Assembly: GCA_030710605.1 (NCBI GenBank)
Contig: CP092880.1
Coordinates: 8,259,909-8,323,908, forward strand
Source: Cordylochernes scorpioides
Taxonomy: Eukaryota; Arthropoda; Arachnida; Pseudoscorpiones; Chernetidae
Length of the DNA: 64,000 nt
Reading direction: 5' to 3'
The notes under the pieces were generated by a model. The model saw only the letters and a list, made by a program, of their open reading frames with translations, was not told the DNA's origin and ran no database searches. The translations under genes were made by a program, and so were the position numbers. Positions 1 through 64,000 of this stretch are shown here, piece by piece; position 1 is the first letter of the stretch, and every line of letters starts with the position of its first letter.

Positions 1-23
1 CAGTGTGTCAACTAAAACCTACA

Positions 24-514
24 AACACAAGGTAATAAGACCAAATCCAATTAAACAAATAAATATTGTGCGACATCTCAGTAGCAACATTGTTGCCATT
101 AATACAATATAATACACTGCGGCCTGTGATTGTAAAACGACACTTGAAGTTACACCGCATGAGTTTCTTTTCAAACGAAAAATCAAAATTTTATTTCAAG
201 GTGAAATATCGACGATTTCTAACCTTTTTTGGATTTTTCCATTCATCATTACTCTTCATAATTCATCCTTTCATACCTCATCCAAAAAGGTTAGAAATCG
301 TCGATATTTCACCTTGAAATAAAATTTTGATTTTTCGTTTGAAAAGAAACTCATGCGGTGTAACTTCAAGTGTCGTTTTACAATTGTTACCATTATCAGA
401 CAAAAGTATTATTGTCAGCGTTTAACAATACTGACATCCAAATGTCACACACAATTTATTTATTTGGATTTGATCTTGTGTTTCTATCTATAATCCAAAT
501 TGTACCTTATCACA
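24..514. mobile_element. MITE A split by a palindromic element
   Basis: The left part (24-102) starts with AACACAAGGTAATAAGACC and the right part (385-514) ends with CAAATTGTACCTTATC, the two ends of MITE A. The gap is filled by the foldback at 129-384. ATTGTTGCCATT and ATTGTTACCATT border the insertion and may be its target duplication. Confidence 0.8.
129..384. repeat. Long perfect foldback (about 105-bp arms)
   Basis: ATTGTAAAACGACACTTGAA at 129 is the reverse complement of the sequence ending at 384, and the arms match through GTTAGAAATCGTCGATATTT. The loop is about 50 bp. It is an insertion inside MITE A; no protein or known terminal repeat identifies its class. Confidence 0.85.
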
Positions 515-540
515 AGAACCTACAATAATGTTGTGTACAG

Positions 541-608
541 GAGGGTCCATGGACTTCTGCAACTCCAACTGTCCCAACAGCTGGCTCAATGACCACTACT
601 GTGATGTT
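541..608 (+). CDS. GNPTAB: GNPTAB exon: first Notch-like (LNR) module
   Basis: The acceptor is TGTGTACAG and the donor GTAAGT. With two bases carried over from the previous exon, the reading frame gives Cys residues in the pattern [17 protein letters not shown]. This is the start of a Lin-12/Notch repeat as found in the alpha subunit, which helps recognise lysosomal enzymes. The exon ends in phase 0 and the module continues in the next exon. Confidence 0.85.
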
Positions 609-3600
609 GTAAGTCACCCAAGAGTGTGCTGCCACTCAAATATCTAGATTTACCTATTTGGTTGTTCTCTCGGCAGTATCACATTTGGAGAACCCTTTGT
701 TGTTCATTGTTGTTGTTTCTTATCCTCTTGTGTAAAGATTACAAGAATTCCATGAGTCCATGCTCCTCAAGCTGTTTTATGATAAGGAACGGCCTCTTCC
801 AAAGGTCCTGTTTAAATTGTTCATTGTTGAATGTAGAAGAGCCTGTTTGTTCTAATACAGTAAAACCTCCTTGTAAAGAACACCTTATTTCAGAGCCAAA
901 GTGTCCTTTAGAGAAAGGTGTCCTCTTACTGGAAAGTTACTAAATACAAGTAAAATACTTGTAGTAAAAATGGTAATTCTGTAATTGAAAACTGTTTTTT
1001 GTAGAGAGATGTCCTCTAGAATGAGTGTTTTTTTTTTATCATTATTATTATTATCCCTAGTACATGTGGTACAGGCCATGATAATCATGGTGGGTAGAAG
1101 TGGGCTACTGCTTTTACTGTAAGTGCACCACATGTCTACATATTTGAAGAGCAGTTCAACTTTGCACTTACAAATGTGCCAGAGACCTGTTTGGTTACTT
1201 GCACTCGCTGGTGGGGTTGGACTTTTGCAAGAATCAGGGGCCATTGGAGCATTTTTTGTTTTATTTAGAAAAAAGTGCTCAATGTGGGATTTGATCCCGG
1301 GTAGTAGCGGTCAAAAACCAATGGTTTAGATCATCCTTCCACCGACCCCCTAGCATTTCATGGAGTATGTTTTACTCTATTTTAACCCAAATTCCGGATG
1401 AAAAAGGAGTAGGGGGAGCAGTAACAAGCTCACTAAAAAACCTGGGTTCAGCTGGCCTGGCTAATAGTACCCTGTAAGGGCTCCTGATCCAGGGATACAG
1501 GATGAGCAGCATTTGTACTCCATGTTAGGAGCAGCTGCACATGGTGTCTGTTCATGTCAGAGGCGGCCATTTCTTTTGGGGCTAAGTCGGCCTGCCACTG
1601 AGTAGTTCTCCCAGTCTTAATGACAAAGGCATTCTACTTCACCCAATCATGATGGTTGTCAAACAGACACCATCAAGGGTCACAACTTGATATCCTAATA
1701 TGATTGAGTGGAGATAAGGAAGAAGAAGAAGACCTAAGTTCAAATAGCCAGTCAAAACTCTTCTTTTTATTGAAAGTTGGTACACTCACCAGGAAAGGTT
1801 CTGCTATGTCTGGTGAAACCCTGGGAATGTTCAATACTGATAGACTAGCCAAACCCTTCTAAAAAACTTTTCTTCTCATTGTTGTAATGTCTCACAAAAT
1901 AGCTTTCATTTGAAAAACAAAAAAGTAGCATGAGAGGTGTCCTCTTACCAGAGAGTTACTAAATAGTAAAAATAGTAATTTTGAAAATGAAAACTGTAGA
2001 ATGACATTTGACAATTTTACCGCAAATGTTTCTTTTGAATGAAAAATCGTAATTTATTTTAAGGAGAAATAACATCTATTTCTATCTTTAGGGATGAAGG
2101 ATGAATTGTGAATCCATTCCCATCCTTGGACACTTTTATTTTTCCGTTTATCATTACTCTTCACAATTCATCCTTTCATACTTCATCCCTAAGGATAGAA
2201 ATAGTCGTTATTTCTCCTTAAAATAAATTACGATTTTTTGTTCAAAAGAAACATTTGTGGTAAAATTGTCAAATATTGTTCTACAATCATCATATTAATT
2301 AATTAAAAGACATATTTTGGATCTAAAATAAAACAAACATTTTATTTAATTATTAATTTATTTGTTTTATTTTAGATCCAAAATATGCCTTTTAATTAAT
2401 AATTTCATATGGATTGCTCAATATTAAAGAAATCATTATATTGTATTATAAACCCAAACGGGGCTCTGGCATTTGTAAGTGCAAAGTCGACCTGCTTTTC
2501 ACATGTGTAGACATGTGGTGCGCTTACAGTAAAAAGCAGTCGCCTACTACCCACCATGATTATCATGGCCTGTACCACGTGTACTAGGGATAAGCAAAAA
2601 ATAAAATAAATAAATAAATGAAAACTATTTTATAGAGAAGTGTCCTCTAGTGTGAGTGTCCTCTTATGGAGGTTGTTCTACTGTAGTTTGAATCTACTAA
2701 GGAGATTGTGTCCAGAGCTGCAACACCCTGGAGTGTGCCTTTGACGTGGGGGACTGCGGTGTAGACAACTACCCTCATCTACCCCACTGGGATCTACTGC
2801 CCAACACTACCAACTACCTCATTCCTCCTGGTGAGTAGGCTCTACACATCTTCTTCTTATTTCTTATCTCCACTCAATCATATTAGGGTATCAAGTTGTG
2901 ACCCTTGATGGTATTTGACAACCATCATGACTGGGTGAAGTAGAATGTGTCTGCCTTTGTCATTAAGACTGGGAGCACTATTCAGTGGCAGGCCGACTTA
3001 TCTCAAAAGCCTCTGACATGAGGAAGACGCCATGGACAGCCGCTCCTAACATGGAGTACAAACGCTGCTCATCCTGTATCCCTGGATCAGGAGCACTTAC
3101 AGGGTACTATCAGCTGGGCCAGCTGAACCCAGGTTTTTTAGTGAGCTTGTTACTGCTCCCCCTCCTCCTTTTTCATCCGGGCTTGGGACCAGCAAAGGCG
3201 GAGTTTCTACACATCCAAATTGATGTAGTTACTCAGGGATTGAATTTGGTCCACTCTGAATCTTTCATCTACACTTCCAAATTTTACCCTCATTCTTGTC
3301 ACCGAAACATCGGAAATTAAATAAATTATTGGTTGATGAAGCTATATTTTTTCCAAACATATTTTTGTTTGCATTAGAGGGTCATCAATTCTGAGAAATT
3401 TAAACTATTTTTGACATTAAATTTAATTGCCATCTATCGTTAAAATTTTACACAAATAAATTTACTGGCAATGCGTTTCTTTTAAATATCATCAAATATT
3501 ATCTCTACAGACCTTACTGCACAGGACCTTTGGGAGAGGCCGCTGCTCATCATAAAACAGCTCGAGGAGCATGAACTCATGGAATTCGTGTAATCTTTAC

Positions 3601-6600
3601 ACAAGGGGATAAGAAACAACAACAACAACAGACCTTTCTGCAATGATATGAGTTATTGAATAAGAGGGCTTGGGCTCGATTCCCGCATTGGACACTTTTT
3701 TTCTGTTTAAAGAGCCAAGCCCTCTCATTCAATAACTCATATCATTGCAGTAAGGTCTGTAGAGATAATATTTGATGATATTTAAAAGAAACGTATTACC
3801 AGTAAATTTATTTGTGTAAAATATTTTTGACATGTATAAAACCACTGGAAGAATTCACTACTGATGAGTCAGACCCTCCCATTATTTTATCATTACAATA
3901 AAGGCAGTAGAAAATTGATTTATTTTAAAAAAGAATCATATGCCTCAAAAATAGGTCAAATTGCATATATACACAAGGTAATAAGACCAAATCCAAATAA
4001 ATAAATAGTGTGTGACGTTTCGGTAACAACGCTGTTACCATCTTCAGACAACAAATAAATTCGATTTGATCTTATTACCTTTTATTTCTAATCTATAATC
4101 TAAATTGTACCATATCAACTCCAAATAGGTCAATTATATGTGATGTTTCTGTAACAGAATTTGTTACCATCTTCAGACAAAAATAGTCACTGGCCTTGGG
4201 CAGGGGTTGGCAAACTGTGACTTGTGAGTCACATGCGGCTCTTTGGATGTGAAGCTACGGCTCTTTATATAGTTCCATACATAAATATTTGCGAGTACTA
4301 TGGTAACAATGCTATTACCGAAACGTCACACACTATTTATTTATTTGGATTTATCTTATTATCTTGTGTTTATAATCTACTAGACAGGTGACCCGGGCTT
4401 CGCCCCGGGATTGACCCGTGTGCATATCTACCCGAGTGATATATATTTAGATAAGATTTTTTTAATAATTGTTTGTTATTAGCATTATTTATTTGTTTGC
4501 ATCAGCATAATTTAATCTAATCTTTGATAGAGGGCGCTGTTCGTAAGCTAAGTAGAATAATTTGAATATGTAGTTTTAATAATTGATTTATATATTTTTT
4601 AAAATAGCCTATCGTCTTCCCTGTATTTTTTTACCTATGTATGAAAATTTTGGTTTGAATTAGTGAACTACTGCGAATTTGTATACTGGACATACAAATA
4701 AACAAACATACAAACCAACAAACATACAAACATTGATTTTTATATATATAGATATTCCAAATTGTGCCTTATCATTAAATTTTTCATATGTTTCTCTGTT
4801 ATGACAGATGCTCCTGGGATGTACTTCAACCTCAGCACCCTCCTGTCCAGTGAAGTGGCAATCAGTAAGGGGAAGTTTGATGGTGGCCATCCCGCAGTCC
4901 GTACCATGGCTCTCAACCTGAAACTCCAGGTCCTCACTGTGCTCCTACGGCCTGGTCAACTGGTCTCCCACCCTCTCCATTTCACCCTACTCCTCAAGAC
5001 AGGACCACACCAGAATGAGGTCAACTACACACCATTGTTCTCTTTGTATCCTCTTCCCTTTATTATACCAACAAGTTTGTTTGTTTTAACATTGTGAGAA
5101 ATATTCTTTCTACGAATTTACCATTTAGAATGTTAGACACAAGGTAATAAGACCAAATCCTAATAAATAAATAGTGTGTGACGTTTCGGTAACAGCATTG
5201 TTACCATCTTCAGACAAAAGTACTGAATGAGAAATTTTACCACAGTAATAAGACCAAATCCAAATAAATAAATAGTGTGTGACGTTTCGGTAACAGCATT
5301 GTTACCATCTTCAGACAAAAGTACTGAATGAGAAATTTTACCACAGTAATAAGACCAAATCCAAATAAATAAATAGTGTGTGACGTTTCGGTAACAGCGT
5401 TGTTACCATCTTCAGACAAAAGTACTGAATGAGAAATTTTACCACTATTCTACCACCGAAACGTCACACACTATTTATTTATTTGGATTTGGTCTTATTA
5501 CCTTGTGTTTATAATCTATAATCTGAATTGTGCCTTATCAGAATGTTAGACACTTTCATTGTATTGAATTAGTTAATATCAAAACTTCTTTTTCTTTTTC
5601 AAAATCATTCAAAGCTAATTTCTATTAATACTAAATGATAACTGCAAAAATATTGAGAGGACCTTATACATATAGAGTTAAACCTGTCTATAGCGCCCCC
5701 TCTTGGGACTCACCAAAATAGGATGCTATAGAGAGGGGATGCTATAGATAGGTCACTTTTAATGTAAATCGCATCGTACTACGTATTTAAAATCGGGTCC
5801 TATAGAGAGGGAGGCGCTATTTAGAGGAGGCGTTATAGACAGGTTTAACTGTATATATATATATGCTGTAATATTTCAATATATACTTGATATCCATATG
5901 TAATATAGTTATAGTGTAACAGTCAAAATTGTAGACACAATCTATTTTTTCATTTTGGCCATCATGTAACACAAAATGGAATAATAAAGTTAGATTGAGA
6001 GACAGCCGGCACCCAGACAGAAGAAAGGTCTCACAGTCGGTCCAAAAAACATAGATTACCAACAGTTCCTACCTGGCTCTGAAATAGATCAGACGCTCTT
6101 CGACCGCGCCTTGCTCCCTCTCTCTCTCTCTCTCTCTCTGAGGTTGACATCCAACTTGCCTCGTTCTTTTGAGCGATCCCATTCACACCTGAACCCACTC
6201 TGATCATTGTGACCACCACAACTGCATCAACCTGCCTACCATGACAATCAGGAGACAACCAAATTTACCACACTACAGTCAGTTGACCGGATAAACTCAT
6301 CACAACATATATATGTACAGTTAAACCTGTCTATAGTGCCTCCTCTTGGGACTCACCAAAATATGGTGTTATAGAGAGGGGGTGCTATAGACAGGTCACT
6401 TTTAATGTAAATCGCATCGTACTACATATTTAAAATTGGGTATTATAGAGAGGGAGGTGCTATTTAGAGGGGGTGCTATAGACAGGTTCAACTGTATATA
6501 TAAATAATTATTAATAAGAGAACATCCTTTATATTAAATTTGCCTTTGATAATTGTAAAATATTTTACAAATATCTTTATTTTGAGCTTAGCCTTCATTT

Positions 6601-9600
6601 TAAAGGGCAAAATAATGACCATGAATAGCAACATCCAACCACGTGGCAGTAACCAGGGAACTGTTGCAGACTGACCTGGAGTTTGTCCTGGCAGCCAATT
6701 CTCCTCCACTCCAGCCAACTCCCCACTCTAACAAGTATGTCCTGTAATTCCTCTCAGATAGTCCTGTACTTCCCTCAGATAGTGCCCACACAAAACGTCA
6801 CACACTATATATTTATTTGGATTTGGTCTTTTTACCTTGTTTTTCTAATCTATAAAATCGTATACCTAATCATAAATTCATCAAATAAAATAATTCTGAA
6901 TACTTTTTCCCCAATAAGTGCTGACACTTCAATTGGTTTCCTTGCCTTTTTCTTTTTCTTTATTTTCTGTGCCTACAAGGCAATAAGACCAAATCCAAAT
7001 AAATTAATAGTGTGTGACATTTTGCTAACAGCATTGTTCATGAGAGGACACTCGTGTTAGAGGACACCTCTCTACAAAGGACAGTTTTCATTTGCAAAAT
7101 TACCATTTTTACTATTTAGTAGCTCTCCGGTAAGAGGACACCTCTCCGTAAAGGATACTTTGGCTCCGCAGTTAGGTGTTGTCCTTTACAGAGAGGTTCT
7201 AATGTATATCATAATACAAAGCAATAATGTGCCTATCTAAATATAACAAATGAAAACATTAAGACGTGAATGTTTCTTTTCACAAATAAATCAAATTATT
7301 ACTGTCTTCTTCTTCTTTCTTATCTCCACTCAATCATATTAGGGTATCAAGTTGTGACCCTTGATGGTGTCTGTTTGACAACCATCATGACTGGGTGAAG
7401 TAGAATGCATCTGCCTTTGTCATTAAGACTGGGAACACTACACAGTGGCAGGCCGACTTAGCTCCAAAAGAAATGGCCGCCTCTGACATGAGGAACAGAC
7501 GCCATGTGCAGCCGCTCCTAACATAGAGTACAAACGCTGCTCATCCTGTATCCCTGGATTAGGAGCCCTTACAGGGTACTATCAGCTGGGCCAGCTGAAC
7601 CCAGGTTTTTTAGTGAGCTTGTTACTGCTCCCCCTCCTCCTTTTTCATCCGGGCTTGGGACTGGCAAAGGCGGAGTTATTACTGTCTTTATTGCGATGAA
7701 AATATATTGTGAGGGCTTGGCTCATCAGTGGTGAACCTTTCCAGCGGTTTCACCAATTTAATCTACCAGACCACTTTTTCAGTGCAACAATACTGTATTG
7801 GATCATTCTGCTTATATATTCTACACTGAAGGGTGGGATCTTAGAAATGGTATTTAAGCAAACTATGGACATGAGCTCTTAGGACAGTTTGAATTACATA
7901 TAAATATTTGCATCGAGCAATGCTCTTCCTCAAACAATAAGGCCCGTTAGACATAAATATTACAAATACAGTAGAACCTCTCTGTAAAGGATACCTAGTT
8001 GCAGAGCCAAAGTGTCCTTTAGGAGAGATGTCCTCTTACCGGAGAGTTTCTAAATAGTAAAAATGGTAATTTTGGGGATGAAAACTGTCCTTTGTAGAGA
8101 GGTGTCCTCTTCTTCTTCTTTCTTATCTCCACTCAATCACACTAAGGTATCAAGCTTGTAAAGTTTGACTCTTTTGATGGTGTCTGTCGGGGATGAGTAG
8201 AGCACATCAATGGATGAGTCAATACAGTCAATAATGTGTTTTGGGGTTGCAGGTTGACACTTAGTACATAGTGGGAAAACCATGCAACCATTCTGGAAAG
8301 TCATTGTCAGTAGATGACCAGACTTAAATCTGGAAATCAAAGACTGTTGATCTCTTGGGAGGACAGAACCGGTGCTTGTCCCTCCTGCTCTGTACCAGTC
8401 ATGTGCAGCATTAGAGAGAGGTATCCTCTTACAAGAGAGTTTCTAAATAGTAAAAATGGTATTTTTGGCAATAAAAACTGTCATATATAAAGAGGTGTCA
8501 TCTAGCGTGAGTGTCCTCTCATGGAGGTTCTACTGTATTATCTGTGCCATACATGCTGACCAGATGAACCAATGTGTGACAGCAGAACAACTATGAACTC
8601 CATGGAAGCTGACATTAAGAACCTAAACCTCTCCCTTTCTGACCTGCCTATGGATAAAAGAGTGAAGATCATGAGCCTCTACCTCAACCAAGGTCTATCT
8701 ACACACACTACCATCCTGATAAGGCACAATTTGGATTATAGATTATAAACTCAAGGTAATAAGACCAAATCCAAATAAATAAATAATGCATGATGTTTCG
8801 GTAACAGCGTTTTTACCATCTTCAGACAAAAGTACTCTTCTTCTTCTTTCTTATCTCCACCCAATCATATTAGGGTGTCAAGCTTGTAAAGTTGTCAACC
8901 ATCATGATTGGGTGAAGTAGAATGCGTCTGCCTTTATCATTAAGACTGGGAGCACTACTCAATGGCAGGCCGACTTAGCTCCAAAAGAAATGGTCGCCTC
9001 TGACATGAGGAACAGATGCCATGTGCAGCCGCTCCTAACATGGAGTACAAACTCTGCTCATCCTGTATCCCTGGATCAGGAGCCATTACAGGGTACTATC
9101 AGCCGGGCCAGCTGAACCCAGGTTTTTTAGCGAGCTTGTTACTGCTCCCCCTCCTCCTTTTTCATCCAGGCTTGGGACCGACAAAGGCGGAGTTACAAAA
9201 GTACTGAATGCACTCAGTACTTTACAAACATTCAGTACTTTTGTCTGAAGATGGTAACTACGCTGTTACCGAAATGTCACACACTATTTATTTATTTGGA
9301 TTTGGTCTTATTACCTTGTGTTTACACTACCATCCTGTTTACCTACATTTCATGATTTTTTTTATAATTTTTTATTTTTTAATATTTTCTACCAAAACCT
9401 CATATTTTTCTACTAGAGAATTTAATCCTTAAAGCTATTTCAATAATAATTAAAACCTAAAAATGTGTCGAAATAATGAAATTGAACTAGTCTTTTAAAT
9501 ATCTCTGCAATGATAAAATAATGGTAGAGCCTGGATCATCAGTGGTGAACCCTCCCAGTGTTTTCGCCAGTTTAATCTACCATACCGCTGTTATATTGTA

Positions 9601-12600
9601 TTTGTCTGTTTTCTTTTTATACCAATACTGAAGCTAAACTCTTGGATTTTGACACATATGATTTTTTTTATGAAGAAATACAGTTAAACCTGTCTATAGT
9701 GCCCCCTCTAAATAGCGCCTTCCTCTCTATAGCGCCCGATTTTAAACATTAAAATGTAAACAATTTACATTAAAAGTGACCTGTCTATAGCACCCCCTCT
9801 CTCGGGGGGTCGGTGGAAGGCTGGTTAAACCGTTTGGTTTACGACCACTACGACCCAGGTTCGATCCCCGCATTGGACACTTTTTTATGTTTAAAAAAAA
9901 AAATGCTCCAATGGCCCCCCCGATTCTTGCAAAAGTCCAACCCCACCAGCGAGTGCAAGTAACCAAACGGGGCTCTGGCACATTTGTAAGTGCAAAGTCG
10001 AACTGCTTTCACATGTGTAGACATGTGGTGCGCTTACAGTAAAAAAAGAAGTCGCTAACTACCCACCATGATTATCATGGCCTGTTCCACGTGTACTAGG
10101 GATAAGCAAAAAAAAACTATAGACAGGTTTAACTGTATAACATTTTTTCTCAGAATTTTAAATCTAACCAATGTAGTTTTTCAGATCAGGATTCCGATGC
10201 CATGGCTCTCAAGATGGTGGAAGTACTACAAGACATGGACTACCACAACGCTATTGTCTCATTGGTTAGTATGCTCTTATTGTGTTAGAAATATTACACA
10301 GAGTGTGGCTTGAGAGATAATTATAAAAATCTAGTTTCAAGTTCCTAATCAATAATCTGTCCCTTGGTTTACTGGTTGCTTGGTGTTTCAGACCACTATC
10401 AAAACCACACCCAGACATACCCAAGTGAAGCTTGGTCGACGTCATCTAATGGACACTTTTGGAGACTCTCTGCGCCATGTCAACAGACTCTATGACCTCA
10501 GTTTTGGACTGGAGGCGCGCAAGGTTCCAGCTCACATTGCACATCTGGTGGATGTGAAGATCCAACAGCGGCTACAGAGCAGGTCTGTGAGTGGTTGAAC
10601 ATCTCTCTGGCCTCAGTCTTGCTACTGAGAACATTACACTATATGCTGGGGGTTGGTGGAAGGATGGTCTAAACTTTTATATTATGATATGTACCAGCAT
10701 GCCATCTTATGTCCATAGTTCATCTAAAATATCCATTCCAAGAGTCTAGCCACAGTATCACTATAAAAGGAAGATCGAAAAATGCAATAGAACAGCGGTA
10801 TGGTAGATTAAACTGGCAAAACTGCTGGGAGGGTTCACTACTGATGAGCCAGGCCCTCCCATTAATTTTTCCATTGCAGTAAGGGCAGTAGAAATTGTTT
10901 AATTTCAAAAAGAATCTTACACATCTAAAATAATTTCGAGTTTTCATAGTCTAAACTGTTGGTTTTCGACCGCTACGACCCGGGATCAAATCTCATATTG
11001 GGCACTTTTTTCTAATATAAAAAAATAATGCTCCAATGACCCCCGATTCTTGCAAAATTTCAACCCCACCAGAGAGTGCTAGTAATCAAACGGAGCTCTG
11101 GCTCATTTGTAAGTGCAAAATCTAACTGCTTTTCACGTGTGTAGACATGTGGTACACTTACAGTAAAAGCAGTCACTAACTACCCACCATGATTATCATG
11201 GTCTGTACCACGTGTATTAGAGATTCCTATAGATGTTGCAAACCATCACCCAACTCTCAGTTACATGATCAAAGGAGATGTTTTTTCTTAATTACACAAT
11301 TTATAAGCAGATATGAGCAACAAATCAAGCTTTATTTTATCGTTAGGGCTCATTTCCAGAGTAGGAGGACTTTTATTATGAGCATGCTGAAATTTCTTGC
11401 TAAGGTTTATCATCAACCCTTTTCTCTTTTCAAGGAAAACTTTTTATGTAAGGCCTACTTGTAGTCAAATTATGAATGCTCACTCTCTCTGTGTATTTTG
11501 ATCATTAATAATTTGTCTACAAGTCTGCCTTATAGATATAGTTTTCCTTTAAAAGGGCAATAGCAGGTCACTGATATGTTGAAATAAAGTATAATAAAAA
11601 GGTTAAAGAAGTTGAAATGTTCTGTAACCTTACAGGATCAGACGACAGCAGGGGGATGTGTCCAGGTTCCCTGGAGAGTTTGACACCACCTCCTCCCACA
11701 AGATCCGGACTGGAGGAGACATGCAGTTTGCCTTCTCCAACTTCTACTTCCTGATGGATGAGAAGAGAAATGTGACCTTGGAGGAGATCTTCACCAAGTT
11801 TGACATGGATCAGTCCGGGTGGGTGTTTGCTTGCTTCCAATCATCTTCTTCCTCTCTCAGTACTTCTACTGATTGTGGGACACAGGGTCTCTCCATATCT
11901 CCCTCCTTCAATGCTTTCCTCTACTGAGGGTGGTCCACATGGTCTCTCCATATCTCCCTCCTTCAATGTCTTCCTCTACTGAGGGTGGGCCACATGGTCT
12001 CTCCATATCTCCCTCCTTCAATGTCTTCCTCTACTGAGGGTGGGCCACATGGTCTCTCCATATCTCCCTCCTTCAGTGCCTTCCTCTACTGAGGGTGGGC
12101 CACATGGTCTCTCCATATCTCCCTCCTTCAATGTCTTCCTCTACTGAGGGTGGGCCACATGGTCCCTCCATATCTCCCTCCTTCAGTGTCTTCCTCTACT
12201 GAGGGTGGGCCACATGGTCTCTCCATATCTCCCTCCTTCAATGTCTTCCTCTACTGAGGGTGGGCCACATGGTCTCTCCATATCTCCCTCCTTCAATGTC
12301 TTCCTCTACTGAGGGTGGGCCACATGGTCTCTCCATATCTCCCTCCTTCAATGTCTTCCTCTACTGAGGGTGGGCCACATGGTCTCTCCATATCTCCCTC
12401 CTTCAATGTCTTCCTCTACTGAGGGTGGGCCACATGGTCTCTCCATATCTCCCTCCTTCAATGTCTTCCTCTACTGAGGGTGGGCCACATGGTCTCTCCA
12501 TATCTCCCTCCTTCAATGTCTTCCTCTACTGAGGGTGGGCCACATGGTCTCTCCATATCTCCCTCCTTCAATGTCTTCCTCTACTGAGGGTGGGCCACAT

Positions 12601-15600
12601 GGTCTCTCCATATCTCCCTCCTTCAATGTCTTCCTCTACTGAGGGTGGGCCACATGGTCTCTCCATATCTCCCTCCTTCAATGTCTTCCTCTACTGAGGG
12701 TGGGCCACATGGTCTCTCCATATCTCCCTCCTTCAATGTCTTCCTCTACTGAGGGTGGGCCACATGGTCTCTCCATATCTCCCTCCTTCAATGTCTTCCT
12801 CTACTGAGGGTGGGCCACATGGTCTCTCCATATCTCCCTCCTTCAGTGCCTTCCTCTACTGAGGGTGGGCCACATGGTCTCTCCATATCTCCCTCCTTCA
12901 ATGTCTTCCTCTACTGAGGGTGGGCCACATGGTCCCTCCATATCTCCCTCCTTCAGTGCCTTCCTCTACTGAGGGTGGGCCACATGGTCTCTCCATATCT
13001 CCCTCCTTCAATGTCTTCCTCTACTGAGGGTGGGCCACATGGTCTCTCCATATCTCCCTCCTTCAGTGCCTTCCTCTACTGAGGGTGGGCCACATGGTCC
13101 CTCCATATCTCCCTCCTTCAGTGCCTTCCTCTACTGAGGGTGGGCCACATGGTCTCTCCATATCTCCCTACTTCAGTGTCTTCCTCTACTGAGGGTGGAC
13201 CACATGGTCTCTCCATATCTCCCTCCTTCAATGCCTTCCTCTACTGAGGGTGGGCCACATGGTCTTTCCATATCTCCCTACTTCAGTGTCTTCCTCTACT
13301 GAGGGTGGACCACATGGTCTCTCCATATCTCCCTCCTTCAATGCCTTCCTCTACTGAGGGTGGGCCACATGGTCTTTCCATATCTCCCTCCTTCAATGCC
13401 TTCCTCTACTGAGGGTGGGCCACATGGTCTCTCCATATCTCCCTCCTTCAATGCCTTCCTCTACTGAGGGTGGGCCACATGGTCCCTCCATATCTCCCTC
13501 CTTCAGTGCCTTCCTCTACTGAGGGTGAGCCACATGGTCTCTCCATATCTCCCTACTTCAGTGTCTTCTTCTACTGAGTGTGGGCCACATGGTCTCTCCA
13601 TATCTCCCTCCTTCAATGCCTTCCTCTACTGAGGGTGGGCCACATGGTCTCTCCATATCTCCCTCCTTCAGTGTCTTCCTCTACTGAGGGTGGGCCACAT
13701 GGTCCCTCCATATATTCCTCCTTCAGTGTCTTCCTCTACTGAGGGTGGGCCACATGGTCCCTCCATATATTCCTCCTTCAGTGTCTTCCTCTACTGAGGG
13801 TGGGCCACATGGTCCCTCCATATATTCCTCCTTCAGTGTCTTCCTCTACTGAGGGTGGGCCACATGGTCTCTCCATATCTCCCTCTTTCAGTGTCTTCCA
13901 CTACTGAGGGTGGGTCACATGATATAGATGGTGCTTTTTGCCATTTAAAAAAACTTGATTGAGTAGTCAGGATATATCTGGCTTACTGCCTCTCTGACCA
14001 TCTTACTCCAGATGGTCAAACTGTGGAGGACATTGTTTTATGATGTACAGCAAAGAGGGATCCATCACCAATATGTAAATATGTCCAGAGAGTGGTCGGA
14101 GGGAGAGGTCCACACCCTGTGGACCCACATGTTTGACATTCCCCTGGATGAAGTTCAAGTCCGGGAGATGGAGGTTGTGCTGAGCAACTGTTCCACTGCC
14201 ACCTCCCAGGTCCGATCTCACACTTCCTCCTCCTCATATACAGTGACAGTGCTTCATCATCCCAAGTACATGAGGTCAGACCGCGCCAAACAACACTAAC
14301 AAGATTTTAAACACAAAGTAATAAGACCAAATCCAAATAAATAAATAGTCTGTGATATTTCAGTAACAACCCTGTTACTGAAACATCACACACTATTTAT
14401 TTATTTAGATTTGGTCTTATTACCTTGTGTTTATAATGTTCTTGTTGTGTTTCTTATCCCCTTGTGTAAAGATTACATGAATTCCATGAGTCCATGCTTC
14501 TCAAGCTGCTTGATGATAAACAGCGACCTCTCCCAAAGGTCCTGTTTAGTGCATCTAATACAAGCCAAAATATTTTCTGGAGCTGCAGGTGCCAAGCTAC
14601 ATTTTGAGCAAGTAGGGTAGTTTTTGTTGTTATTTTCTATCTTCAATGGCTTGAGATGGCCTGTTCTAAATCTTGTTAATGTTGTTTGGTGCTGTCTGGG
14701 GTTCAGAGCTCCTCCTGGGTCCACTCCACTGTACCAACTGTGCTTAGATGGGATCCTCTAGTTCTTGTTTATTTTTGATTTGGCTACTCTCTCTATTTCT
14801 TTAAAAGTTGTGTTTATAATGATTTTACTAGGGAAAAAAAACACTATTTAAAAAGAGTACTTGACATTTGGTCTTGTTACCTTGATAAGGCACAATTTGG
14901 ATTATAGATTATAAAACAAGGTAATAAGACCAAATAAATAAATAATGTGTGACGCTTCGGTAACAGCATTGTTACCATCTTCAGAAATAATATCTTCTTA
15001 TCTGTTATTTTGTTTACACACTTGATAACAGTAGCTATTTAAAACATGCTGTGGTAAAATTTCTCATTCAGTACTTTTGTCTGAAGATGGTAACAACGCG
15101 GTTACCGAAACGTCACACACTATTTATTTATTTGGATTTGGTCTTATTACCTTGTCTTGTTGCCTTATGTCTCTAATCTAGAATCCAAACTGGAGCTGAG
15201 TCTGTATCCCTATTGGATTCATCAGCGTCTGCTTCCATATTAAGAACAGCCTCAAATTACAGGCAAAGTCAGACTTTCACCAAAGTGTGCCTGGATCATG
15301 GTGCCATGATTAACGAAAGCTGCACCCCTATACCCCATTCCCTGAGATCATGAACGCATGGAATTCATGTCTTTACACAAGGGGATAAGAAACAACAACA
15401 ACAGAATCCAAATTGTACCATTCTTGTATAAGTCCAACCCCATCAGCGAGTGCAAGTAAACAAACAGGGCTCTGACACATTTATAAGTGCAAAGTTGAAC
15501 TGACTTTCCACATATGTAGACATGTGGTGCACTTACAGTAAAAGCAGTCATCAACCTTTACCCACCATGATTATCATGGCCTGTACCACGTGTCTAAGGG

Positions 15601-18600
15601 CTAAGCAAAAGAAAATTGTACCATATATCAGTGTGAAGTTAACTCAAGGTATGTTGGCAGACTGCAGTGAACCTCCAGCTGCTCCAAGACTGCCCCAGGC
15701 TCTCCCACCGTCTGCTGTCCCACTTCGGCAGAGTCCACGCCAACAAGTTTGAAGTCCTGGGAGAGGAAGATGTCACCTTTGTCATGGTACCCAACAACCA
15801 ATTCCAGGCTGCCCAGGCCCTGGACAAGGTGCTCAAACATCCCAGGTGAGTGGACACCTCTATGTATGCAGCTACCACCTATGATACCTCACTGCGCCAT
15901 CTTTTATGAGAATTCAGAACTATTCTAGACGCGTATGATTCTTTTAAAAATTAAACAATTTTCTACTTCCTTTACTGCAATGAAAAATTAATGGGAGGGC
16001 TTGGATCATCAATGTTGAACACTCCCAGTAGTTTTACCAATTTAAAGGTATTGTATTCCAATTGATTACACACAGCGCTCAACGTTAATTATTGTTTAAT
16101 TAACTACAAGGTAAAAGGATTATATATAGATTAAATGGTAAACATGGAGAAAGAGAATATGTCACATAGCGACGCCGCTTGCAGGGTTGCGTCAACAGGA
16201 AGTGACGTCAGCTCCAGGGTTACCGAGCCAACCGTCCGCGGTCCAGCAAAAGGGTTCACCACAGATGAGACAGGCCCTCCCATTAATTTTTCATTACAGT
16301 AAAGGCAGTAGAAAATTATTTCATTTTTTAAAAAATATATATATATAAATAAAAATACGCGTCTATAATAATTTCAAATTCACATTTATTTATATTTTAA
16401 ATATTTTTCCACACACAAAAAATTAAATACAAAATTTATTTGATTTTTTTAGTGCCAAGACTTTTTTGTGAGACTCACCCTGTAAAAACAAGTCGGTGGA
16501 TGAGTGGGTAACACCCTCGATTCCCGACAGTCATGAACTGGGATTGAATCCTGCATTAACCTTTTGTTTAATATGTGAATAACCTTCACATATTATTCAC
16601 TGCTTCAATTATCATAAACTAGGTTGCTCTTGTTGAGCGGTACCTAATAAAGTGATTTTGAACCAGAAATCACCCTGTAAAGTAAAAAAATAAGTTGTTC
16701 CAATCAATAGGAGTTCCCAAATACCCAGTGTGAATACTTGTATCAATTCCCATAACCAACAATTATGGTTACCTAGAGGCCATCAGTTCCTGAGGTATGT
16801 TGGTTGGTGCAGGAAGTTCATCTGTATCAACGACAACCTGGACCATGGCTCCGAAGAGGCTGCCAAGGTGAGGAAGTCTTTGGGGGAACTAAAGTTTTTT
16901 TTTATTATCCTTAGTACACGTACACGGCCTCAAACTACAGGCAAAGTCACACTTTCACCAAAGTGTGCCTGGATCATGGTGCCATGATCAACGAAAGCTG
17001 CACCCCTTTCCATGTACAGCTCGAGGAGCATGAACTCATAGAATTCGTGTAATCTTTACACAAAGGGATAAGAAATAACATGTTGTACAGGCCATGATAA
17101 TCGTGGTGGGTAGAAGTAGACGACTGCTTTTATTGTAAGTGCACCACTATGTATTAGTCATTCAATTTTTTTTTCTCATTGTCAACTTATAAAAGGTTCT
17201 CCTTTTAAAATGGGTAAAATAATGTGGGTGTTATTCTCTTGTAAAATATTCTTGTACAAGATGTACGCTCATGGACAAAACTTAAGGAAGTTAAATAAAT
17301 ATTAATATAATTAATAAATTAAGTAATAATATAAACAAGAACTGGAGGATCCCACCTAAGCACAACTACTACAGTGGAGTGAATCCAGGAAGAGCTCTGA
17401 ACCTCAGGCAGCATCAAACAACACTAACAAGATTTAGAACAGGCCAACTCAAGCCATTGAAGATAGAATCTACCCTACTTGCCTAAAATGTAGCTTGGCA
17501 CCTGCAGCTCCAGAACACATTTTGGCTTGCATTAGATACACTAAACAGGACCTTTGGGAGAGACCGCTGTTTATCATCAAACAGCTTGAGGAGCATGGAC
17601 TCATGGAATTTGTGTAATCTTTACACAAGGGGATAAGAAACAACATCAGTATAACAGACCTATTTGCCATTTTAAAAAATACATTTCACACACATTGTTC
17701 TTTCACTTGTCTAGCTCCATGTTTGCTGGTCTGTTACACAGCTACCATTGTTTATGTGCACAAAGGTAATGTTTCAAGTAAAACCATTTAGTTCCACACT
17801 GTGAGCTTACAAAGCCATCACTCTAGTCAACAATGATTGTGTGTAAATTTGAAACTATTATAGACGTGTATGATTCTTTTAAAAATTAAACAATTTCTAC
17901 TATCCTTACTTCAATGTAAAAATTAATGGGAGGGCCTGGCTCATCAGTGGTGAAACTGCTGAGAGGGTTCACCACTGATGAGCCAAGCCCTTCCATTAAT
18001 TTTTACATTGAAGTAAGGATAGTAGAAATTGTTTAATTTTTAAAAGAATCATTCGCATTTATAATAGTTTCGAATTTTCATAACAGATGGCGCGCTGATG
18101 CATCTTAATGATTGTGTATGTCTTCTTCTTCTTTCTTATCTCCACTCAATCATATTAGGGTATCAAGTTGTGACCCTTGATGGTGTCTTTTTGACAACCA
18201 TCATGTTGTTGTTGTTGTTGTTTCTTATCCCCTTGTGTAAAGATTACACGAATTCCATGAGTTCATGCTCCTCGAGCTGTTTTATGATGAGCAGCGGCCT
18301 CTCCCAAAGGTCCTGTTTAGTGCATCTAATGCAAGCCAAAATGTGTTCTGGAGCTGCAGGTACCAAACTACATTTTGGGCAAGTGGGATAAATTTTGTTA
18401 TTATTTTCTATCTTCAATGGCTTGAGATGGCCCGTTCTAAATCTTGTTAGTGTTGTTTGATGCTGTCTATTTTTGATCTTCAGAGCTCCTCCTGGGTTCA
18501 CTCCACTGTACCAACTGTGCTTAGGTGGGATCCTCCAGTTCTTATTTATTTTTGTTTTGGCTATTGTTTCTATTTCTTTAAAAGTAAGTTTATTTTTCTG

Positions 18601-21600
18601 TGGCAAGGGTTCTTTTGTGCCTTTTTTTGCTAGCACATCAGCAGCTTCATTGCCTTCAATGCCAACGTGTGAGGGTATCCATTGAAAGTGAATTTTTGAG
18701 GTTTTTGAGAGTTTTTGGAGATAACCAATTATGTTCCTGCTTACTTTGTCTCTGAGTTCCCCTGTGTGACTCAAGTGTTGTATGGCACTTCTACTATCAG
18801 TAAGAATCCAGATATCGTGATGTTTAGTGTTTCTGATGGATTTTAAGGCTTCATAGATGGCTATAAGTTCTGATTTGAAGACTGAGCAAAAATCTGGGTT
18901 TCTTCTGTTCATTTTCTCAATGCCATTTGTGGTTTTGATGAGACAGCCACTGCCAGTGTGTCCTAGCTCGTCTCTGCTACCATCGGTATAGATAGTTATT
19001 GCATTTTTAGGAATGTTATTAATTATTTCTAATGATAATTGTTTTAAGTATTCTGGATTTTGGTATTGTTTGTTGGTGGGTTCATTTAAAGTGGCATTAA
19101 AAATAACATTTTGTAGTGGTTTGCATGGAGAAATTTTTTCTGCTAAATAATTTTTTTCCACTTTATATTTTAAAAATTCATTTCTTTTGGCCAGGTGTAG
19201 AGGGCCTTCTTTTTTGAGTCTTAAATTGGATTCCCAATTAAGTATGTACTTGGAAGTTCTGTGTTTGTTTCCATAACTCTTGATTTTGTTTATATATTTT
19301 GGCAGATTGTAGCTTCTTCTATCCTTTAAGGGCATAATGTCTGCCTCGTAAAGTACAATATCATTAGGGCAGGTATTACGAAGACCTGTAATAATTCTAG
19401 CTGCACTTAGTTGTATCCTTTCCAGTGATTTTAGATTTGTTTCAGATGCTGTACCATAGATTTGATATCCATATTCCAGGATAGGTCTAATTAGAGATGT
19501 GTAAGTTAATTTTAGTGTGGTTGCATCGGCTCCCCACTCTCTTCCTGAAATATATTTCAGGATTTTTAGTCGGTCTCTTCCTTTTCTAATAACTTCTTCA
19601 ATGTGTTTACTGGAGTTAATTTCTGGATCCAGGGTGTAGCCAAGATATTTAGGATGTTTATTATATTGCAATTGTTGTTCTTTCAGAATAATTTTTGGTC
19701 TTATTTTGTATAGTTTCTTATCGGTAGTAAAAAGACAGGTTTCAGATTTTTGGGGGTTAAATTCTAATTTATGTTTATTAGCAAATTTTTCTAGGTGGAA
19801 AAGAGTCTTGTTCAAATCTCTTTCAGCTTTTTTCCAGTTATTATTGCTGCTCCATAGAATAATGTCATCAGCGAAAAGTCCAATATTGGTTTTATGTGAA
19901 ATTTTTTCTTCTATGCCTGCAATAAATAGGGTGAAGAGAGTTGGGCTAAGGACTGATCCTTGTGGTAATCCTTGGTACAATTTGAAGGTTTTAGATAGAG
20001 TGCCATTATATTTGACCCTGATGTATCTATTTTTAAGGAAATCATTTATCCAAGTGATAGCTTTTCCATCAATTTTGAAATGTTTGTATAATTTTGTAAT
20101 TAACTTGTTTTTCCATACCTTATCGAAAGCTTGTGTAAGGTCTAAAAAAGCAGCTATTGTGTGGTTAGTTGGTTTTCTGTTTTGTGCATCTTTTACCTTT
20201 TGTGTGAAAAATAAGAGTTGGTCTATTGTCCCATGTCCTTTCCTAAATCCATATTGTTCTTTTGGTAAGAGATTTCTTGTGTCAAGATGGTAGGTAAGTC
20301 GTCTGAGTATAATTTTTTCCATTAATTTGCAGCAAATACTTGTGAGGGAGATAGGTCGGTAGTTTTTTGGGTCATCAGCAGATTTGTCAAGTTTTTTAAT
20401 AGGAATTATTGTTGCAGTTTTCCAGTCTTGAGGCAATTTTCCAGTTTTCCAGGAGTTATTGAAAATATCAAGAAGCTTTTCTTTGCCATTTTTGCCCAAG
20501 TTTGATATCATTTGGCCATGGATTCCATCTGGCCCAGGAGTCTTGTTTAGGTCAGTGTTTTCTAATGCATAATCTAGCTCTTTCATATTGATTTTTTCAT
20601 GGAAAATATTATGAGTGCTAGTGACGTTTTTACAGTCATGGATAATCTTTCGGGCCTTTTTTTCAACTTTCTTATCTTTTATTTCAAATTTGATTTTACT
20701 ACTTATTTGATATGAATTACCTAAAAGATTAGCAGCATTTTTGTCATTAGTTGCTGGGGTACCATCTGTATTCTTAATCATATTTGTGTTTTCAGTTTGT
20801 GGCTGGGCTCTGTCAATTTGTTTTGCCAAATGCCAAAGTTTTGTATTTGGGTTTCTTGGGTTCAGGTTTTCACAAGTTTGTTTCCATTTTTCCCTTTTCA
20901 TATTTACGTATAATCTTTTTATTTTTGCATTCACAATGTTCAGTTCAGTTCTACAATTTGTTTGGTTTTGGGTGCACTTTTTTTGTAGTTCATTTCTTTT
21001 AGTTATAAGTGTTTGAATATCTTTTGCCTGGTGTGTATAATTTGGAATCCATTTCTTAATATTACCTCTTGGTATTGAAACTTTGGCTGCTTTAATAATG
21101 GTGTTTTTGAAAGATATCCAATTTTGTTCCAGATCTTTCATTCTAGTGGGTGCTTTTCTAAAGTCTTCATTGGTGTTTTGCTGGTAAAGATTCCAATTAG
21201 CCTTTTTGAAGTTCCAGAATTTTTCTTTAATTGAGCTGGTTTTGGTCTTGGTGCTAATTTCTATCAAAATAGGCAAATGATCACTTCCAATACTTTTTAA
21301 TATTTGCCATTTGCATTTGTGGAAAATGTCAGGACTGGAGAAACTTATATCAAGGGCTTGTGCGGTATTATAACTGTAGGAATGGTGGGTAGGATTCCCA
21401 TCATTTAAGCACATGAAGGCATTGTCGTCAAATAAGTTTGAAAGTATTTTGCCTCTTGGGTTTGGCGTGGAACATCCCCATAGTTGATGTTTGGCATTAA
21501 GGTCACCTACAATAATAGTGTTGTCTGTAAGAAATTGAGCCATTGTTCCATCGTCAATAAGTTTATTGTTTGGTGGGTGATACATATTGAATATGTTGAT

Positions 21601-24037
21601 GGTTTTGTTTTGATTGAGGTAGACTTTGATACCTTGGGCTTCGAGGTCTGATGTGTTTGGAATATTAATGGCTATGTCTTCATAGTACAAATTCTTGATT
21701 AAAAATGCAAGGCCACCCCCTTCTTTATTTCTGTCTTTTCTGAGGATATTGTAGTTTTTATATTTGAGATTGTACTTTTCATTTAATTTGGTTTCCTGTA
21801 GGGCTATAATTTGTATCTTTTGTTTTTCAGCTATTTCCATTATTTCTTCTAATTTTATTTTTGTTGCTGTTGAGCACAATCCATTGATGTTGCACTGCAG
21901 AATGCTCAATTGCTTGGAAGCTGCAAAGTTAGAAGTTTGTGGAGACTGTATTATACTTATCGGACAGAACCCTCTACCTAAGTCCTGAACGCGCCCCTGT
22001 TTATTCTGCGCGACGGGCGATGCAGCATGCAAATCAACATCTGATCTCATGGAATGGGGTATAGGGGTGCAGCTTTCGTTGATCATGGCACCATGATCCA
22101 GGCACACTTTGGTGAAAGTCTGACTTTGCCTGTAGTTTGAGGCCGTTCCTAACATGGAAGCAGACGCCTTTGCTGCCGACTCTAACATGAGTACAGACAC
22201 AGCTCCTCCGTATCCCTGGAGTGGGACCCTTGCTGAGGTCCATCAACCCGGGTCAGTTGAAGTCAGGATTTTTAAAGAGGTCTACTCCTCTTCTAACAAT
22301 GCTGCTGTTGGTCCGCGACTGCTTATTTGTCAGAGTTATTCTGCTTGTTTCGCAGCTGGCCTTCATATCTGAAGGTCGTTCCCCTATCCGCCACCTGGGG
22401 ACGCGCCCTATAGCAGTCAGCTCTGCCAAGGGGACAACCATCATAACTGGGTGAAGTAGAATGCGTCTGCCTTTGTCATTAAGACTGGGAGTACTACTCA
22501 GTGGCAGGCCGACTTAGCTCCAAAAAGAAATGGCTGACTCTGACATGAGGAACAGACGAGATGTGCAGCCGCTTCTAACATGGAGTGCAGATGCTGCTCA
22601 TCCTGTATCAGGAGCCCTTACAGGGGCCACTGAGCCCAGATTTTTTTAGTGAGCTTTTTACTGCTTCCCATCCTCCTTTTTCATCTGGGCTTGGGACCGG
22701 CAAAGGCGGAGTTAATGTTGGTTTAATGTGTGTGTAGATCCAGGAGATGATCCAGTTTATCTATGAGACCATCCTGCCCCATCCCTCACAATTTGAACTG
22801 GACCCCGAGTACCAGAATCTCTTCCTGACAGTGAAGGAACTCAGGTCCTGGCAGAGGTTCCGGGATGGAGTCCGGGCTGCTCTCTATTTCTCTGTGATCT
22901 TGTTGCTGGTGTTGTCTGTGCTGGCTTTCCTGGCTGCCGAGGTAGGACTTTCTACGGAGAACTGATGCACTCATTTACTACTGGAATTCTCTCTACTGGA
23001 TTTTTCTATTCCTCCAACCCCTATTTGTCTACTTTAATACCTACCTTCTTCTTTCTTATCTCCACACTGGGTGAAGTAGAATGCATCTGCCTTTGTCATT
23101 AAGACTGGAAGCACTACTCAGTGACAGGCTGACTTAGCTCCAAAATAAATGGCCATCTCTGACATGAGGAACAGAAGCCATGTACAGCCACTCCTAACAT
23201 GGAGTACAAACACTGCTCATCCTGTATCCCTGGATTAGAAGCCCTTACAGGGTACTATCAGCCAGGCCAGCTGAACCCAGGTTTTTTAGTGAGCTTGCTA
23301 CTGCTCCCCCTCCTCCTTTTTCATCCGGGCTTGGGACCAGCAAAGGCGGAGTTAAACTGTCTACTTTAATACCTACCTAATTCAACAGGTAGCACACACT
23401 TGTTGTTTCTTATCCCCTTGTGTAAAGATTACACGAATTTCATGAGTTCATGCTCCTCGAGCTGTTTTATGATGAGCAGCGGCCTCTCCCAAAGGTCCTG
23501 TTTAGTGCATCTAATGCAAGCCAAAATGTGTTCTGGAGCTGCAGGTGCCAAGCTACATTTTGGGCAAGTGGGGTAGATTTTGTTATTATTTTCTATCTTC
23601 AATGGCTTGAGATGGCCTGTTCTAAATCTTGTTAGTGTTGTTTGATGCTGTCTATTTCTGATGTTCAGAGCTCCTCCTGGGTTCACTACCAACTGTGCTT
23701 AGGTGGGATCCTCCAGTTCTTGTTTATTTTTGTTTTGGCAACTGTTTCTATTTCTTTAAAAGTAAGTTTATTTTTCTGTGGCAAGGGTTCTTTTGTGCCT
23801 TTTTTTGCTAGCACATCAGCAGCTTTCTATGGCAGCACACACTTTCTATGGAGAACTGATTCACTCATTTACTACAGTAGCCTCTCCTTGTATAGAGTGG
23901 AACATTTCCCATGAGAGACCATCTATCACACAGTCACTCATGGGAGGTTCCATTGTACACTTGTGTTCACTGTTGGTGTGATGTTTCAGAGGCCCAGAAC
24001 ATTACGGAGAGACCTCCTACCTCAGTACTGTAACTGA
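541..24037 (+). CDS. GNPTAB: GNPTAB: GlcNAc-1-phosphotransferase subunits alpha/beta, 3' thirteen exons (5' end outside window)
   Basis: The enzyme transfers GlcNAc-1-phosphate to mannoses of lysosomal hydrolases in the cis-Golgi, the first step of mannose-6-phosphate tagging. Exons seen: 541-608, 2716-2830, 4808-5045, 6657-6734, 8583-8692, 10185-10264, 10392-10582, 11636-11818, 14089-14209, 15661-15845, 16813-16867, 22738-22941, 23990-24037. All have AG/GT borders and the phases chain without a break. In order they give two Notch-like (LNR) modules, a divergent spacer, the alpha/beta cleavage region, beta-subunit Stealth blocks, an EF-hand, and one C-terminal membrane helix with a short tail. 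Residues matching the vertebrate protein include [19 protein letters not shown] and [10 protein letters not shown]. The N-terminal membrane anchor and first Stealth blocks lie before base 1. Introns are packed with mobile elements, including a full-length LINE in the next-to-last-but-one intron. The assignment is firm; the third to fifth exons are the least conserved. Confidence 0.95.
697..818 (-). mobile_element. LINE-A 3' end fragment
   Basis: Starts on the + strand with TTGTTGTTTCTTATCC, the complement of the LINE-A (CAA)n tail, and runs through the C-terminal codons of the ORF. 5'-truncated. Confidence 0.85.
857..1377. mobile_element. MITE E (pogo-type) split by a SINE
   Basis: Begins TACAGTAAAACCTCCTTG and ends near TTTTACTCTA, with the TA-flanked CAGT termini typical of pogo/Tigger-like MITEs. 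A tRNA-derived SINE occupies 1028-1350. Confidence 0.75.
1028..1350 (-). mobile_element. tRNA-derived SINE
   Basis: The T-run at 1028 is the A tail of a reversed SINE. The body has the CATGATNATCATGG palindrome, and the head ends in the tRNA-like part at 1290-1350. The B-box here is degraded (TTTGATCCC). Confidence 0.85.
1383..1733 (+). mobile_element. LINE-B head-plus-tail retroposon
   Basis: The head AACCCAAATTCCGGATGAAA leads through the family body to the tail GAGTGGAGATAAGGAAGAAG with a (GAA)n end. Same layout as the copies at 7287 and 8837, which have target duplications. Confidence 0.8.
1994..2290. repeat. Foldback element, related to the one at 129-384
   Basis: The arms AAATTACGATTTTTTGTTCA (right) and its complement (left, GAATGAAAAATCGTAATTT) pair around a centre near 2130. 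The layout and the GAAAAATC...GAAATA order resemble the first foldback in the window. Confidence 0.75.
2295..2405. repeat. Short AT-rich foldback
   Basis: AAAAGACATATTTTGGATCT pairs with AGATCCAAAATATGCCTTTT. Arms of about 45 bp. Confidence 0.75.
2455..2619 (+). mobile_element. tRNA-derived SINE, head missing
   Basis: Starts at CAAACGGGGCTCTGGC and ends in AAGCAAAAAATAAAATAAAT. The tRNA-like head is absent. Confidence 0.8.
2716..2830 (+). CDS. GNPTAB: GNPTAB exon: end of LNR module
   Basis: The acceptor is TTGTGTCCAG and the donor GTGAGT. The frame gives [14 protein letters not shown], the Cys and Asp pattern that closes a Notch-like repeat and binds calcium. It is followed by [12 protein letters not shown], close to the vertebrate LLPNQTHYIIP stretch. 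The NTT sequon could be N-glycosylated in the Golgi lumen. It enters in phase 0 and leaves in phase 1. Confidence 0.9.
2849..3206 (-). mobile_element. LINE-B head-plus-tail retroposon
   Basis: On the + strand it runs from the reversed tail TCTTCTTCTTATTTCTTATC to the reversed head GGGACCAGCAAAGGCGGAGT. Nearly full length. It follows a GNPTAB exon by 20 bp. Confidence 0.85.
3480..3800. repeat. Foldback element split by a LINE-A 3' end
   Basis: The arms meet around 3690-3710 (GAGGGCTTGG / GAGCCAAGCCCTC) and extend out to TTTAAATATCATCAAATATT and its complement. Related to MITE C by the AGGGCTTGGCTC core. Confidence 0.8.
3520..3631 (+). mobile_element. LINE-A 3' end fragment with (CAA)n tail
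   Basis: A 112-bp piece ending AAGAAACAACAACAACAACAG inserted in the left arm of the foldback (last 21 positions shown minus one base by the tail count). CAGACCTTACTG and CAGACCTTTCTG flank it as a target duplication of about 12 bp with one change. Confidence 0.85.
3969..4379. mobile_element. MITE A copies, one carrying a hAT-like fragment
   Basis: A complete palindromic copy at about 3969-4125 is followed by a second starting near 4126, whose right end is at 4753-4775 after the Helitron-like insertion. At about 4200-4290 the text CAGGGGTTGGCAAACTGTGA with GCGGCTCTTT resembles hAT/Charlie-type ends. Confidence 0.65.
4380..4752 (-). mobile_element. Non-autonomous Helitron-like element in MITE A
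   Basis: Read on the - strand it starts TCTATATATATAAAAATC and ends with a GC-rich hairpin followed by CTAG, with A before and T after: the marks of a Helitron (5' TC, 3' hairpin plus CTRR, A/T target). Removing it restores MITE A at TAATCTA/TATTCCAAATTG. No Rep-helicase coding. Confidence 0.75.
4808..5045 (+). CDS. GNPTAB: GNPTAB exon: alpha-subunit spacer after LNR
   Basis: The acceptor ATGACAG opens a 78-codon stretch, starting [15 protein letters not shown], that resembles in position and style the vertebrate segment after the LNR pair (ECLPYFSFAEVA...). The donor is placed at GTATCC. It is a weak site, but it leaves two bases that join in frame to the next exon. The 3' border is therefore the uncertain part. 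The upstream intron carries a MITE with a Helitron-like insertion ending about 50 bp before this exon. Confidence 0.75.
5137..5541. repeat. MITE A with an internal triplication (101-bp unit)
   Basis: AATAAGACCAAATCC to GAGAAATTTTACCAC recurs three times at about 5148, 5246 and 5346 before the right arm of the palindrome. The copies are almost identical, so the amplification is recent. Confidence 0.85.
5675..5856. mobile_element. MITE D copy
   Basis: Starts AGTTAAACCTGTCTATAGCG and ends GACAGGTTTAACTGTATA. The inverted ends and TA flanks suggest a Tc1/mariner-pogo type MITE. This is an intact example of the site hit by piggyBac at 56456. Confidence 0.85.
5857..6315. other. Mostly unique intron sequence with a (CT)n run
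   Basis: No gene or known repeat was recognised. A (CT)n microsatellite lies at about 6115-6139. The stretch at 6020-6290 is richer in C and less AT-biased than its surroundings, but no frame continues the GNPTAB phases. Confidence 0.4.
6316..6499. mobile_element. MITE D copy
   Basis: CAGTTAAACCTGTCTATAGT to GACAGGTTCAACTGTATA, with the same internal TTTTAATGTAAATCGCATCG. Full length. Confidence 0.85.
6657..6734 (+). CDS. GNPTAB: GNPTAB exon: spacer segment (tentative)
   Basis: A 78-bp open stretch lies between AACCAG and a GTATGT donor. It reads [17 protein letters not shown] in the frame required by both neighbouring exons (one base in, two bases out). No residue-level match to the vertebrate protein can be claimed in this fast-evolving spacer. 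The call rests on splice sites and phase continuity. Confidence 0.55.
6789..7037. mobile_element. MITE A remnants
   Basis: The right arm (CGTCACACACTATATATTTA) is at 6796-6860 and the left arm (AATAAGACCAAATCC...GTGTGTGACATTTTG) at 6980-7037. The second is cut by MITE E. Confidence 0.7.
7038..7206. mobile_element. MITE E (pogo-type), reversed
   Basis: CATGAGAGGACACTCGTG at the left and TTACAGAGAGGTTCTAATGT at the right, with the internal TTTTTACTATTTAG motif. Confidence 0.8.
7287..7675 (-). mobile_element. LINE-B head-plus-tail retroposon with 11-bp target duplication
   Basis: TTATTACTGTC is repeated at 7276-7286 and 7676-7686. The 389-bp element between runs, in + strand order, from the reversed (GAA)n tail to the reversed head GCAAAGGCGGAG. 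It interrupts MITE C. The duplication shows insertion by retroposition. Confidence 0.92.
7676..7880. mobile_element. MITE C, right part
   Basis: Contains GAGGGCTTGGCTCATCAGTG, GCGGTTTCACCAATTTAATC and ends near AACTATGGACATGAGCTC, the order seen in the other MITE C copies. Confidence 0.75.
7972..8537. mobile_element. MITE E sequence interrupted by LINE-B
   Basis: Begins TACAGTAGAACCTCTCTG, is broken at about 8108 by LINE-B, and MITE E sequence appears again at 8406-8537, ending GGAGGTTCTACTGTA. The two parts overlap in content, so two copies or a partial duplication are involved. Confidence 0.7.
8109..8405 (-). mobile_element. LINE-B 3' end with C-terminal ORF piece
   Basis: After the (GAA)n tail, 8137-8340 on the - strand encodes the C-terminus of a LINE protein: [11 protein letters not shown] followed by a CxxC...H...C knuckle ([19 protein letters not shown]). 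LINE-A has the same layout ([15 protein letters not shown]...H...C), so LINE-B belongs to the same LINE group. Confidence 0.8.
8583..8692 (+). CDS. GNPTAB: GNPTAB exon: spacer before the cleavage region
   Basis: The frame reads [20 protein letters not shown] and then [10 protein letters not shown]. It accepts two bases from the preceding exon and leaves one. A similar Asp-Ile...Asn-Leu-Ser...Leu pattern occurs in the vertebrate alpha subunit. The acceptor could be GACAG (start 8583) or the next CAG (start 8586). The donor is GTCTAT. It lies between a MITE E copy and a MITE A copy. Confidence 0.7.
8717..9330. mobile_element. MITE A split by a LINE-B retroposon
   Basis: GATAAGGCACAATTTGGATT starts it and GGTCTTATTACCTTGTGTTT ends it. 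The insertion at 8837-9194 is at CAGACAAAAGTACT. Confidence 0.88.
8837..9194 (-). mobile_element. LINE-B head-plus-tail retroposon with 11-bp target duplication
   Basis: ACAAAAGTACT flanks the element at 8826-8836 and 9195-9205. Reversed tail CTTCTTCTTCTTTCTTATC on the left, reversed head AAAGGCGGAGTT on the right. Confidence 0.92.
9500..9645. mobile_element. MITE C fragment
   Basis: GGATCATCAGTGGTGAACCC and CGCCAGTTTAATCTACCAT, then TATTGTATTTG, matching the middle of MITE C. Confidence 0.65.
9679..10140. mobile_element. MITE D split by a SINE
   Basis: ACAGTTAAACCTGTCTATAG at 9680 and CTATAGACAGGTTTAACTGT at 10117-10138 are its two ends. The SINE at 9804-10116 fills the middle. Confidence 0.85.
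9804..10116 (+). mobile_element. tRNA-derived SINE, full length
   Basis: Head GGGGGGTCGGTGGAAGG, A-box TGGTTAAACCG, B-box GGTTCGATCC, then TTGGACACTTTTTT, the CATGATTATCATGG palindrome, and tail TAGGGATAAGCAAAAAAAA. Confidence 0.9.
10185..10264 (+). CDS. GNPTAB: GNPTAB exon: end of alpha subunit
   Basis: The acceptor TTTTTCAG follows a good pyrimidine tract and the donor is GTTAGT. The frame gives [20 protein letters not shown] and then HNAIVSL, helical and acidic, just before the alpha/beta cleavage region. It enters in phase 1 and leaves in phase 0. The upstream intron carries MITE D split by a tRNA-derived SINE. Confidence 0.85.
10392..10582 (+). CDS. GNPTAB: GNPTAB exon: alpha/beta cleavage site and start of beta subunit (Stealth block)
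   Basis: The acceptor is GTGTTTCAG and the donor follows AGCAG. It contains [19 protein letters not shown], aligned with the vertebrate junction RQLK/DTFADSLRYVNK where site-1 protease separates alpha from beta. RRHLM before the Asp fits the R-x-hydrophobic preference of that protease. It continues through [20 protein letters not shown], the conserved Stealth block that opens the beta subunit. It leaves in phase 2. Confidence 0.95.
10648..11226 (+). mobile_element. tRNA-derived SINE split by MITE C
   Basis: Head at 10648-10674 and remainder at 10957-11226. The MITE between is flanked by GTCTAAAC on both sides. Confidence 0.85.
10675..10948. mobile_element. MITE C with 8-bp target duplication
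   Basis: GTCTAAAC at 10667-10674 and 10949-10956 flank 274 bp that hold GGGAGGGTTCACTACTGATG and CAGTAAGGGCAGTAGAAATT. An 8-bp duplication would fit a hAT-type mechanism, but clear hAT terminal repeats were not seen. Confidence 0.75.
11227..11635. other. Unique intron sequence before the EF-hand exon
   Basis: No repeat or gene was recognised. It ends in the acceptor ACCTTACAG. Confidence 0.5.
11636..11818 (+). CDS. GNPTAB: GNPTAB exon: Stealth block and first half of EF-hand loop
   Basis: It reads [20 protein letters not shown] and then [10 protein letters not shown], one of the best conserved segments of the beta subunit. It ends inside an EF-hand loop at DMDQSG. The donor GTGGGT splits the glycine codon at loop position 6. 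The next exon completes the loop. The 55-bp minisatellite begins about 50 bp downstream of this donor. Confidence 0.95.
11872..13921. repeat. 55-bp minisatellite, about 37 copies, in GNPTAB intron
   Basis: The period is exactly 55 bp (for example the unit start recurs at 12031 and 12086). Copies differ at a few fixed positions (CAATGTC/CAGTGCC/CAGTGTC, TCTCTCC/TCCCTCC), and first and last copies are more diverged, as expected for unequal exchange. Each unit holds a long pyrimidine tract followed by CTACTGAG, which looks like a 3' splice acceptor. No parent transposon was recognised. Confidence 0.97.
13922..14088. other. Unique intron sequence between minisatellite and next exon
   Basis: About 170 bp without a recognised repeat. 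It ends in the real acceptor ATATGTCCAG, which is weaker in pyrimidines than the repeated acceptor-like sites upstream. Confidence 0.6.
14089..14209 (+). CDS. GNPTAB: GNPTAB exon: second half of EF-hand
   Basis: It completes the glycine codon and gives [20 protein letters not shown]. The EF-hand loop across the junction has D, D, S, then E at position 12, so calcium binding looks intact. It continues [17 protein letters not shown], matching the vertebrate LEHMLINCSK segment with an N-linked sequon. The donor is GTCCGA; the exon leaves in phase 0. Confidence 0.93.
14311..14438. mobile_element. MITE A palindrome
   Basis: ACACAAAGTAATAAGACC to CTTATTACCTTGTGTTTATA with a very short loop. The LINE-A fragment at 14439 entered its right end. 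Confidence 0.85.
14439..14808 (-). mobile_element. LINE-A 3' fragment with 13-bp target duplication
   Basis: TGTGTTTATAATG at 14426-14438 and 14809-14821 flanks 370 bp of 5'-truncated LINE-A in reverse. The protein remnant keeps [17 protein letters not shown] and the CxxC knuckle. Confidence 0.93.
14886..15190. mobile_element. MITE A, long form
   Basis: ATAAGGCACAATTTGGATTA at the left end; the middle includes ATTTCTCATTCAGTACTTTT; the right end is interrupted by LINE-A at 15190 and finishes at 15403-15416. Confidence 0.8.
15190..15402 (+). mobile_element. LINE-A copy with internal deletion: 5' end joined to 3' end
   Basis: The first 150 bp match the 5' end of the full LINE-A (CAAAGTGTGCCTGGATCATG). 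They join directly to its last 60 bp (TTTACACAAGGGGATAAGAA plus CAA repeats). AGAATCCAAA at 15180-15189 and 15403-15412 is the target duplication, so the 213-bp unit inserted as one piece. Confidence 0.88.
15424..15616 (+). mobile_element. tRNA-derived SINE, head missing
   Basis: AGTCCAACCCCATCAGCGAG to the CATGATTATCATGG palindrome and an AAGCAAAAG tail. Confidence 0.8.
15661..15845 (+). CDS. GNPTAB: GNPTAB exon: beta-subunit luminal segment
   Basis: The acceptor is TGTTGGCAG and the donor GTGAGT. It contains [17 protein letters not shown], parallel to vertebrate KYRFEIMGEEEIAFKMI, then [10 protein letters not shown] leading into the conserved R-K-F motif of the next exon. It enters in phase 0 and leaves in phase 2. 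Confidence 0.95.
15913..16400. mobile_element. MITE C palindrome interrupted by an unknown 210-bp piece
   Basis: The left arm ends near 16045 (TAGTTTTACCAATTTAA) and the right arm starts at 16257 (GGGTTCACCACAGATGAGAC). The piece between is GC-rich in its second half (CCGTCCGCGGTCC) and matches nothing else in the window. Confidence 0.65.
16813..16867 (+). CDS. GNPTAB: GNPTAB exon: last Stealth block ([11 protein letters not shown])
   Basis: This 55-bp exon encodes [18 protein letters not shown], the nearly invariant C-terminal Stealth motif (vertebrate KFVCLNDNIDHNHKDA). Its Asn-Asp-Asn-x-Asp-His set belongs to the catalytic core. The acceptor is TTGGTGCAG and the donor GTGAGG. It leaves in phase 0. 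Confidence 0.95.
16894..17154 (-). mobile_element. tRNA-derived SINE tail, split by a deleted LINE-A
   Basis: TTATTATCCTTAGTACACGT at the left and TTGTACAGGCCATGATAATC at the right are the reversed 3' half of the SINE; 16925-17080 is the insertion. Confidence 0.75.
16925..17080 (+). mobile_element. Second LINE-A copy with 5' end joined to 3' end
   Basis: CGGCCTCAAACTACAGGCAA to AAAGCTGCACCCCT is LINE-A 5' sequence. It joins at a different point from the copy at 15190 to CAGCTCGAGGAGCATGAACT and the 3' tail. The deletion therefore arose independently. Confidence 0.82.
17268..17332. mobile_element. Mariner-like MITE end fragment
   Basis: CGCTCATGGACAAAACTTAA matches the end of the MITE at 41901 that seeds the 76-bp minisatellite. 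Confidence 0.6.
17333..17646 (+). mobile_element. LINE-A 3' fragment
   Basis: AACAAGAACTGGAGGATCCC to AAGAAACAACATCAG. It has small deletions against the full copy within the C-terminal knuckle region. Confidence 0.88.
17846..18085. mobile_element. MITE C palindromic form
   Basis: Arms of about 105 bp: TACTATCCTTACTTCAATGT pairs with ACATTGAAGTAAGGATAGTA, centred near 17955. It shows that MITE C exists as perfect foldbacks. Confidence 0.85.
18205..22432 (-). mobile_element. LINE-A, full-length I/jockey-group non-LTR retrotransposon, 4228 bp
   Basis: GACAACCATCAT is repeated exactly at 18193-18204 and 22433-22444. On the - strand the element starts CCTTGGCAGAGCTGACTGC, has a 5' leader of about 240 bp, one long open frame, about 15 bp after the stop codon, and a (CAA)n tail seen as the GTTGTT run at 18205-18220. 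No poly(A). No separate ORF1 fits in the leader. Completeness, intact ORF and exact target duplication point to a recent insertion. Confidence 0.95.
18244..22188 (-). CDS. LINE-A polyprotein: APE endonuclease, reverse transcriptase, RNase H, CCHC knuckle
   Basis: One open frame of 1314 codons from the first ATG at 22188; the frame is open a little further upstream through GTG at 22200. Numbered from 22200: apurinic-type endonuclease at about 97-330 ([34 protein letters not shown]). The reverse transcriptase lies at about 500-850 ([30 protein letters not shown], catalytic FADD near 776-779). RNase H is at about 1065-1190 ([39 protein letters not shown]). The C-terminal CPKC...H...C knuckle is near 1273. 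Catalytic residues look intact. The protein would nick target DNA and copy its own RNA there. APE plus RNase H without a visible ORF1 fits the I/Ingi/Nimb side of the I-jockey superfamily; the exact clade needs a tree. Confidence 0.95.
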   Translation of the reverse strand: MLESAAKASASMLGTASNYRQSQTFTKVCLDHGAMINESCTPIPHSMRSDVDLHAASPVAQNKQGRVQDLGRGFCPISIIQSPQTSNFAASKQLSILQCNINGLCSTATKIKLEEIMEIAEKQKIQIIALQETKLNEKYNLKYKNYNILRKDRNKEGGGLAFLIKNLYYEDIAINIPNTSDLEAQGIKVYLNQNKTINIFNMYHPPNNKLIDDGTMAQFLTDNTIIVGDLNAKHQLWGCSTPNPRGKILSNLFDDNAFMCLNDGNPTHHSYSYNTAQALDISFSSPDIFHKCKWQILKSIGSDHLPILIEISTKTKTSSIKEKFWNFKKANWNLYQQNTNEDFRKAPTRMKDLEQNWISFKNTIIKAAKVSIPRGNIKKWIPNYTHQAKDIQTLITKRNELQKKCTQNQTNCRTELNIVNAKIKRLYVNMKREKWKQTCENLNPRNPNTKLWHLAKQIDRAQPQTENTNMIKNTDGTPATNDKNAANLLGNSYQISSKIKFEIKDKKVEKKARKIIHDCKNVTSTHNIFHEKINMKELDYALENTDLNKTPGPDGIHGQMISNLGKNGKEKLLDIFNNSWKTGKLPQDWKTATIIPIKKLDKSADDPKNYRPISLTSICCKLMEKIILRRLTYHLDTRNLLPKEQYGFRKGHGTIDQLLFFTQKVKDAQNRKPTNHTIAAFLDLTQAFDKVWKNKLITKLYKHFKIDGKAITWINDFLKNRYIRVKYNGTLSKTFKLYQGLPQGSVLSPTLFTLFIAGIEEKISHKTNIGLFADDIILWSSNNNWKKAERDLNKTLFHLEKFANKHKLEFNPQKSETCLFTTDKKLYKIRPKIILKEQQLQYNKHPKYLGYTLDPEINSSKHIEEVIRKGRDRLKILKYISGREWGADATTLKLTYTSLIRPILEYGYQIYGTASETNLKSLERIQLSAARIITGLRNTCPNDIVLYEADIMPLKDRRSYNLPKYINKIKSYGNKHRTSKYILNWESNLRLKKEGPLHLAKRNEFLKYKVEKNYLAEKISPCKPLQNVIFNATLNEPTNKQYQNPEYLKQLSLEIINNIPKNAITIYTDGSRDELGHTGSGCLIKTTNGIEKMNRRNPDFCSVFKSELIAIYEALKSIRNTKHHDIWILTDSRSAIQHLSHTGELRDKVSRNIIGYLQKLSKTSKIHFQWIPSHVGIEGNEAADVLAKKGTKEPLPQKNKLTFKEIETIAKTKINKNWRIPPKHSWYSGVNPGGALKIKNRQHQTTLTRFRTGHLKPLKIENNNKIYPTCPKCSLVPAAPEHILACIRCTKQDLWERPLLIIKQLEEHELMEFV
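22738..22941 (+). CDS. GNPTAB: GNPTAB exon: end of Stealth block and C-terminal membrane helix
   Basis: Sixty-eight codons in phase 0. [16 protein letters not shown] matches the vertebrate IPSQFELPREYRNRFL. After [13 protein letters not shown] a hydrophobic run of about 20 residues ([15 protein letters not shown]) forms the single beta-subunit membrane helix in the Golgi. The upstream intron of 5.9 kb was enlarged by a LINE-A insertion of 4.2 kb. The donor is GTAGGA. Confidence 0.95.
23047..23354 (-). mobile_element. LINE-B head-plus-tail retroposon, slightly shortened
   Basis: TTCTTCTTTCTTATCTCCAC then directly ACTGGGTGAAGTAGAATGCA: about 60 bp of the tail region is missing. The reversed head GGCGGAGTT ends it. 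Confidence 0.85.
23401..23825 (-). mobile_element. LINE-A 3' fragment of the 7-bp-deletion subfamily
   Basis: Reversed 3' end from TGTTGTTTCTTATCC to AGCACATCAGCAGCTT. It lacks 7 bp (CCACTGT in + orientation after GGTTCACT) present in the full-length copy, as does the copy at 37434. AGCACACACTT repeats flank it. Confidence 0.9.
23990..24037 (+). CDS. GNPTAB: GNPTAB last exon: cytosolic tail and stop
   Basis: The acceptor GATGTTTCAG is followed in phase 0 by fifteen codons, [15 protein letters not shown], then TGA. The Arg-rich start fits a short cytosolic tail right after the membrane helix; the vertebrate tail is also short and basic. No homology of the last residues can be shown, so placement rests on splice site, phase and basic character. 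Confidence 0.8.
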   Translation, partial: RPRTLRRDLLPQYCN

Positions 24038-24186
24038 AGATGACTTCATTTCATTCTAGTCAATCTCTGCAATATATTTATTTAATAACAAAAAGTAGCT
24101 CTGCAATTATTTATTTCATCATTATAAGGAACTACAGAAGGTTTCAGAGAAATCCTTTCATCAGTTTGACATACATTATAGTAAAA

Positions 24187-24768
24187 TGATAAAGCACAAT
24201 TTGGATTATAGATTCAAACTACAAAGTCTTCTTCTTTCTTATCTCCACTCAATCCTATCATGGTATCAAGCTTGTAAAGCTTGTTGATGGTGTCTGCTGG
24301 GGATGTGTCTTCTTCTTCTTCTTTCTTATCTCCACTCAATTATATCAGGGTATCAAGCTTGTAAAGCTTGTTGATGGTCTCTGTCAGGGATGTGTCTTCT
24401 TCTTCTTCTTTCTTATCTCCACTCAATTATATCAGGGTATCAAGCTTGTAAAGCTTGTTGATGGTGTCTGTCGGGGATGTGTCTTCTTCTTCTTCTTTCT
24501 TATCTCCACTCAATTATATTAAGGTATCAAACTTGTAAAGCTTGTTGATGGTGTCTGCTGGGGAAGAGTAGAGCTCATCAATGGATGAGTCAATACAGTC
24601 AATAATGTAAACTACAAAGTAATGTATGATGTTTCTGTAACAGCGTTGTTACGATCATCAGACAAAAGATATTCAGTATATATTTAGTCTTTTGTCTGAC
24701 AACAGTCTGTTACCAAAACGTTACACAGTATTTATTTATTTGGATTTGATCTTATTACTTAGTAATTG
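24187..24768. mobile_element. MITE A split by a LINE-B tandem insertion
   Basis: AAAGCACAATTTGGATTATA at the left and ATTTATTTGGATTTGATCTT at the right. The middle is the LINE-B array at 24227-24608. Confidence 0.8.
24227..24608 (-). repeat. LINE-B 3' end, four tandem copies within one target duplication
   Basis: AAACTACAAAG at 24216-24226 and 24609-24619 flanks the whole array. Each unit of about 81 bp runs TCTTCTTCTTTCTTATCTCC...CTTGTTGATGGTGTCTGC...GGGGATGTG; the last unit reads further into LINE-B (GAGTAGAGCTCATCAATGG). Confidence 0.92.
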
Positions 24769-24952
24769 TAGTAAAATGAAGGGCTCGTGGTCCGAGAGCT
24801 TCTGAGATTCCTTTTAATAATCAAAGTTGTGGAGCTACTTTTTGTTATTATCAAAACCCCTCAATCCTCATGGCTCTACCAAATATATTTATTTTTTTTT
24901 ACTTGTTTGTTGTGTCTTGTTTTTCCTTAGACAGCACACTGCTAGACTTCCA

Positions 24953-24958
24953 ATAAAA
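24953..24958 (+). promoter_or_regulatory. GNPTAB: Candidate GNPTAB polyadenylation signal
   Basis: AATAAA lies about 0.9 kb after the stop codon, beyond a LINE-B tandem insertion and a MITE A copy, in otherwise unique sequence. No earlier AATAAA was seen. Variant signals closer to the stop cannot be excluded. Confidence 0.3.
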
Positions 24959-25137
24959 CAGAATGATTCAAGAAAAGGTCACAATATGAGCTTTGTCATA
25001 AGGAAATGCAGAGATAGTGTCAATGGACTGATATAGGCTACACCACAGTCTTTTCTATGTATTTCTACTGAGCCTACATAAGTTCATAAACATTTCTTTC
25101 ATTTAACCAAGTGTTTCAACTTTCAAAGTATGTATGA

Positions 25138-25245
25138 TAAGACCAAACTATATATAAAAATAGTACTAAAGTGAATGATAATGTTTCGGTAACAACACTG
25201 TTACCGAAATGTCACACACTATTTATTTGGTCTTATTACCTTGTG
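25138..25245. mobile_element. Degraded MITE A
   Basis: GATAAGACCAAACTATATAT ... ATGTTTCGGTAACAACACTG and GTCACACACTATTTATTTGG ... TTACCTTGTGTTTAT. Confidence 0.7.
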
Positions 25246-25321
25246 TTTATCACTGAATGATATTTTGTGCCAAAGTTTCTTAATTGTGAAAATTTGCACA
25301 CACACAATAGTTCCAATTTTA

Positions 25322-26073
25322 ATACAGTAGAACCTCCATAAGAGGATACTCCCACCAGAAGACACCTCTCTATAAAGGCCAGTTTACCATTTTTACTATT
25401 TAGCAACTCTCCAGTAAGAGGGGAGACACAACTACTACAGTAGAACCTCCCTGTAAAGGACACCTAGTGACAGAGTCAAATTGTACTTTAGATGGAGATG
25501 TCCTTTTACCTGAGAGTTGCTAAATAGTAAAAATGGTAATTTTGCAAATGAAAACTGTCCTTTATAGAGAGATGTCCTCTCGTGGAGGTTCTACTGTAGT
25601 TCTAATTCTAATACAGAAAAACTCCATGAGAGAACACTCCCACTAGAAGACACCTCTCTATAAAGGACATTTTACACCAAAATTATCATTTTTACTATTT
25701 AGAAACTTTCCATTAAGAGGGGACACAACTAATACAGTAGAACCTCCCTGTAAAGGACACCTAGTTACAGAGTCAAATTGTACTTTAGAAGGAGATGTCC
25801 TTTTACCGGAGAGTTGTTAAATACAGTAGAACTTGGATAATTTGAAAACGTCTTCAATTCAAATATTTATCTATGTCCTTAGACTTTTAAGCCTTTTATT
25901 CAAAACATTTTTAATTTGTATTTTTGGATAATTCGGATTTTTATATGGTTCGTTGGGCTTCAAATTATTCAAGTTCACTATAGTAAAAATAGTAATTTTG
26001 TAAATGAAAACTATCCTTTGTAGAGAGGTGTCCTCTAGCACAAGTGTCCTCTCATGGAGTATGTTCTACTGTA
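25322..26073. mobile_element. Cluster of pogo-type MITE E copies
   Basis: At least four partial copies in both directions, each with CAGTAGAACCTCC ends and GTAAAAATGGTAATTTTG cores. A different pogo-like element starting CAGTAGAACTTGGATAAT sits in one of them at about 25826-25981. Confidence 0.75.
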
Positions 26074-26126
26074 TTATTTTTTAAAAGAAACCTACACACA
26101 GGTTTATAAAGAGTTTCCCTAACTTA

Positions 26127-26281
26127 AAAACACAAGGTAATAAGACCAAATCCAAATAAAGAAATAGTGTGTGACGTTTCGGTAACAGCGTTGTTACCGA
26201 AACGTCACCAACTATTTATTTATTTGGATTTGGTCTTATTACCTTGTGTTTATAATCTATAATCCAAATTGTTCCTTATCT
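26127..26281. mobile_element. MITE A palindrome
   Basis: CACAAGGTAATAAGACC to AATCCAAATTGTTCCTTATC with almost no loop. Confidence 0.85.
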
Positions 26282-26319
26282 AACTTTAAAAATAAGAAGA
26301 GAGAATGTGTTGAGGAAAA

Positions 26320-26446
26320 ATAAACCGTCCTTTATAGAGAGGTGTCCTCTTACCAGAGAGTTACTAAATAGTAAAAATTGTAATTTTTCAGATTAAAATG
26401 TCCTTTGTAGAGAGTTGTCCTCTCATGGAGGTTTTTCTACTGTATT
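26320..26446. mobile_element. MITE E fragment
   Basis: GTCCTTTATAGAGAGGTGTC to GGTTTTTCTACTGTA. Confidence 0.7.
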
Positions 26447-26591
26447 TCAATGATTCTATGAATAATACATTATGACAATGGATTAAAATAATGCCATGTT
26501 GGGGGGGGGGTAATTATTATCCTAAAAATTTCTACTTTTCTACTATTTTTTAAAGAAACCTACACACACGTTTATAAAGAGTTACTCTAAT

Positions 26592-26744
26592 GATAAGGCA
26601 CAATTTGGATTATAGATTATAAACACAAGGTAATAAAACCAAATCCAAATAAATAAATAAATAATGTGTGACGTTTCGGTAACAACGCTGTCACCGAAAC
26701 GTCACACACTATTTATTTATTTGGATTTGGTTTCATTACCTTGA
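26592..26744. mobile_element. MITE A palindrome, left of the syntaxin 3' UTR
   Basis: GATAAGGCACAATTTGGATT to GGTTTCATTACCTTGAG. Its right end is cut. Confidence 0.85.
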
Positions 26745-26809
26745 GAGTTACTCTAACTTAAAAATAAAAAAAGAGAATGTGTTGAGAAAAAATTCAACAA
26801 CAAAAACTC

Positions 26810-29800
26810 AATACTTTTTAAAAGGTTTATTTAGCCATTGATGTCAACAAGTAAAACTAGCAGTACATTAAAGGCTAAATTTTTAAACTAGTTTTTAGGC
26901 TCAACAAGTCTAAAATGGTTGATTTGGTTTGTTTATATAGAATTGTTGGAAAGAGATCCTTATTATTGGTTGGGGTTTGTTTCTTTTGGAGAGTCGAGGA
27001 AGAAAGGAAGGAAATGGGGGAGAGATAGGTGGCGATACGGTCTACAAATGATGAGATAGAGAGGAGATCCGATTGGTTTGTCTTTGATTAGGTTTTTTTT
27101 TTGTTATTTAGTAGCGATAGCATTTGGTTATTTTGTTGTTATCATCCATTAGAAATTGTCTTTTTTTTTTCACAAAAAATCATATTTTTTTTTAAAGAAG
27201 ACCAAAAAGAAAAACACATGCCAATAATATATATAAGGAATTCTAGAGAAAAAAAATCTTTTTTTTTTTTAAAGACAGAAAGAGATAAAGAGATAGAGAG
27301 AGAGAAAAAAAATGATTTGTGCAACTATTTGATAAAAAGACTTAAAATTTCTAAAAATAGTGCTATGTTATTATATATGAACACACATTAACAATTTTAT
27401 ATATATATATTATTAGATATTAGAATATATATATATAGAGATAGAAATTTTTTACCACAAACTATATATTTTCAAAATAATAACATCACTTTTTTTATTA
27501 TTATTATTATTAAAATAGAAATTTTTTTTTTCATCCCATCAAGAATCAATCAATATATGCCGCCCAAAACATATCGGAAATACCAAATACAAAAAAAAGT
27601 CGAAAAAAAAAACAAGACAAATACAAGAAAACAAATAGAAAAGCCAAAAACCAAGTTAAACAAAAACAAGTTGTTGCTAAAAAAATAGAGTTACTTATAA
27701 CGTATTTCACCTTGTTTTTTCTCTCGTAAGAGAAAAAAACAAGGGTTTTTTTTTCATAATAACATTTTTTTTTTTCATACTGCCATCTTAGAAAAATAAA
27801 TTTTAAAAGGCTTTATATATATATATATTTTGTTAAAGATATTGAGTAAATAGGTGAGTAGATACTGTCCAAATGGAATTAAGGCCACAGCTAGTTGTGA
27901 ATTATAGGGGAATGAAAAAGGGGTAGATTAGATACAAGACAAAGACAAAAAAAAAAAAAAAGAAAAAATTTTCTGGATTTTTTTTCGAGAATTATCCAAT
28001 CACTTTACACAATTGCTTTTTCTTCTTTTTCCCCATTTTGCATAATAAGGGGGTTGAAAGATTTTTTTGTTCCGATAACAGTCAATATATTCTTTTTTTC
28101 TGGTTTCATAAGAATCAAGAACAATGAATTCTTTTTTTCCACACAGAGAAACAAAAAAATAAAAAACATATATAGAGATATATATATATATATGTTTTTT
28201 CACACAAACAAACATTTTCTTCCCAAAATTGACCTACAGAGCCACAGACAGAATAGGGTTTTTTTTTTAAATGCTTATAGTAAAAGCATTGAAACCTGTA
28301 CCTGCAGCTTGTTTTGGCGTTGGTATGTTTTTTTCCTATGGATATATTCATAGTTACAGAAGAAGGGGGAGGAAAAACACATAAAAAAGGAAAAAATCTA
28401 TATATATATAGCATATATTATATATATTTCCCCCTATATATATATATATTTGGTCTTATTGCCCAAGTTTGAAATGGATGCTTTGATGAATTAGAGATAA
28501 CAAGAATACATACTAAGAGTTTAGGGAAGGAGAGAGGAGGTGGAAAGGAATAAAAAGAAAAATAAGAGAGAAAAATTTCTTTTAAAACATTAAAAAAAAA
28601 GAGCCAATATTAAAAAAAAAACTAAATTTTTATAAATGTTAAAACTGTTTAAAAAACATCTTTCAGGTATAAAAAAGGATGCACCAAGGATTAGAGAGAA
28701 TGATAGAAAGATCAAAATATGTACAGAGAGAAAGAGATAAGAAGAGAAGAAAAGAGAAGAAGAAAAACTACAGAAAAATGACAAGAATTTTAAAAGAGAT
28801 TGAAAGAAAAGTTTGTTATATATATGATTTTGGAATAATAACAATAAGATAGGGGAGATTAAAAAAGAAAAAAAAAAGAGATATATAAAATCTACATTTT
28901 TTTTTTTGCAAAGTCGGAAATTATGATATGTCTGCACAAAAATTAATATGGCATTCAACTAGAGGGGAGGGAGAGAAAAAATTGTCTTAAAAAAACCTAA
29001 TAAAAAAAAGAAAATCTAGTTAAATATAATAATTATAATAGTAGTAAAAAAAAGGTTAAGAAGGTCTGAAGAGAGAGTAGGGGAGAAGGAAGGAAGGAAG
29101 AAGAAGAAGAGAGTAAAAATGTAGAGAAGAATGAACTTTACAAAGAGATGTGATTTGCATAATGAGAGAAGGACCAGAAGAAAGACAGTAGAGAAGACAG
29201 ACAAGACAGAGAGAGAGAGAAAAAGGTTATATACATCGAGATTAGAGAACAAGAAGAAACAGAAGAAAGACAGACAGAGAAAGAGCATGTACTAGATAGA
29301 GATAGAGAAGATATAGCTTACTATAGCATCATAGAATAAGACTGCAAGAGATAGAGATAGACAGACAATATATATATATACATCGAAGAAGGGAGGGGAA
29401 GCTATATATACACAAGCTAAAATCAAAGAGGATAAATAGGGGGGGCAGCAGCAGCAGCGGAAGCGAGGGGGATCTGTAACAGAATGCCAAGCCTACTACT
29501 TGAGAAGTTTTTTTTGGAAAAACCATCATCAGCATGGTTTACTTGGCAATCCACCACCACCAACATTGTAGCTCTGATAGAGAGGTGAACCTGTCCATAG
29601 ACAGAGAGAAGTAGAGACACATAGATAGACAAGAGTATATATATACACACACACACAAATATTCAGAGAATTCTGCTGTCATCACCATTAGAGATTTTTT
29701 TCAACTTTTTTTTGTAGTTAAATTTTGTATATTTTTCTAAGACAAGATTATTGCGAAAGAGTAGAGTAGTACGTAGTAGCTACCTAAATAGAGCTGTACA

Positions 29801-29853
29801 CGGAGAGAGAGAGAGAGATAGAGAAGTAGAGAGATAGAGAAAGAGAGGACCGA
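26810..29853 (-). other. STX1A: Syntaxin-1 3' UTR, about 3 kb, U/C-rich and free of transposons
   Basis: Downstream of the stop codon, this is the only stretch of about 3 kb in the window without a recognised mobile element. In transcript sense it is a series of U runs, CU runs and UA repeats. It ends near an AATAAA just before a MITE A copy. This suggests a long 3' UTR kept free of insertions. Open frames inside it are low-complexity and are not called as genes. Confidence 0.7.
26826..26831 (-). promoter_or_regulatory. STX1A: Candidate syntaxin-1 polyadenylation signal
   Basis: TTTATT on the + strand is AATAAA in the syntaxin sense. It sits at the left border of the transposon-free block, about 80 bp before MITE A starts. 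Other AATAAA sites within the AT-rich UTR could be used as well. Confidence 0.4.
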
Positions 29854-29931
29854 CTACATGACGGAGCCTCCCACCGCCGACACCAAGATGATCACCAGTA
29901 CAACCACGCAGATCAGGATCATGATTTTCTT
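29854..29931 (-). CDS. STX1A: Syntaxin-1 last exon: membrane anchor and stop
   Basis: Acceptor GGTGTGCAG. Encodes [20 protein letters not shown] then GGSVM and TAG. Two lysines continue the juxtamembrane basic patch, and about 20 hydrophobic residues form the single C-terminal anchor. Only five residues follow the helix core, as usual for syntaxin-1. Confidence 0.97.
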   Translation of the reverse strand, partial: KKIMILICVVVLVIILVSAVGGSVM

Positions 29932-32900
29932 CTGCACACCCCAACAACACGTCAGAACCTGTAGTTTTCTCTTTAAAATACGTAGACACATTCAGATAAG
30001 AGTTAATACTATACAAGTCTTTAAACCTATCAAACCCTTTATTGTTGTTTGTAGTGTTGAGTTTAACTTTTGCTGACTATATGGACAAAAATTCTCCACT
30101 AGATTAGATATCTGGTCCATATAGTTTTCTCAGTTATGTTTGATAGAGAAGTTTTTTTTTTTTTTTGCTTATCCCTAGTACACGTGGTACAGGCCATGAT
30201 AATCATGGTGGGTAGAAGGTGATTGCTTTTACTGTAAGAGCATCACATGTCTACACATGTGAAAAGCAGTTCAACTTTGCACTTACAAATGTGCCAGAGC
30301 CCTGTTTAGTTACTTACACTTGCTGGTGGGGTTGGACTTTTTCAAGAATCAGGGAGCCATTGTAGATTTTTTTTTTTTTTTTATTAGAAAAAAGTACCCA
30401 ATGCGGGATTCGATCCCAGGCCATAGTGGTTGAAAACCAAGGGTTTAGACCACCCTTCCACTGACCCCCAGGTTAAGGTTTAATACTCCCATTTCTGGCA
30501 GTGGAGAGAATCAAAATCAACACCAAGGCAATAAGACCAAATAAATTGATACCTTGTATTCTTATTTCCTTGTAGTTCTAATCTATAATCTAAATTGTGT
30601 CCTTTCAACGCCAAAGTTTTATACCAGAGTAACCAGAGTTGGGATCAGAATATTTTTGTGAAACCTACTTTTTAAATTTCAATAACCCGCAGGAATATCT
30701 CTTCGACAACAAGAGAAGCTTCAAGTTTGTATTTCTCATTTATACACCAACTTTTTAAATCTTATTTTGATAGCTTGAGGAGCTTTTTCTGAAAATTCTT
30801 TCTCTTGCTCAGTTTGCCATTATACCAAATTGAATCAAAATAAAGGAAAGAGTTTTTTTTTTTTACTTATCCCTAGTACACGCGGTACAGGCCATGATAA
30901 TCATGGTGGGTAGTTAGCGACTGCTTTTACTGTAAGCGCACCACATGTCTACACATGTGAAAAGCAGTTCGACTTTGCACTTACAAATGCCAGAGCCCCG
31001 TTTGGTTACTTGCACTCGCTGGTGGGGTTGGACTTTTGCAAGAATCGGGAGCCATTGGAGCATTTTTTTTTTTTTTTAACAGAAAAAAGTGTCCAATGCG
31101 GGAATCGAACCCGGGTCCTAGTGGTCAAAACCAAACGGTTTAACCAGCCTTCCACCGACCCCCAAGGAAAGAGTTAAACAATTAAAAAAAGGTTTCTGGA
31201 AATAAGTTTCTTTTTATTATAAAACCGTCACAAGCTTTCGGTCATCTCTGCCCTTTTACAGGAGAACATATACAATGAAAAAAAAAGCCGCTTTAAAACA
31301 GTTAGACATCAGGCAGTGTTTTAATCATTGCATATGTTCTCCTGTAGAAAGGCAGAGATGCCCTAAAGCTTGAGACAGTTTTATAATAAAAATAAACTTA
31401 TCTCCAGAAACCTTTTTTTAATTGTTTAATTACCACTAGATGGAGCTCTGCCATCTATAAAGCTCATGTGAGAGATCAGGATATGGCTATTTTGTTTTTA
31501 TTATATATATATATTCCATATATACATCTTATCTGATATCTTATAGAAATATTTAAATAAAGATTTTTTTTTTATTATTATTCCTAGTACACATGGTACA
31601 AGGTATTGTCCAGGAGATTTAAATCAATTTATGTAAAGGAAAGAGTGTCAAATTGTCTTTAATTTAAATGAAATTTATATCCTTAAAAACACTAAAGTAG
31701 TGTTCTTGCCTTATTTAAAAAAAAAAATAGCATACTTAAAAGAAGGTACAATTTGGATACTTGGTCTTATTACCTTGTGTTTCTAAATAAAGGTACAGAA
31801 AAAAAATAAAGACCTCTTAATAAACACAAGGTAATAAGACCAAATCCAAATAAATAAATAGTGTGTGACGTTTCAGTAACAGCGTTGTTACCGAAACGTC
31901 ACACACTATTTATTTATTTGGATTTGGTCTTATTACCTTGTTTTTATAATCTATAATCCAAATTGTGCCTTATCGACCTCTTAATAAGTAACACATCACA
32001 AAATATTTCTATACAAAAGCACATACAGTAGAACCTTCCTGTAAAGACCAACACCTAATTTCAGAGCCAAAGTGTCCTTTAGGGAGAAATGTCCTCTTAC
32101 AAGAGAGTTTCTAAATAGTAAAAATGGTAATTTTGCAAAGAAAAACTGTCCTTTATAGAGAGGTGTCCTCTCATGTAGGTTTTACTGTATATACAAATAT
32201 GATTTTCTATATAAAAACTCACCTTTTCAAAAGTTGTCTTTCTTCCAATTTGATCTCATGGACATTTCACCTTTCTTCTGTCTATTACATTTAACTAAAA
32301 AAAAAAAAAATCAAAATAACAAACAGAAATATTAAAAAAAAAGGGGGGGAGGGGAGGTAGGGAATGTAAAATAAAGAGGGGTTAGGGAGAGAAAATAAAT
32401 AAATAAATAAATACTTGCCATTTTTAATAAGAAGTTGTTTGAAGTCAAAATTTCAGCCTGGTTTAGAACTCCGGCAGTCCAAACAAAACTAAAAAAATAA
32501 TAATAAAAATAAGAATAAAATAAAAGATAACAAAACAAAATAAAATAAATAAAATAGAAAAATAAGAGCCAACAGCCCAAAACATGTTCGTGATTGGCTT
32601 TTCTTGATTTATCAAGAAATGGGTTGATCAAATACTATGGAATAAGCTTAAATCAACGATTAGTTGATTTTTTTTCCACTAGATGGCGCTCTCTCTGTCA
32701 TCTATAAAGCTCATGTGAACGAACAGGATATGGCTACTTTGTTTTTAATATACATATTCCATAATACCATATATACATCTTATCTGATATTCTCTTTGTG
32801 TATATACTCTATCTTATGAGAACTTTGTTAAGTTTAGAACTATTTGTACAATAATTTACAAAACACTACTAATCCATCGTGTAAATAATTAATCATATAT

Positions 32901-35900
32901 ATGTAAATAATACTGGCACAGCACAATAGTCCTTTGGACTTCGTGCTTTTTGTAACAATATATATAAATAAATAAAAAATCTTATCCTCTGATATCTTAT
33001 AGAAATATTTAAATAAAGATTTTTTTTTTTATTATTATTCCTAGTACACATGGTATAGGCCATGATAATCATGGTGGATAGAAGTAGGCAACTGCTTTTT
33101 ACAGTAAGTGCACGACATGTCTACACATGTGAAAAGCGGTTTGACTTTTGCACTTACAAATGTGCAGGAGCCCCGTAAATAAAGATAATCTGTGTGAGGA
33201 AGTGTAAGGAGAGGAAAGTTGGCTAGCAGGATCACACCCCTAGTCAACCACATGTGTCCTGTCTTCTAAAAATGGACATTACAGGGAACTGGAGGAGGGT
33301 CATCACCTAGTTACTCCCTAAGCGGTTGCCATTTTAGCCTACTCAGAATAGTATAAGAGGCCCTGGATTTGATGATAAGGGGATAGTTCTTTTAAAAGTT
33401 GTTCTCAGTTGTTCCCAGGGTGGTCCTTCTCTTTCCTCTCTTATCTACTCCTCACAGTTTTTTACTCCTGGATCCTGTATGCACCCTTACCACTTGCCCC
33501 ACAACCTATGTCTGCTTATCAAATAGGATATCTTGGGTTAGAAATAAAAAGTAGCACCTATATAACTTGATATTATGTTAACATTTAAAGCACAAGTGAA
33601 TTAATGAATACAACCTTTATATAATGTAGATATTTAGAAAAGTTGAAATTATATATTTAGATCAACTGCTGCCCAGTACTGATTTTGCAACTGGGTTTCT
33701 TAGGCTGAAATTGTATTGCCAGTGAGTCATAAATGCCTGAATTCATCTTTAATGTCACTAAAGGGTGCACACCTGTAAAAAAACCATGGGGTTCCTAGTA
33801 AAATGTTTTCTGATTGAATGTTTGTATTGAATTGCTTCTGATTGAATCTTCTTATTTGAAGAAATACTTTTACAATTTGCCATCCCAACTTAGGGAGATC
33901 TATAGTTTGATTCCTAAACAAGTCTCATTAAAAAAACTTATCAAAATTTTAGTGATATTACCGGATTATATGGAATTACCAATTAATGAGATTGCTCAAG
34001 TAATATACTAGCATTGATTGATTTTTAAATCTTGGGTTCACCTGGAGCTGACAAATATTGACACCAACTACCCTGTCAGTCTTGATCCTGTCTTAATTTA
34101 TTTTACAACACCAAGCAGATTTTATGTTGGAAGATTAAAAAGAAATGTGGAGGATGTAGTAATCCCCCCTGCTGATGGTCAACAACATTAGGTTAAAGTA
34201 TATGACAATCCTATCAAAAAAGAGAAAGTTGAAGAAACTGGTGCTCGACATCTAAAACATCAACTTGGTGAGATTTAAGAACAGTATATACCTTCAAGAA
34301 TTCCTAACTATGTTCAACCCAACTTCTATAACGTTCAATTTTTTACTGGACATGGTGACTTCAACACATATTTGTTTAGAATTGGCAAAATTGGTTCACC
34401 TGCATGCACTTGTGGAAACGAACAACAAACTCCTGAACACCTTCTGATAAACTGTCCATTAACTACTGATCTCAGGGAAGAAAACCAACTTTACCTGACT
34501 AATACAAAACAAGCTGCTTGCAATAAAGACCAATACATCAAGTTTAATAGATTCTGCAGGATGTATATTTTGAGTCGAAAGTGTTGACTGTACATATTTC
34601 AAGCTACTACTTATAATTACTATATGTAAATTTTTCATGATTCCCAATGTTCAATTGCATATTAATTGTATATAATTTAAAATATACACGCAATTATCCA
34701 AATTGTGGATATGGCGTGTCTCTCCTAACTGTTAAATAAAATAAAATAAATATACCAATAGAATTAATTACAAAAAGTTTCTTTATTTAATAAAACGGCA
34801 AGCTTTCAAGCATTAGCTCATCATCAGGCTAATGATGAGCTAACGCTTGAAAAGCTTGCCGTTTTATTTAATAAAGAAACTTTTTGTAATATTAATTTTA
34901 TTGGTATATACAGTTTAAATTCCATTGCAATTATTCCACAATCTAATTTGAGAACAAGGAAAAATTCACCGTTTACTCTGTATAGGGGACTATAACAAAA
35001 ATCTGTGTCCATGGTTTTGATATAACTTTTTTATTCTTCTTATTTTTTATTCTTTCTTATAATCTGTATATATTTACCATATGTATATAATCTTTCTCCA
35101 TTTTTTATTTCCCACTTTCATAGGTTTCTCCGTCTTGTAACCCCAAGGAGAATCCTCTGTAAGACCTGCGTGTCTTAATAAAGGCTTTTGTGTGTCCATG
35201 GTTTTGATATAACGATTATATTATCATCAATGTTCATGCATCACTACCATATTTGGCTTCTGGCAGACACATGCTAATGTTACTACATAATTTTGTGGTA
35301 ATTAATTTCTTGCTATATATTATCATTCTGGAGTAAAATACCAATAAAAGAAAAATTGTATAAAAATAACAATGAAAATGCACCCTTTTTTTGTGTTTCT
35401 ACCATTTAAAAAAAAGTTACAGCATCTAACCTAGAAAAATAAAGGAACAATAGAGATAGCTTCCATCATTCTTGGTACCAAATAGAAAACCCCAAAAAAC
35501 AGACCCTCCAACTAAACAGAAGGGAATAGACACAGTTGGCCAGATGGAAATCTGGTCACCTGCGCCCTCTAGTCTATAAAGAGGGAGCCAAAAGCTTCCC
35601 CATGTGCACTAGGTGCAAAACCGAAGAGGCCACTCCTCAACATAAACTAAATTGTATTGGAAAGGACAAAGGTTCCCTGTACAGAGAACCAAGAAGAGTT
35701 CTTGAACTTCTTTATGAGCACGACCTCCAAGATCTTGTCTAATTTAGACTAATAAAAGGATAAGTAAAAAAAAAAGATGCATGTGATAAATGTAAAGTTA
35801 GACTGTACTGAGAAGTGAAAGATTCAGTACAAACTTCTTTGAAGCAATCACAACACCAAAACTTACCCGCCGCGCCTTGCTTTGGTAGGCCAAGGCCTTT

Positions 35901-38900
35901 TTGGTGTCTTGAACGGCAGTTTCAATGTAGTCCCTTGCATGCTCACAGTGGTACTCGATCCGATCAATCATCTCACCCTGGAGCACACACATTACCCCCT
36001 TTGTATAAAACAGAACTTCTATTGGAAAGATCACCTTCATGAGACTTCAAGGAAAAACTACACAAGGTAATAAGACCAAATCCAAATAAATAAATAATGT
36101 GTGACGTTTCGGTAACAGCATTGTTACCGTCTTCAGACAAAAGTACTAAATGAGAAATTTTACCACTATTCTACCACCGAAACGTCACACACTATTCATT
36201 TATTTGGATTTGGTCTTATTACCTTGTGATTATAATCTATAATCCAAATTGTGCCTTATCAAGGAAAAACTACATTATTTTTTAACAGCCTCTTATGTGT
36301 GGGACATTCTCTATTGCTTTAGTTGAAAGTGGATTGTCCATCTCTTCTTCTACTTCTTTCTTCTTTTTTTTTTTTATCCCTAGTACACGTGATACAGGCC
36401 ATGATAATCATGGTGGGTAAAAGTAGGCGACTGCTTTACTGTAAATGTACCACATATCTACACATGTGAAAAGCAGTTTGACTTTGCACTAACAAATGTG
36501 CCAGAGCCCCATTTGGTTACTTGCACTCGTTGATGGGGTGGGACTTTTGCAAGAATCGGGGGCCATTGGAGCATTTTTTTTTTTTAAATCAGAAAAAAAG
36601 TGTCCAATGTGGGAATCGAACCCGGGTCGTAGGGGTTGAAAACCAATGGTTTAGACCATCCTTCCACCAACCTCCCTTCTTCTTTCTTATCTTCATCATG
36701 ACTGGTTGAAGTAGAAAGCATCTGCCTTTGTCATTAATACTGGGAACACTACTCAGTGGCAGGCCACTGACTTAGCTCCAAAAGAAATGGTCCATAATAA
36801 ATATGTATATAGAGTAGAACCTCTCTCTAAAGGATACCTGGTTGCAGAGCCAAAGTAATACAAATGGTATTTTTAATGATGAAAACTGTTCTTTGTAGAG
36901 AGGTGTCCATTCTTGGAGGTTCTACTGTATATAGAAAAATACATTGGTCATAAGAATCCTACATCCAAGTATAACATTTAATAAATTAATTTATTATACT
37001 ATTATTTTTATTATGTTTTTATACTAATGTATTACAGTTAAAACTGTCTATAGCGCCCCCCTCTAAATAGCGCCTTCCTCTCTATAGAGCCCAATTTTAA
37101 ATACATAGTACGATGCAATTTACATTGAAAGTGACCTGTCTATAGCACCCCTTCTCTATAGCACCCTATTTTGGTGAGTCCCAAGAGGGGGCACTATAGA
37201 CATGTTTAACTGTATATTTTATGTTAATTAATTTTAGTAATTAAATTTGGCCATGAATCTTAACTTGGTGGTGTAGGCATGAACACAAAGGGGGCTATGG
37301 TCAACAACTGTATGTTGTTGTTTCTTATCCCCTTGAGTAAAGATTACCCAATTCCATGAGTTCAAGCTTCTCGAGCTGTTTGATGATAAAACAGTGTCCC
37401 AAAGGTCCTGTTTAGTGCATATAATAAGAATAAGATAAGAAACTATACAAAATAAGACCAAAAATTATTCTGAAAGAACAACAATTACAATATAATAAAC
37501 ATCCTAAATATCTTGGCTACACCCTGGATCCAGAAATTAACTCCAGTAAACATATTGAAGAAGTTATTAGAAAAGGAAGAGACCGACTAAAAATCCTGAA
37601 ATATATTTCAGGAAGAGAGTGGGGAGCCGATGCAACCACACTAAAATTAACTTACACATCTCTAATTAGACCTATCCTGGAATATGGATATCAAATCTAT
37701 GGTACAGCATCTGAAACAAATCTAAAATCACTGGAAAGGATACAACTAAGTGCAGCTAGAATTATTACAGGTCTTCGAAATACCTGCCCTAATGATATTG
37801 TACTTTACGAGGCAGACATTATGCCCTTAAAGGATAGAAGAAGCTACAATCTGCCAAAATATATAAACAAAATCAAGAGTTATGGAAACAAACACAGAAC
37901 TTCCAAGTACATACTTAATTGGGAATCCAATTTAAGACTCAAAAAAGAAGGCCCTCTACACCTGGCCAAAAGAAATGAATTTTTAAAATATAAAGTGGAA
38001 AAAAATTATTTATCAGAAAAAATTTCTCCATGCAAACCACTACAAAATGTTATTTTTAATGCCACTTTAAATGAACCCACCAACAAACAATACCAAAATC
38101 CAGAATACTTAAAACAATTATCATTAGAAATAATTAATAACATTCCTAAAAATGCAATAACTATCTATACCGATGGTAGCAGAGACGAGCTAGGACACAC
38201 TGGCAGTGGCTGTCTCATCAAAACCACAAATAGCATTGAGAAAATGAACAGAAGAAACCCAGATTTTTGCTCAGTCTTCAGATCAGAACTTATAGCCATC
38301 TATGAAGCCTTAAAATCCATCAGAAATACTAATTATCAAGATATCTGGATTCTTACTGATAGTAGAAGTGCCATACAACACTTGAGTCACACAGGGGAAC
38401 TCAGAGACAAAGTAAGCAGGAACATAATTGGTTATCTCCAAAAACTCTCAAAAACCTCAAAAATTCACCTTCAATGGATACCCTCACACGTTGGCATTGA
38501 AGGCAATGAAGCTTCTGATGTGCTAGCGAAAAAAGGCACAAAAGAACCCTTGCCACAGAAAAATAAACTTACTTTTAAAGAAATAGAAACAATAGCCAAA
38601 ACAAAAATAAACAAGAACTGGAGGATCCCACCTAAGCACAGTTGGTAGTGAACCCAGGAGGAGCTCTGAACATCAGAAATAGACAGCATCAAACAACACT
38701 AACAAGATTTAGAACAGGCCATCTCAAGCCATTGAAGATAGAAAATAATAACAAAATTTATCCCAATTGCCTAAAATGTAGTTTGGTACCTGCAGCTCCA
38801 GAACACATTTTGGCTTGCATTATATGCACTAAACAGGACCTTTGGGAGAGGCCGCTGCTCATCATAAAACAGCTCGAGGAGCATGAACTCATGGAATTCG

Positions 38901-41900
38901 TGTAATCTTTACACAAGGGGATAAGAAACAACAACAACAACAACAGAACTTAAAAATAAAGAAGGCATCTCCTGACCACGAGCACATGTGCTTTTTAGAT
39001 GGCAGAGCCACATGTGCTCGTGGTCAGGAGATGCCTTCTTTATTTTTAATATAAACACCTGACCCACTTATCTTTTATTTTTTTCTATTGTTTTTTCATA
39101 ATAAGAACTGTATGTGGAATTGCTATGCAGTATGTATTGTACAAGGAGCTCCTCTGTGACAACTATCACCAAAGTTTACCTGGCTTTCCACCAGCATGGT
39201 CATGTCTATGAACACAGAGGGAGGATTATGGTCAAGAATTGCTATGTAGTATGTAGTAGTAGGAGGAGGGGGAGCAGTAACAAACTCACTAAAAAAACCT
39301 GGGCTCAGCTGGCCCGGCTGATAGTACCCTGTAAGGGCTCCTAATCCAGGGATACAGGATGAGTCTGTACTCCATGTTAGGATCAGCTGCACATGGCATC
39401 TGTTCCTCATGTCAGAGGCGGCCATTTTTTTTTGGAGCTAAGTCGGCCTGCCACTGAGTAGTGCTCCCAGTCTTAATGACAAAGGCAGATACATTCTACT
39501 TCACCCAGTCATGATGGTTGTCAAACAGACACCATCAAGGGTCACAACTTGATATCCTGATATGATTGAGTGGAGATAAGAAAGAAGATGTTTTGTGCAA
39601 GGAGCTCTTCTGTGACAAAGTGAAGACAAAATGAAGACAGTTTACCTGGCTCTCCACCAGCATCGCCATGTCCATAAACATGTCGTGAAGCTCCCGGATG
39701 GAGTTTTCCAGCTTGATGATGTCAGCATGGCGAGCCTCAATGTCAGCGAGAGTCTGCTTGGCCTGCTGGGTCTCCATGATGATCTGTTGTTTCCCCACAG
39801 TGAGATCAGACACTGTCCACATTGGCTGGGTGGGTAACCTACCCCCTGGGTGAAGATGGCAGGGTTTCCAGACTCCAGCATCTCCTCCAGTTCATCATCA
39901 GTGGTCAGCTTGCCCGCTGCACATGTTATAGTTTCATTTAAAATGGTGGACTGTGTGCACGTACTCTTATTTTATTCATTCTTATAAGGTACAATGTTTG
40001 GATTAGAGATCAGAAATATATATTCCGACTTTAAACAACTCTCCACCCTTAATCCACTCATGTATAAAACTATAAAGATACCTTATAATCATGTATAATA
40101 CATTTTTGTATATTCCTCAATCACTTGTACTAATTTGGACACTTTTTTCTGTTTAAAAAAATGCTCCAATAGCCCCCGATTCTTGCAAAAGTCCAACCCC
40201 ACCAGCGAGTGCAAATAACCAAACGGGGCTCTGGCACATTTGTATGTGCAAAGTCGAACTGCTTTTCACATGTGTAGACATGTGGTGCTCTTACAGTAAA
40301 AGCAGTCGCTAACTACCCACCATGATTATCATGGCTTTGAGATAAGAAAGAAGAAGACTTGTACTAATCTAAATTCTGTAAATGGTCTGAACAAAGGAGA
40401 GATAGCAGCAGAAGTGGTCTTAGATGGATCCCTGTACCCAACAGGAACTTACTTCACATGCAAAGAGAGACTTTATTAAATCAACACATTGGTGTGAGAA
40501 TGGATATCAACTTTGGAAATGAAGGAAATTAAAGTCTCAAGTTGGATGCGATTATTTTGCCAACATTGCAGAAGTGTTGTTGTTGTTGTTGTTTCTTATC
40601 CCCTTGTGTAAAGATTACACGAATTCCATGAGTTCATGCTCTTGCAGAAGCGTCATGGGCAATAGTAGTTCTTCATCATTGTTCATTATTTGAGAACTCA
40701 AAGTTACATCATAGAAATGTGCCAGATCGTTCATGAGTTCCTGGAGCGCGAAATTTCATCAGAAGGGGACAACTTCCAATAAATAAATTGAAAAAATACA
40801 AGTATTGCCTCTCTGATGTGAATTAATTTGGATTAGAAATTTAGGTAACAAGACAATTAATGTGCAAAGTTTCAGTAAAACAATGCCTTCTCAAAAGATT
40901 AGACGACCATTAATTTATTTTAAGATTAGCCGAATGACCCGGGCAACGCCCGGGTTTTACCCGATTGAATGTTTTATTCAAATACTATTTGTTACAAATA
41001 TAAATTGGCGGCGTGAATGTCACTCTTGTGAAACGTCCTGCTCCAAACTCTTTAAAATATAAAAATGTAAATTTTCACAACGATATTTGAAAATTGCATT
41101 ATTTTGATTTTTTATATGAATGTATTTTAAGTTTGATATATACCTAAAATAATGATAGCATGTGATTTCTAGCCCCTACGCTGGCTGTCACTACGTCACT
41201 CAAGGTCATCACTCTTGTGAAACGTCCTGCTCCACCAATCCCCCGTCGCCCATCCTTCCTCAACTTTACTTTTCGAAGTTACCGCAGTGAGGTGCTGGTT
41301 GCAAGTGAAATGGGAAAATTTGTTGATAATTTGTTAATAACTTTAAGAATATTCGAGATAGAAGCCTGAAAATTTGCCTATAAGTTTTTCCAGATTCGAC
41401 TCTATATACTGTTAAAATTTTGGCCAGATTAGTTGCATATTGTAGACGTGTATAGCCGACAAACATACATACACTGACTTTTATATATATAGGGATAAGG
41501 TCCTAATGTTTATATAAACCTATATATATGTTTATGGTATAGAGAGAGAGTTTCCTTAGCAGACTTACTTATCTCCAGTTGCCGCTGGATACGAGCTTTG
41601 CACCGTTCTCGATAGTCTGTCTGGGTTTTGTTGTAGTCCGTCATGACCTCTACAAACTTCTGGGAGAGCATGGAGTGCTACACACACACATAAGTCTAAC
41701 TTTTCTAATATGGAGAGAGAGCACTCTACAAGAAAATTGAATTAAATGGGACAAACCTGTGTTTTCCGTATCCTGAAGTCAGCGGACATCATGCTTGTCT
41801 GTTCCAGTTGCTCAATGTTCTGCTCCATCACTGGGAACACACAACTTCTAGGTCGCAACATATCTCCTTTGGTTCAGTAGCTACCTACTCTTACATACAA

Positions 41901-44900
41901 ACACTCATGGACAAAACTTAAGTAGAAAGTCTTTAATGTCACTGTTTGTCTATTTTTTTTTTTTAAAGGAGACAGGTAACTTTGTTCACACTTGGTTATC
42001 TCGTGTGTCTTCAATAAAGGTCACTGTAATATCTTTCAGAGTTATTGTCTGAATCCAGATATACATGCTAAAAGATACAACTTCCTTAAGTTTTGTCCAT
42101 GAGTGTATCTTTCAGAGTTATTGTCTGAATCCAGATATACATGCTAAAAGATACAACGTCCTTAAGTTTTGTCCATGAGTGTATCTTTCAGAGTTATTGT
42201 CTGAATCCCAATATACATGCTAAAAGATACAACTTCCTTAAGTTTTGTCCATGAGTGTATCTTTCAGAGTTATTGTCTGAATCCCAATATACATGCTAAA
42301 AGATACAACTTCCTTAAGTTTTGTCCATGAGTGTATCTTTCAGAGTTATTGTCTGAATCCCGATATACATGCTAAAAGATACAACTTCCTTAAGTTTTGT
42401 CCATGAGTGTACCTTTCAGAGTTATTGTCTGAATCCCGATATACATGCTAAAAGGTACAACTTCCTTAAGTTTTGTCCATGAGTGTACCTTTCAGAGTTA
42501 TTGTCTGAATCCCGATATACATGCTAAAAGATACAACTTCCTTAAGTTTTGTCCATGAGTGTACCTTTCAGAGATATTGTCTGAATCCCGATATACATGC
42601 TAAAAGGTACAACTTCCTTAAGTTTTGTCCATGAGTGTACCTTTCAGAGTTATTGTCTGAATCCCGATATACATGCTAAAAGATACAACTTCCTTAAGTT
42701 TTGTCCATGAGTGTACCTTTCAGAGTTATTGTCTGAATCCCGATATACATGCTAAAAGATACAACTTCCTTAAGTTTTGTCCATGAGTGTACCTTTCAGA
42801 GTTATTGTCTGAATCCCGATATACATGCTAAAAGATACAACTTCCTTAAGTTTTGTCCATGAGTGTACCTTTCAGAGTTATTGTCTGAATCCCGATATAC
42901 ATGCTAAAAGATACAACTTCCTTAAGTTTTGTCCATGAGTATACCTTTCAGAGTTATTGTCTGAATCCCGATATACATGCTAAAAGATACAACTTCCTTA
43001 AGTTTTGTCCATGAGTATACCTTTCAGAGTTATTGTCTGAATCCCGATATACATGCTAAAAGATACAACTTCCTTAAGTTTTGTCCATGAGTGTATCTTT
43101 CAGAGTTATTGTCTGAATCCCGATATACATGCTAAAAGATACAACTTCCTTAAGTTTTGTCCATGAGTATACCTTTCAGAGTTATTGTCTGAATCCCGAT
43201 ATACATGCTAAAAGATACAACTTCCTTAAGTTTTGTCCATGAGTGTACCTTTCAGAGTTATTGTCTGAATCCCGATATACATGCTAAAAGATACAACTTC
43301 CTTAAGTTTTGTCCATGAGTGTATCTTTCAGAGTTATTGTCTGAATCCCGATATACATGCTAAAAGATACAACTTCCTTAAGTTTTGTCCATGAGTGTAC
43401 CTTTCAGAGTTATTGTCTGAATCCCGATATACATGCTAAAAGATACAACTTCCTTAAGTTTTGTCCATGAGTGTACCTTTCAGAGTTATTGTCTGAATCC
43501 CGATATACATGCTAAAAGATACAACTTCCTTAAGTTTTGTCCATGAGTGTACCTTTCAGAGTTATTGTCTGAATTCCGATATACATGCTAAAAGATACAA
43601 CTTCCTTAAGTTTTGTCCATGAGTGTATCTTTCAGAGTTATTGTCTGAATCCCGATATACATGCTAAAAGGTACAACTTCCTTAAGTTTTGTCCATGAGT
43701 GTACCTTTCAGAGTTATTGTCTGAATCCCGATATACATGCTAAAAGATACAACTTCCTTAAGTTTTGTCCATGAGTGTACCTTTCAGAGTTATTGTCTGA
43801 ATCCCGATATACATGCTAAAAGATACAACTTCCTTAAGTTTTGTCCATGAGTGTACCTTTCAGAGTTATTGTCTGAATCCCGATATACATGCTAAAAGAT
43901 ACAACTTCCTTAAGTTTTGTCCATGAGTGTATCTTTCAGAGTTATTGTCTGAATCCCGATATACATGCTAAAAGATACAACTTCCTTAAGTTTTGTCCAT
44001 GAGTGTACCTTTCAGAGTTATTGTCTGAATCCCGATATACATGCTAAAAGGTACAACTTCCTTAAGTTTTGTCCATGAGTGTACCTTTCAGAGTTATTGT
44101 CTGAATCCCGATATACATGCTAAAAGGTACAACTTCCTTAAGTTTTGTCCATGAGTGTATCTTTCAGAGTTATTGTCTGAATCCCGATATACATGCTAAA
44201 AGATACAACTTCCTTAAGTTTTGTCCATGAGTGTATCTTTCAGAGTTATTGTCTGAATCCTGATATACATGCTAAAAGGTACAATTTCCTTAAGTTTTGT
44301 CCATGAGTGTATCTTTCAGAGTTATTGTCTGAATCCAGATATACATGCTAAAAGGTACAATTTCCTTAAGTTTTGTCCATGAGTGTATATCCATTAGTCA
44401 GGCACATGGAACTGGGTGAGATGGCCAATGTACTATAAACCTCTCTCTCCATTTGAATTTTTCAAATTAAAAATAACTCTCACGATAATAAGACCAAATC
44501 CAAATTAATAAATGGATATATATGGATTTGGTCTTATTACCTTGTGTTTATAATCTATAATACAAATTGTGCCTTATCATAAAAATAACTCTGTGTAGAA
44601 ATATGATTTGCCCAACTACAGAATGTGAATGCTCCAATTCTCACTATTTATTTTTAAAATTTCCCCTAAAGATGATATGGCTCAAAAATTGATCCAAAGT
44701 GATTTTTCTTCAAGTCCAAGTTCAAAGCAGTATGAAGTGGTGTTAAATATAAACAACAATAGATAAAACACTATCTGTCGAATAGACATGAAGGATACAA
44801 GGATGCAAGTAACATAAAGAACTAGACAATGTCAACTGGATCCAAAATAGCTGTGACAATGACTGCAATGAGGTGTGGCAGGTTTACACTCTGACCTATA

Positions 44901-47900
44901 CAACAGTAGCCTTAGGTAGAGTTAGGGAGTCAGTGGAAGTGTGATCTAAACCATTGGGTTTCGACCACTACGACCTGGGATTGAATCCTGCATTGGACAA
45001 TTTTTTTCTAATTAAAAATAAAATGCTCCAATGGCCCCCGATTTTTGCAAAAGTCCAACTCCACCAGCAAGTGCAAGGCTCATGTGTAAGTGCTCTGGCA
45101 CATTTGTAAGTGCAAAGTTGAACTGCTTTTCACATGTGTAGACACTAGCCGAATGACCCGGGCAACGCCCGTGTTTTACCCGATTGAATGTTTTGATTCA
45201 AATACTATTTGTTACAATTATAAATTGGCGCCTTATATAAATGCATATGTTAGTTAATAACTATAGCCTATGTGCTTTATCTGTCTATGTACTGTTGGCT
45301 TCCGTAGACGTCTCTTACTGGGAAAAAGAAAGAGAGGATTCCATTTGGTTATTAACTAATATATGCATTTATTTAAGGAGCGACCCGCTCCAACACAATG
45401 GTTACAAAAACGAAAAAGCGAGTGGGGGGGGGGGAAAGGTGGCGTGATCATAGCCGACCAATAGGAGGGCACCATTCCAAAAAAAAAGCAAACTGTGACA
45501 GAGATGACTGATGAAGAATGACACTCGTAACTGTATATAGAATGTGGTGCACTTACAGTAAAAGCAGTCACCAACTTCTACCCATCATGGTTATCATGTC
45601 CTGTACCACGTGTACTAGAGATAAGCAAAAAAAAAAAGGTAAAAATGGCAGAGTTTCACCTTTTAACTTGGCCCTGACTCTGTTGGCCGCTTTCTTGATC
45701 TCTGCCATGAGGTCCTCCAGCTGTTGTTTCTCCTCTGTAACCCAGCCATGTCACAATGATAGAATACATATGTAGGAGGAGAAAGGGGACTTACTCTCAT
45801 CTGTCTGGGGGGCCGAGAGGATGGCACTGTGTTTCTTCTTCACCTCCTCCACATTGGTCTGGATCTTGTCTATGTTTTCTCTCACCTCCTCCACCTGCCA
45901 TCACACCCCCATTCTCCAGGCTGGTTGTTGGGACCACACACAGTCTTCTGACATACTTGGACTCACTTTCAAGCTAGAGCAATATCTTGAAAATACTTCG
46001 GCCAGAGTAAATCTTTTTATTACCTCGACATTTTGACAAAAATCTTTTGTCCTCGTCATGAGCAAACATAAATGAAAACATTTAGCAAGGCGTTAAAAAT
46101 TATTCTAAGGTTCCAAGGGCGTTCTCACGCGATATTTCAAATTTTGTACATAATAGATATCAATTTATATATACTATTGTGAAATCTTTGTAAATATTAT
46201 TATTATTATTTCATAATACAATATAATGCGGCTTATGATTGTAGAATGACATTTGAAATTTCTCCTTGAAATAATTTTAATTAATAATAATCCTTTAATT
46301 TTTATTTGCTCCTGACAAGGACAAAAGATTTTTGTTGAAACGTCGAGATAATAAAATAGATTTACTGGCCGAAGTATCTTTATTTTCATGAAATATGAAT
46401 GCCGGCCAGGCAGCCTCTATCTTTATGACAATCCATATAATCTTCATAATGAAGAGAACAATAAAATTTATATTAAATACCCCTCCATTAGAAAGCAGCA
46501 CTTAGTATATTTATAGTGCCTTATAATTCCTTTTCAGTGCCCATCAAAAGGCACACATGAGTTCAAAGAGATATATTTGAATGTAATTCTACTGTCCTAT
46601 AAGCTTATGTCCATAGTTTTCTTGAAAACCATTTCTGAGATTCCATCCTTCAGTGCTGCATATATAAGCAGAATCGTCCAATACAGTATTAGAGCTCTTT
46701 GAAGCGGTCTGGTGGATTAAATTGGCGAAACCACTGGGAGGGTTCACCACTGATGAGCCAAGCCCTCCCAATATATTTTTTCATCGCAGTAAGGACAGTA
46801 GAAGTTTGTATTATGTATAAAAGAAACATTCGTGCTTTTAAATCCTTTCATTTTAGATATTTATACAAGTCCAGCATATTGTACTGGCTTAGTAACGCAT
46901 CCACCGCTGCTTTCTACTGTAAAATTGACCTTGTCATCAGAGTAATTTCCTTATACTATGGGGATGCTATTGGATTATGGATGAAAACTATGGAATCGAG
47001 CAGAAACTGGTCTTAAAACTGTTACTCTGAAGAGGCTGGCTAGTTTACAGGTTCACCAAAGAGATTGAGATTGAAACACCTTTTATTGACATTTTGTCAA
47101 TTATGTTTTACAAAATTAATGAAGAATAATGGGAATATTTACAATGATTTATGAGTGAGGAAGGCTCCACCATTTGGTTCACCATAGAGAGCAATAGTCA
47201 AAGCCACAGGTTGGTACAGGTTTAACGTACAACAACAAGGCTGATTAGAAAACTGTGAGAGGGTTTTAATAGATAATTGCTATTAAACACCAGAGTGGTA
47301 TATTAAAGATAGAGGTTACCTGGCCGGCATTTATATTTATAAAAAAAAATAGACACTTCAGCCAGATAAATTTATATTTTCTCAACATTTCAACAAAAAT
47401 CTCTTGTGCTAAGATTGTGGAAATTAAACTCTTTAAAACGATCATTAAAACAATAATAAACAATAAGAGGAGCTTCTTGTGTAGATTTCTTTATTACCGC
47501 AAGCTTTCGAACAGAACGTTCTTCATCGGGCGTAGATAGTAAAACGTGCTAACATGCTATTAGAGGAGAAAAACTAATATATACACCAATAAATTTACAT
47601 ATTGAAGAGAAAATAGCGTAAAAAGAGAATACAACATAAATATTTAAAATGAAATTTACATAATACAAGCGTGACGACTAAAAAATAAGCAATAAACTTA
47701 AAAGAGACTAAAAACTAAGGTAAAATTATTATTAAAACGGCGACATCCCTACACCAATAGAACAAAGAATAAAACAGTATATGGAAGTTAAAATCTACCA
47801 GACCAAGGAGGGTCCCACCCAGTGCTGCCACAATCTTTGAGATATAAGAGGGGGGGGGGGGGGGGTGAAAGACAAGCTATTTATAAAGTATCTGGTAAAT

Positions 47901-50900
47901 GTCTGGGAGGTCTATTTTGCGGTTACAACTATTGTTTTGTGTGGAAATAATAGATTCTAGGCAGAGTCGGTGATATTTGTTATGTATATGCCGGTATTTA
48001 ACTTGAGGATGGTCGAGATCAAAACTATGGCCTGTTTGTGCTATATGCGTGAAAATTAAGGATTTGGGATCTTTATTGCGGATGTTACGTCTGTGCTCTG
48101 AAATACGGATGCCAGTGGTTCTTCCTGTTTCTCCAACATAAGAAGTTGGGCAATCCAGGCACTGTATGGAATAAACTGCGCCGGTAGAGTTTATGGGTAG
48201 GGTGGGTTTGTCAGATTTGGTGATGTGATGTCTAAGGATGGTGGCTAAGTTGGGGGGACTATTGTAGAGAACTTTTATGCCGTATGGGCGTAGGACTCTG
48301 GAAATGGATACTGCGGCAGGGGAGAACGGGAGCCAACAAGTGGCCCTGTGAATTGTAGTGGTTCTTTGGACACGTGGATCAAAAGTATGTTTTACTATGA
48401 AATCTATGGGATAACCAGCGGTTGTTAATAAGGAATGGATTCTAGATCTTTCTATTGTTTTAAAAATGGGTAAGGAACAATGGGTAACAATTCTTTTAGT
48501 TAAGGTCCTGACTGTATTAATTTTAAAGGAGATGGGACTATTGGAGGAGAAATGCGTATATTGGGGAGGGATATGCTTCTTATGAAAAACAGAGGTGTGA
48601 AAAGACTGAGGGGTGCGAATAATAAGGATGTCTAGGAAAGGCAAAACAGAACCTATTTCTGTTTCGTATGTAAACTTAATATGGGGGTTGAAATCGTGCA
48701 AAGTACTGTATGTGAGTTGAAGGCTGTCTGTTTTAATAATGCAAAAGATATCATCTACATATCTCCTCCAATAGTAAATACCGGAAGGGAGGGCTTGATT
48801 GATCCACGCGTCCAAAGAACCCATGACTATTTCAGAGATGATTGATGATAGGGGACTACCCATAGGGGTTCCTCTGGTCTGTTTATAAAACTGCTTGTTG
48901 AAGGTGAAAGTGCAAACAGAGAGGCAGAGAGAAGCCAGTTGCAGGATATGGGAAGCCGTTTGTGTGTCAATGTTATTGGCAACAAGGAACGATTGCAATT
49001 TGTCAGCAATGAGAGAGTGTGGCAGTGAGAGGTATAAGGACGTGACATCAAAAGACACCATACTGTGTAGGGGTGGTGGTTGTAAATTAAGGAGGTCTTC
49101 TATGAAACTGGGGGGGTGCGTAATGCTATATGTGTTAGGATGGTCTTTCATGAGAGGGGACAAAAAACTTACCAAAACTTGGCTACAGAGTAGGCTGGAG
49201 AAAGATGATAAGCTATTATGGGCCTGAGTGGGACCCCCGGCTTGTGTATCTTAGGCAAGCCATAAATATAAGCTTCCCTATCCAGGCAAGATGTAAATAG
49301 GACATATTGATCAGGTGTGATGATGCTGGATTTCTTCATTTCGCATAGCGCCTTTCTGAATGATTTGGTCAACGCAAGATTTTCCTGGGGTGAAATGGAA
49401 GAAAAGGTAGTGTTGTCCTGGAGAATGTCCGTCATCTTAGAAAGATAGTCTGAGCGGTCAAGTACGACAGTGTGGTTTCCTTTGTCCGCTTTAATGAAAA
49501 TGAGAGACTTGTAACTTTGCAACTTCTTAATGATCTGGCGATGTCTATTGTTGGAAGGTGGTATTATTAACAACCGCTGGTTATCCCATAGATTTCATAG
49601 TAAAACATACTTTTGATCCACGTGTCCAAAGAACCACTACAATTCACAGGGCCACTTGTTGGCTCCCGTTCTCCCCTGCCGCAGTATCCATTTCCAGAGT
49701 CCTACGCCCATACGGCATAAAAGTTCTCTACAATAGTCCCCCCAACTTAGCCACCATCCTTAGACATCACATCACCAAATCTGACAAACCCACCCTACCC
49801 ATAAACTCTACCGGCGCAGTTTATTCCATACAGTGCCTGGATTGCCCAACTTCTTATGTTGGAGAAACAGGAAGAACCACTAGCATCCGTATTTCAGAGC
49901 ACAGACGTAACATCCGCAATAAAGATCCCAAATCCTTAATTTTCACGCATATAGCACAAACAGGCCATAGTTTTGATCTCGACCATCCTCAAGTTAAATA
50001 CCGGCATATACATAACAAATATCACCGACTCTGCCTAGAATCTATTATTTCCACACAAAACAATAGTTGTAACCGCAAAATAGACCTCCCAGACATTTAC
50101 CAGATACTTTATAAATAGCTTGTCTTTCACCCCCCCCCCCCCTCTTATATCTCAAAGATTGTGGCAGCACTGGGTGGGACCCTCCTTGGTCTGGTAGATT
50201 TTAACTTCCATATACTGTTTTATTCTTTGTTCTATTGGTGTAGGGATGTCGCCGTTTTAATAATAATTTTACCTTAGTTTTTAGTCTCTTTTAAGTTTAT
50301 TGCTTATTTTTTAGTCGTCACGCTTGTATTATGTAAATTTCATTTTAAATATTTATGTTTTATTCTCTTTTTACGCTATTTTCTCTTCAATATGTAAATT
50401 TATTGGTGTATATATTAGTTTTTCTCCTCTAATAGCATGTTAGCACGTTTTACTATCTACGCCCGATGAAGAACGTTCTGTTCGAAAGCTTGCGGTAATA
50501 AAGAAATCTACACAAGAAGCTCCTCTTATTGTTTATTATTGTTTTAAAAATCTCTTGTCTTCGTTAGGGGAAATAAATAAAAATAGAGCATTTGGTAAGG
50601 TGTTAAACATTATTCTAAAATTTATTTTTATTTATTTCTCTTAAGGTAATAAGACCAAATCCAAATAAATAAATAGTGTGTGACGTTTCGGTAACAGCAT
50701 TGTTATCATCTTCAGACAAAAGTACTGAAATCTCTCTCATTCAGTACTTTTGTCTGAAGATGGTAACAACGCTGTTACCGAAATGTCACACACTATTTAT
50801 TTATTTGGATTTGGTCTTATTACCTTGTGTTTATAATCTACTAGCCGAATGGCCCGGGCAAAGCCCGTGATTTACCCGATTGAATATTTTTATTCAAATA

Positions 50901-51581
50901 CTATTTGTTACAATTATAAATTGGCGCCTTAAATAAATGCATATATTAGTTAATAACTATAGCCTATGTGCTTTATCTGTCTATGTACTGTTGGCTTCCG
51001 TAGGCGTCTCATACTGGGAAAAGGAAAGAGAGGATTCCATTTAGTTATTAACTAATATATGCATTTATTTAAAGAGCGACCCGCTCCAAAACAATAGTTA
51101 CAAAAACGAAAGAGCGAGTGAGGGAGGCATGATGGGGGGGGGGGGGGGGGGCAAAGGTGGCGTGACCGTAGCCAACCAATAGAAGGACAACATTCCAAAA
51201 AAAAAGCAAACGGTGACAGAGAGACGACTGATTAGGAAAGACGCTCGTAACTGTATATAGAATAATCCAAATTGTGCCTTATTATTTCTCCTGAGGAAGA
51301 CAAGAGATTTTTGTTGAAACAATTGAGAAAAATAAAACTTTATCTGGCCGAGGTGTCTATTATTTTATAAACCAGAGTGGCAGTAAAAGATGGTCAACTG
51401 TATTCCACAAGCAAGGGTTCCAACATTTCTAACAGAAGGAGGTTGGGATCTCTCTGACAACAGAGGTGACATGGTATCTCAGAAATGTGTCGAACCAACT
51501 TACCTCTGCAAAGAATTCCTCCATAAAACTGGCCTGTGGCTCATCCACACTGACAGCCACGTCATCTTCATCTCCTTGGGC
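29854..51581 (-). CDS. STX1A: Syntaxin-1 (plasma-membrane Q-SNARE), nine exons, first exon not found
   Basis: Syntaxin-1 pairs with SNAP-25 and synaptobrevin to drive synaptic vesicle fusion and is held by Unc18/Munc18 through its Habc domain. Exons in transcript order: 51581-51504, 45894-45795, 45734-45660, 41830-41757, 41677-41569, 39916-39843, 39783-39646, 35977-35867, 29931-29854. Lengths sum to 837 bases, 278 residues plus stop, and every junction keeps frame. With the usual short first exon of about 11 residues this equals the family length of about 288. Habc helices come from the first five exons seen, the linker from the sixth, the SNARE motif from the seventh and eighth, and the membrane anchor from the last. 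The start [14 protein letters not shown] resembles the second exon of arthropod syntaxin-1A. The first exon should lie to the right of 51.6 kb or beyond the window. Confidence 0.97.
30152..30470 (-). mobile_element. tRNA-derived SINE, full length
   Basis: T-run (A tail) at 30152, GGGATTCGATCCC B-box region at 30407, head complement CCACTGACCCCC at 30459. Confidence 0.88.
30526..30606. mobile_element. Short MITE A remnant
   Basis: GCAATAAGACCAAATAAATT then TCTAATCTATAATCTAAATT. The centre is lost. Confidence 0.6.
30855..31163 (-). mobile_element. tRNA-derived SINE with 12-bp target duplication
   Basis: AAGGAAAGAGTT at 30843-30854 and 31164-31175 flanks 309 bp. B-box GGGAATCGAACCC (reverse of GGGTTCGATTCCC) and A-box complement CGGTTTAACCA are intact. 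Confidence 0.93.
31176..31432. repeat. Foldback with GAAAGCTTG motif
   Basis: AATTAAAAAAAGGTTTCTGG pairs with CCAGAAACCTTTTTTTAATT. The left arm, read on the - strand, has AGATGACCGAAAGCTTG, like the Penelope-like ends at 47520 and 50470. Confidence 0.75.
31433..31610. repeat. Segmental duplicate, copy 1
   Basis: CACTAGATGGAGCTCTGCCA...AAAGCTCATGTGAGAGATCA...TTATCTGATATCTTATAGAA is repeated with small changes at 32680-33060. Both run into the same truncated SINE tail (TATTATTATTCCTAGTACAC). Confidence 0.8.
31820..31975. mobile_element. MITE A palindrome
   Basis: ACACAAGGTAATAAGACC to AATCCAAATTGTGCCTTATC. Confidence 0.88.
32026..32191. mobile_element. MITE E copy
   Basis: ACAGTAGAACCTTCCTGTAA to GTAGGTTTTACTGTATA, near full length. 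Confidence 0.85.
32192..32679. other. AT-rich intron sequence
   Basis: Contains (A)n, G7 and (AAAT)n runs at about 32390-32415. No gene or family repeat was recognised. Confidence 0.5.
32680..33060. repeat. Segmental duplicate, copy 2
   Basis: CACTAGATGGCGCTCTCTCT...GATATGGCTACTTTGTTTTT matches copy 1. About 200 bp at 32790-32985 are extra here. Confidence 0.75.
33018..33178 (-). mobile_element. tRNA-derived SINE, head missing
   Basis: TATTATTATTCCTAGTACAC to TTACAAATGTGCAGGAGCCC. Confidence 0.8.
33179..34035. other. Mostly unique intron sequence
   Basis: No family repeat was recognised. An open stretch at 33814-34011 on the + strand ([20 protein letters not shown]) looks more protein-like than its surroundings and may be a gene or element relic; no family was recognised. 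Confidence 0.4.
34036..34740 (+). mobile_element. LINE-C 3' fragment (third LINE family)
   Basis: 34372-34587 encodes a LINE C-terminus: [20 protein letters not shown] then [13 protein letters not shown], a CxC...H...C knuckle before the end of the ORF. The 3' end carries (AAATA)n repeats at 34733-34750. The upstream part (34040-34370) is frame-broken. Confidence 0.65.
34757..34916. repeat. Foldback with hammerhead-like core
   Basis: AAAAAGTTTCTTTATTTAAT pairs with ATTAAATAAAGAAACTTTTT. On the - strand 34827-34804 reads CTGATGA, a small hairpin, then GAAA, followed by GCTTGCCG, as in hammerhead ribozyme cores. Confidence 0.7.
35468..35776 (+). mobile_element. LINE-D 3' fragment (fourth LINE family)
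   Basis: Encodes [20 protein letters not shown] then [20 protein letters not shown] and ends DLQDLV with TAA. The R-W/F-K/R-S/T-GHL box and CxxC...H...C knuckle match LINE-A and LINE-B, but the sequence is distinct. A tail of ATAAGTAAAAAAAAAAG follows. Confidence 0.75.
35867..35977 (-). CDS. STX1A: Syntaxin-1 exon 9: C-terminal half of SNARE motif
   Basis: Thirty-seven codons in phase 0: [20 protein letters not shown] then [17 protein letters not shown]. It carries the +1 to +8 layers of the SNARE helix and the basic juxtamembrane stretch that binds acidic lipids. Cys and His in IEYHCEH differ from the more usual IEYNVEH. Acceptor GTGCTCCAG, donor GTAAGT. Confidence 0.98.
36060..36262. mobile_element. 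MITE A, long form
   Basis: ACAAGGTAATAAGACC, central AAATGAGAAATTTTACCACT, and AATCCAAATTGTGCCTTATC. Confidence 0.88.
36366..36674 (-). mobile_element. tRNA-derived SINE inserted in a LINE-B tail
   Basis: T-run at 36366, GGGAATCGAACCCGGG at 36611, head complement at 36655-36674. TTCTTCT...CTTTCTT of LINE-B lies on both sides. Confidence 0.87.
36675..36790 (-). mobile_element. LINE-B retroposon fragment
   Basis: TTCTTCTTTCTTATCTTCAT, CATGACTGGTTGAAGTAGAA and CAGTGGCAGGCCACTGACTT. Truncated after CCAAAAGAAATGG. Confidence 0.75.
36811..36931. mobile_element. MITE E fragment
   Basis: AGAGTAGAACCTCTCTCTAA to GGAGGTTCTACTGTATA, with an internal deletion. Confidence 0.75.
37033..37216. mobile_element. 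MITE D copy
   Basis: TACAGTTAAAACTGTCTATA to AGACATGTTTAACTGTATA. Confidence 0.85.
37265..37314 (-). pseudogene. Older relic of the same syntaxin exon-8 flank
   Basis: GAACACAAAGGGGGCTATGG and the following bases match, with substitutions, GAACACAGAGGGAGGATTATGG at 39210-39232. LINE-A sequence interrupts it at 37315 and the segment seems to resume near 39113 (ACTGTATGTGG). It has no open coding value. Confidence 0.5.
37315..37425 (-). mobile_element. LINE-A 3' end fragment, head to head with the next copy
   Basis: TTGTTGTTTCTTATCCCCTT to CTGTTTAGTGCATATAAT. It carries its own 3' end, so it is a separate insertion and not the inverted 5' part of the neighbour. Confidence 0.85.
37434..38946 (+). 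mobile_element. LINE-A, 5'-truncated copy (end of RT, RNase H, 3' end)
   Basis: Starts GATAAGAAACTATACAAAAT and ends in (CAA)n at 38946. The reading frame is open from about 37453 through RNase H ([27 protein letters not shown]) to 38648. There the 7-bp deletion shared with the copy at 23401 shifts it. Nearly identical to the full-length copy otherwise. Confidence 0.95.
38949..39055. repeat. Perfect hairpin, about 43-bp arms
   Basis: AAGGCATCTCCTGACCACGA pairs exactly with TCGTGGTCAGGAGATGCCTT; the loop is about 18 bases. It lies directly after a LINE-A tail. No terminal repeat class was recognised. Confidence 0.85.
39180..39219 (-). pseudogene. Partial duplicate of syntaxin-1 exon 8 end with donor site
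   Basis: Reads [11 protein letters not shown] followed by GTAAAC, against [11 protein letters not shown] plus GTAAAC in the true exon. The flanking intron (CACAGAGGAGCTCCTTG) also matches that of exon 8 (CACAGAAGAGCTCCTTG). Upstream of the Phe the match stops, so it is a relic and not a usable alternative exon. It belongs to a tandem duplication of about 120 bp. A second, older copy is at about 37265-37314. Confidence 0.8.
39256..39588 (+). mobile_element. LINE-B head-plus-tail retroposon between duplicated syntaxin segments
   Basis: GTAGGAGGAGGGGGAGCAGT (head shortened) to GAGTGGAGATAAGAAAGAAG. It separates the relic at 39180-39219 from the true exon at 39646. Confidence 0.85.
39646..39783 (-). 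CDS. STX1A: Syntaxin-1 exon 8: N-terminal half of SNARE motif, ends at the zero-layer Gln
   Basis: Forty-six codons, phase 0 in and out. It includes [20 protein letters not shown] and [12 protein letters not shown]. The last codon is the zero-layer glutamine that defines a Q-SNARE, so the intron falls exactly after the ionic layer. The acceptor follows AAACAACAG and the donor is GTAAAC. A damaged partial copy of this exon's end lies just to the left at 39180-39219. Confidence 0.98.
39843..39916 (-). CDS. STX1A: Syntaxin-1 exon 7: linker between Habc and SNARE motif
   Basis: Encodes [20 protein letters not shown] then IFTQG. The [13 protein letters not shown] motif lies in the linker that holds syntaxin closed with Unc18. 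Donor GTAGGT; phase 0 exit. Confidence 0.98.
40136..40336 (+). mobile_element. tRNA-derived SINE, partial head
   Basis: TTGGACACTTTTTTCTGTTT to CCATGATTATCATGGC. B-box part missing. Confidence 0.8.
40575..40641 (-). mobile_element. Very short LINE-A 3' insertion with 9-bp target duplication
   Basis: TTGCAGAAG at 40566-40574 and 40642-40650 flanks only 67 bp: the (GTT)n complement of the tail, then CTTATCCCCTTGTGTAAAG to GAGTTCATGCTC. An extreme 5' truncation. Confidence 0.9.
40926..41495 (-). mobile_element. Non-autonomous Helitron-like element
   Basis: Read on the - strand it starts TCCCTATATATATAAAAG and ends in a perfect 7-bp stem hairpin (CCCGGGC/GCCCGGG) followed by CATTCGGCTAA, flanked by A and T. 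570 bp, no helicase coding. Confidence 0.75.
41569..41677 (-). CDS. STX1A: Syntaxin-1 exon 6: helix Hc
   Basis: Encodes [20 protein letters not shown] then [16 protein letters not shown], the third Habc helix; vertebrates have [29 protein letters not shown]. Acceptor GTGTGTAG, donor GTAAGT, leaving one base. Confidence 0.98.
41757..41830 (-). CDS. STX1A: Syntaxin-1 exon 5: Hb-Hc
   Basis: Encodes [20 protein letters not shown] and IRKTQ, the junction of helices Hb and Hc, with the conserved SAD-RIRKTQ signature. Acceptor TGTTCCCAG, donor GTTTGT, phase 0 exit. The upstream intron contains the 76-bp minisatellite. Confidence 0.97.
41901..42115. mobile_element. Mariner-like MITE that seeds the 76-bp array
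   Basis: Left end ACACTCATGGACAAAACTTA; right end AAGTTTTGTCCATGAGTGTA, an inverted repeat of about 22 bp. The right third of the element is the repeat unit of the minisatellite that follows. Confidence 0.85.
42031..44388. repeat. 76-bp minisatellite, about 31 copies, in syntaxin-1 intron
   Basis: ATACATGCTAAAAG recurs every 76 bp (for example 42061 and 42137). Each unit is ATCTTTCAGAGTTATTGTCT to GTTTTGTCCATGAGTGT, the end of the mariner-like MITE. Copies near both edges are the most diverged. Confidence 0.97.
44484..44580. mobile_element. Shortened MITE A
   Basis: ATAATAAGACCAAATCC and GGATTTGGTCTTATTACC with a reduced centre, ending AATTGTGCCTTATCA. Confidence 0.75.
44581..44930. other. 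Unique intron sequence
   Basis: About 350 bp with no recognised repeat or gene. Confidence 0.5.
44934..45640 (+). mobile_element. tRNA-derived SINE split by a Helitron-like element
   Basis: Head and body are at 44934-45144 and the 3' part at 45543-45640. The B-box reads GGATTGAATCC (decayed). The join GTGTAGACA/TGTGGTGC restores the SINE. Confidence 0.85.
45145..45542 (-). mobile_element. Non-autonomous Helitron-like element inside a SINE
   Basis: On the - strand it ends in the GC hairpin then CATTCGGCTAG with T after it. The other end reads TTCTATATACAGTTACGAG. Closely related to the copy at 50841; both share TTGTTACAATTATAAATTGG. Confidence 0.78.
45660..45734 (-). CDS. STX1A: Syntaxin-1 exon 4: helix Hb
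   Basis: Encodes [20 protein letters not shown] and AKLK, the second Habc helix (vertebrate [23 protein letters not shown]). Only 60 bp of intron separates it from exon 3. Acceptor GGTTACAG, donor GTGAAA, leaving one base. Confidence 0.97.
45795..45894 (-). CDS. STX1A: Syntaxin-1 exon 3: helix Ha
   Basis: Encodes [20 protein letters not shown] and then [13 protein letters not shown], the first helix of the Habc domain and the loop after it. Acceptor GATGGCAG, donor GTAAGT, leaving one base. The upstream intron (45895-51503) contains the Penelope-like element. Confidence 0.97.
45985..46395. mobile_element. MITE G foldback
   Basis: TTCGGCCAGAGTAAATC...GACAAAAATCTTTTGTCC at the left pairs with GGACAAAAGATTTTTGTTGA...GATTTACTGGCCGAAG at the right. 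A second copy at about 47345-51330 has been split by a Penelope-like element and by MITE A. Confidence 0.75.
46595..46830. mobile_element. MITE C copy
   Basis: AGCTTATGTCCATAGTTTTC, CACTGGGAGGGTTCACCACT and GCAGTAAGGACAGTAGAAGT, in reverse order to the copy at 52490. Confidence 0.8.
46831..47340. other. Intron sequence without recognised repeats
   Basis: No gene is visible. It ends in MITE G-like sequence. Confidence 0.4.
47408..50545 (-). mobile_element. Penelope-like element with inverted terminal copies
   Basis: AAAAATCTCTTGT at 47395-47407 and 50546-50558 looks like a 13-bp target duplication in MITE G. The body (- strand) encodes reverse transcriptase and GIY-YIG endonuclease. The outer 987 bp of the body (47445-48431) is repeated in inverse orientation at 49564-50547, with only a few differences. 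Penelope-like elements often carry such pseudo-LTR arrangements. The N-terminal part of the ORF is missing at the inner junction and one frameshift lies near 49170, so this copy is defective. Confidence 0.92.
47877..49573 (-). pseudogene. Penelope-like RT/GIY-YIG protein, N-truncated and frameshifted
   Basis: Two overlapping frames: 49573-49169 ([11 protein letters not shown]-type motif, here [19 protein letters not shown]) and 49175-47877 with the RT core ([36 protein letters not shown]). The C-terminal nuclease reads [20 protein letters not shown]. The break between them is one frameshift at about 49170-49200. YVDD catalytic residues are intact. The start of the protein is lost. Confidence 0.92.
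49564..50547 (+). mobile_element. Inverted copy of the Penelope-like 3' end (pseudo-LTR arm)
   Basis: 49558-50118 encodes the GIY-YIG part again ([19 protein letters not shown]) in the opposite direction, followed by the non-coding end with CCGATGA...GAAAGCTTGCGG and AATAAAG. It differs from the main arm at only a few bases. Confidence 0.92.
50645..51290. mobile_element. MITE A, long form, split by a Helitron-like element
   Basis: AAGGTAATAAGACCAAATCC at the left, TTATAATCTA at 50840, and resumption TAATCCAAATTGTGCCTTAT at 51263. It is itself inserted in MITE G. Confidence 0.88.
50841..51262 (-). mobile_element. Non-autonomous Helitron-like element
   Basis: CTAG next to the GC hairpin at the left (read on - as the 3' end) and TTCTATATACAGTTACGAG at the other end. 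It entered MITE A at exactly the same A/T dinucleotide as the element at 4380. Confidence 0.78.
51504..51581 (-). CDS. STX1A: Syntaxin-1 exon 2: acidic N-peptide linker and start of helix Ha
   Basis: Twenty-six codons in phase 0 between acceptor TGTTTGCAG and donor GTAAGT. It reads [16 protein letters not shown], then FMEEFFAE, the counterpart of DDDDEVAVTVD...FMDEFFEQ in other syntaxin-1 proteins. This marks the beginning of the three-helix regulatory domain. Confidence 0.95.
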
Positions 51582-51736
51582 CTGCAAACACCATGTTGGG
51601 TCTGGGTATTGGAATGTCATTAGGTGTTACATCATTTATAGAAGCAAAGCTCGGCTCTCCCATCAACATAAATGTCAAAACTAGACACCATCAACAGGTG
51701 TTGTGGCTTTGTCACCAACCCGAGGCCACTAGTTTG

Positions 51737-52050
51737 TTTTTTTTTTTTTGCTTATCCCTAGTACAAGTGGTACAGGCCATGATAATCATGGTGGGTAGTT
51801 AGCGACTGCCTTTACTGTAAGCGCACCACATGTCTACACATGTGAAAAGCAGTTCGACTTTTGCACTTACAAATGTACCAGAGCCCCATTTGGTTACTTG
51901 CACTCGCTGGTGGGGTTGGACTTTTGCAAGAATCGGGGGCCATTGGAGCATTTTTTTTTTAAACAGAAAAAAGTGTCCAATGCGGGAATCGAACCCGGGT
52001 TGTAGTGGTCGAAAACCAAACGGTTTAACCAGCCTTACACCGACCCCCCT
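51737..52050 (-). mobile_element. tRNA-derived SINE, full length, 13-bp target duplication
   Basis: GGCCACTAGTTTG at 51724-51736 and 52051-52063 flanks 314 bp. In SINE sense: head GGGGGGTCGGTGTAAGG, A-box TGGTTAAACCG, B-box GGTTCGATTCC, body with CATGATTATCATGG, and an A-rich tail. Both boxes fit the pol III consensus, so this copy defines the family. Confidence 0.95.
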
Positions 52051-52253
52051 GGCCACTAGTTTGCAGCAACAGTCATTAGATGGTGTCTAGTTTTGACGTC
52101 TATTTTGACGGAAGAGGAGACTTTTACTTTTATAGATCAATATCCTCCCAGTAAAATTTCCATCTTGGTTAGAACAGTTATTTTATCTGAGTTATCAAAA
52201 CCCAAACATTTTTTGGTCCCAGGTGAAGTTGCTACAACTAGGTTCATCACTAA

Positions 52254-52391
52254 ACACAAGGTAATAAGACCAAATCCAAATAAATAAATAGTGTGTGACG
52301 TTTCGGTAACAACGTCACCAACTATTTATTTATTTGGATTTGGTCTTATTACCTTGTGTTTATAATCTATAATCCAAATTGTGCCTTATTA
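52254..52391. mobile_element. MITE A palindrome, short form
   Basis: AACACAAGGTAATAAGACC to AATCCAAATTGTGCCTTATT, almost no loop. Confidence 0.85.
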
Positions 52392-52489
52392 GGTTCATCA
52401 GTAAAATATCATTTTCAAGAATTGAAACACAATTTAGCACTTATAGAAACAATTTCTTACTGTAAACATTTCAGCATGAGAGGTTCTTT

Positions 52490-52705
52490 TACACACAATA
52501 CAAACTTCTACTGTCCTTACTGCGATGAAAAAATATTGGGAGGGCTTAGCTCATCACTGGTGAACCCTCCCAGCGGTTTTGCGAATTTAATCTACCAGAC
52601 TGCTTCTTTTGAGCTCTAATATTGTATTGGACGATTCTGCTTATATTATGCTACATTGAAACAATGGAATCTTAGAAATGGTATTCAAATAAACTATGGA
52701 CATGA
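52490..52705. mobile_element. MITE C copy
   Basis: CTTCTACTGTCCTTACTGCG, GGGAGGGCTTAGCTCATCAC, AAACTATGGACATGA. Cut by the LINE-B retroposon. Confidence 0.8.
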
Positions 52706-53023
52706 AACTCCGCCTTTGCCGGTCCCAAGCCCGGATAAAAAAGGAGGAGGGGGAGCAGTAACAAGCTCACTAAAAAACCTGGGCTCAGCTGGCCCGGCTG
52801 ATATTACCCTGTAAGGACTCCTAATCCAGGGATACAGGATGAGCAGCATTTGTACTTCATGTTAGGAGCGGCTGCACATGGCGTCTGTTCCTCATGTCAG
52901 AGGCGGTCATTTCTTTTGGGGCTAAGTCGACCTGCCACTGAGTAGTGCTCCCAGTCTTAATGACAAAGGCAGACGCATCTTACTTCACCCAGTGTGGAGA
53001 TAAGAAAGAAGAAGAAGAAGAAG
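52706..53023 (+). mobile_element. LINE-B head-plus-tail retroposon with 10-bp target duplication
   Basis: ATGGACATGA at 52696-52705 and 53024-53033. Head AACTCCGCCTTTGCCGGTCC is complete; the tail is GTGTGGAGATAAGAAAGAAG with (GAA)n. Like the copy at 23047 it lacks the segment before GTGTGGAGA. Confidence 0.92.
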
Positions 53024-53033
53024 ATGGACATGA

Positions 53034-53463
53034 GATTTCAGGACAGAAGAATTACATATACAAGGTTGTCCCAAAAGTTCGGAAACACTTGCAAAAATTT
53101 GAAATACCAATATTATTCGCCATTATGTATAATGTCTTTGTATTATGTATAAAGTAATTGTATTATGTATTATTATGTATTCGCCGTAATAATATTATTC
53201 ACCAAGTAATAAGAAAAACACAAACTTTGAGATAACCTTATATTAATTTATTTCAACACACAAAACGTGATATCTCAGCTAGGGATAATTGTGTCGATTT
53301 ACTTTTTTTTTTTTAAACAAACAGTTATAAACATAATTTTTCCAGAAAAAGTAATCAAAAAAAAAAAAAAGAGAAACAATAAAATATATTAGGAACCTGA
53401 ACCTTTCAGGTTTGAAAGATAATCATAAATATATTTACAAAAATAGTTAAATCTATGATAATT
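53034..53463. other. AT-rich sequence without recognised repeats
   Basis: Poly(A)/poly(T) runs and TATTATGTATT repeats near 53130-53180. No gene was seen. Confidence 0.45.
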
Positions 53464-53975
53464 CTAAACACAAGGTAATAAGACCAAATCCAAATAAATA
53501 AATAGTGTGTGACATTTTGGTAACAGCATTGTTACCATCTTCAGACAAAAGTACTTTTTTTTACTTTCATTTTACTTTTGTTACTTTCATTCAATACTTT
53601 TGTCTGAAGATGGTAACAACACTGTTACCAAAACGTCACATACTATTTATTTATTTGGGTTTAGTCTTATTACCTTGTGTTTATAATCTATAATCCAAAT
53701 TGTGCCTTATCATATGATAATTCTCTCTGCTATTTACAAGTTGATATAGATCTACAACCATTGATAAGGCACAATTTGGATTATAGATTATAAACACAAG
53801 GTAATAAGACCAAATCCAAATAAATAAATAGTGTGTGACGTTTCGGTAACAGTGTTGTTACCATCTTCAGACAAAAGTACTGAAGTACTTTTGTCTGAAG
53901 ATGGTAACAACGCTGAAACATCACACACTATTTATTTATTTGGATTTGGTCTTTTTACCTTGTGTTTATAATCTA
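53464..53975. mobile_element. Two MITE A copies side by side
   Basis: First copy 53464-53712, second 53763-53975 starting GATAAGGCACAATTTGG. The second is flanked by ATCTACAACCATT on both sides. Confidence 0.85.
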
Positions 53976-54264
53976 CAACCATTGTTTAGAAGACAACCTG
54001 TATAAATATATACTAAAAACAACTATATATTTCCAGGAGAGAATAACACAATAAATAATAATTAAAGATATGGAGAGAGAGAGTGTGGGAGAGCAAGCAG
54101 GCCAATGTTACCAAGACTCAAGTGCCAGAAATCCAATCTCCCGGCGAACTAATTATAACCCCTGCAGCTGGCATTGACCCAGACAGCCTCCATCACCTTG
54201 CAGTGGGGGGAAACAGTTCTATATTTGTTCTTACATCCATTCCTACCTTCCTGCATTCATTATT
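53976..54264. other. Unique stretch with coding-like composition
   Basis: 54083-54271 is open on the + strand and reads VTKTQVPEIQSPGELIITPA. Composition is less AT-rich than its surroundings, but no family or splice context was recognised. Confidence 0.3.
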
Positions 54265-54267
54265 ACA

Positions 54268-54963
54268 CTAGAACAACCTCCATGAGAGGACACTCTCACG
54301 CTAGAGAACACCTCTTTACAAAGGACAGTTTTCATTGTCAAAATTATCATTTTTACTATTTAGCAACTCTCCGGTAAGAGTACACCTCTCCCTAAAGGAC
54401 AGTTTTCATTGTCAAAATTACCATTTTTACTATTTAGCAACTCTCCGGTAAGAGGACACCTCTCCCTAAAGAACAGTTTTCATTGTCAAAATTACCATTT
54501 TTACTATTTAGCAACTCTCCGGTAAGAGTACACCTCTCCCTAAAGGACAGTTTTCATTGTCAAAATTACCATTTTTACTATTTAGCAACTCTCCAGTAAG
54601 AGGACACCTCTCCCTAAAGAACAGTTTTCATTGTCAAAATTACCATTTTTACTATTTAGCAACTCTCCGGTAAGAGTACACCTCTCCCTAAAGGACAGTT
54701 TTCCTTGTCAAAATTACCATTTTTACTATTTAGCAACTCTCCGGTAAGAGTGCACCTCTCCCTAAAGAACAGTTTTCATTGTCAAAATTACCATTTTTAC
54801 TATTTAGCAACTCTCCGGTAAGAGTACACCTCTCCCTAAAGGACAGTTTTCATTACCAAAATTATAATTCTTTACTAACTCTCCGGTAAGAGTACACCTC
54901 TCCCTAAAGGACACTTTATCTCTACAATTAGGTTTTCTTTACAGGGAGGTAGTTCTACTGTAT
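54268..54963. repeat. MITE E with internal tandem array, 74 bp x about 8
   Basis: AGAACAACCTCCATGAGAGG at the left and GGGAGGTAGTTCTACTGTAT at the right are MITE E ends. Between them TTTTTACTATTTAGCAACTC recurs every 74 bp. Units alternate between AAAGGACAG and AAAGAACAG over much of the array. Confidence 0.92.
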
Positions 54964-54974
54964 TATTTTATTTG

Positions 54975-55148
54975 AAGATAAATAAAGCACATTTTTGATT
55001 ATAGATACATGAAAATAAGACCAAATAAATTAATAGTGTGTGATGTATCGGTAACGGCGTTTATGGTGAGAACAATGCTGTTGCCGAAATGTCACACACT
55101 ATTAATTTATTTGGATTAGTTCTTATTTTCTTGTAATTATAAACATAT
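54975..55148. mobile_element. Diverged MITE A relative
   Basis: GATAAATAAAGCACATTTTT, GTGTGTGATGTATCGGTAAC and CGAAATGTCACACACTATTA keep the plan with many changes. Confidence 0.7.
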
Positions 55149-55529
55149 ATACAATTAATAATCATATCATTTTATAGGTTTTAATAAATATCTCTGTAGT
55201 TCAATGTAAATAGCCGGTGTGTTATCCTTCATAAAATTTTCCAGCTTAAATGGCTATTTCATTCTTTTTAATTTAGTAACAAAATAATGAGAAGCTCTTT
55301 GATTGAAATATAACAACAAAAAAAAACTTTATTAAGACCTTTTGGTTTTATACAGATTCTCTGAACAGAAATGTAGGGTGTACATGCAGGAACAACAGTA
55401 ATAGTACCAGTAATCAGCAATGTTATTTTTTTAGGTTAATCATATTAAATTGCATTTTTGGTTGTAAAATTTGAGATACTCGAATAAGTTTGTACCGTTT
55501 CTGCTCCCAAACCACATTCATATTGATCA
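55149..55529. other. Unique AT-rich intron sequence
   Basis: No gene or family repeat was recognised. Confidence 0.45.
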
Positions 55530-55540
55530 TTTTCTCCTAT

Positions 55541-55844
55541 GGGGGGGGTTGGTGGAAGGATGGTCTAAACCGTTGGTTTTCGACCGCTACGACCTGGGTT
55601 CATTCCCGCATTGGACACTTTTTTTTCTGATTTAAAAAAATGCTCCAATGGCCCTGATTCTTGCAAAAGTCCAACCCCACCAGCGAGTGCAAGTAACTAA
55701 ACAGGGCTCTGGCACATTTGTAAGTGCAAAGTCGAACTGCTTTTCACATATGGTGCACTTACAGTTAAAAGCAGTCGCCTACTTCTACCCACCATGATTA
55801 TCATGGCCTGTACACGTGTACTAGGGATAAGCAAAAAAAAATTT
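55541..55844 (+). mobile_element. tRNA-derived SINE with 11-bp target duplication
   Basis: TTTTCTCCTAT at 55530-55540 and 55845-55855. Head GGGGGGGTTGGTGGAAGG; the B-box region reads GGGTTCATTCCC, one base off the consensus. Tail AAGCAAAAAAAA. Confidence 0.93.
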
Positions 55845-56112
55845 TTTTCTCCTATATGCTTAACATTGATACTATTTCTTCTAAATAAATAAATATAAAT
55901 TTGGAGATTTTAACAACAGGGGTCCTTATAATTGGGAATAGAGGTATACCTGACCAAATATATATGTAGGTTACCATCTTGCTAGCTCTTCCTACTTATT
56001 TGTTCCTGTATTGATTGGAAGCTACAACTGCAGACTTTCCCATGAAAGATCACCTAGAAAACCTGGTGGTGTTTACAAAGGTGACTCAAACTTTTCCTCA
56101 TCTATCATATAA

Positions 56113-56455
56113 ATACATTTAAACCTGTCTATAGCGCCCCCTCTTGGGACTCACCAAAATATGGTGCTATAGACAGGTCACTTTTAATGTAAATTGCATC
56201 GTACTACGTATTTAAAATTGGGTGCTATAGAGAGGAAGGCGCTATTTAGAGGGGGTGCTATAGACAGGTCACTTTTAATGTAAATCGCATCGTACTACGT
56301 ATTTAAAATTGGGTGCTATAGAGAGGAAGGCGCTATTTAGAGGGGGTGCTATAGACAGGTCACTTTTAATGTAAATCGCAACGTAGTACGTATTTAAAAT
56401 TGGGTGCTATAGAGAAGAAGGCGCTATTTAGAGGGGGCACTATAGACAGGTTTAA
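56113..56455. repeat. MITE D with internal triplication, interrupted by piggyBac
   Basis: ACTTTTAATGTAAATCGCAT recurs about every 91-93 bp from about 56178. The right terminal repeat is cut at TTAA by the piggyBac element and resumes at 59206 with TTAACTGTA. Confidence 0.9.
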
Positions 56456-59205
56456 CCCGGCAGCGGTCGCAATGGGTAAAAATTACCCAGAAGGAACTTT
56501 TCGAAAATATTTCTATATTAAAAAATATATATATTTAAAATATATTCTCAGTACCTTTCTAAATCTATCTAAAGATTATTATAATAAACCTATAATTTTA
56601 ATTTTATGACATATATTCATTTTATTAGCATGTTTGGGTCAATTTTACCCAGTGCGACCTTTTGAGTTCTAGTCATTGGGTAATTTTTACCCAGCGCGAC
56701 CTTTTAACGCTTTTGGTTTTGGTTTGCGTAATTAAGTTTCGAGTTACTTTCTGGCTTCTTGTTGTTTGGTTTTGCTGCCCCAAGTGCAATAATACAATCT
56801 GTGTAGAATTGTAGGGTAGTCGGTTCACAAAACACTGAGCGAAATTCGGTAGAAGAATTCGCTGTGATGATTCTTTGTGGGCTGTTGCAAGGATTTAAAT
56901 AAGATCACTAAATAGCAGAAAGGAGGGGGTAAAAATCTCCTTCTAACTAACTTTATTTAATACATATTAAGAGGACAGAGGAAAACACGCGACTGGTGGG
57001 TAGCAAAACCAAGCCGTGTTCTAATGTTTATGTTGGCGGCTGGCGCCGCCGGCATTGTTTACTGTCACCCAAGCTGTCTGGACGGCGTCCGGAGATCCAT
57101 TATTCCACACAATCTATTCTTCCAACAATGAGGTAGGATTAATATTTTATTTCCTCTTTTTACATTATTTTACATAAAATGCTTTCAAATGCTGATTTTC
57201 TCCGTGATGATAATAATATTCCAAATCCCGATGATGAGGAATCAGAAACTGATGATCATATAGAAGAGAGGAATTGGAGTACAGACACTGAACAGTATAC
57301 ATTATCAGAAGAAGAAAACAATGAGGATCCAAGCTTCAATTACTATATAGGAAAGGACCAAAAGACTAAATGGAAGAAAGCTCTTCCCCCAAAAAATGTT
57401 CGAACTCGCAGTGAAAATATTATCACCCATCTACCAGGGGTAAAGGGTGAAGCAAAAAATGCTAAATCGATATTAGATTGTTGGAATCTCTTTATAGATG
57501 ACAATATACTTGAATGCATAGTTACAAATACTAACATTTACATTAGGAATATTCAGCAGAACTATAGCAGAGAAAGAGATGCTAATTTGACAAACCTACA
57601 TGAAATTAAAGCTTTATTGGGAATTATTTACTTTCTTGGGGTCATGAAAGCGAATAAAATGAATACAGATGATGCATGGGCAAGAGATAGTACTGGATTT
57701 GAATTGTGTAGAATAGCTATGTCTGAAAACAGATTCCGATTTCTTCTCAGAGTAATTCGTTTTGATGACAAAGCTACAAGAAATGAAAGACTTCGTCAAG
57801 ATAAATTAGCAGCTGTGAGATTGATTCTTGATACTTTTGTAAAAAATTGCCAAAAGCATTATTCTCCTTCGGAATATATAACGGTGGATGAAAAGCTTGA
57901 CACTTTCAGAGGGAAATGCAATTTCAGGCAGTATATTCCGAGTAAACACAATAAATATGGAATAAAATTATTTGCTCTCGTGGATTCAAAAATGTTTTAT
58001 ACTTGTAACTTGGAGATTTATTCAGGAAAAAACCCTGAAGGTCCTTACAATGTCAGCAACAGTCCAAGTGACGTTGTGGAACGATTGTGTGAGCCAATCA
58101 AGGGAACTGGCCGCAATGTAACAATGGATAACTGGTTCACCAGTTATTCTTTAGCTCTAAAACTTTTACAACAATTTAGACTAACAATTGTTGGTACCTT
58201 AAAAAGAAATAAAAAGGAAATCCCCTCAGAGTTTGTCATCAGCAGAGGTAGAAATGTACACACTAGTGTTTTTGGCTTTCAAAGTGAAATGACACTTCTT
58301 TCATACAAGCCTAAAGCGAATAAAGTTGTACTTATGCTTTCAACTCTGCACCACGATGCAAATATAGATGATTCAACGGGAGAATTGAAAAAGCCAGAGA
58401 TGATAATGTTTTATAATATGACAAAGGGTGGTGTAGATATGATGGACGAAATGACAGCTACATATAACTGTGCTAGAAATTCAAGAAGATGGCCCATGGT
58501 TATTTTTTATTCACTTTTAAATATTGGGGCAATAAATTCCCAGATAATTCATTTTGCAAATGGCAACGCATCAAAGGTTAAATCAAGACGTCATTTTTTG
58601 AAAACCTTATCCTTAGATCTTATTGAAGAGATGGTCAAAGTTCGCACAGTAAGCGGAAGAATGCCATGTGAAATAAAGGAAAAGGCATCCGATATTTTTA
58701 ATTTGTTAGAGCCTGGTCCATCTAAAAAGCCAAAAATAGGAGAAAGACATCGATGCAAGAAATGCCAGAAAGAAAAAAAGGACAGAAAAACTATTCAACA
58801 TTGCCAGTACTGTTTTGCTTTTTTGTGTAAGGAACACTCTGTAATAATTTGTCAAGAATGTCATAAAGGACAAAACAAGTCCTAATTTCTATGAAAGGAA
58901 GTGATAACTTTCATACATATTTATATTTTATCACCTATCTTCAATATATATTTTTATTTTCATAAAATAGTCAAATATATCATAAATATTTGATATTTTG
59001 ATTTGTTATTAATAAAATAAATAAAATATGATTTTTATATCTCAGGATTTTATGTAAAGTTATTTAATAGACAAATCATTATTCTAACATAGAAAACAAT
59101 AAAAATATTCAAAAGAATATTTGATTTATTTAGATTTTTAAAAGTGGGTAAATTTTACCCACCGCGACCTTTCAAGGTATAAAAGAGGGCGCGACCGCTG
59201 CCGGG
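56456..59205 (+). mobile_element. Complete piggyBac-family transposon, 2750 bp
   Basis: Perfect 15-bp terminal repeats CCCGGCAGCGGTCGC at 56456-56470 and, inverted, 59191-59205. TTAA lies outside both ends (56452-56455, 59206-59209). Subterminal copies of TTTTACCCA followed by GCGACCTTT occur near 56650, 56690 and 59155 and may bind transposase. One intact transposase gene lies inside. Intact ends and ORF suggest recent or present ability to move. Confidence 0.97.
57179..58885 (+). CDS. piggyBac-family transposase, 568 aa
   Basis: Cuts and pastes the element at TTAA without leaving a footprint, as known for the family. After an acidic N-terminal region (1-60) comes the DDE_Tnp_1_7-type catalytic domain. 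D237 (in TVDEKLDTFRGK), D317 (in TMDNWFTSY), D420 and D423 (in GGVDMMDEM) match the four catalytic Asp of the moth enzyme (268, 346, 447, 450) in order and spacing. The last 45 residues are a Cys/His-rich domain (CKKC, CQYC, CKEH, CQECH), as in other members where it binds the ends. No stop or frameshift. The ATG at 57179 is the first in frame. An ATG at 57127, before a possible intron (AATGAGGTAGGATT), could be an alternative start. Confidence 0.97.
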   Translation: MLSNADFLRDDNNIPNPDDEESETDDHIEERNWSTDTEQYTLSEEENNEDPSFNYYIGKDQKTKWKKALPPKNVRTRSENIITHLPGVKGEAKNAKSILDCWNLFIDDNILECIVTNTNIYIRNIQQNYSRERDANLTNLHEIKALLGIIYFLGVMKANKMNTDDAWARDSTGFELCRIAMSENRFRFLLRVIRFDDKATRNERLRQDKLAAVRLILDTFVKNCQKHYSPSEYITVDEKLDTFRGKCNFRQYIPSKHNKYGIKLFALVDSKMFYTCNLEIYSGKNPEGPYNVSNSPSDVVERLCEPIKGTGRNVTMDNWFTSYSLALKLLQQFRLTIVGTLKRNKKEIPSEFVISRGRNVHTSVFGFQSEMTLLSYKPKANKVVLMLSTLHHDANIDDSTGELKKPEMIMFYNMTKGGVDMMDEMTATYNCARNSRRWPMVIFYSLLNIGAINSQIIHFANGNASKVKSRRHFLKTLSLDLIEEMVKVRTVSGRMPCEIKEKASDIFNLLEPGPSKKPKIGERHRCKKCQKEKKDRKTIQHCQYCFAFLCKEHSVIICQECHKGQNKS

Positions 59206-59372
59206 TTAACTGTACTTATATTGCTAAACATTGTCAGAACTACAAAATAGTTTACTGAATATGATCTACTACACTCTTCTATATGATGGGGATAATCTAC
59301 TGAACAAAGTAAAAAATGTATTGTTCTCACAGAGAGAAGATAAACCCAGGATTCTGGAGCAGAGATTTATAG

Positions 59373-59600
59373 ACACATACACTCATAGACAAAACTTAAG
59401 GAAGTTGTACCTTTTAGCATGTATATTGGGATTGATACAATAACTCTGAAAGATATTACAGTGCCCTTTATTGTGAAGATACATGAGATAACCAAGTGTG
59501 AACAAAATTGCCTTTGTATCCAAAATATATATATATATAGACAACAGGAGACATCAAAGGCTTTCCACTCTTCTTCAAGTTTTGTCCATTAGTTTATTCT
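59373..59600. mobile_element. Mariner-like MITE
   Basis: ACACTCATAGACAAAACTTA at the left, TTCAAGTTTTGTCCATTAGT at the right. Same family as 41901, here as a single non-amplified copy. Confidence 0.8.
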
Positions 59601-59789
59601 TGAATTGTTTTGTATGGAACATTAATACACAGAGTATAAGATCCCAAATGGCCTAAGACAATTCTGGGTGGTATAACATCAAAGATTATGTCTTTTTTGA
59701 ATTTACAAAACTGGTTTAGAATGTTATTCTATAAAAGGAATTATAGGATAAAATCTAAGGAAACCCACTAGATCTATACATATCAAGTA

Positions 59790-60086
59790 ATGCGCTGGCA
59801 TTGGGTTTTGATGATACAGAGGAGGTCTCTTTTGTCTAGTTGGGTGGTAGATTCCCTGGCTTCAGGTAGGTCAAGAGTTTCAGACTTTGCTGACAAGCAC
59901 TAGTTCTGCTTTCCCAAGAGAACAACAGTCTTTGATTTCCAGACTTAAGTCTGGTCATCTACGGACAATGGCTTTCCAGAATGTTTGCAAGGTTTAACCA
60001 CTATGTACCAAGTGCAATTTTCAACCTGCAACCCCAAAACACATTATTGACTGTATTAACTCATCCATTGATGAGCTCTACTCATC
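59790..60086 (+). mobile_element. LINE-B 3' part upstream of a tandem tail
   Basis: TTTGATTTCCAGACTTAAGT and AACCCCAAAACACATTATTG match the ORF end of the copy at 8109 in the opposite direction. Frame is broken. Confidence 0.75.
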
Positions 60087-60559
60087 ACCAGCAGACACCA
60101 TCAATAAGCTTTACAAGCTTGATACCCTAATAAGATTGAGTGGAGATAAGAAAAGAAAACACAGATCCCCAGCAGACACCATCAACAAGCTTTACAAGCT
60201 TGATATCCTAATATGATTGAGTGGAGATAAGAAAGAAGAAAACACACATCACCAGCAGACACCATCAACAAGCTTTACAAGCTTGATATCCTAATATGAT
60301 TGAGTGGAGATAAGAAAGAAGAAAACACACATCCCCAGCAGACACCATCAACAAGCTTTACAAGCTTGATATCCTAATATGATTGAGTGGAGATAAGAAA
60401 GAAGAAAACACAGATCCCCAGCAGACACCATCAACAAGCTTGATACCCTAATATGGTTGAGTGGAGATGAGAAAGAAGAAGACAAAACCCCAGCAAACAC
60501 CATCAACAAGCTTGAAACCCTAATATGGTTGAGTGGAGATAAGAAAGAAGAAGAAGAAG
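60086..60559 (+). repeat. LINE-B 3' end, about six tandem copies
   Basis: CAGCAGACACCATCAACAAG ... GAGTGGAGATAAGAAAGAAG repeats every 75-85 bp. The array is the direct continuation of the LINE-B fragment before it. Confidence 0.92.
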
Positions 60560-61125
60560 TAATGTACTAATCATTTGTTGCAGAGTAAAGAGAATTCAAC
60601 CACCCACACAGTCATATGGAAGGAGGTTGGTTCAATATCAAAGACATTTATAAGAGAACAAATGGTTTGAGACTACTTAGAAAATCTGTGACTTCAGCGC
60701 CATTAAGGGGCGGCTTAGAAGTCGATGCAAAAGTTGTTAACAGGCTGCTGCTCCCATTGCCTTTTTAAAAATAGAGAATGTGGAGGCAAAATATAATTAA
60801 AAAGCCATTAACTCTCTCTCTGGTGATAGTGTTTTGTAAAGGACTCTAAAATAAATGTTGGTAACTCTGAGTATGAGCCTCTATTTTTGTGTTTTTAAAT
60901 ATTTAATGCTGTTGTATTGAGGGGAGATGTGTAAACAAAAAAAGTGCTGATAACATTTTAACTAATGTAAAGGGGAGGAGGGGGGAAAAAACCAATTTGC
61001 TTTGTCTAAGATCCAATTATATTGAGTCATTTGGAAAGTTCTTTGTCTATCAATGACAAAATTCAAGAGAGCTTTCTGAGAAAAAAAAACAATGGATGGA
61101 CCATTTTTTTCTTGAAAACCTGTCA
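60560..61125. other. Unique sequence left of the 16/18-bp array
   Basis: No gene or family repeat was recognised. Confidence 0.4.
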
Positions 61126-62055
61126 TCTATTGGGTATATCATCTATTGGGTATATCATCTATTGGGTATATCATCTATTGGGTATATCATCTATTGTGGG
61201 TATATCATCTATTGTGGGTATATCATCTATTGGGTATATCATCTATTGGGTATATCATCTATTGGGTATATCATCTATTGGGTATATCATCTATTGTGGG
61301 TATATCATCTATTGAATATATCATCTATTGGGTATATCATCTATTGGGTATATCATCTATTGTGGGTATATCATCTATTGGATATATCATCTATTGTGGG
61401 TATATCATCTATTGGGTATATCATCTATTGGGTATATCATCTATTGGGTATATCATCTATTGGGTATATCATCTATCGTGGGTATATCATCTATCGTGGG
61501 TATATCATCTATTGGGTATATCATCTATTGGGTATATCATCTATTGTGGGTATATCATCTATTGTGGGTATATCATCTATTGGGTATATCATCTATTGTG
61601 GGTATATCATCTATTGGGTATATCATCTATTGGGTATATCATCTATTGTGGGTATATCATCTATTGGGTATATCATCTATTGGGTATATCATCTATTGGG
61701 TATATCATCTATTGTGGGTATATCATCTATTGGGTATATCATCTATTGGGTATATCATCTATTGGGTATATCATCTATTGTGGGTATATCATCTATTGGG
61801 TATATCATCTATTGTGGGTATATCATCTATTGGGTATATCATCTATTGGGTATATCATCTATTGGGTATATCATCTATTGTGGGTATATCATCTATTGGG
61901 TATATCATCTATTGGGTATATCATCTATTGTGGGTATATCATCTATTGTGGGTATATCATCTATTGTGGGTATATCATCTATTGGGTATATCATCTATTG
62001 GGTATATCATCTATTGGGTATATCATCTATTGTGGGTATATCATCTATTGGGTAG
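61126..62055. repeat. 16/18-bp minisatellite, about 55 units
   Basis: Two unit types, GGGTATATCATCTATT (16 bp) and the same with GT in front (18 bp), alternate in blocks. A few units carry CTATCG, GAATATA or GGATATA variants. Unit lengths not divisible by three make all three forward frames open; these frames are not genes. Confidence 0.97.
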
Positions 62056-62126
62056 CCTTCTATTTGCCCAATTCAATGCAAGTCAGTAGGGAAGTTAAGT
62101 GTCAGAATATATTTTGGTACAAGAAC

Positions 62127-62340
62127 AAAAGGTAATAAGACCAAATAAATAGTGTGTGACGTGTTTCTGTAACAGAGAGAGAGAGCATTGTTACCATCTT
62201 CAAACAAAAGTGATGAATGAGAAATTACGGAAATATCTTGATTAACGGGGCTGCTACCCAGAATGAATGATTTTTGAGCTCCGATAAATGAGAAATTATA
62301 CCACAGTATGCTTTAAATAGTTACTATTATCAAGTGTGTA
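62127..62340. mobile_element. Damaged MITE A, long form
   Basis: GGTAATAAGACCAAATAAAT, TTACCATCTTCAAACAAAAG and AATGAGAAATTATACCACAG are present; a (GA)n insertion is at about 62176-62186 and the right end is missing. Confidence 0.7.
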
Positions 62341-62640
62341 AACAAGATAGCAGATAAAAAGAAGAAAATTTTCTAAGAATCCTAATATATTCTTAGAAAA
62401 TTAGAAGTAGAAAACTCTCCAAATTAAATTGTGCCTCTTTGGTATAAGATGTTCCCACTTGGATGGGAAGGTTTGCTGTTCACACAGGCAGTATTAGTGG
62501 ACAGTGGCAGTGAGAACAGTTGCCCCAGCAACGGCAGCAAGCTATGCTGTAATACTTCCTTCCTTCCTGCTCCATGGTCGATTATTGGAATTCTCAACAT
62601 ATGCGAGTTCTGTCTGTGTGCTTAGCAACATTCTCATTGT
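62341..62640. other. Unique sequence, less AT-rich
   Basis: About 200 bp around 62430-62630 lack family repeats and are GC-richer than neighbours. It was checked for the missing first syntaxin exon on the - strand; no convincing start plus donor was found. Confidence 0.35.
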
Positions 62641-62641
62641 A

Positions 62642-62801
62642 CAGTAGAACTTCCCTGTAAAGGACAACACCTAATTTCATAGACAAAGTGTCCATTAGGG
62701 AGAGATGTCCTCTTATAGGAGAGTTGCTAAATTGTAAAAAATGGTAATTTTGGAAAATAAAACTGTTCATTATAGAGAGGTGTCCTCTCATGGTGGTTCT
62801 T
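62642..62801. mobile_element. MITE E copy
   Basis: CAGTAGAACTTCCCTGTAAA to CTCATGGTGGTTCTTCAGTA. Confidence 0.82.
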
Positions 62802-62864
62802 CAGTACTGCTGATGATGAAGAGTATAAGGAAGGGTATCAGGAGATTATTTGAATGAGATCTTC

Positions 62865-64000
62865 ATCTTCTTTCTTATCTCCACTCAACAATCATATCAG
62901 GTAACAAGCTTGTAGAGCTTGTTGATTATGTCTGCTGGGGATGTGTCTTCTTCTTTCTTATCTCCACCCAATCATATTAGAGTATCAAGCTTGTAGAGCT
63001 TGTTGATTATGTCTGCTGGGGATGTGTCTTCTTCTTTCTTATCTCCACCCAATCATATTAGAGTATCAAGCTTGTAGAGCTTGTTGATTATGTCTGCTGG
63101 GGATGTGTCTTCTTCTTTCTTATCTCGACTCAATAATCATATCAGGTAACAAGCTTGTAGAGCTTGTTGATTATGTCTGCTGGGGATGTGTCTTCTTCTT
63201 TCTTATCTCCACTCAACAATCATATCAGGTAACAAGCTTGTATAGCTTGTTGATTATGTCTGCTGGGGATGTGTCTTCTTCTTTCTTATCTCCACCCAAT
63301 CATATTAGAGTATCAAGCTTGTAGAGCTTGTTGATTATGTCTGCTGGGGATGTGTCTTCTTCTTTCTTATCTCCACCCAATCATATTAGAGTATCAAGCT
63401 TGTAGAGCTTGTTGATTATGTCTGCTGGGGATGTGTCTTCTTCTTTCTTATCTCCACCCAATCATATTAGAGTATCAAGCTTGTAGAGCTTGTTGATTAT
63501 GTCTGCTGGGGATGTGTCTTCTTCTTTCTTATCTCCACTCAATCATATTAGAGTATCAAGCTTGTAGAGCTTGTTGATGGTGTCTGCTGGGGATGTGTCT
63601 TCTTCTTTCTTATCTCCACCCAATCATATTAGAGTATCAAGCTTGTAGAGCTTGTTGATTATGTCTGCTGGGGATGTGTCTTCTTCTTTCTTATCTCGAC
63701 TCAATAATCATATCAGGTAACAAGCTTGTAGAGCTTGTTGATTATGTCTGCTGGGGATGTGTCTTCTTCTTTCTTATCTCCACTCAACAATCATATCAGG
63801 TAACAAGCTTGTATAGCTTGTTGATTATGTCTGCTGGGGATGTGTCTTCTTCTTTCTTATCTCCACCCAATCATATTAGAGTATCAAGCTTGTATAGCTT
63901 GTTGATTATGTCTGCTGGGGATGTGTCTTCTTCTTTCTTATCTCCACCCAATCATATTAGAGTATCAAGCTTGTAGAGCTTGTTGATTATGTCTGCTGGG
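62865..64000 (-). repeat. LINE-B 3' end tandem array, 81-bp unit, running off the window
   Basis: TCTTCTTTCTTATCTCCACC...CTTGTTGATTATGTCTGCTG...GGGGATGTG repeats every 81 bp (62940, 63021, 63102). Two monomer types exist, with ATCATATTAGAGTATCAAG or ATCATATCAGGTAACAAG. A block recurs after 571 bp (63103 and 63674), so there is a higher-order unit of seven monomers. Confidence 0.95.

Follow-up and report, generated by a model that had tools for sequence, protein, structure and literature searches.

We consider it very likely that the piggyBac element described here is a structurally complete and probably autonomous transposon of the T. ni type, that its family includes cohorts of passenger-bearing copies moved in trans, and that the latest burst of the family was founded by a copy carrying a solo LTR. 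The element lies in the window, by which we mean the whole stretch of 64 kb that was analyzed, from a genome of 2.62 Gb in 24 contigs. We take the host to be an arthropod from the abundance of RR-type cuticle protein domains (Chitin_bind_4, a domain common in arthropods), of which at least 150 were matched when 150 of 333 candidates were scored, compared with 0 of 14 control genomes. The original prediction had claimed its borders, perfect 15-bp ends, a flanking TTAA pair and a 568-codon open reading frame, and all of these proved exact on re-reading (Table 1). The terminal inverted repeats (TIRs) of the window copy are short and begin with CCC. Genome-wide, the 19-mer consisting of TTAA and the TIR was found at 421 places (≤1 mismatch), compared with 0 for the reversed control, which excludes chance as the source of these ends.

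Table 1 Features of the piggyBac element and its insertion site (window positions)
Feature	Position	Strand	Remarks or basis
Interrupted MITE, main part, with three tandem internal units	56118..56451	.	last bases CTG(TA) at 59210-59214
Left TTAA target-site duplication	56452..56455		sequence reading
piggyBac element proper	56456..59205	+	2750 bp; 13 other copies that were fetched have the same ends
Left TIR CCCGGCAGCGGTCGC	56456..56470	+	15 bp
Left-end palindrome TGGGTAAAAATTACCCA	56473..56489	.	bp 18-34 of the element; probably corresponds to the repeat bound by the CRD in T. ni (LE bp 17-33)
Second palindrome TGGGTCAATTTTACCCA, then GTGCGACC	56635..56651	.	sequence reading
Third palindrome TGGGTAATTTTTACCCA, then GCGCGACC	56677..56693	.	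sequence reading
5-bp duplication CAATC, left of solo LTR	56795..56799	.	sequence reading
Solo LTR (TGTG...CACA)	56800..57109	-	310 bp; retroelement sense opposite to transposase gene
5-bp duplication CAATC, right of solo LTR	57110..57114	.	sequence reading
Transposase ORF	57179..58885	+	568 aa; Pfam DDE_Tnp_1_7, 7e-78
Catalytic Asp237 (T. ni D268)	57887..57889	+	alignment to T. ni transposase
Catalytic Asp317 (T. ni D346)	58127..58129	+	alignment to T. ni transposase
Catalytic Asp420 (T. ni D447)	58436..58438	+	alignment to T. ni transposase
Asp423 (T. ni position 450)	58445..58447	+	alignment to T. ni transposase
C-terminal cysteine-rich stretch, residues 526-561	58754..58861	+	alignment to 6x67
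Right-end palindrome	59145..59161	.	bp 45-61 counted from right end
Right TIR	59191..59205	+	15 bp, perfect match to left TIR
Right TTAA target-site duplication	59206..59209		sequence reading

Based on phmmer, the nearest solved structure to the transposase is that of T. ni piggyBac (PDB 6x67, 6e-99). The next is piggyBat of Myotis lucifugus (PDB 9c0f, 4.1e-30), likewise a piggyBac superfamily transposase but more distant in sequence, with a best stretch that stops at residue 481, before the Cys-rich tail; the 6x67 alignment reaches residue 561. The four catalytic Asp residues and the Cys-rich C terminus that had been claimed all align with the T. ni transposase, the C-terminal Cys/His set with the T. 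ni set, and W438 aligns with T. ni position 465. Positions 450 and 465 of the T. ni enzyme are presumably important. A Pfam search of the transposase gave no separate match for the cysteine-rich domain. The active site of the T. ni transposase is formed by D268, D346 and D447, as described in PMC7351741.

One palindrome of the form TGGGTN7ACCCA is found near each tip, at bp 18-34 on the left and, counted from the right end, at bp 45-61 on the right; the left end has two further ones, at bp 180-196 and 222-238. In T. ni piggyBac, according to Chen et al. 2020 (PMC7351741), the palindrome bound by a CRD dimer is that of left bp 17-33, and the sequence of right bp 34-63 nearly matches that of left bp 7-35. 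From these positions, the offset between left and right palindromes is 27-28 bp in T. ni, compared with 27 bp here, and the internal palindromic repeat lies at near-equal distances from the tip (left 18-34 versus 17-33). According to the same source, an extra CRD site on the T. ni left end increased integration about two-fold; the extra sites were added artificially in that experiment, whereas CRD-type sites of this kind occur naturally in the left end of the window element. The uneven ends share the T. ni arrangement, in which the CRD-type palindrome is close to the tip on the left and lies further inward on the right. TTAA targets, a DDD catalytic core and a C-terminal cysteine-rich domain are also common to the window element and T. 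ni piggyBac (PDB 6x67/6x68). The two differ in transposase length (568 versus 594 aa), in the left end, where the window element has two additional palindromes plus GCGACC, and in the 5′ part, where only the window element has a solo LTR. The 15-bp TIR is unlike the T. ni TIR in sequence; we assume the latter to be 13 bp long, and the T. ni tips presumably also carry CCC.

To place the window copy within its family we searched the genome at the protein and DNA levels, and the counts from both searches are lower bounds. The protein search, in which 77 of 6843 candidates were scored, gave at least 81 matches and covered relatives down to 77% identity. Of these 81 matches, the best 40 were read with their flanks, and 36 had both ends (L028, L033, L044 and L046 were dropped); 33 of these 36 copies are bordered by TTAA left and right. 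Based on patterns with ≤1 mismatch, for each of which the control gave 0, there are 339 right ends, 36 left ends with GGC at bp 4-6 and 310 left ends with TTA, or with TTC one mismatch away. The family is represented by about 340 ends per side, genome-wide. On contigs C1-C4, 47 complete pairs of ends span near 2440 bp (11 pairs), 2750 bp (8), 3760 bp (7), 3858 bp (10) or other lengths (11), as counted with perfect end words only, so that mismatched ends, and thus the TTC type, are left out.

The window copy interrupts the end of a MITE. When its flanks are joined at one TTAA, the unbroken MITE end GACAGGTTTAACTGTA is restored. An uninterrupted version had been claimed at position 5839; an unbroken copy does exist, at 5838, and a second is found at 10122. 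Copies of this very common MITE, which from its CAGT... ends and TA looks like a pogo/Tigger derivative, occur in the window at 5673-5855, 6316-6498, 9679-9800 and 37033-37214. Genome-wide, the MITE end (a 23-mer, ≤1 mismatch) was found at 34,544 places, each containing TTAA, and the control at 0. The empty sites found are MITE paralogues only, none being the window locus itself. The piggyBac insertion in the MITE end is real and not remarkable. A preference of piggyBac for insertion into MITEs is unsupported, given how common the MITE end is and that one other of the 36 copies adjoins a MITE: L047 has sequence of the same family directly to its left, and its right side departs within a few bases. 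Other elements were also seen in the window. These include an open 1314-aa non-LTR retrotransposon protein at 18244-22188 (-) with endonuclease, RT and RNase H, a near-identical 3′ piece of it, recognized by eye, at 37821-38648 (+), a 424-aa RT fragment at 47877-49151 (-; RVT_1, 4.1e-11) that looks Penelope-type, and a 319-codon frame at 61096-62055 in which short GYIIYWVYHLLGISSI-like units recur, and which is a tandem repeat and not a gene. Rfam gave no match in the 64-kb window at gathering thresholds.

The 36 two-ended copies fall into two full-length types. Type A comprises 14 copies of about 2750 bp, including the window copy, all with a 310-bp insert; the 22 type B copies are insert-free. 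Pairwise differences average 0.231% within type A (range 0-0.40%, 91 pairs) and 1.53% within type B (231 pairs). Based on the columns outside the LTR, type A is one clade with an ultrafast-bootstrap value of 100; the tree has no outgroup, and A is placed within B on three grounds, namely midpoint rooting, an LTR site that is empty in B, and branches that are short in A. The 568-aa frame is kept in 11 of 14 type A copies versus 5 of 22 type B copies, the broken or shortened type A frames being those of L020 (132 aa), L032 (543 aa) and L021 (one codon short, 567 aa). Changes private to single ORFs among the 14 type A copies number 17 nonsynonymous, 8 synonymous and 1 stop, near the proportions expected under neutrality (0.70/0.26/0.04), and selection on individual copies is thus not apparent. 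The 14 fetched copies of the window's type are neither strongly diverged nor mostly broken, and this near-identity, together with the high share of kept frames, supports the earlier view of the window copy as autonomous-looking and young.

Near-identical copies could also result from segmental duplication, assembly duplication or gene conversion rather than from recent transposition. One such case is present among the type B copies, L026 and L030 being a duplicated pair on contig C1 with common flanks. In contrast, the 14 type A copies have 14 different flanks and are spread over 10 contigs, and 13 of them have TTAA on both sides (the exception, L013, has TTAT on one side), which makes duplication an extremely unlikely source of the type A copies. 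Recent transposition remains the preferred reading, and one may ask which enzyme was responsible. The young clade might be non-autonomous, with an inactive transposase of its own and copies moved by another piggyBac of the genome; broken copies evidently moved in trans (see below), so that a copy can move even if its frame is not open, and the protein search covered relatives of this family down to 77% identity. However, the catalytic and Cys-rich positions are kept in the transposase, and of the two types compared, the one with the lower divergence has more open frames. We regard a non-autonomous young clade as quite improbable; judged by its integrity, the window copy is probably autonomous.

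The insert that distinguishes type A was absent from the original prediction, as were the nested transposons described further below. It is a solo LTR in antisense orientation, with one edge 69 bp upstream of the transposase ATG and the GC-richer edge facing the gene. A first look in the genome had 2232 candidates, and of the 40 that were scored, 20 are in piggyBac copies, 18 form 9 like-oriented pairs and 2 stand alone. The pairs are spaced by about 4.12 kb in six cases and by 4.33-5.26 kb in the others. These LTRs have TG...CA ends, and 5-bp duplications were found in all 4 pairs read. In the best-scoring paired-LTR relative (G000:C7:73012651-73017079, 99%), the inner pol frame runs counter to the transposase gene, from which the LTR was recognized as antisense. 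The inner frame of the retroelement matched RVT_1 at 1.1e-05, below the Pfam cut-off, and its RT motifs are, we assume, those of BEL/Pao; the source of the solo LTR is probably a BEL/Pao element. The insertion site is unbroken in type B. Matched by place, the LTR is present at 20 of the 36 left ends of the GGC type, six of these 20 not having been read; of the other 16, which were read in part, 15 have an unbroken LTR site and one, L074, departs after 85 bp. The orientation of the pol frame rules out promoter capture by a sense LTR, and any effect would have to be antisense or bidirectional. It is doubtful that the antisense LTR came to act as a new promoter of the transposase gene and in this way started the latest autonomous burst; if true, a DNA transposon would have been revived through captured retroelement regulatory DNA.

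Many older copies of the family form cohorts, each with another nested transposon. We read twelve long copies: five of cohort C, three same-site copies of cohort D along with L083, then L082, and two of cohort E. In the five cohort C copies, a 1.42-kb Tc1-like element occupies a TA of codon 234, shortly ahead of the first catalytic Asp. In the three cohort D copies that share one site, a mariner is inserted in codon 252 on the other strand; L083 has a mariner 2 bp away, and L082 has the same mariner as cohort D at codon 429. The two cohort E copies read have inserts at codons 16 and 413, each named Penelope-like from its look only, with a tandem unit and 12- and 8-bp duplications; the cohort is listed as L086, L087, L060, L062 and L073. 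The passenger of cohort C shows TA insertion, TIRs and a Tc1-type transposase, with an open frame of 343 aa in 3 of the 5 copies read; in the one copy tested, L079, Pfam matches were HTH_Tnp_Tc3_2 (2.4e-17) and DDE_3 (4.5e-15). That of cohort D shows TA insertion and a Mos1-type transposase, and its 263-aa frame in the one copy tested, L084, matched Transposase_1 (1.4e-17) and Mos1 (9.4e-27). Genome-wide (≤2 mismatches, controls 0), there are 135 Tc1 junctions of cohort C and 14 mariner junctions of cohort D. The uninterrupted C site was counted 241 times, which places the Tc1 element at 135 of 376 counted places. At L090 (G000:C1:26789340-26789790), GC-rich, exon-like sequence, which looks to us like an ABCA-type transporter exon, stands where the left end of a Tc1-bearing copy was expected, and for this reason the copy may have been truncated, or else rearranged, close to a gene.

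The flanks differ among the five cohort C copies, and likewise across all twelve long copies. TTAA borders both sides in 12 of 12, which is no independent test as the selection patterns contained TTAA. Based on the piggyBac columns, the five C copies form a clade with a support of 100, as do the D copies, four when L083 is counted, and the two E copies; the support for same-site D is 98. In cohort C the nested Tc1 element has diverged by 1.59% and its carrier by 1.13% (10 pairs), and in same-site D the nested mariner by 1.31% and its carrier by 1.16% (3 pairs). The two E copies, whose lengths differ at both inserts, are only 0.08% apart over aligned columns (1 pair) and lie at different places, from which we infer that a broken piggyBac copy moved recently. 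It could be argued that Tc1 and mariner struck the same hot spots repeatedly and independently, and that the cohorts were not multiplied as units. Mariner did enter the family at least three times, at the D site, in L083 and in L082, and the nested parts of cohort C are somewhat more diverged than their carriers. Yet the piggyBac columns alone unite C in one clade and same-site D in another, and nested and carrier divergence are similar in both cohorts, as tested in 5 of 135 and 3 of 14 cases; repeated independent insertion is very unlikely to account for the cohorts. Given where the frame is broken in these copies, cohorts C, D and E very probably moved as units in trans, with enzyme from other copies.

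The left tip of the element is variable. Bp 4-6 are GGC, TTA or TTC within and between cohorts (e.g., L009, L022 and L088), and the right end of the copies read is always GGC. It looks as though, on several occasions, the right tip had served as the template for the left one, or the left tip had been exchanged between copies. A symmetric GGC left end is unsupported as a mark of young, fast copies: it is also present in cohorts C, D and E, and divergence over the first ~745 bp in cohort C is similar, with 0.85% for five GGC copies versus 0.92% for five TTA copies (10 pairs each). The values for A (0.71%) and for the ‘class unread’ (12.8%) in the same comparison were set aside, as they seem to come from short alignments badly anchored around indels or inserts.

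The multiplication of nested parts through a host transposon resembles that of the MER6 DNA transposon with a SINE piece, as described in PMC6887750. The case in that account is a MITE with one SINE part, whereas here several cohorts of one piggyBac family have different passengers, and some of these, unlike in the MER6 case, have an open transposase frame of their own. Spread of the element by viruses or phages was also considered and rejected: an IMG/VR pattern scan, which reaches close relatives only, gave no viral relative, and no relative was found in the phage collection. No title among those listed in literature searches named this piggyBac family, and a paper on it may exist.

We propose that the arthropod host was invaded by a piggyBac family of the T. 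ni type, or that such a family expanded within it. The transposase would bind the end palindromes through its Cys-rich domain, cut with TTAA hairpins and paste at TTAA, leaving exact empty sites. A few intact copies would serve as helpers that supply transposase in trans to copies broken by a Tc1-like, mariner or other element, and the nested passengers would be copied along with their broken carriers. The Tc1-bearing cohort would have grown to roughly one third of the family. The latest autonomous burst that was seen would go back to a single copy with a solo LTR beside the transposase gene, and the window copy would be part of it.

The piggyBac family is of the known T. ni-like type and has an unusually readable history. 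A single genome records the helper-dependent multiplication of broken copies, which makes cross-mobilisation and passenger load countable. An intact piggyBac with many near-identical copies is a candidate natural gene-transfer tool, and such elements may also serve to study the response of a genome to fresh invasion.
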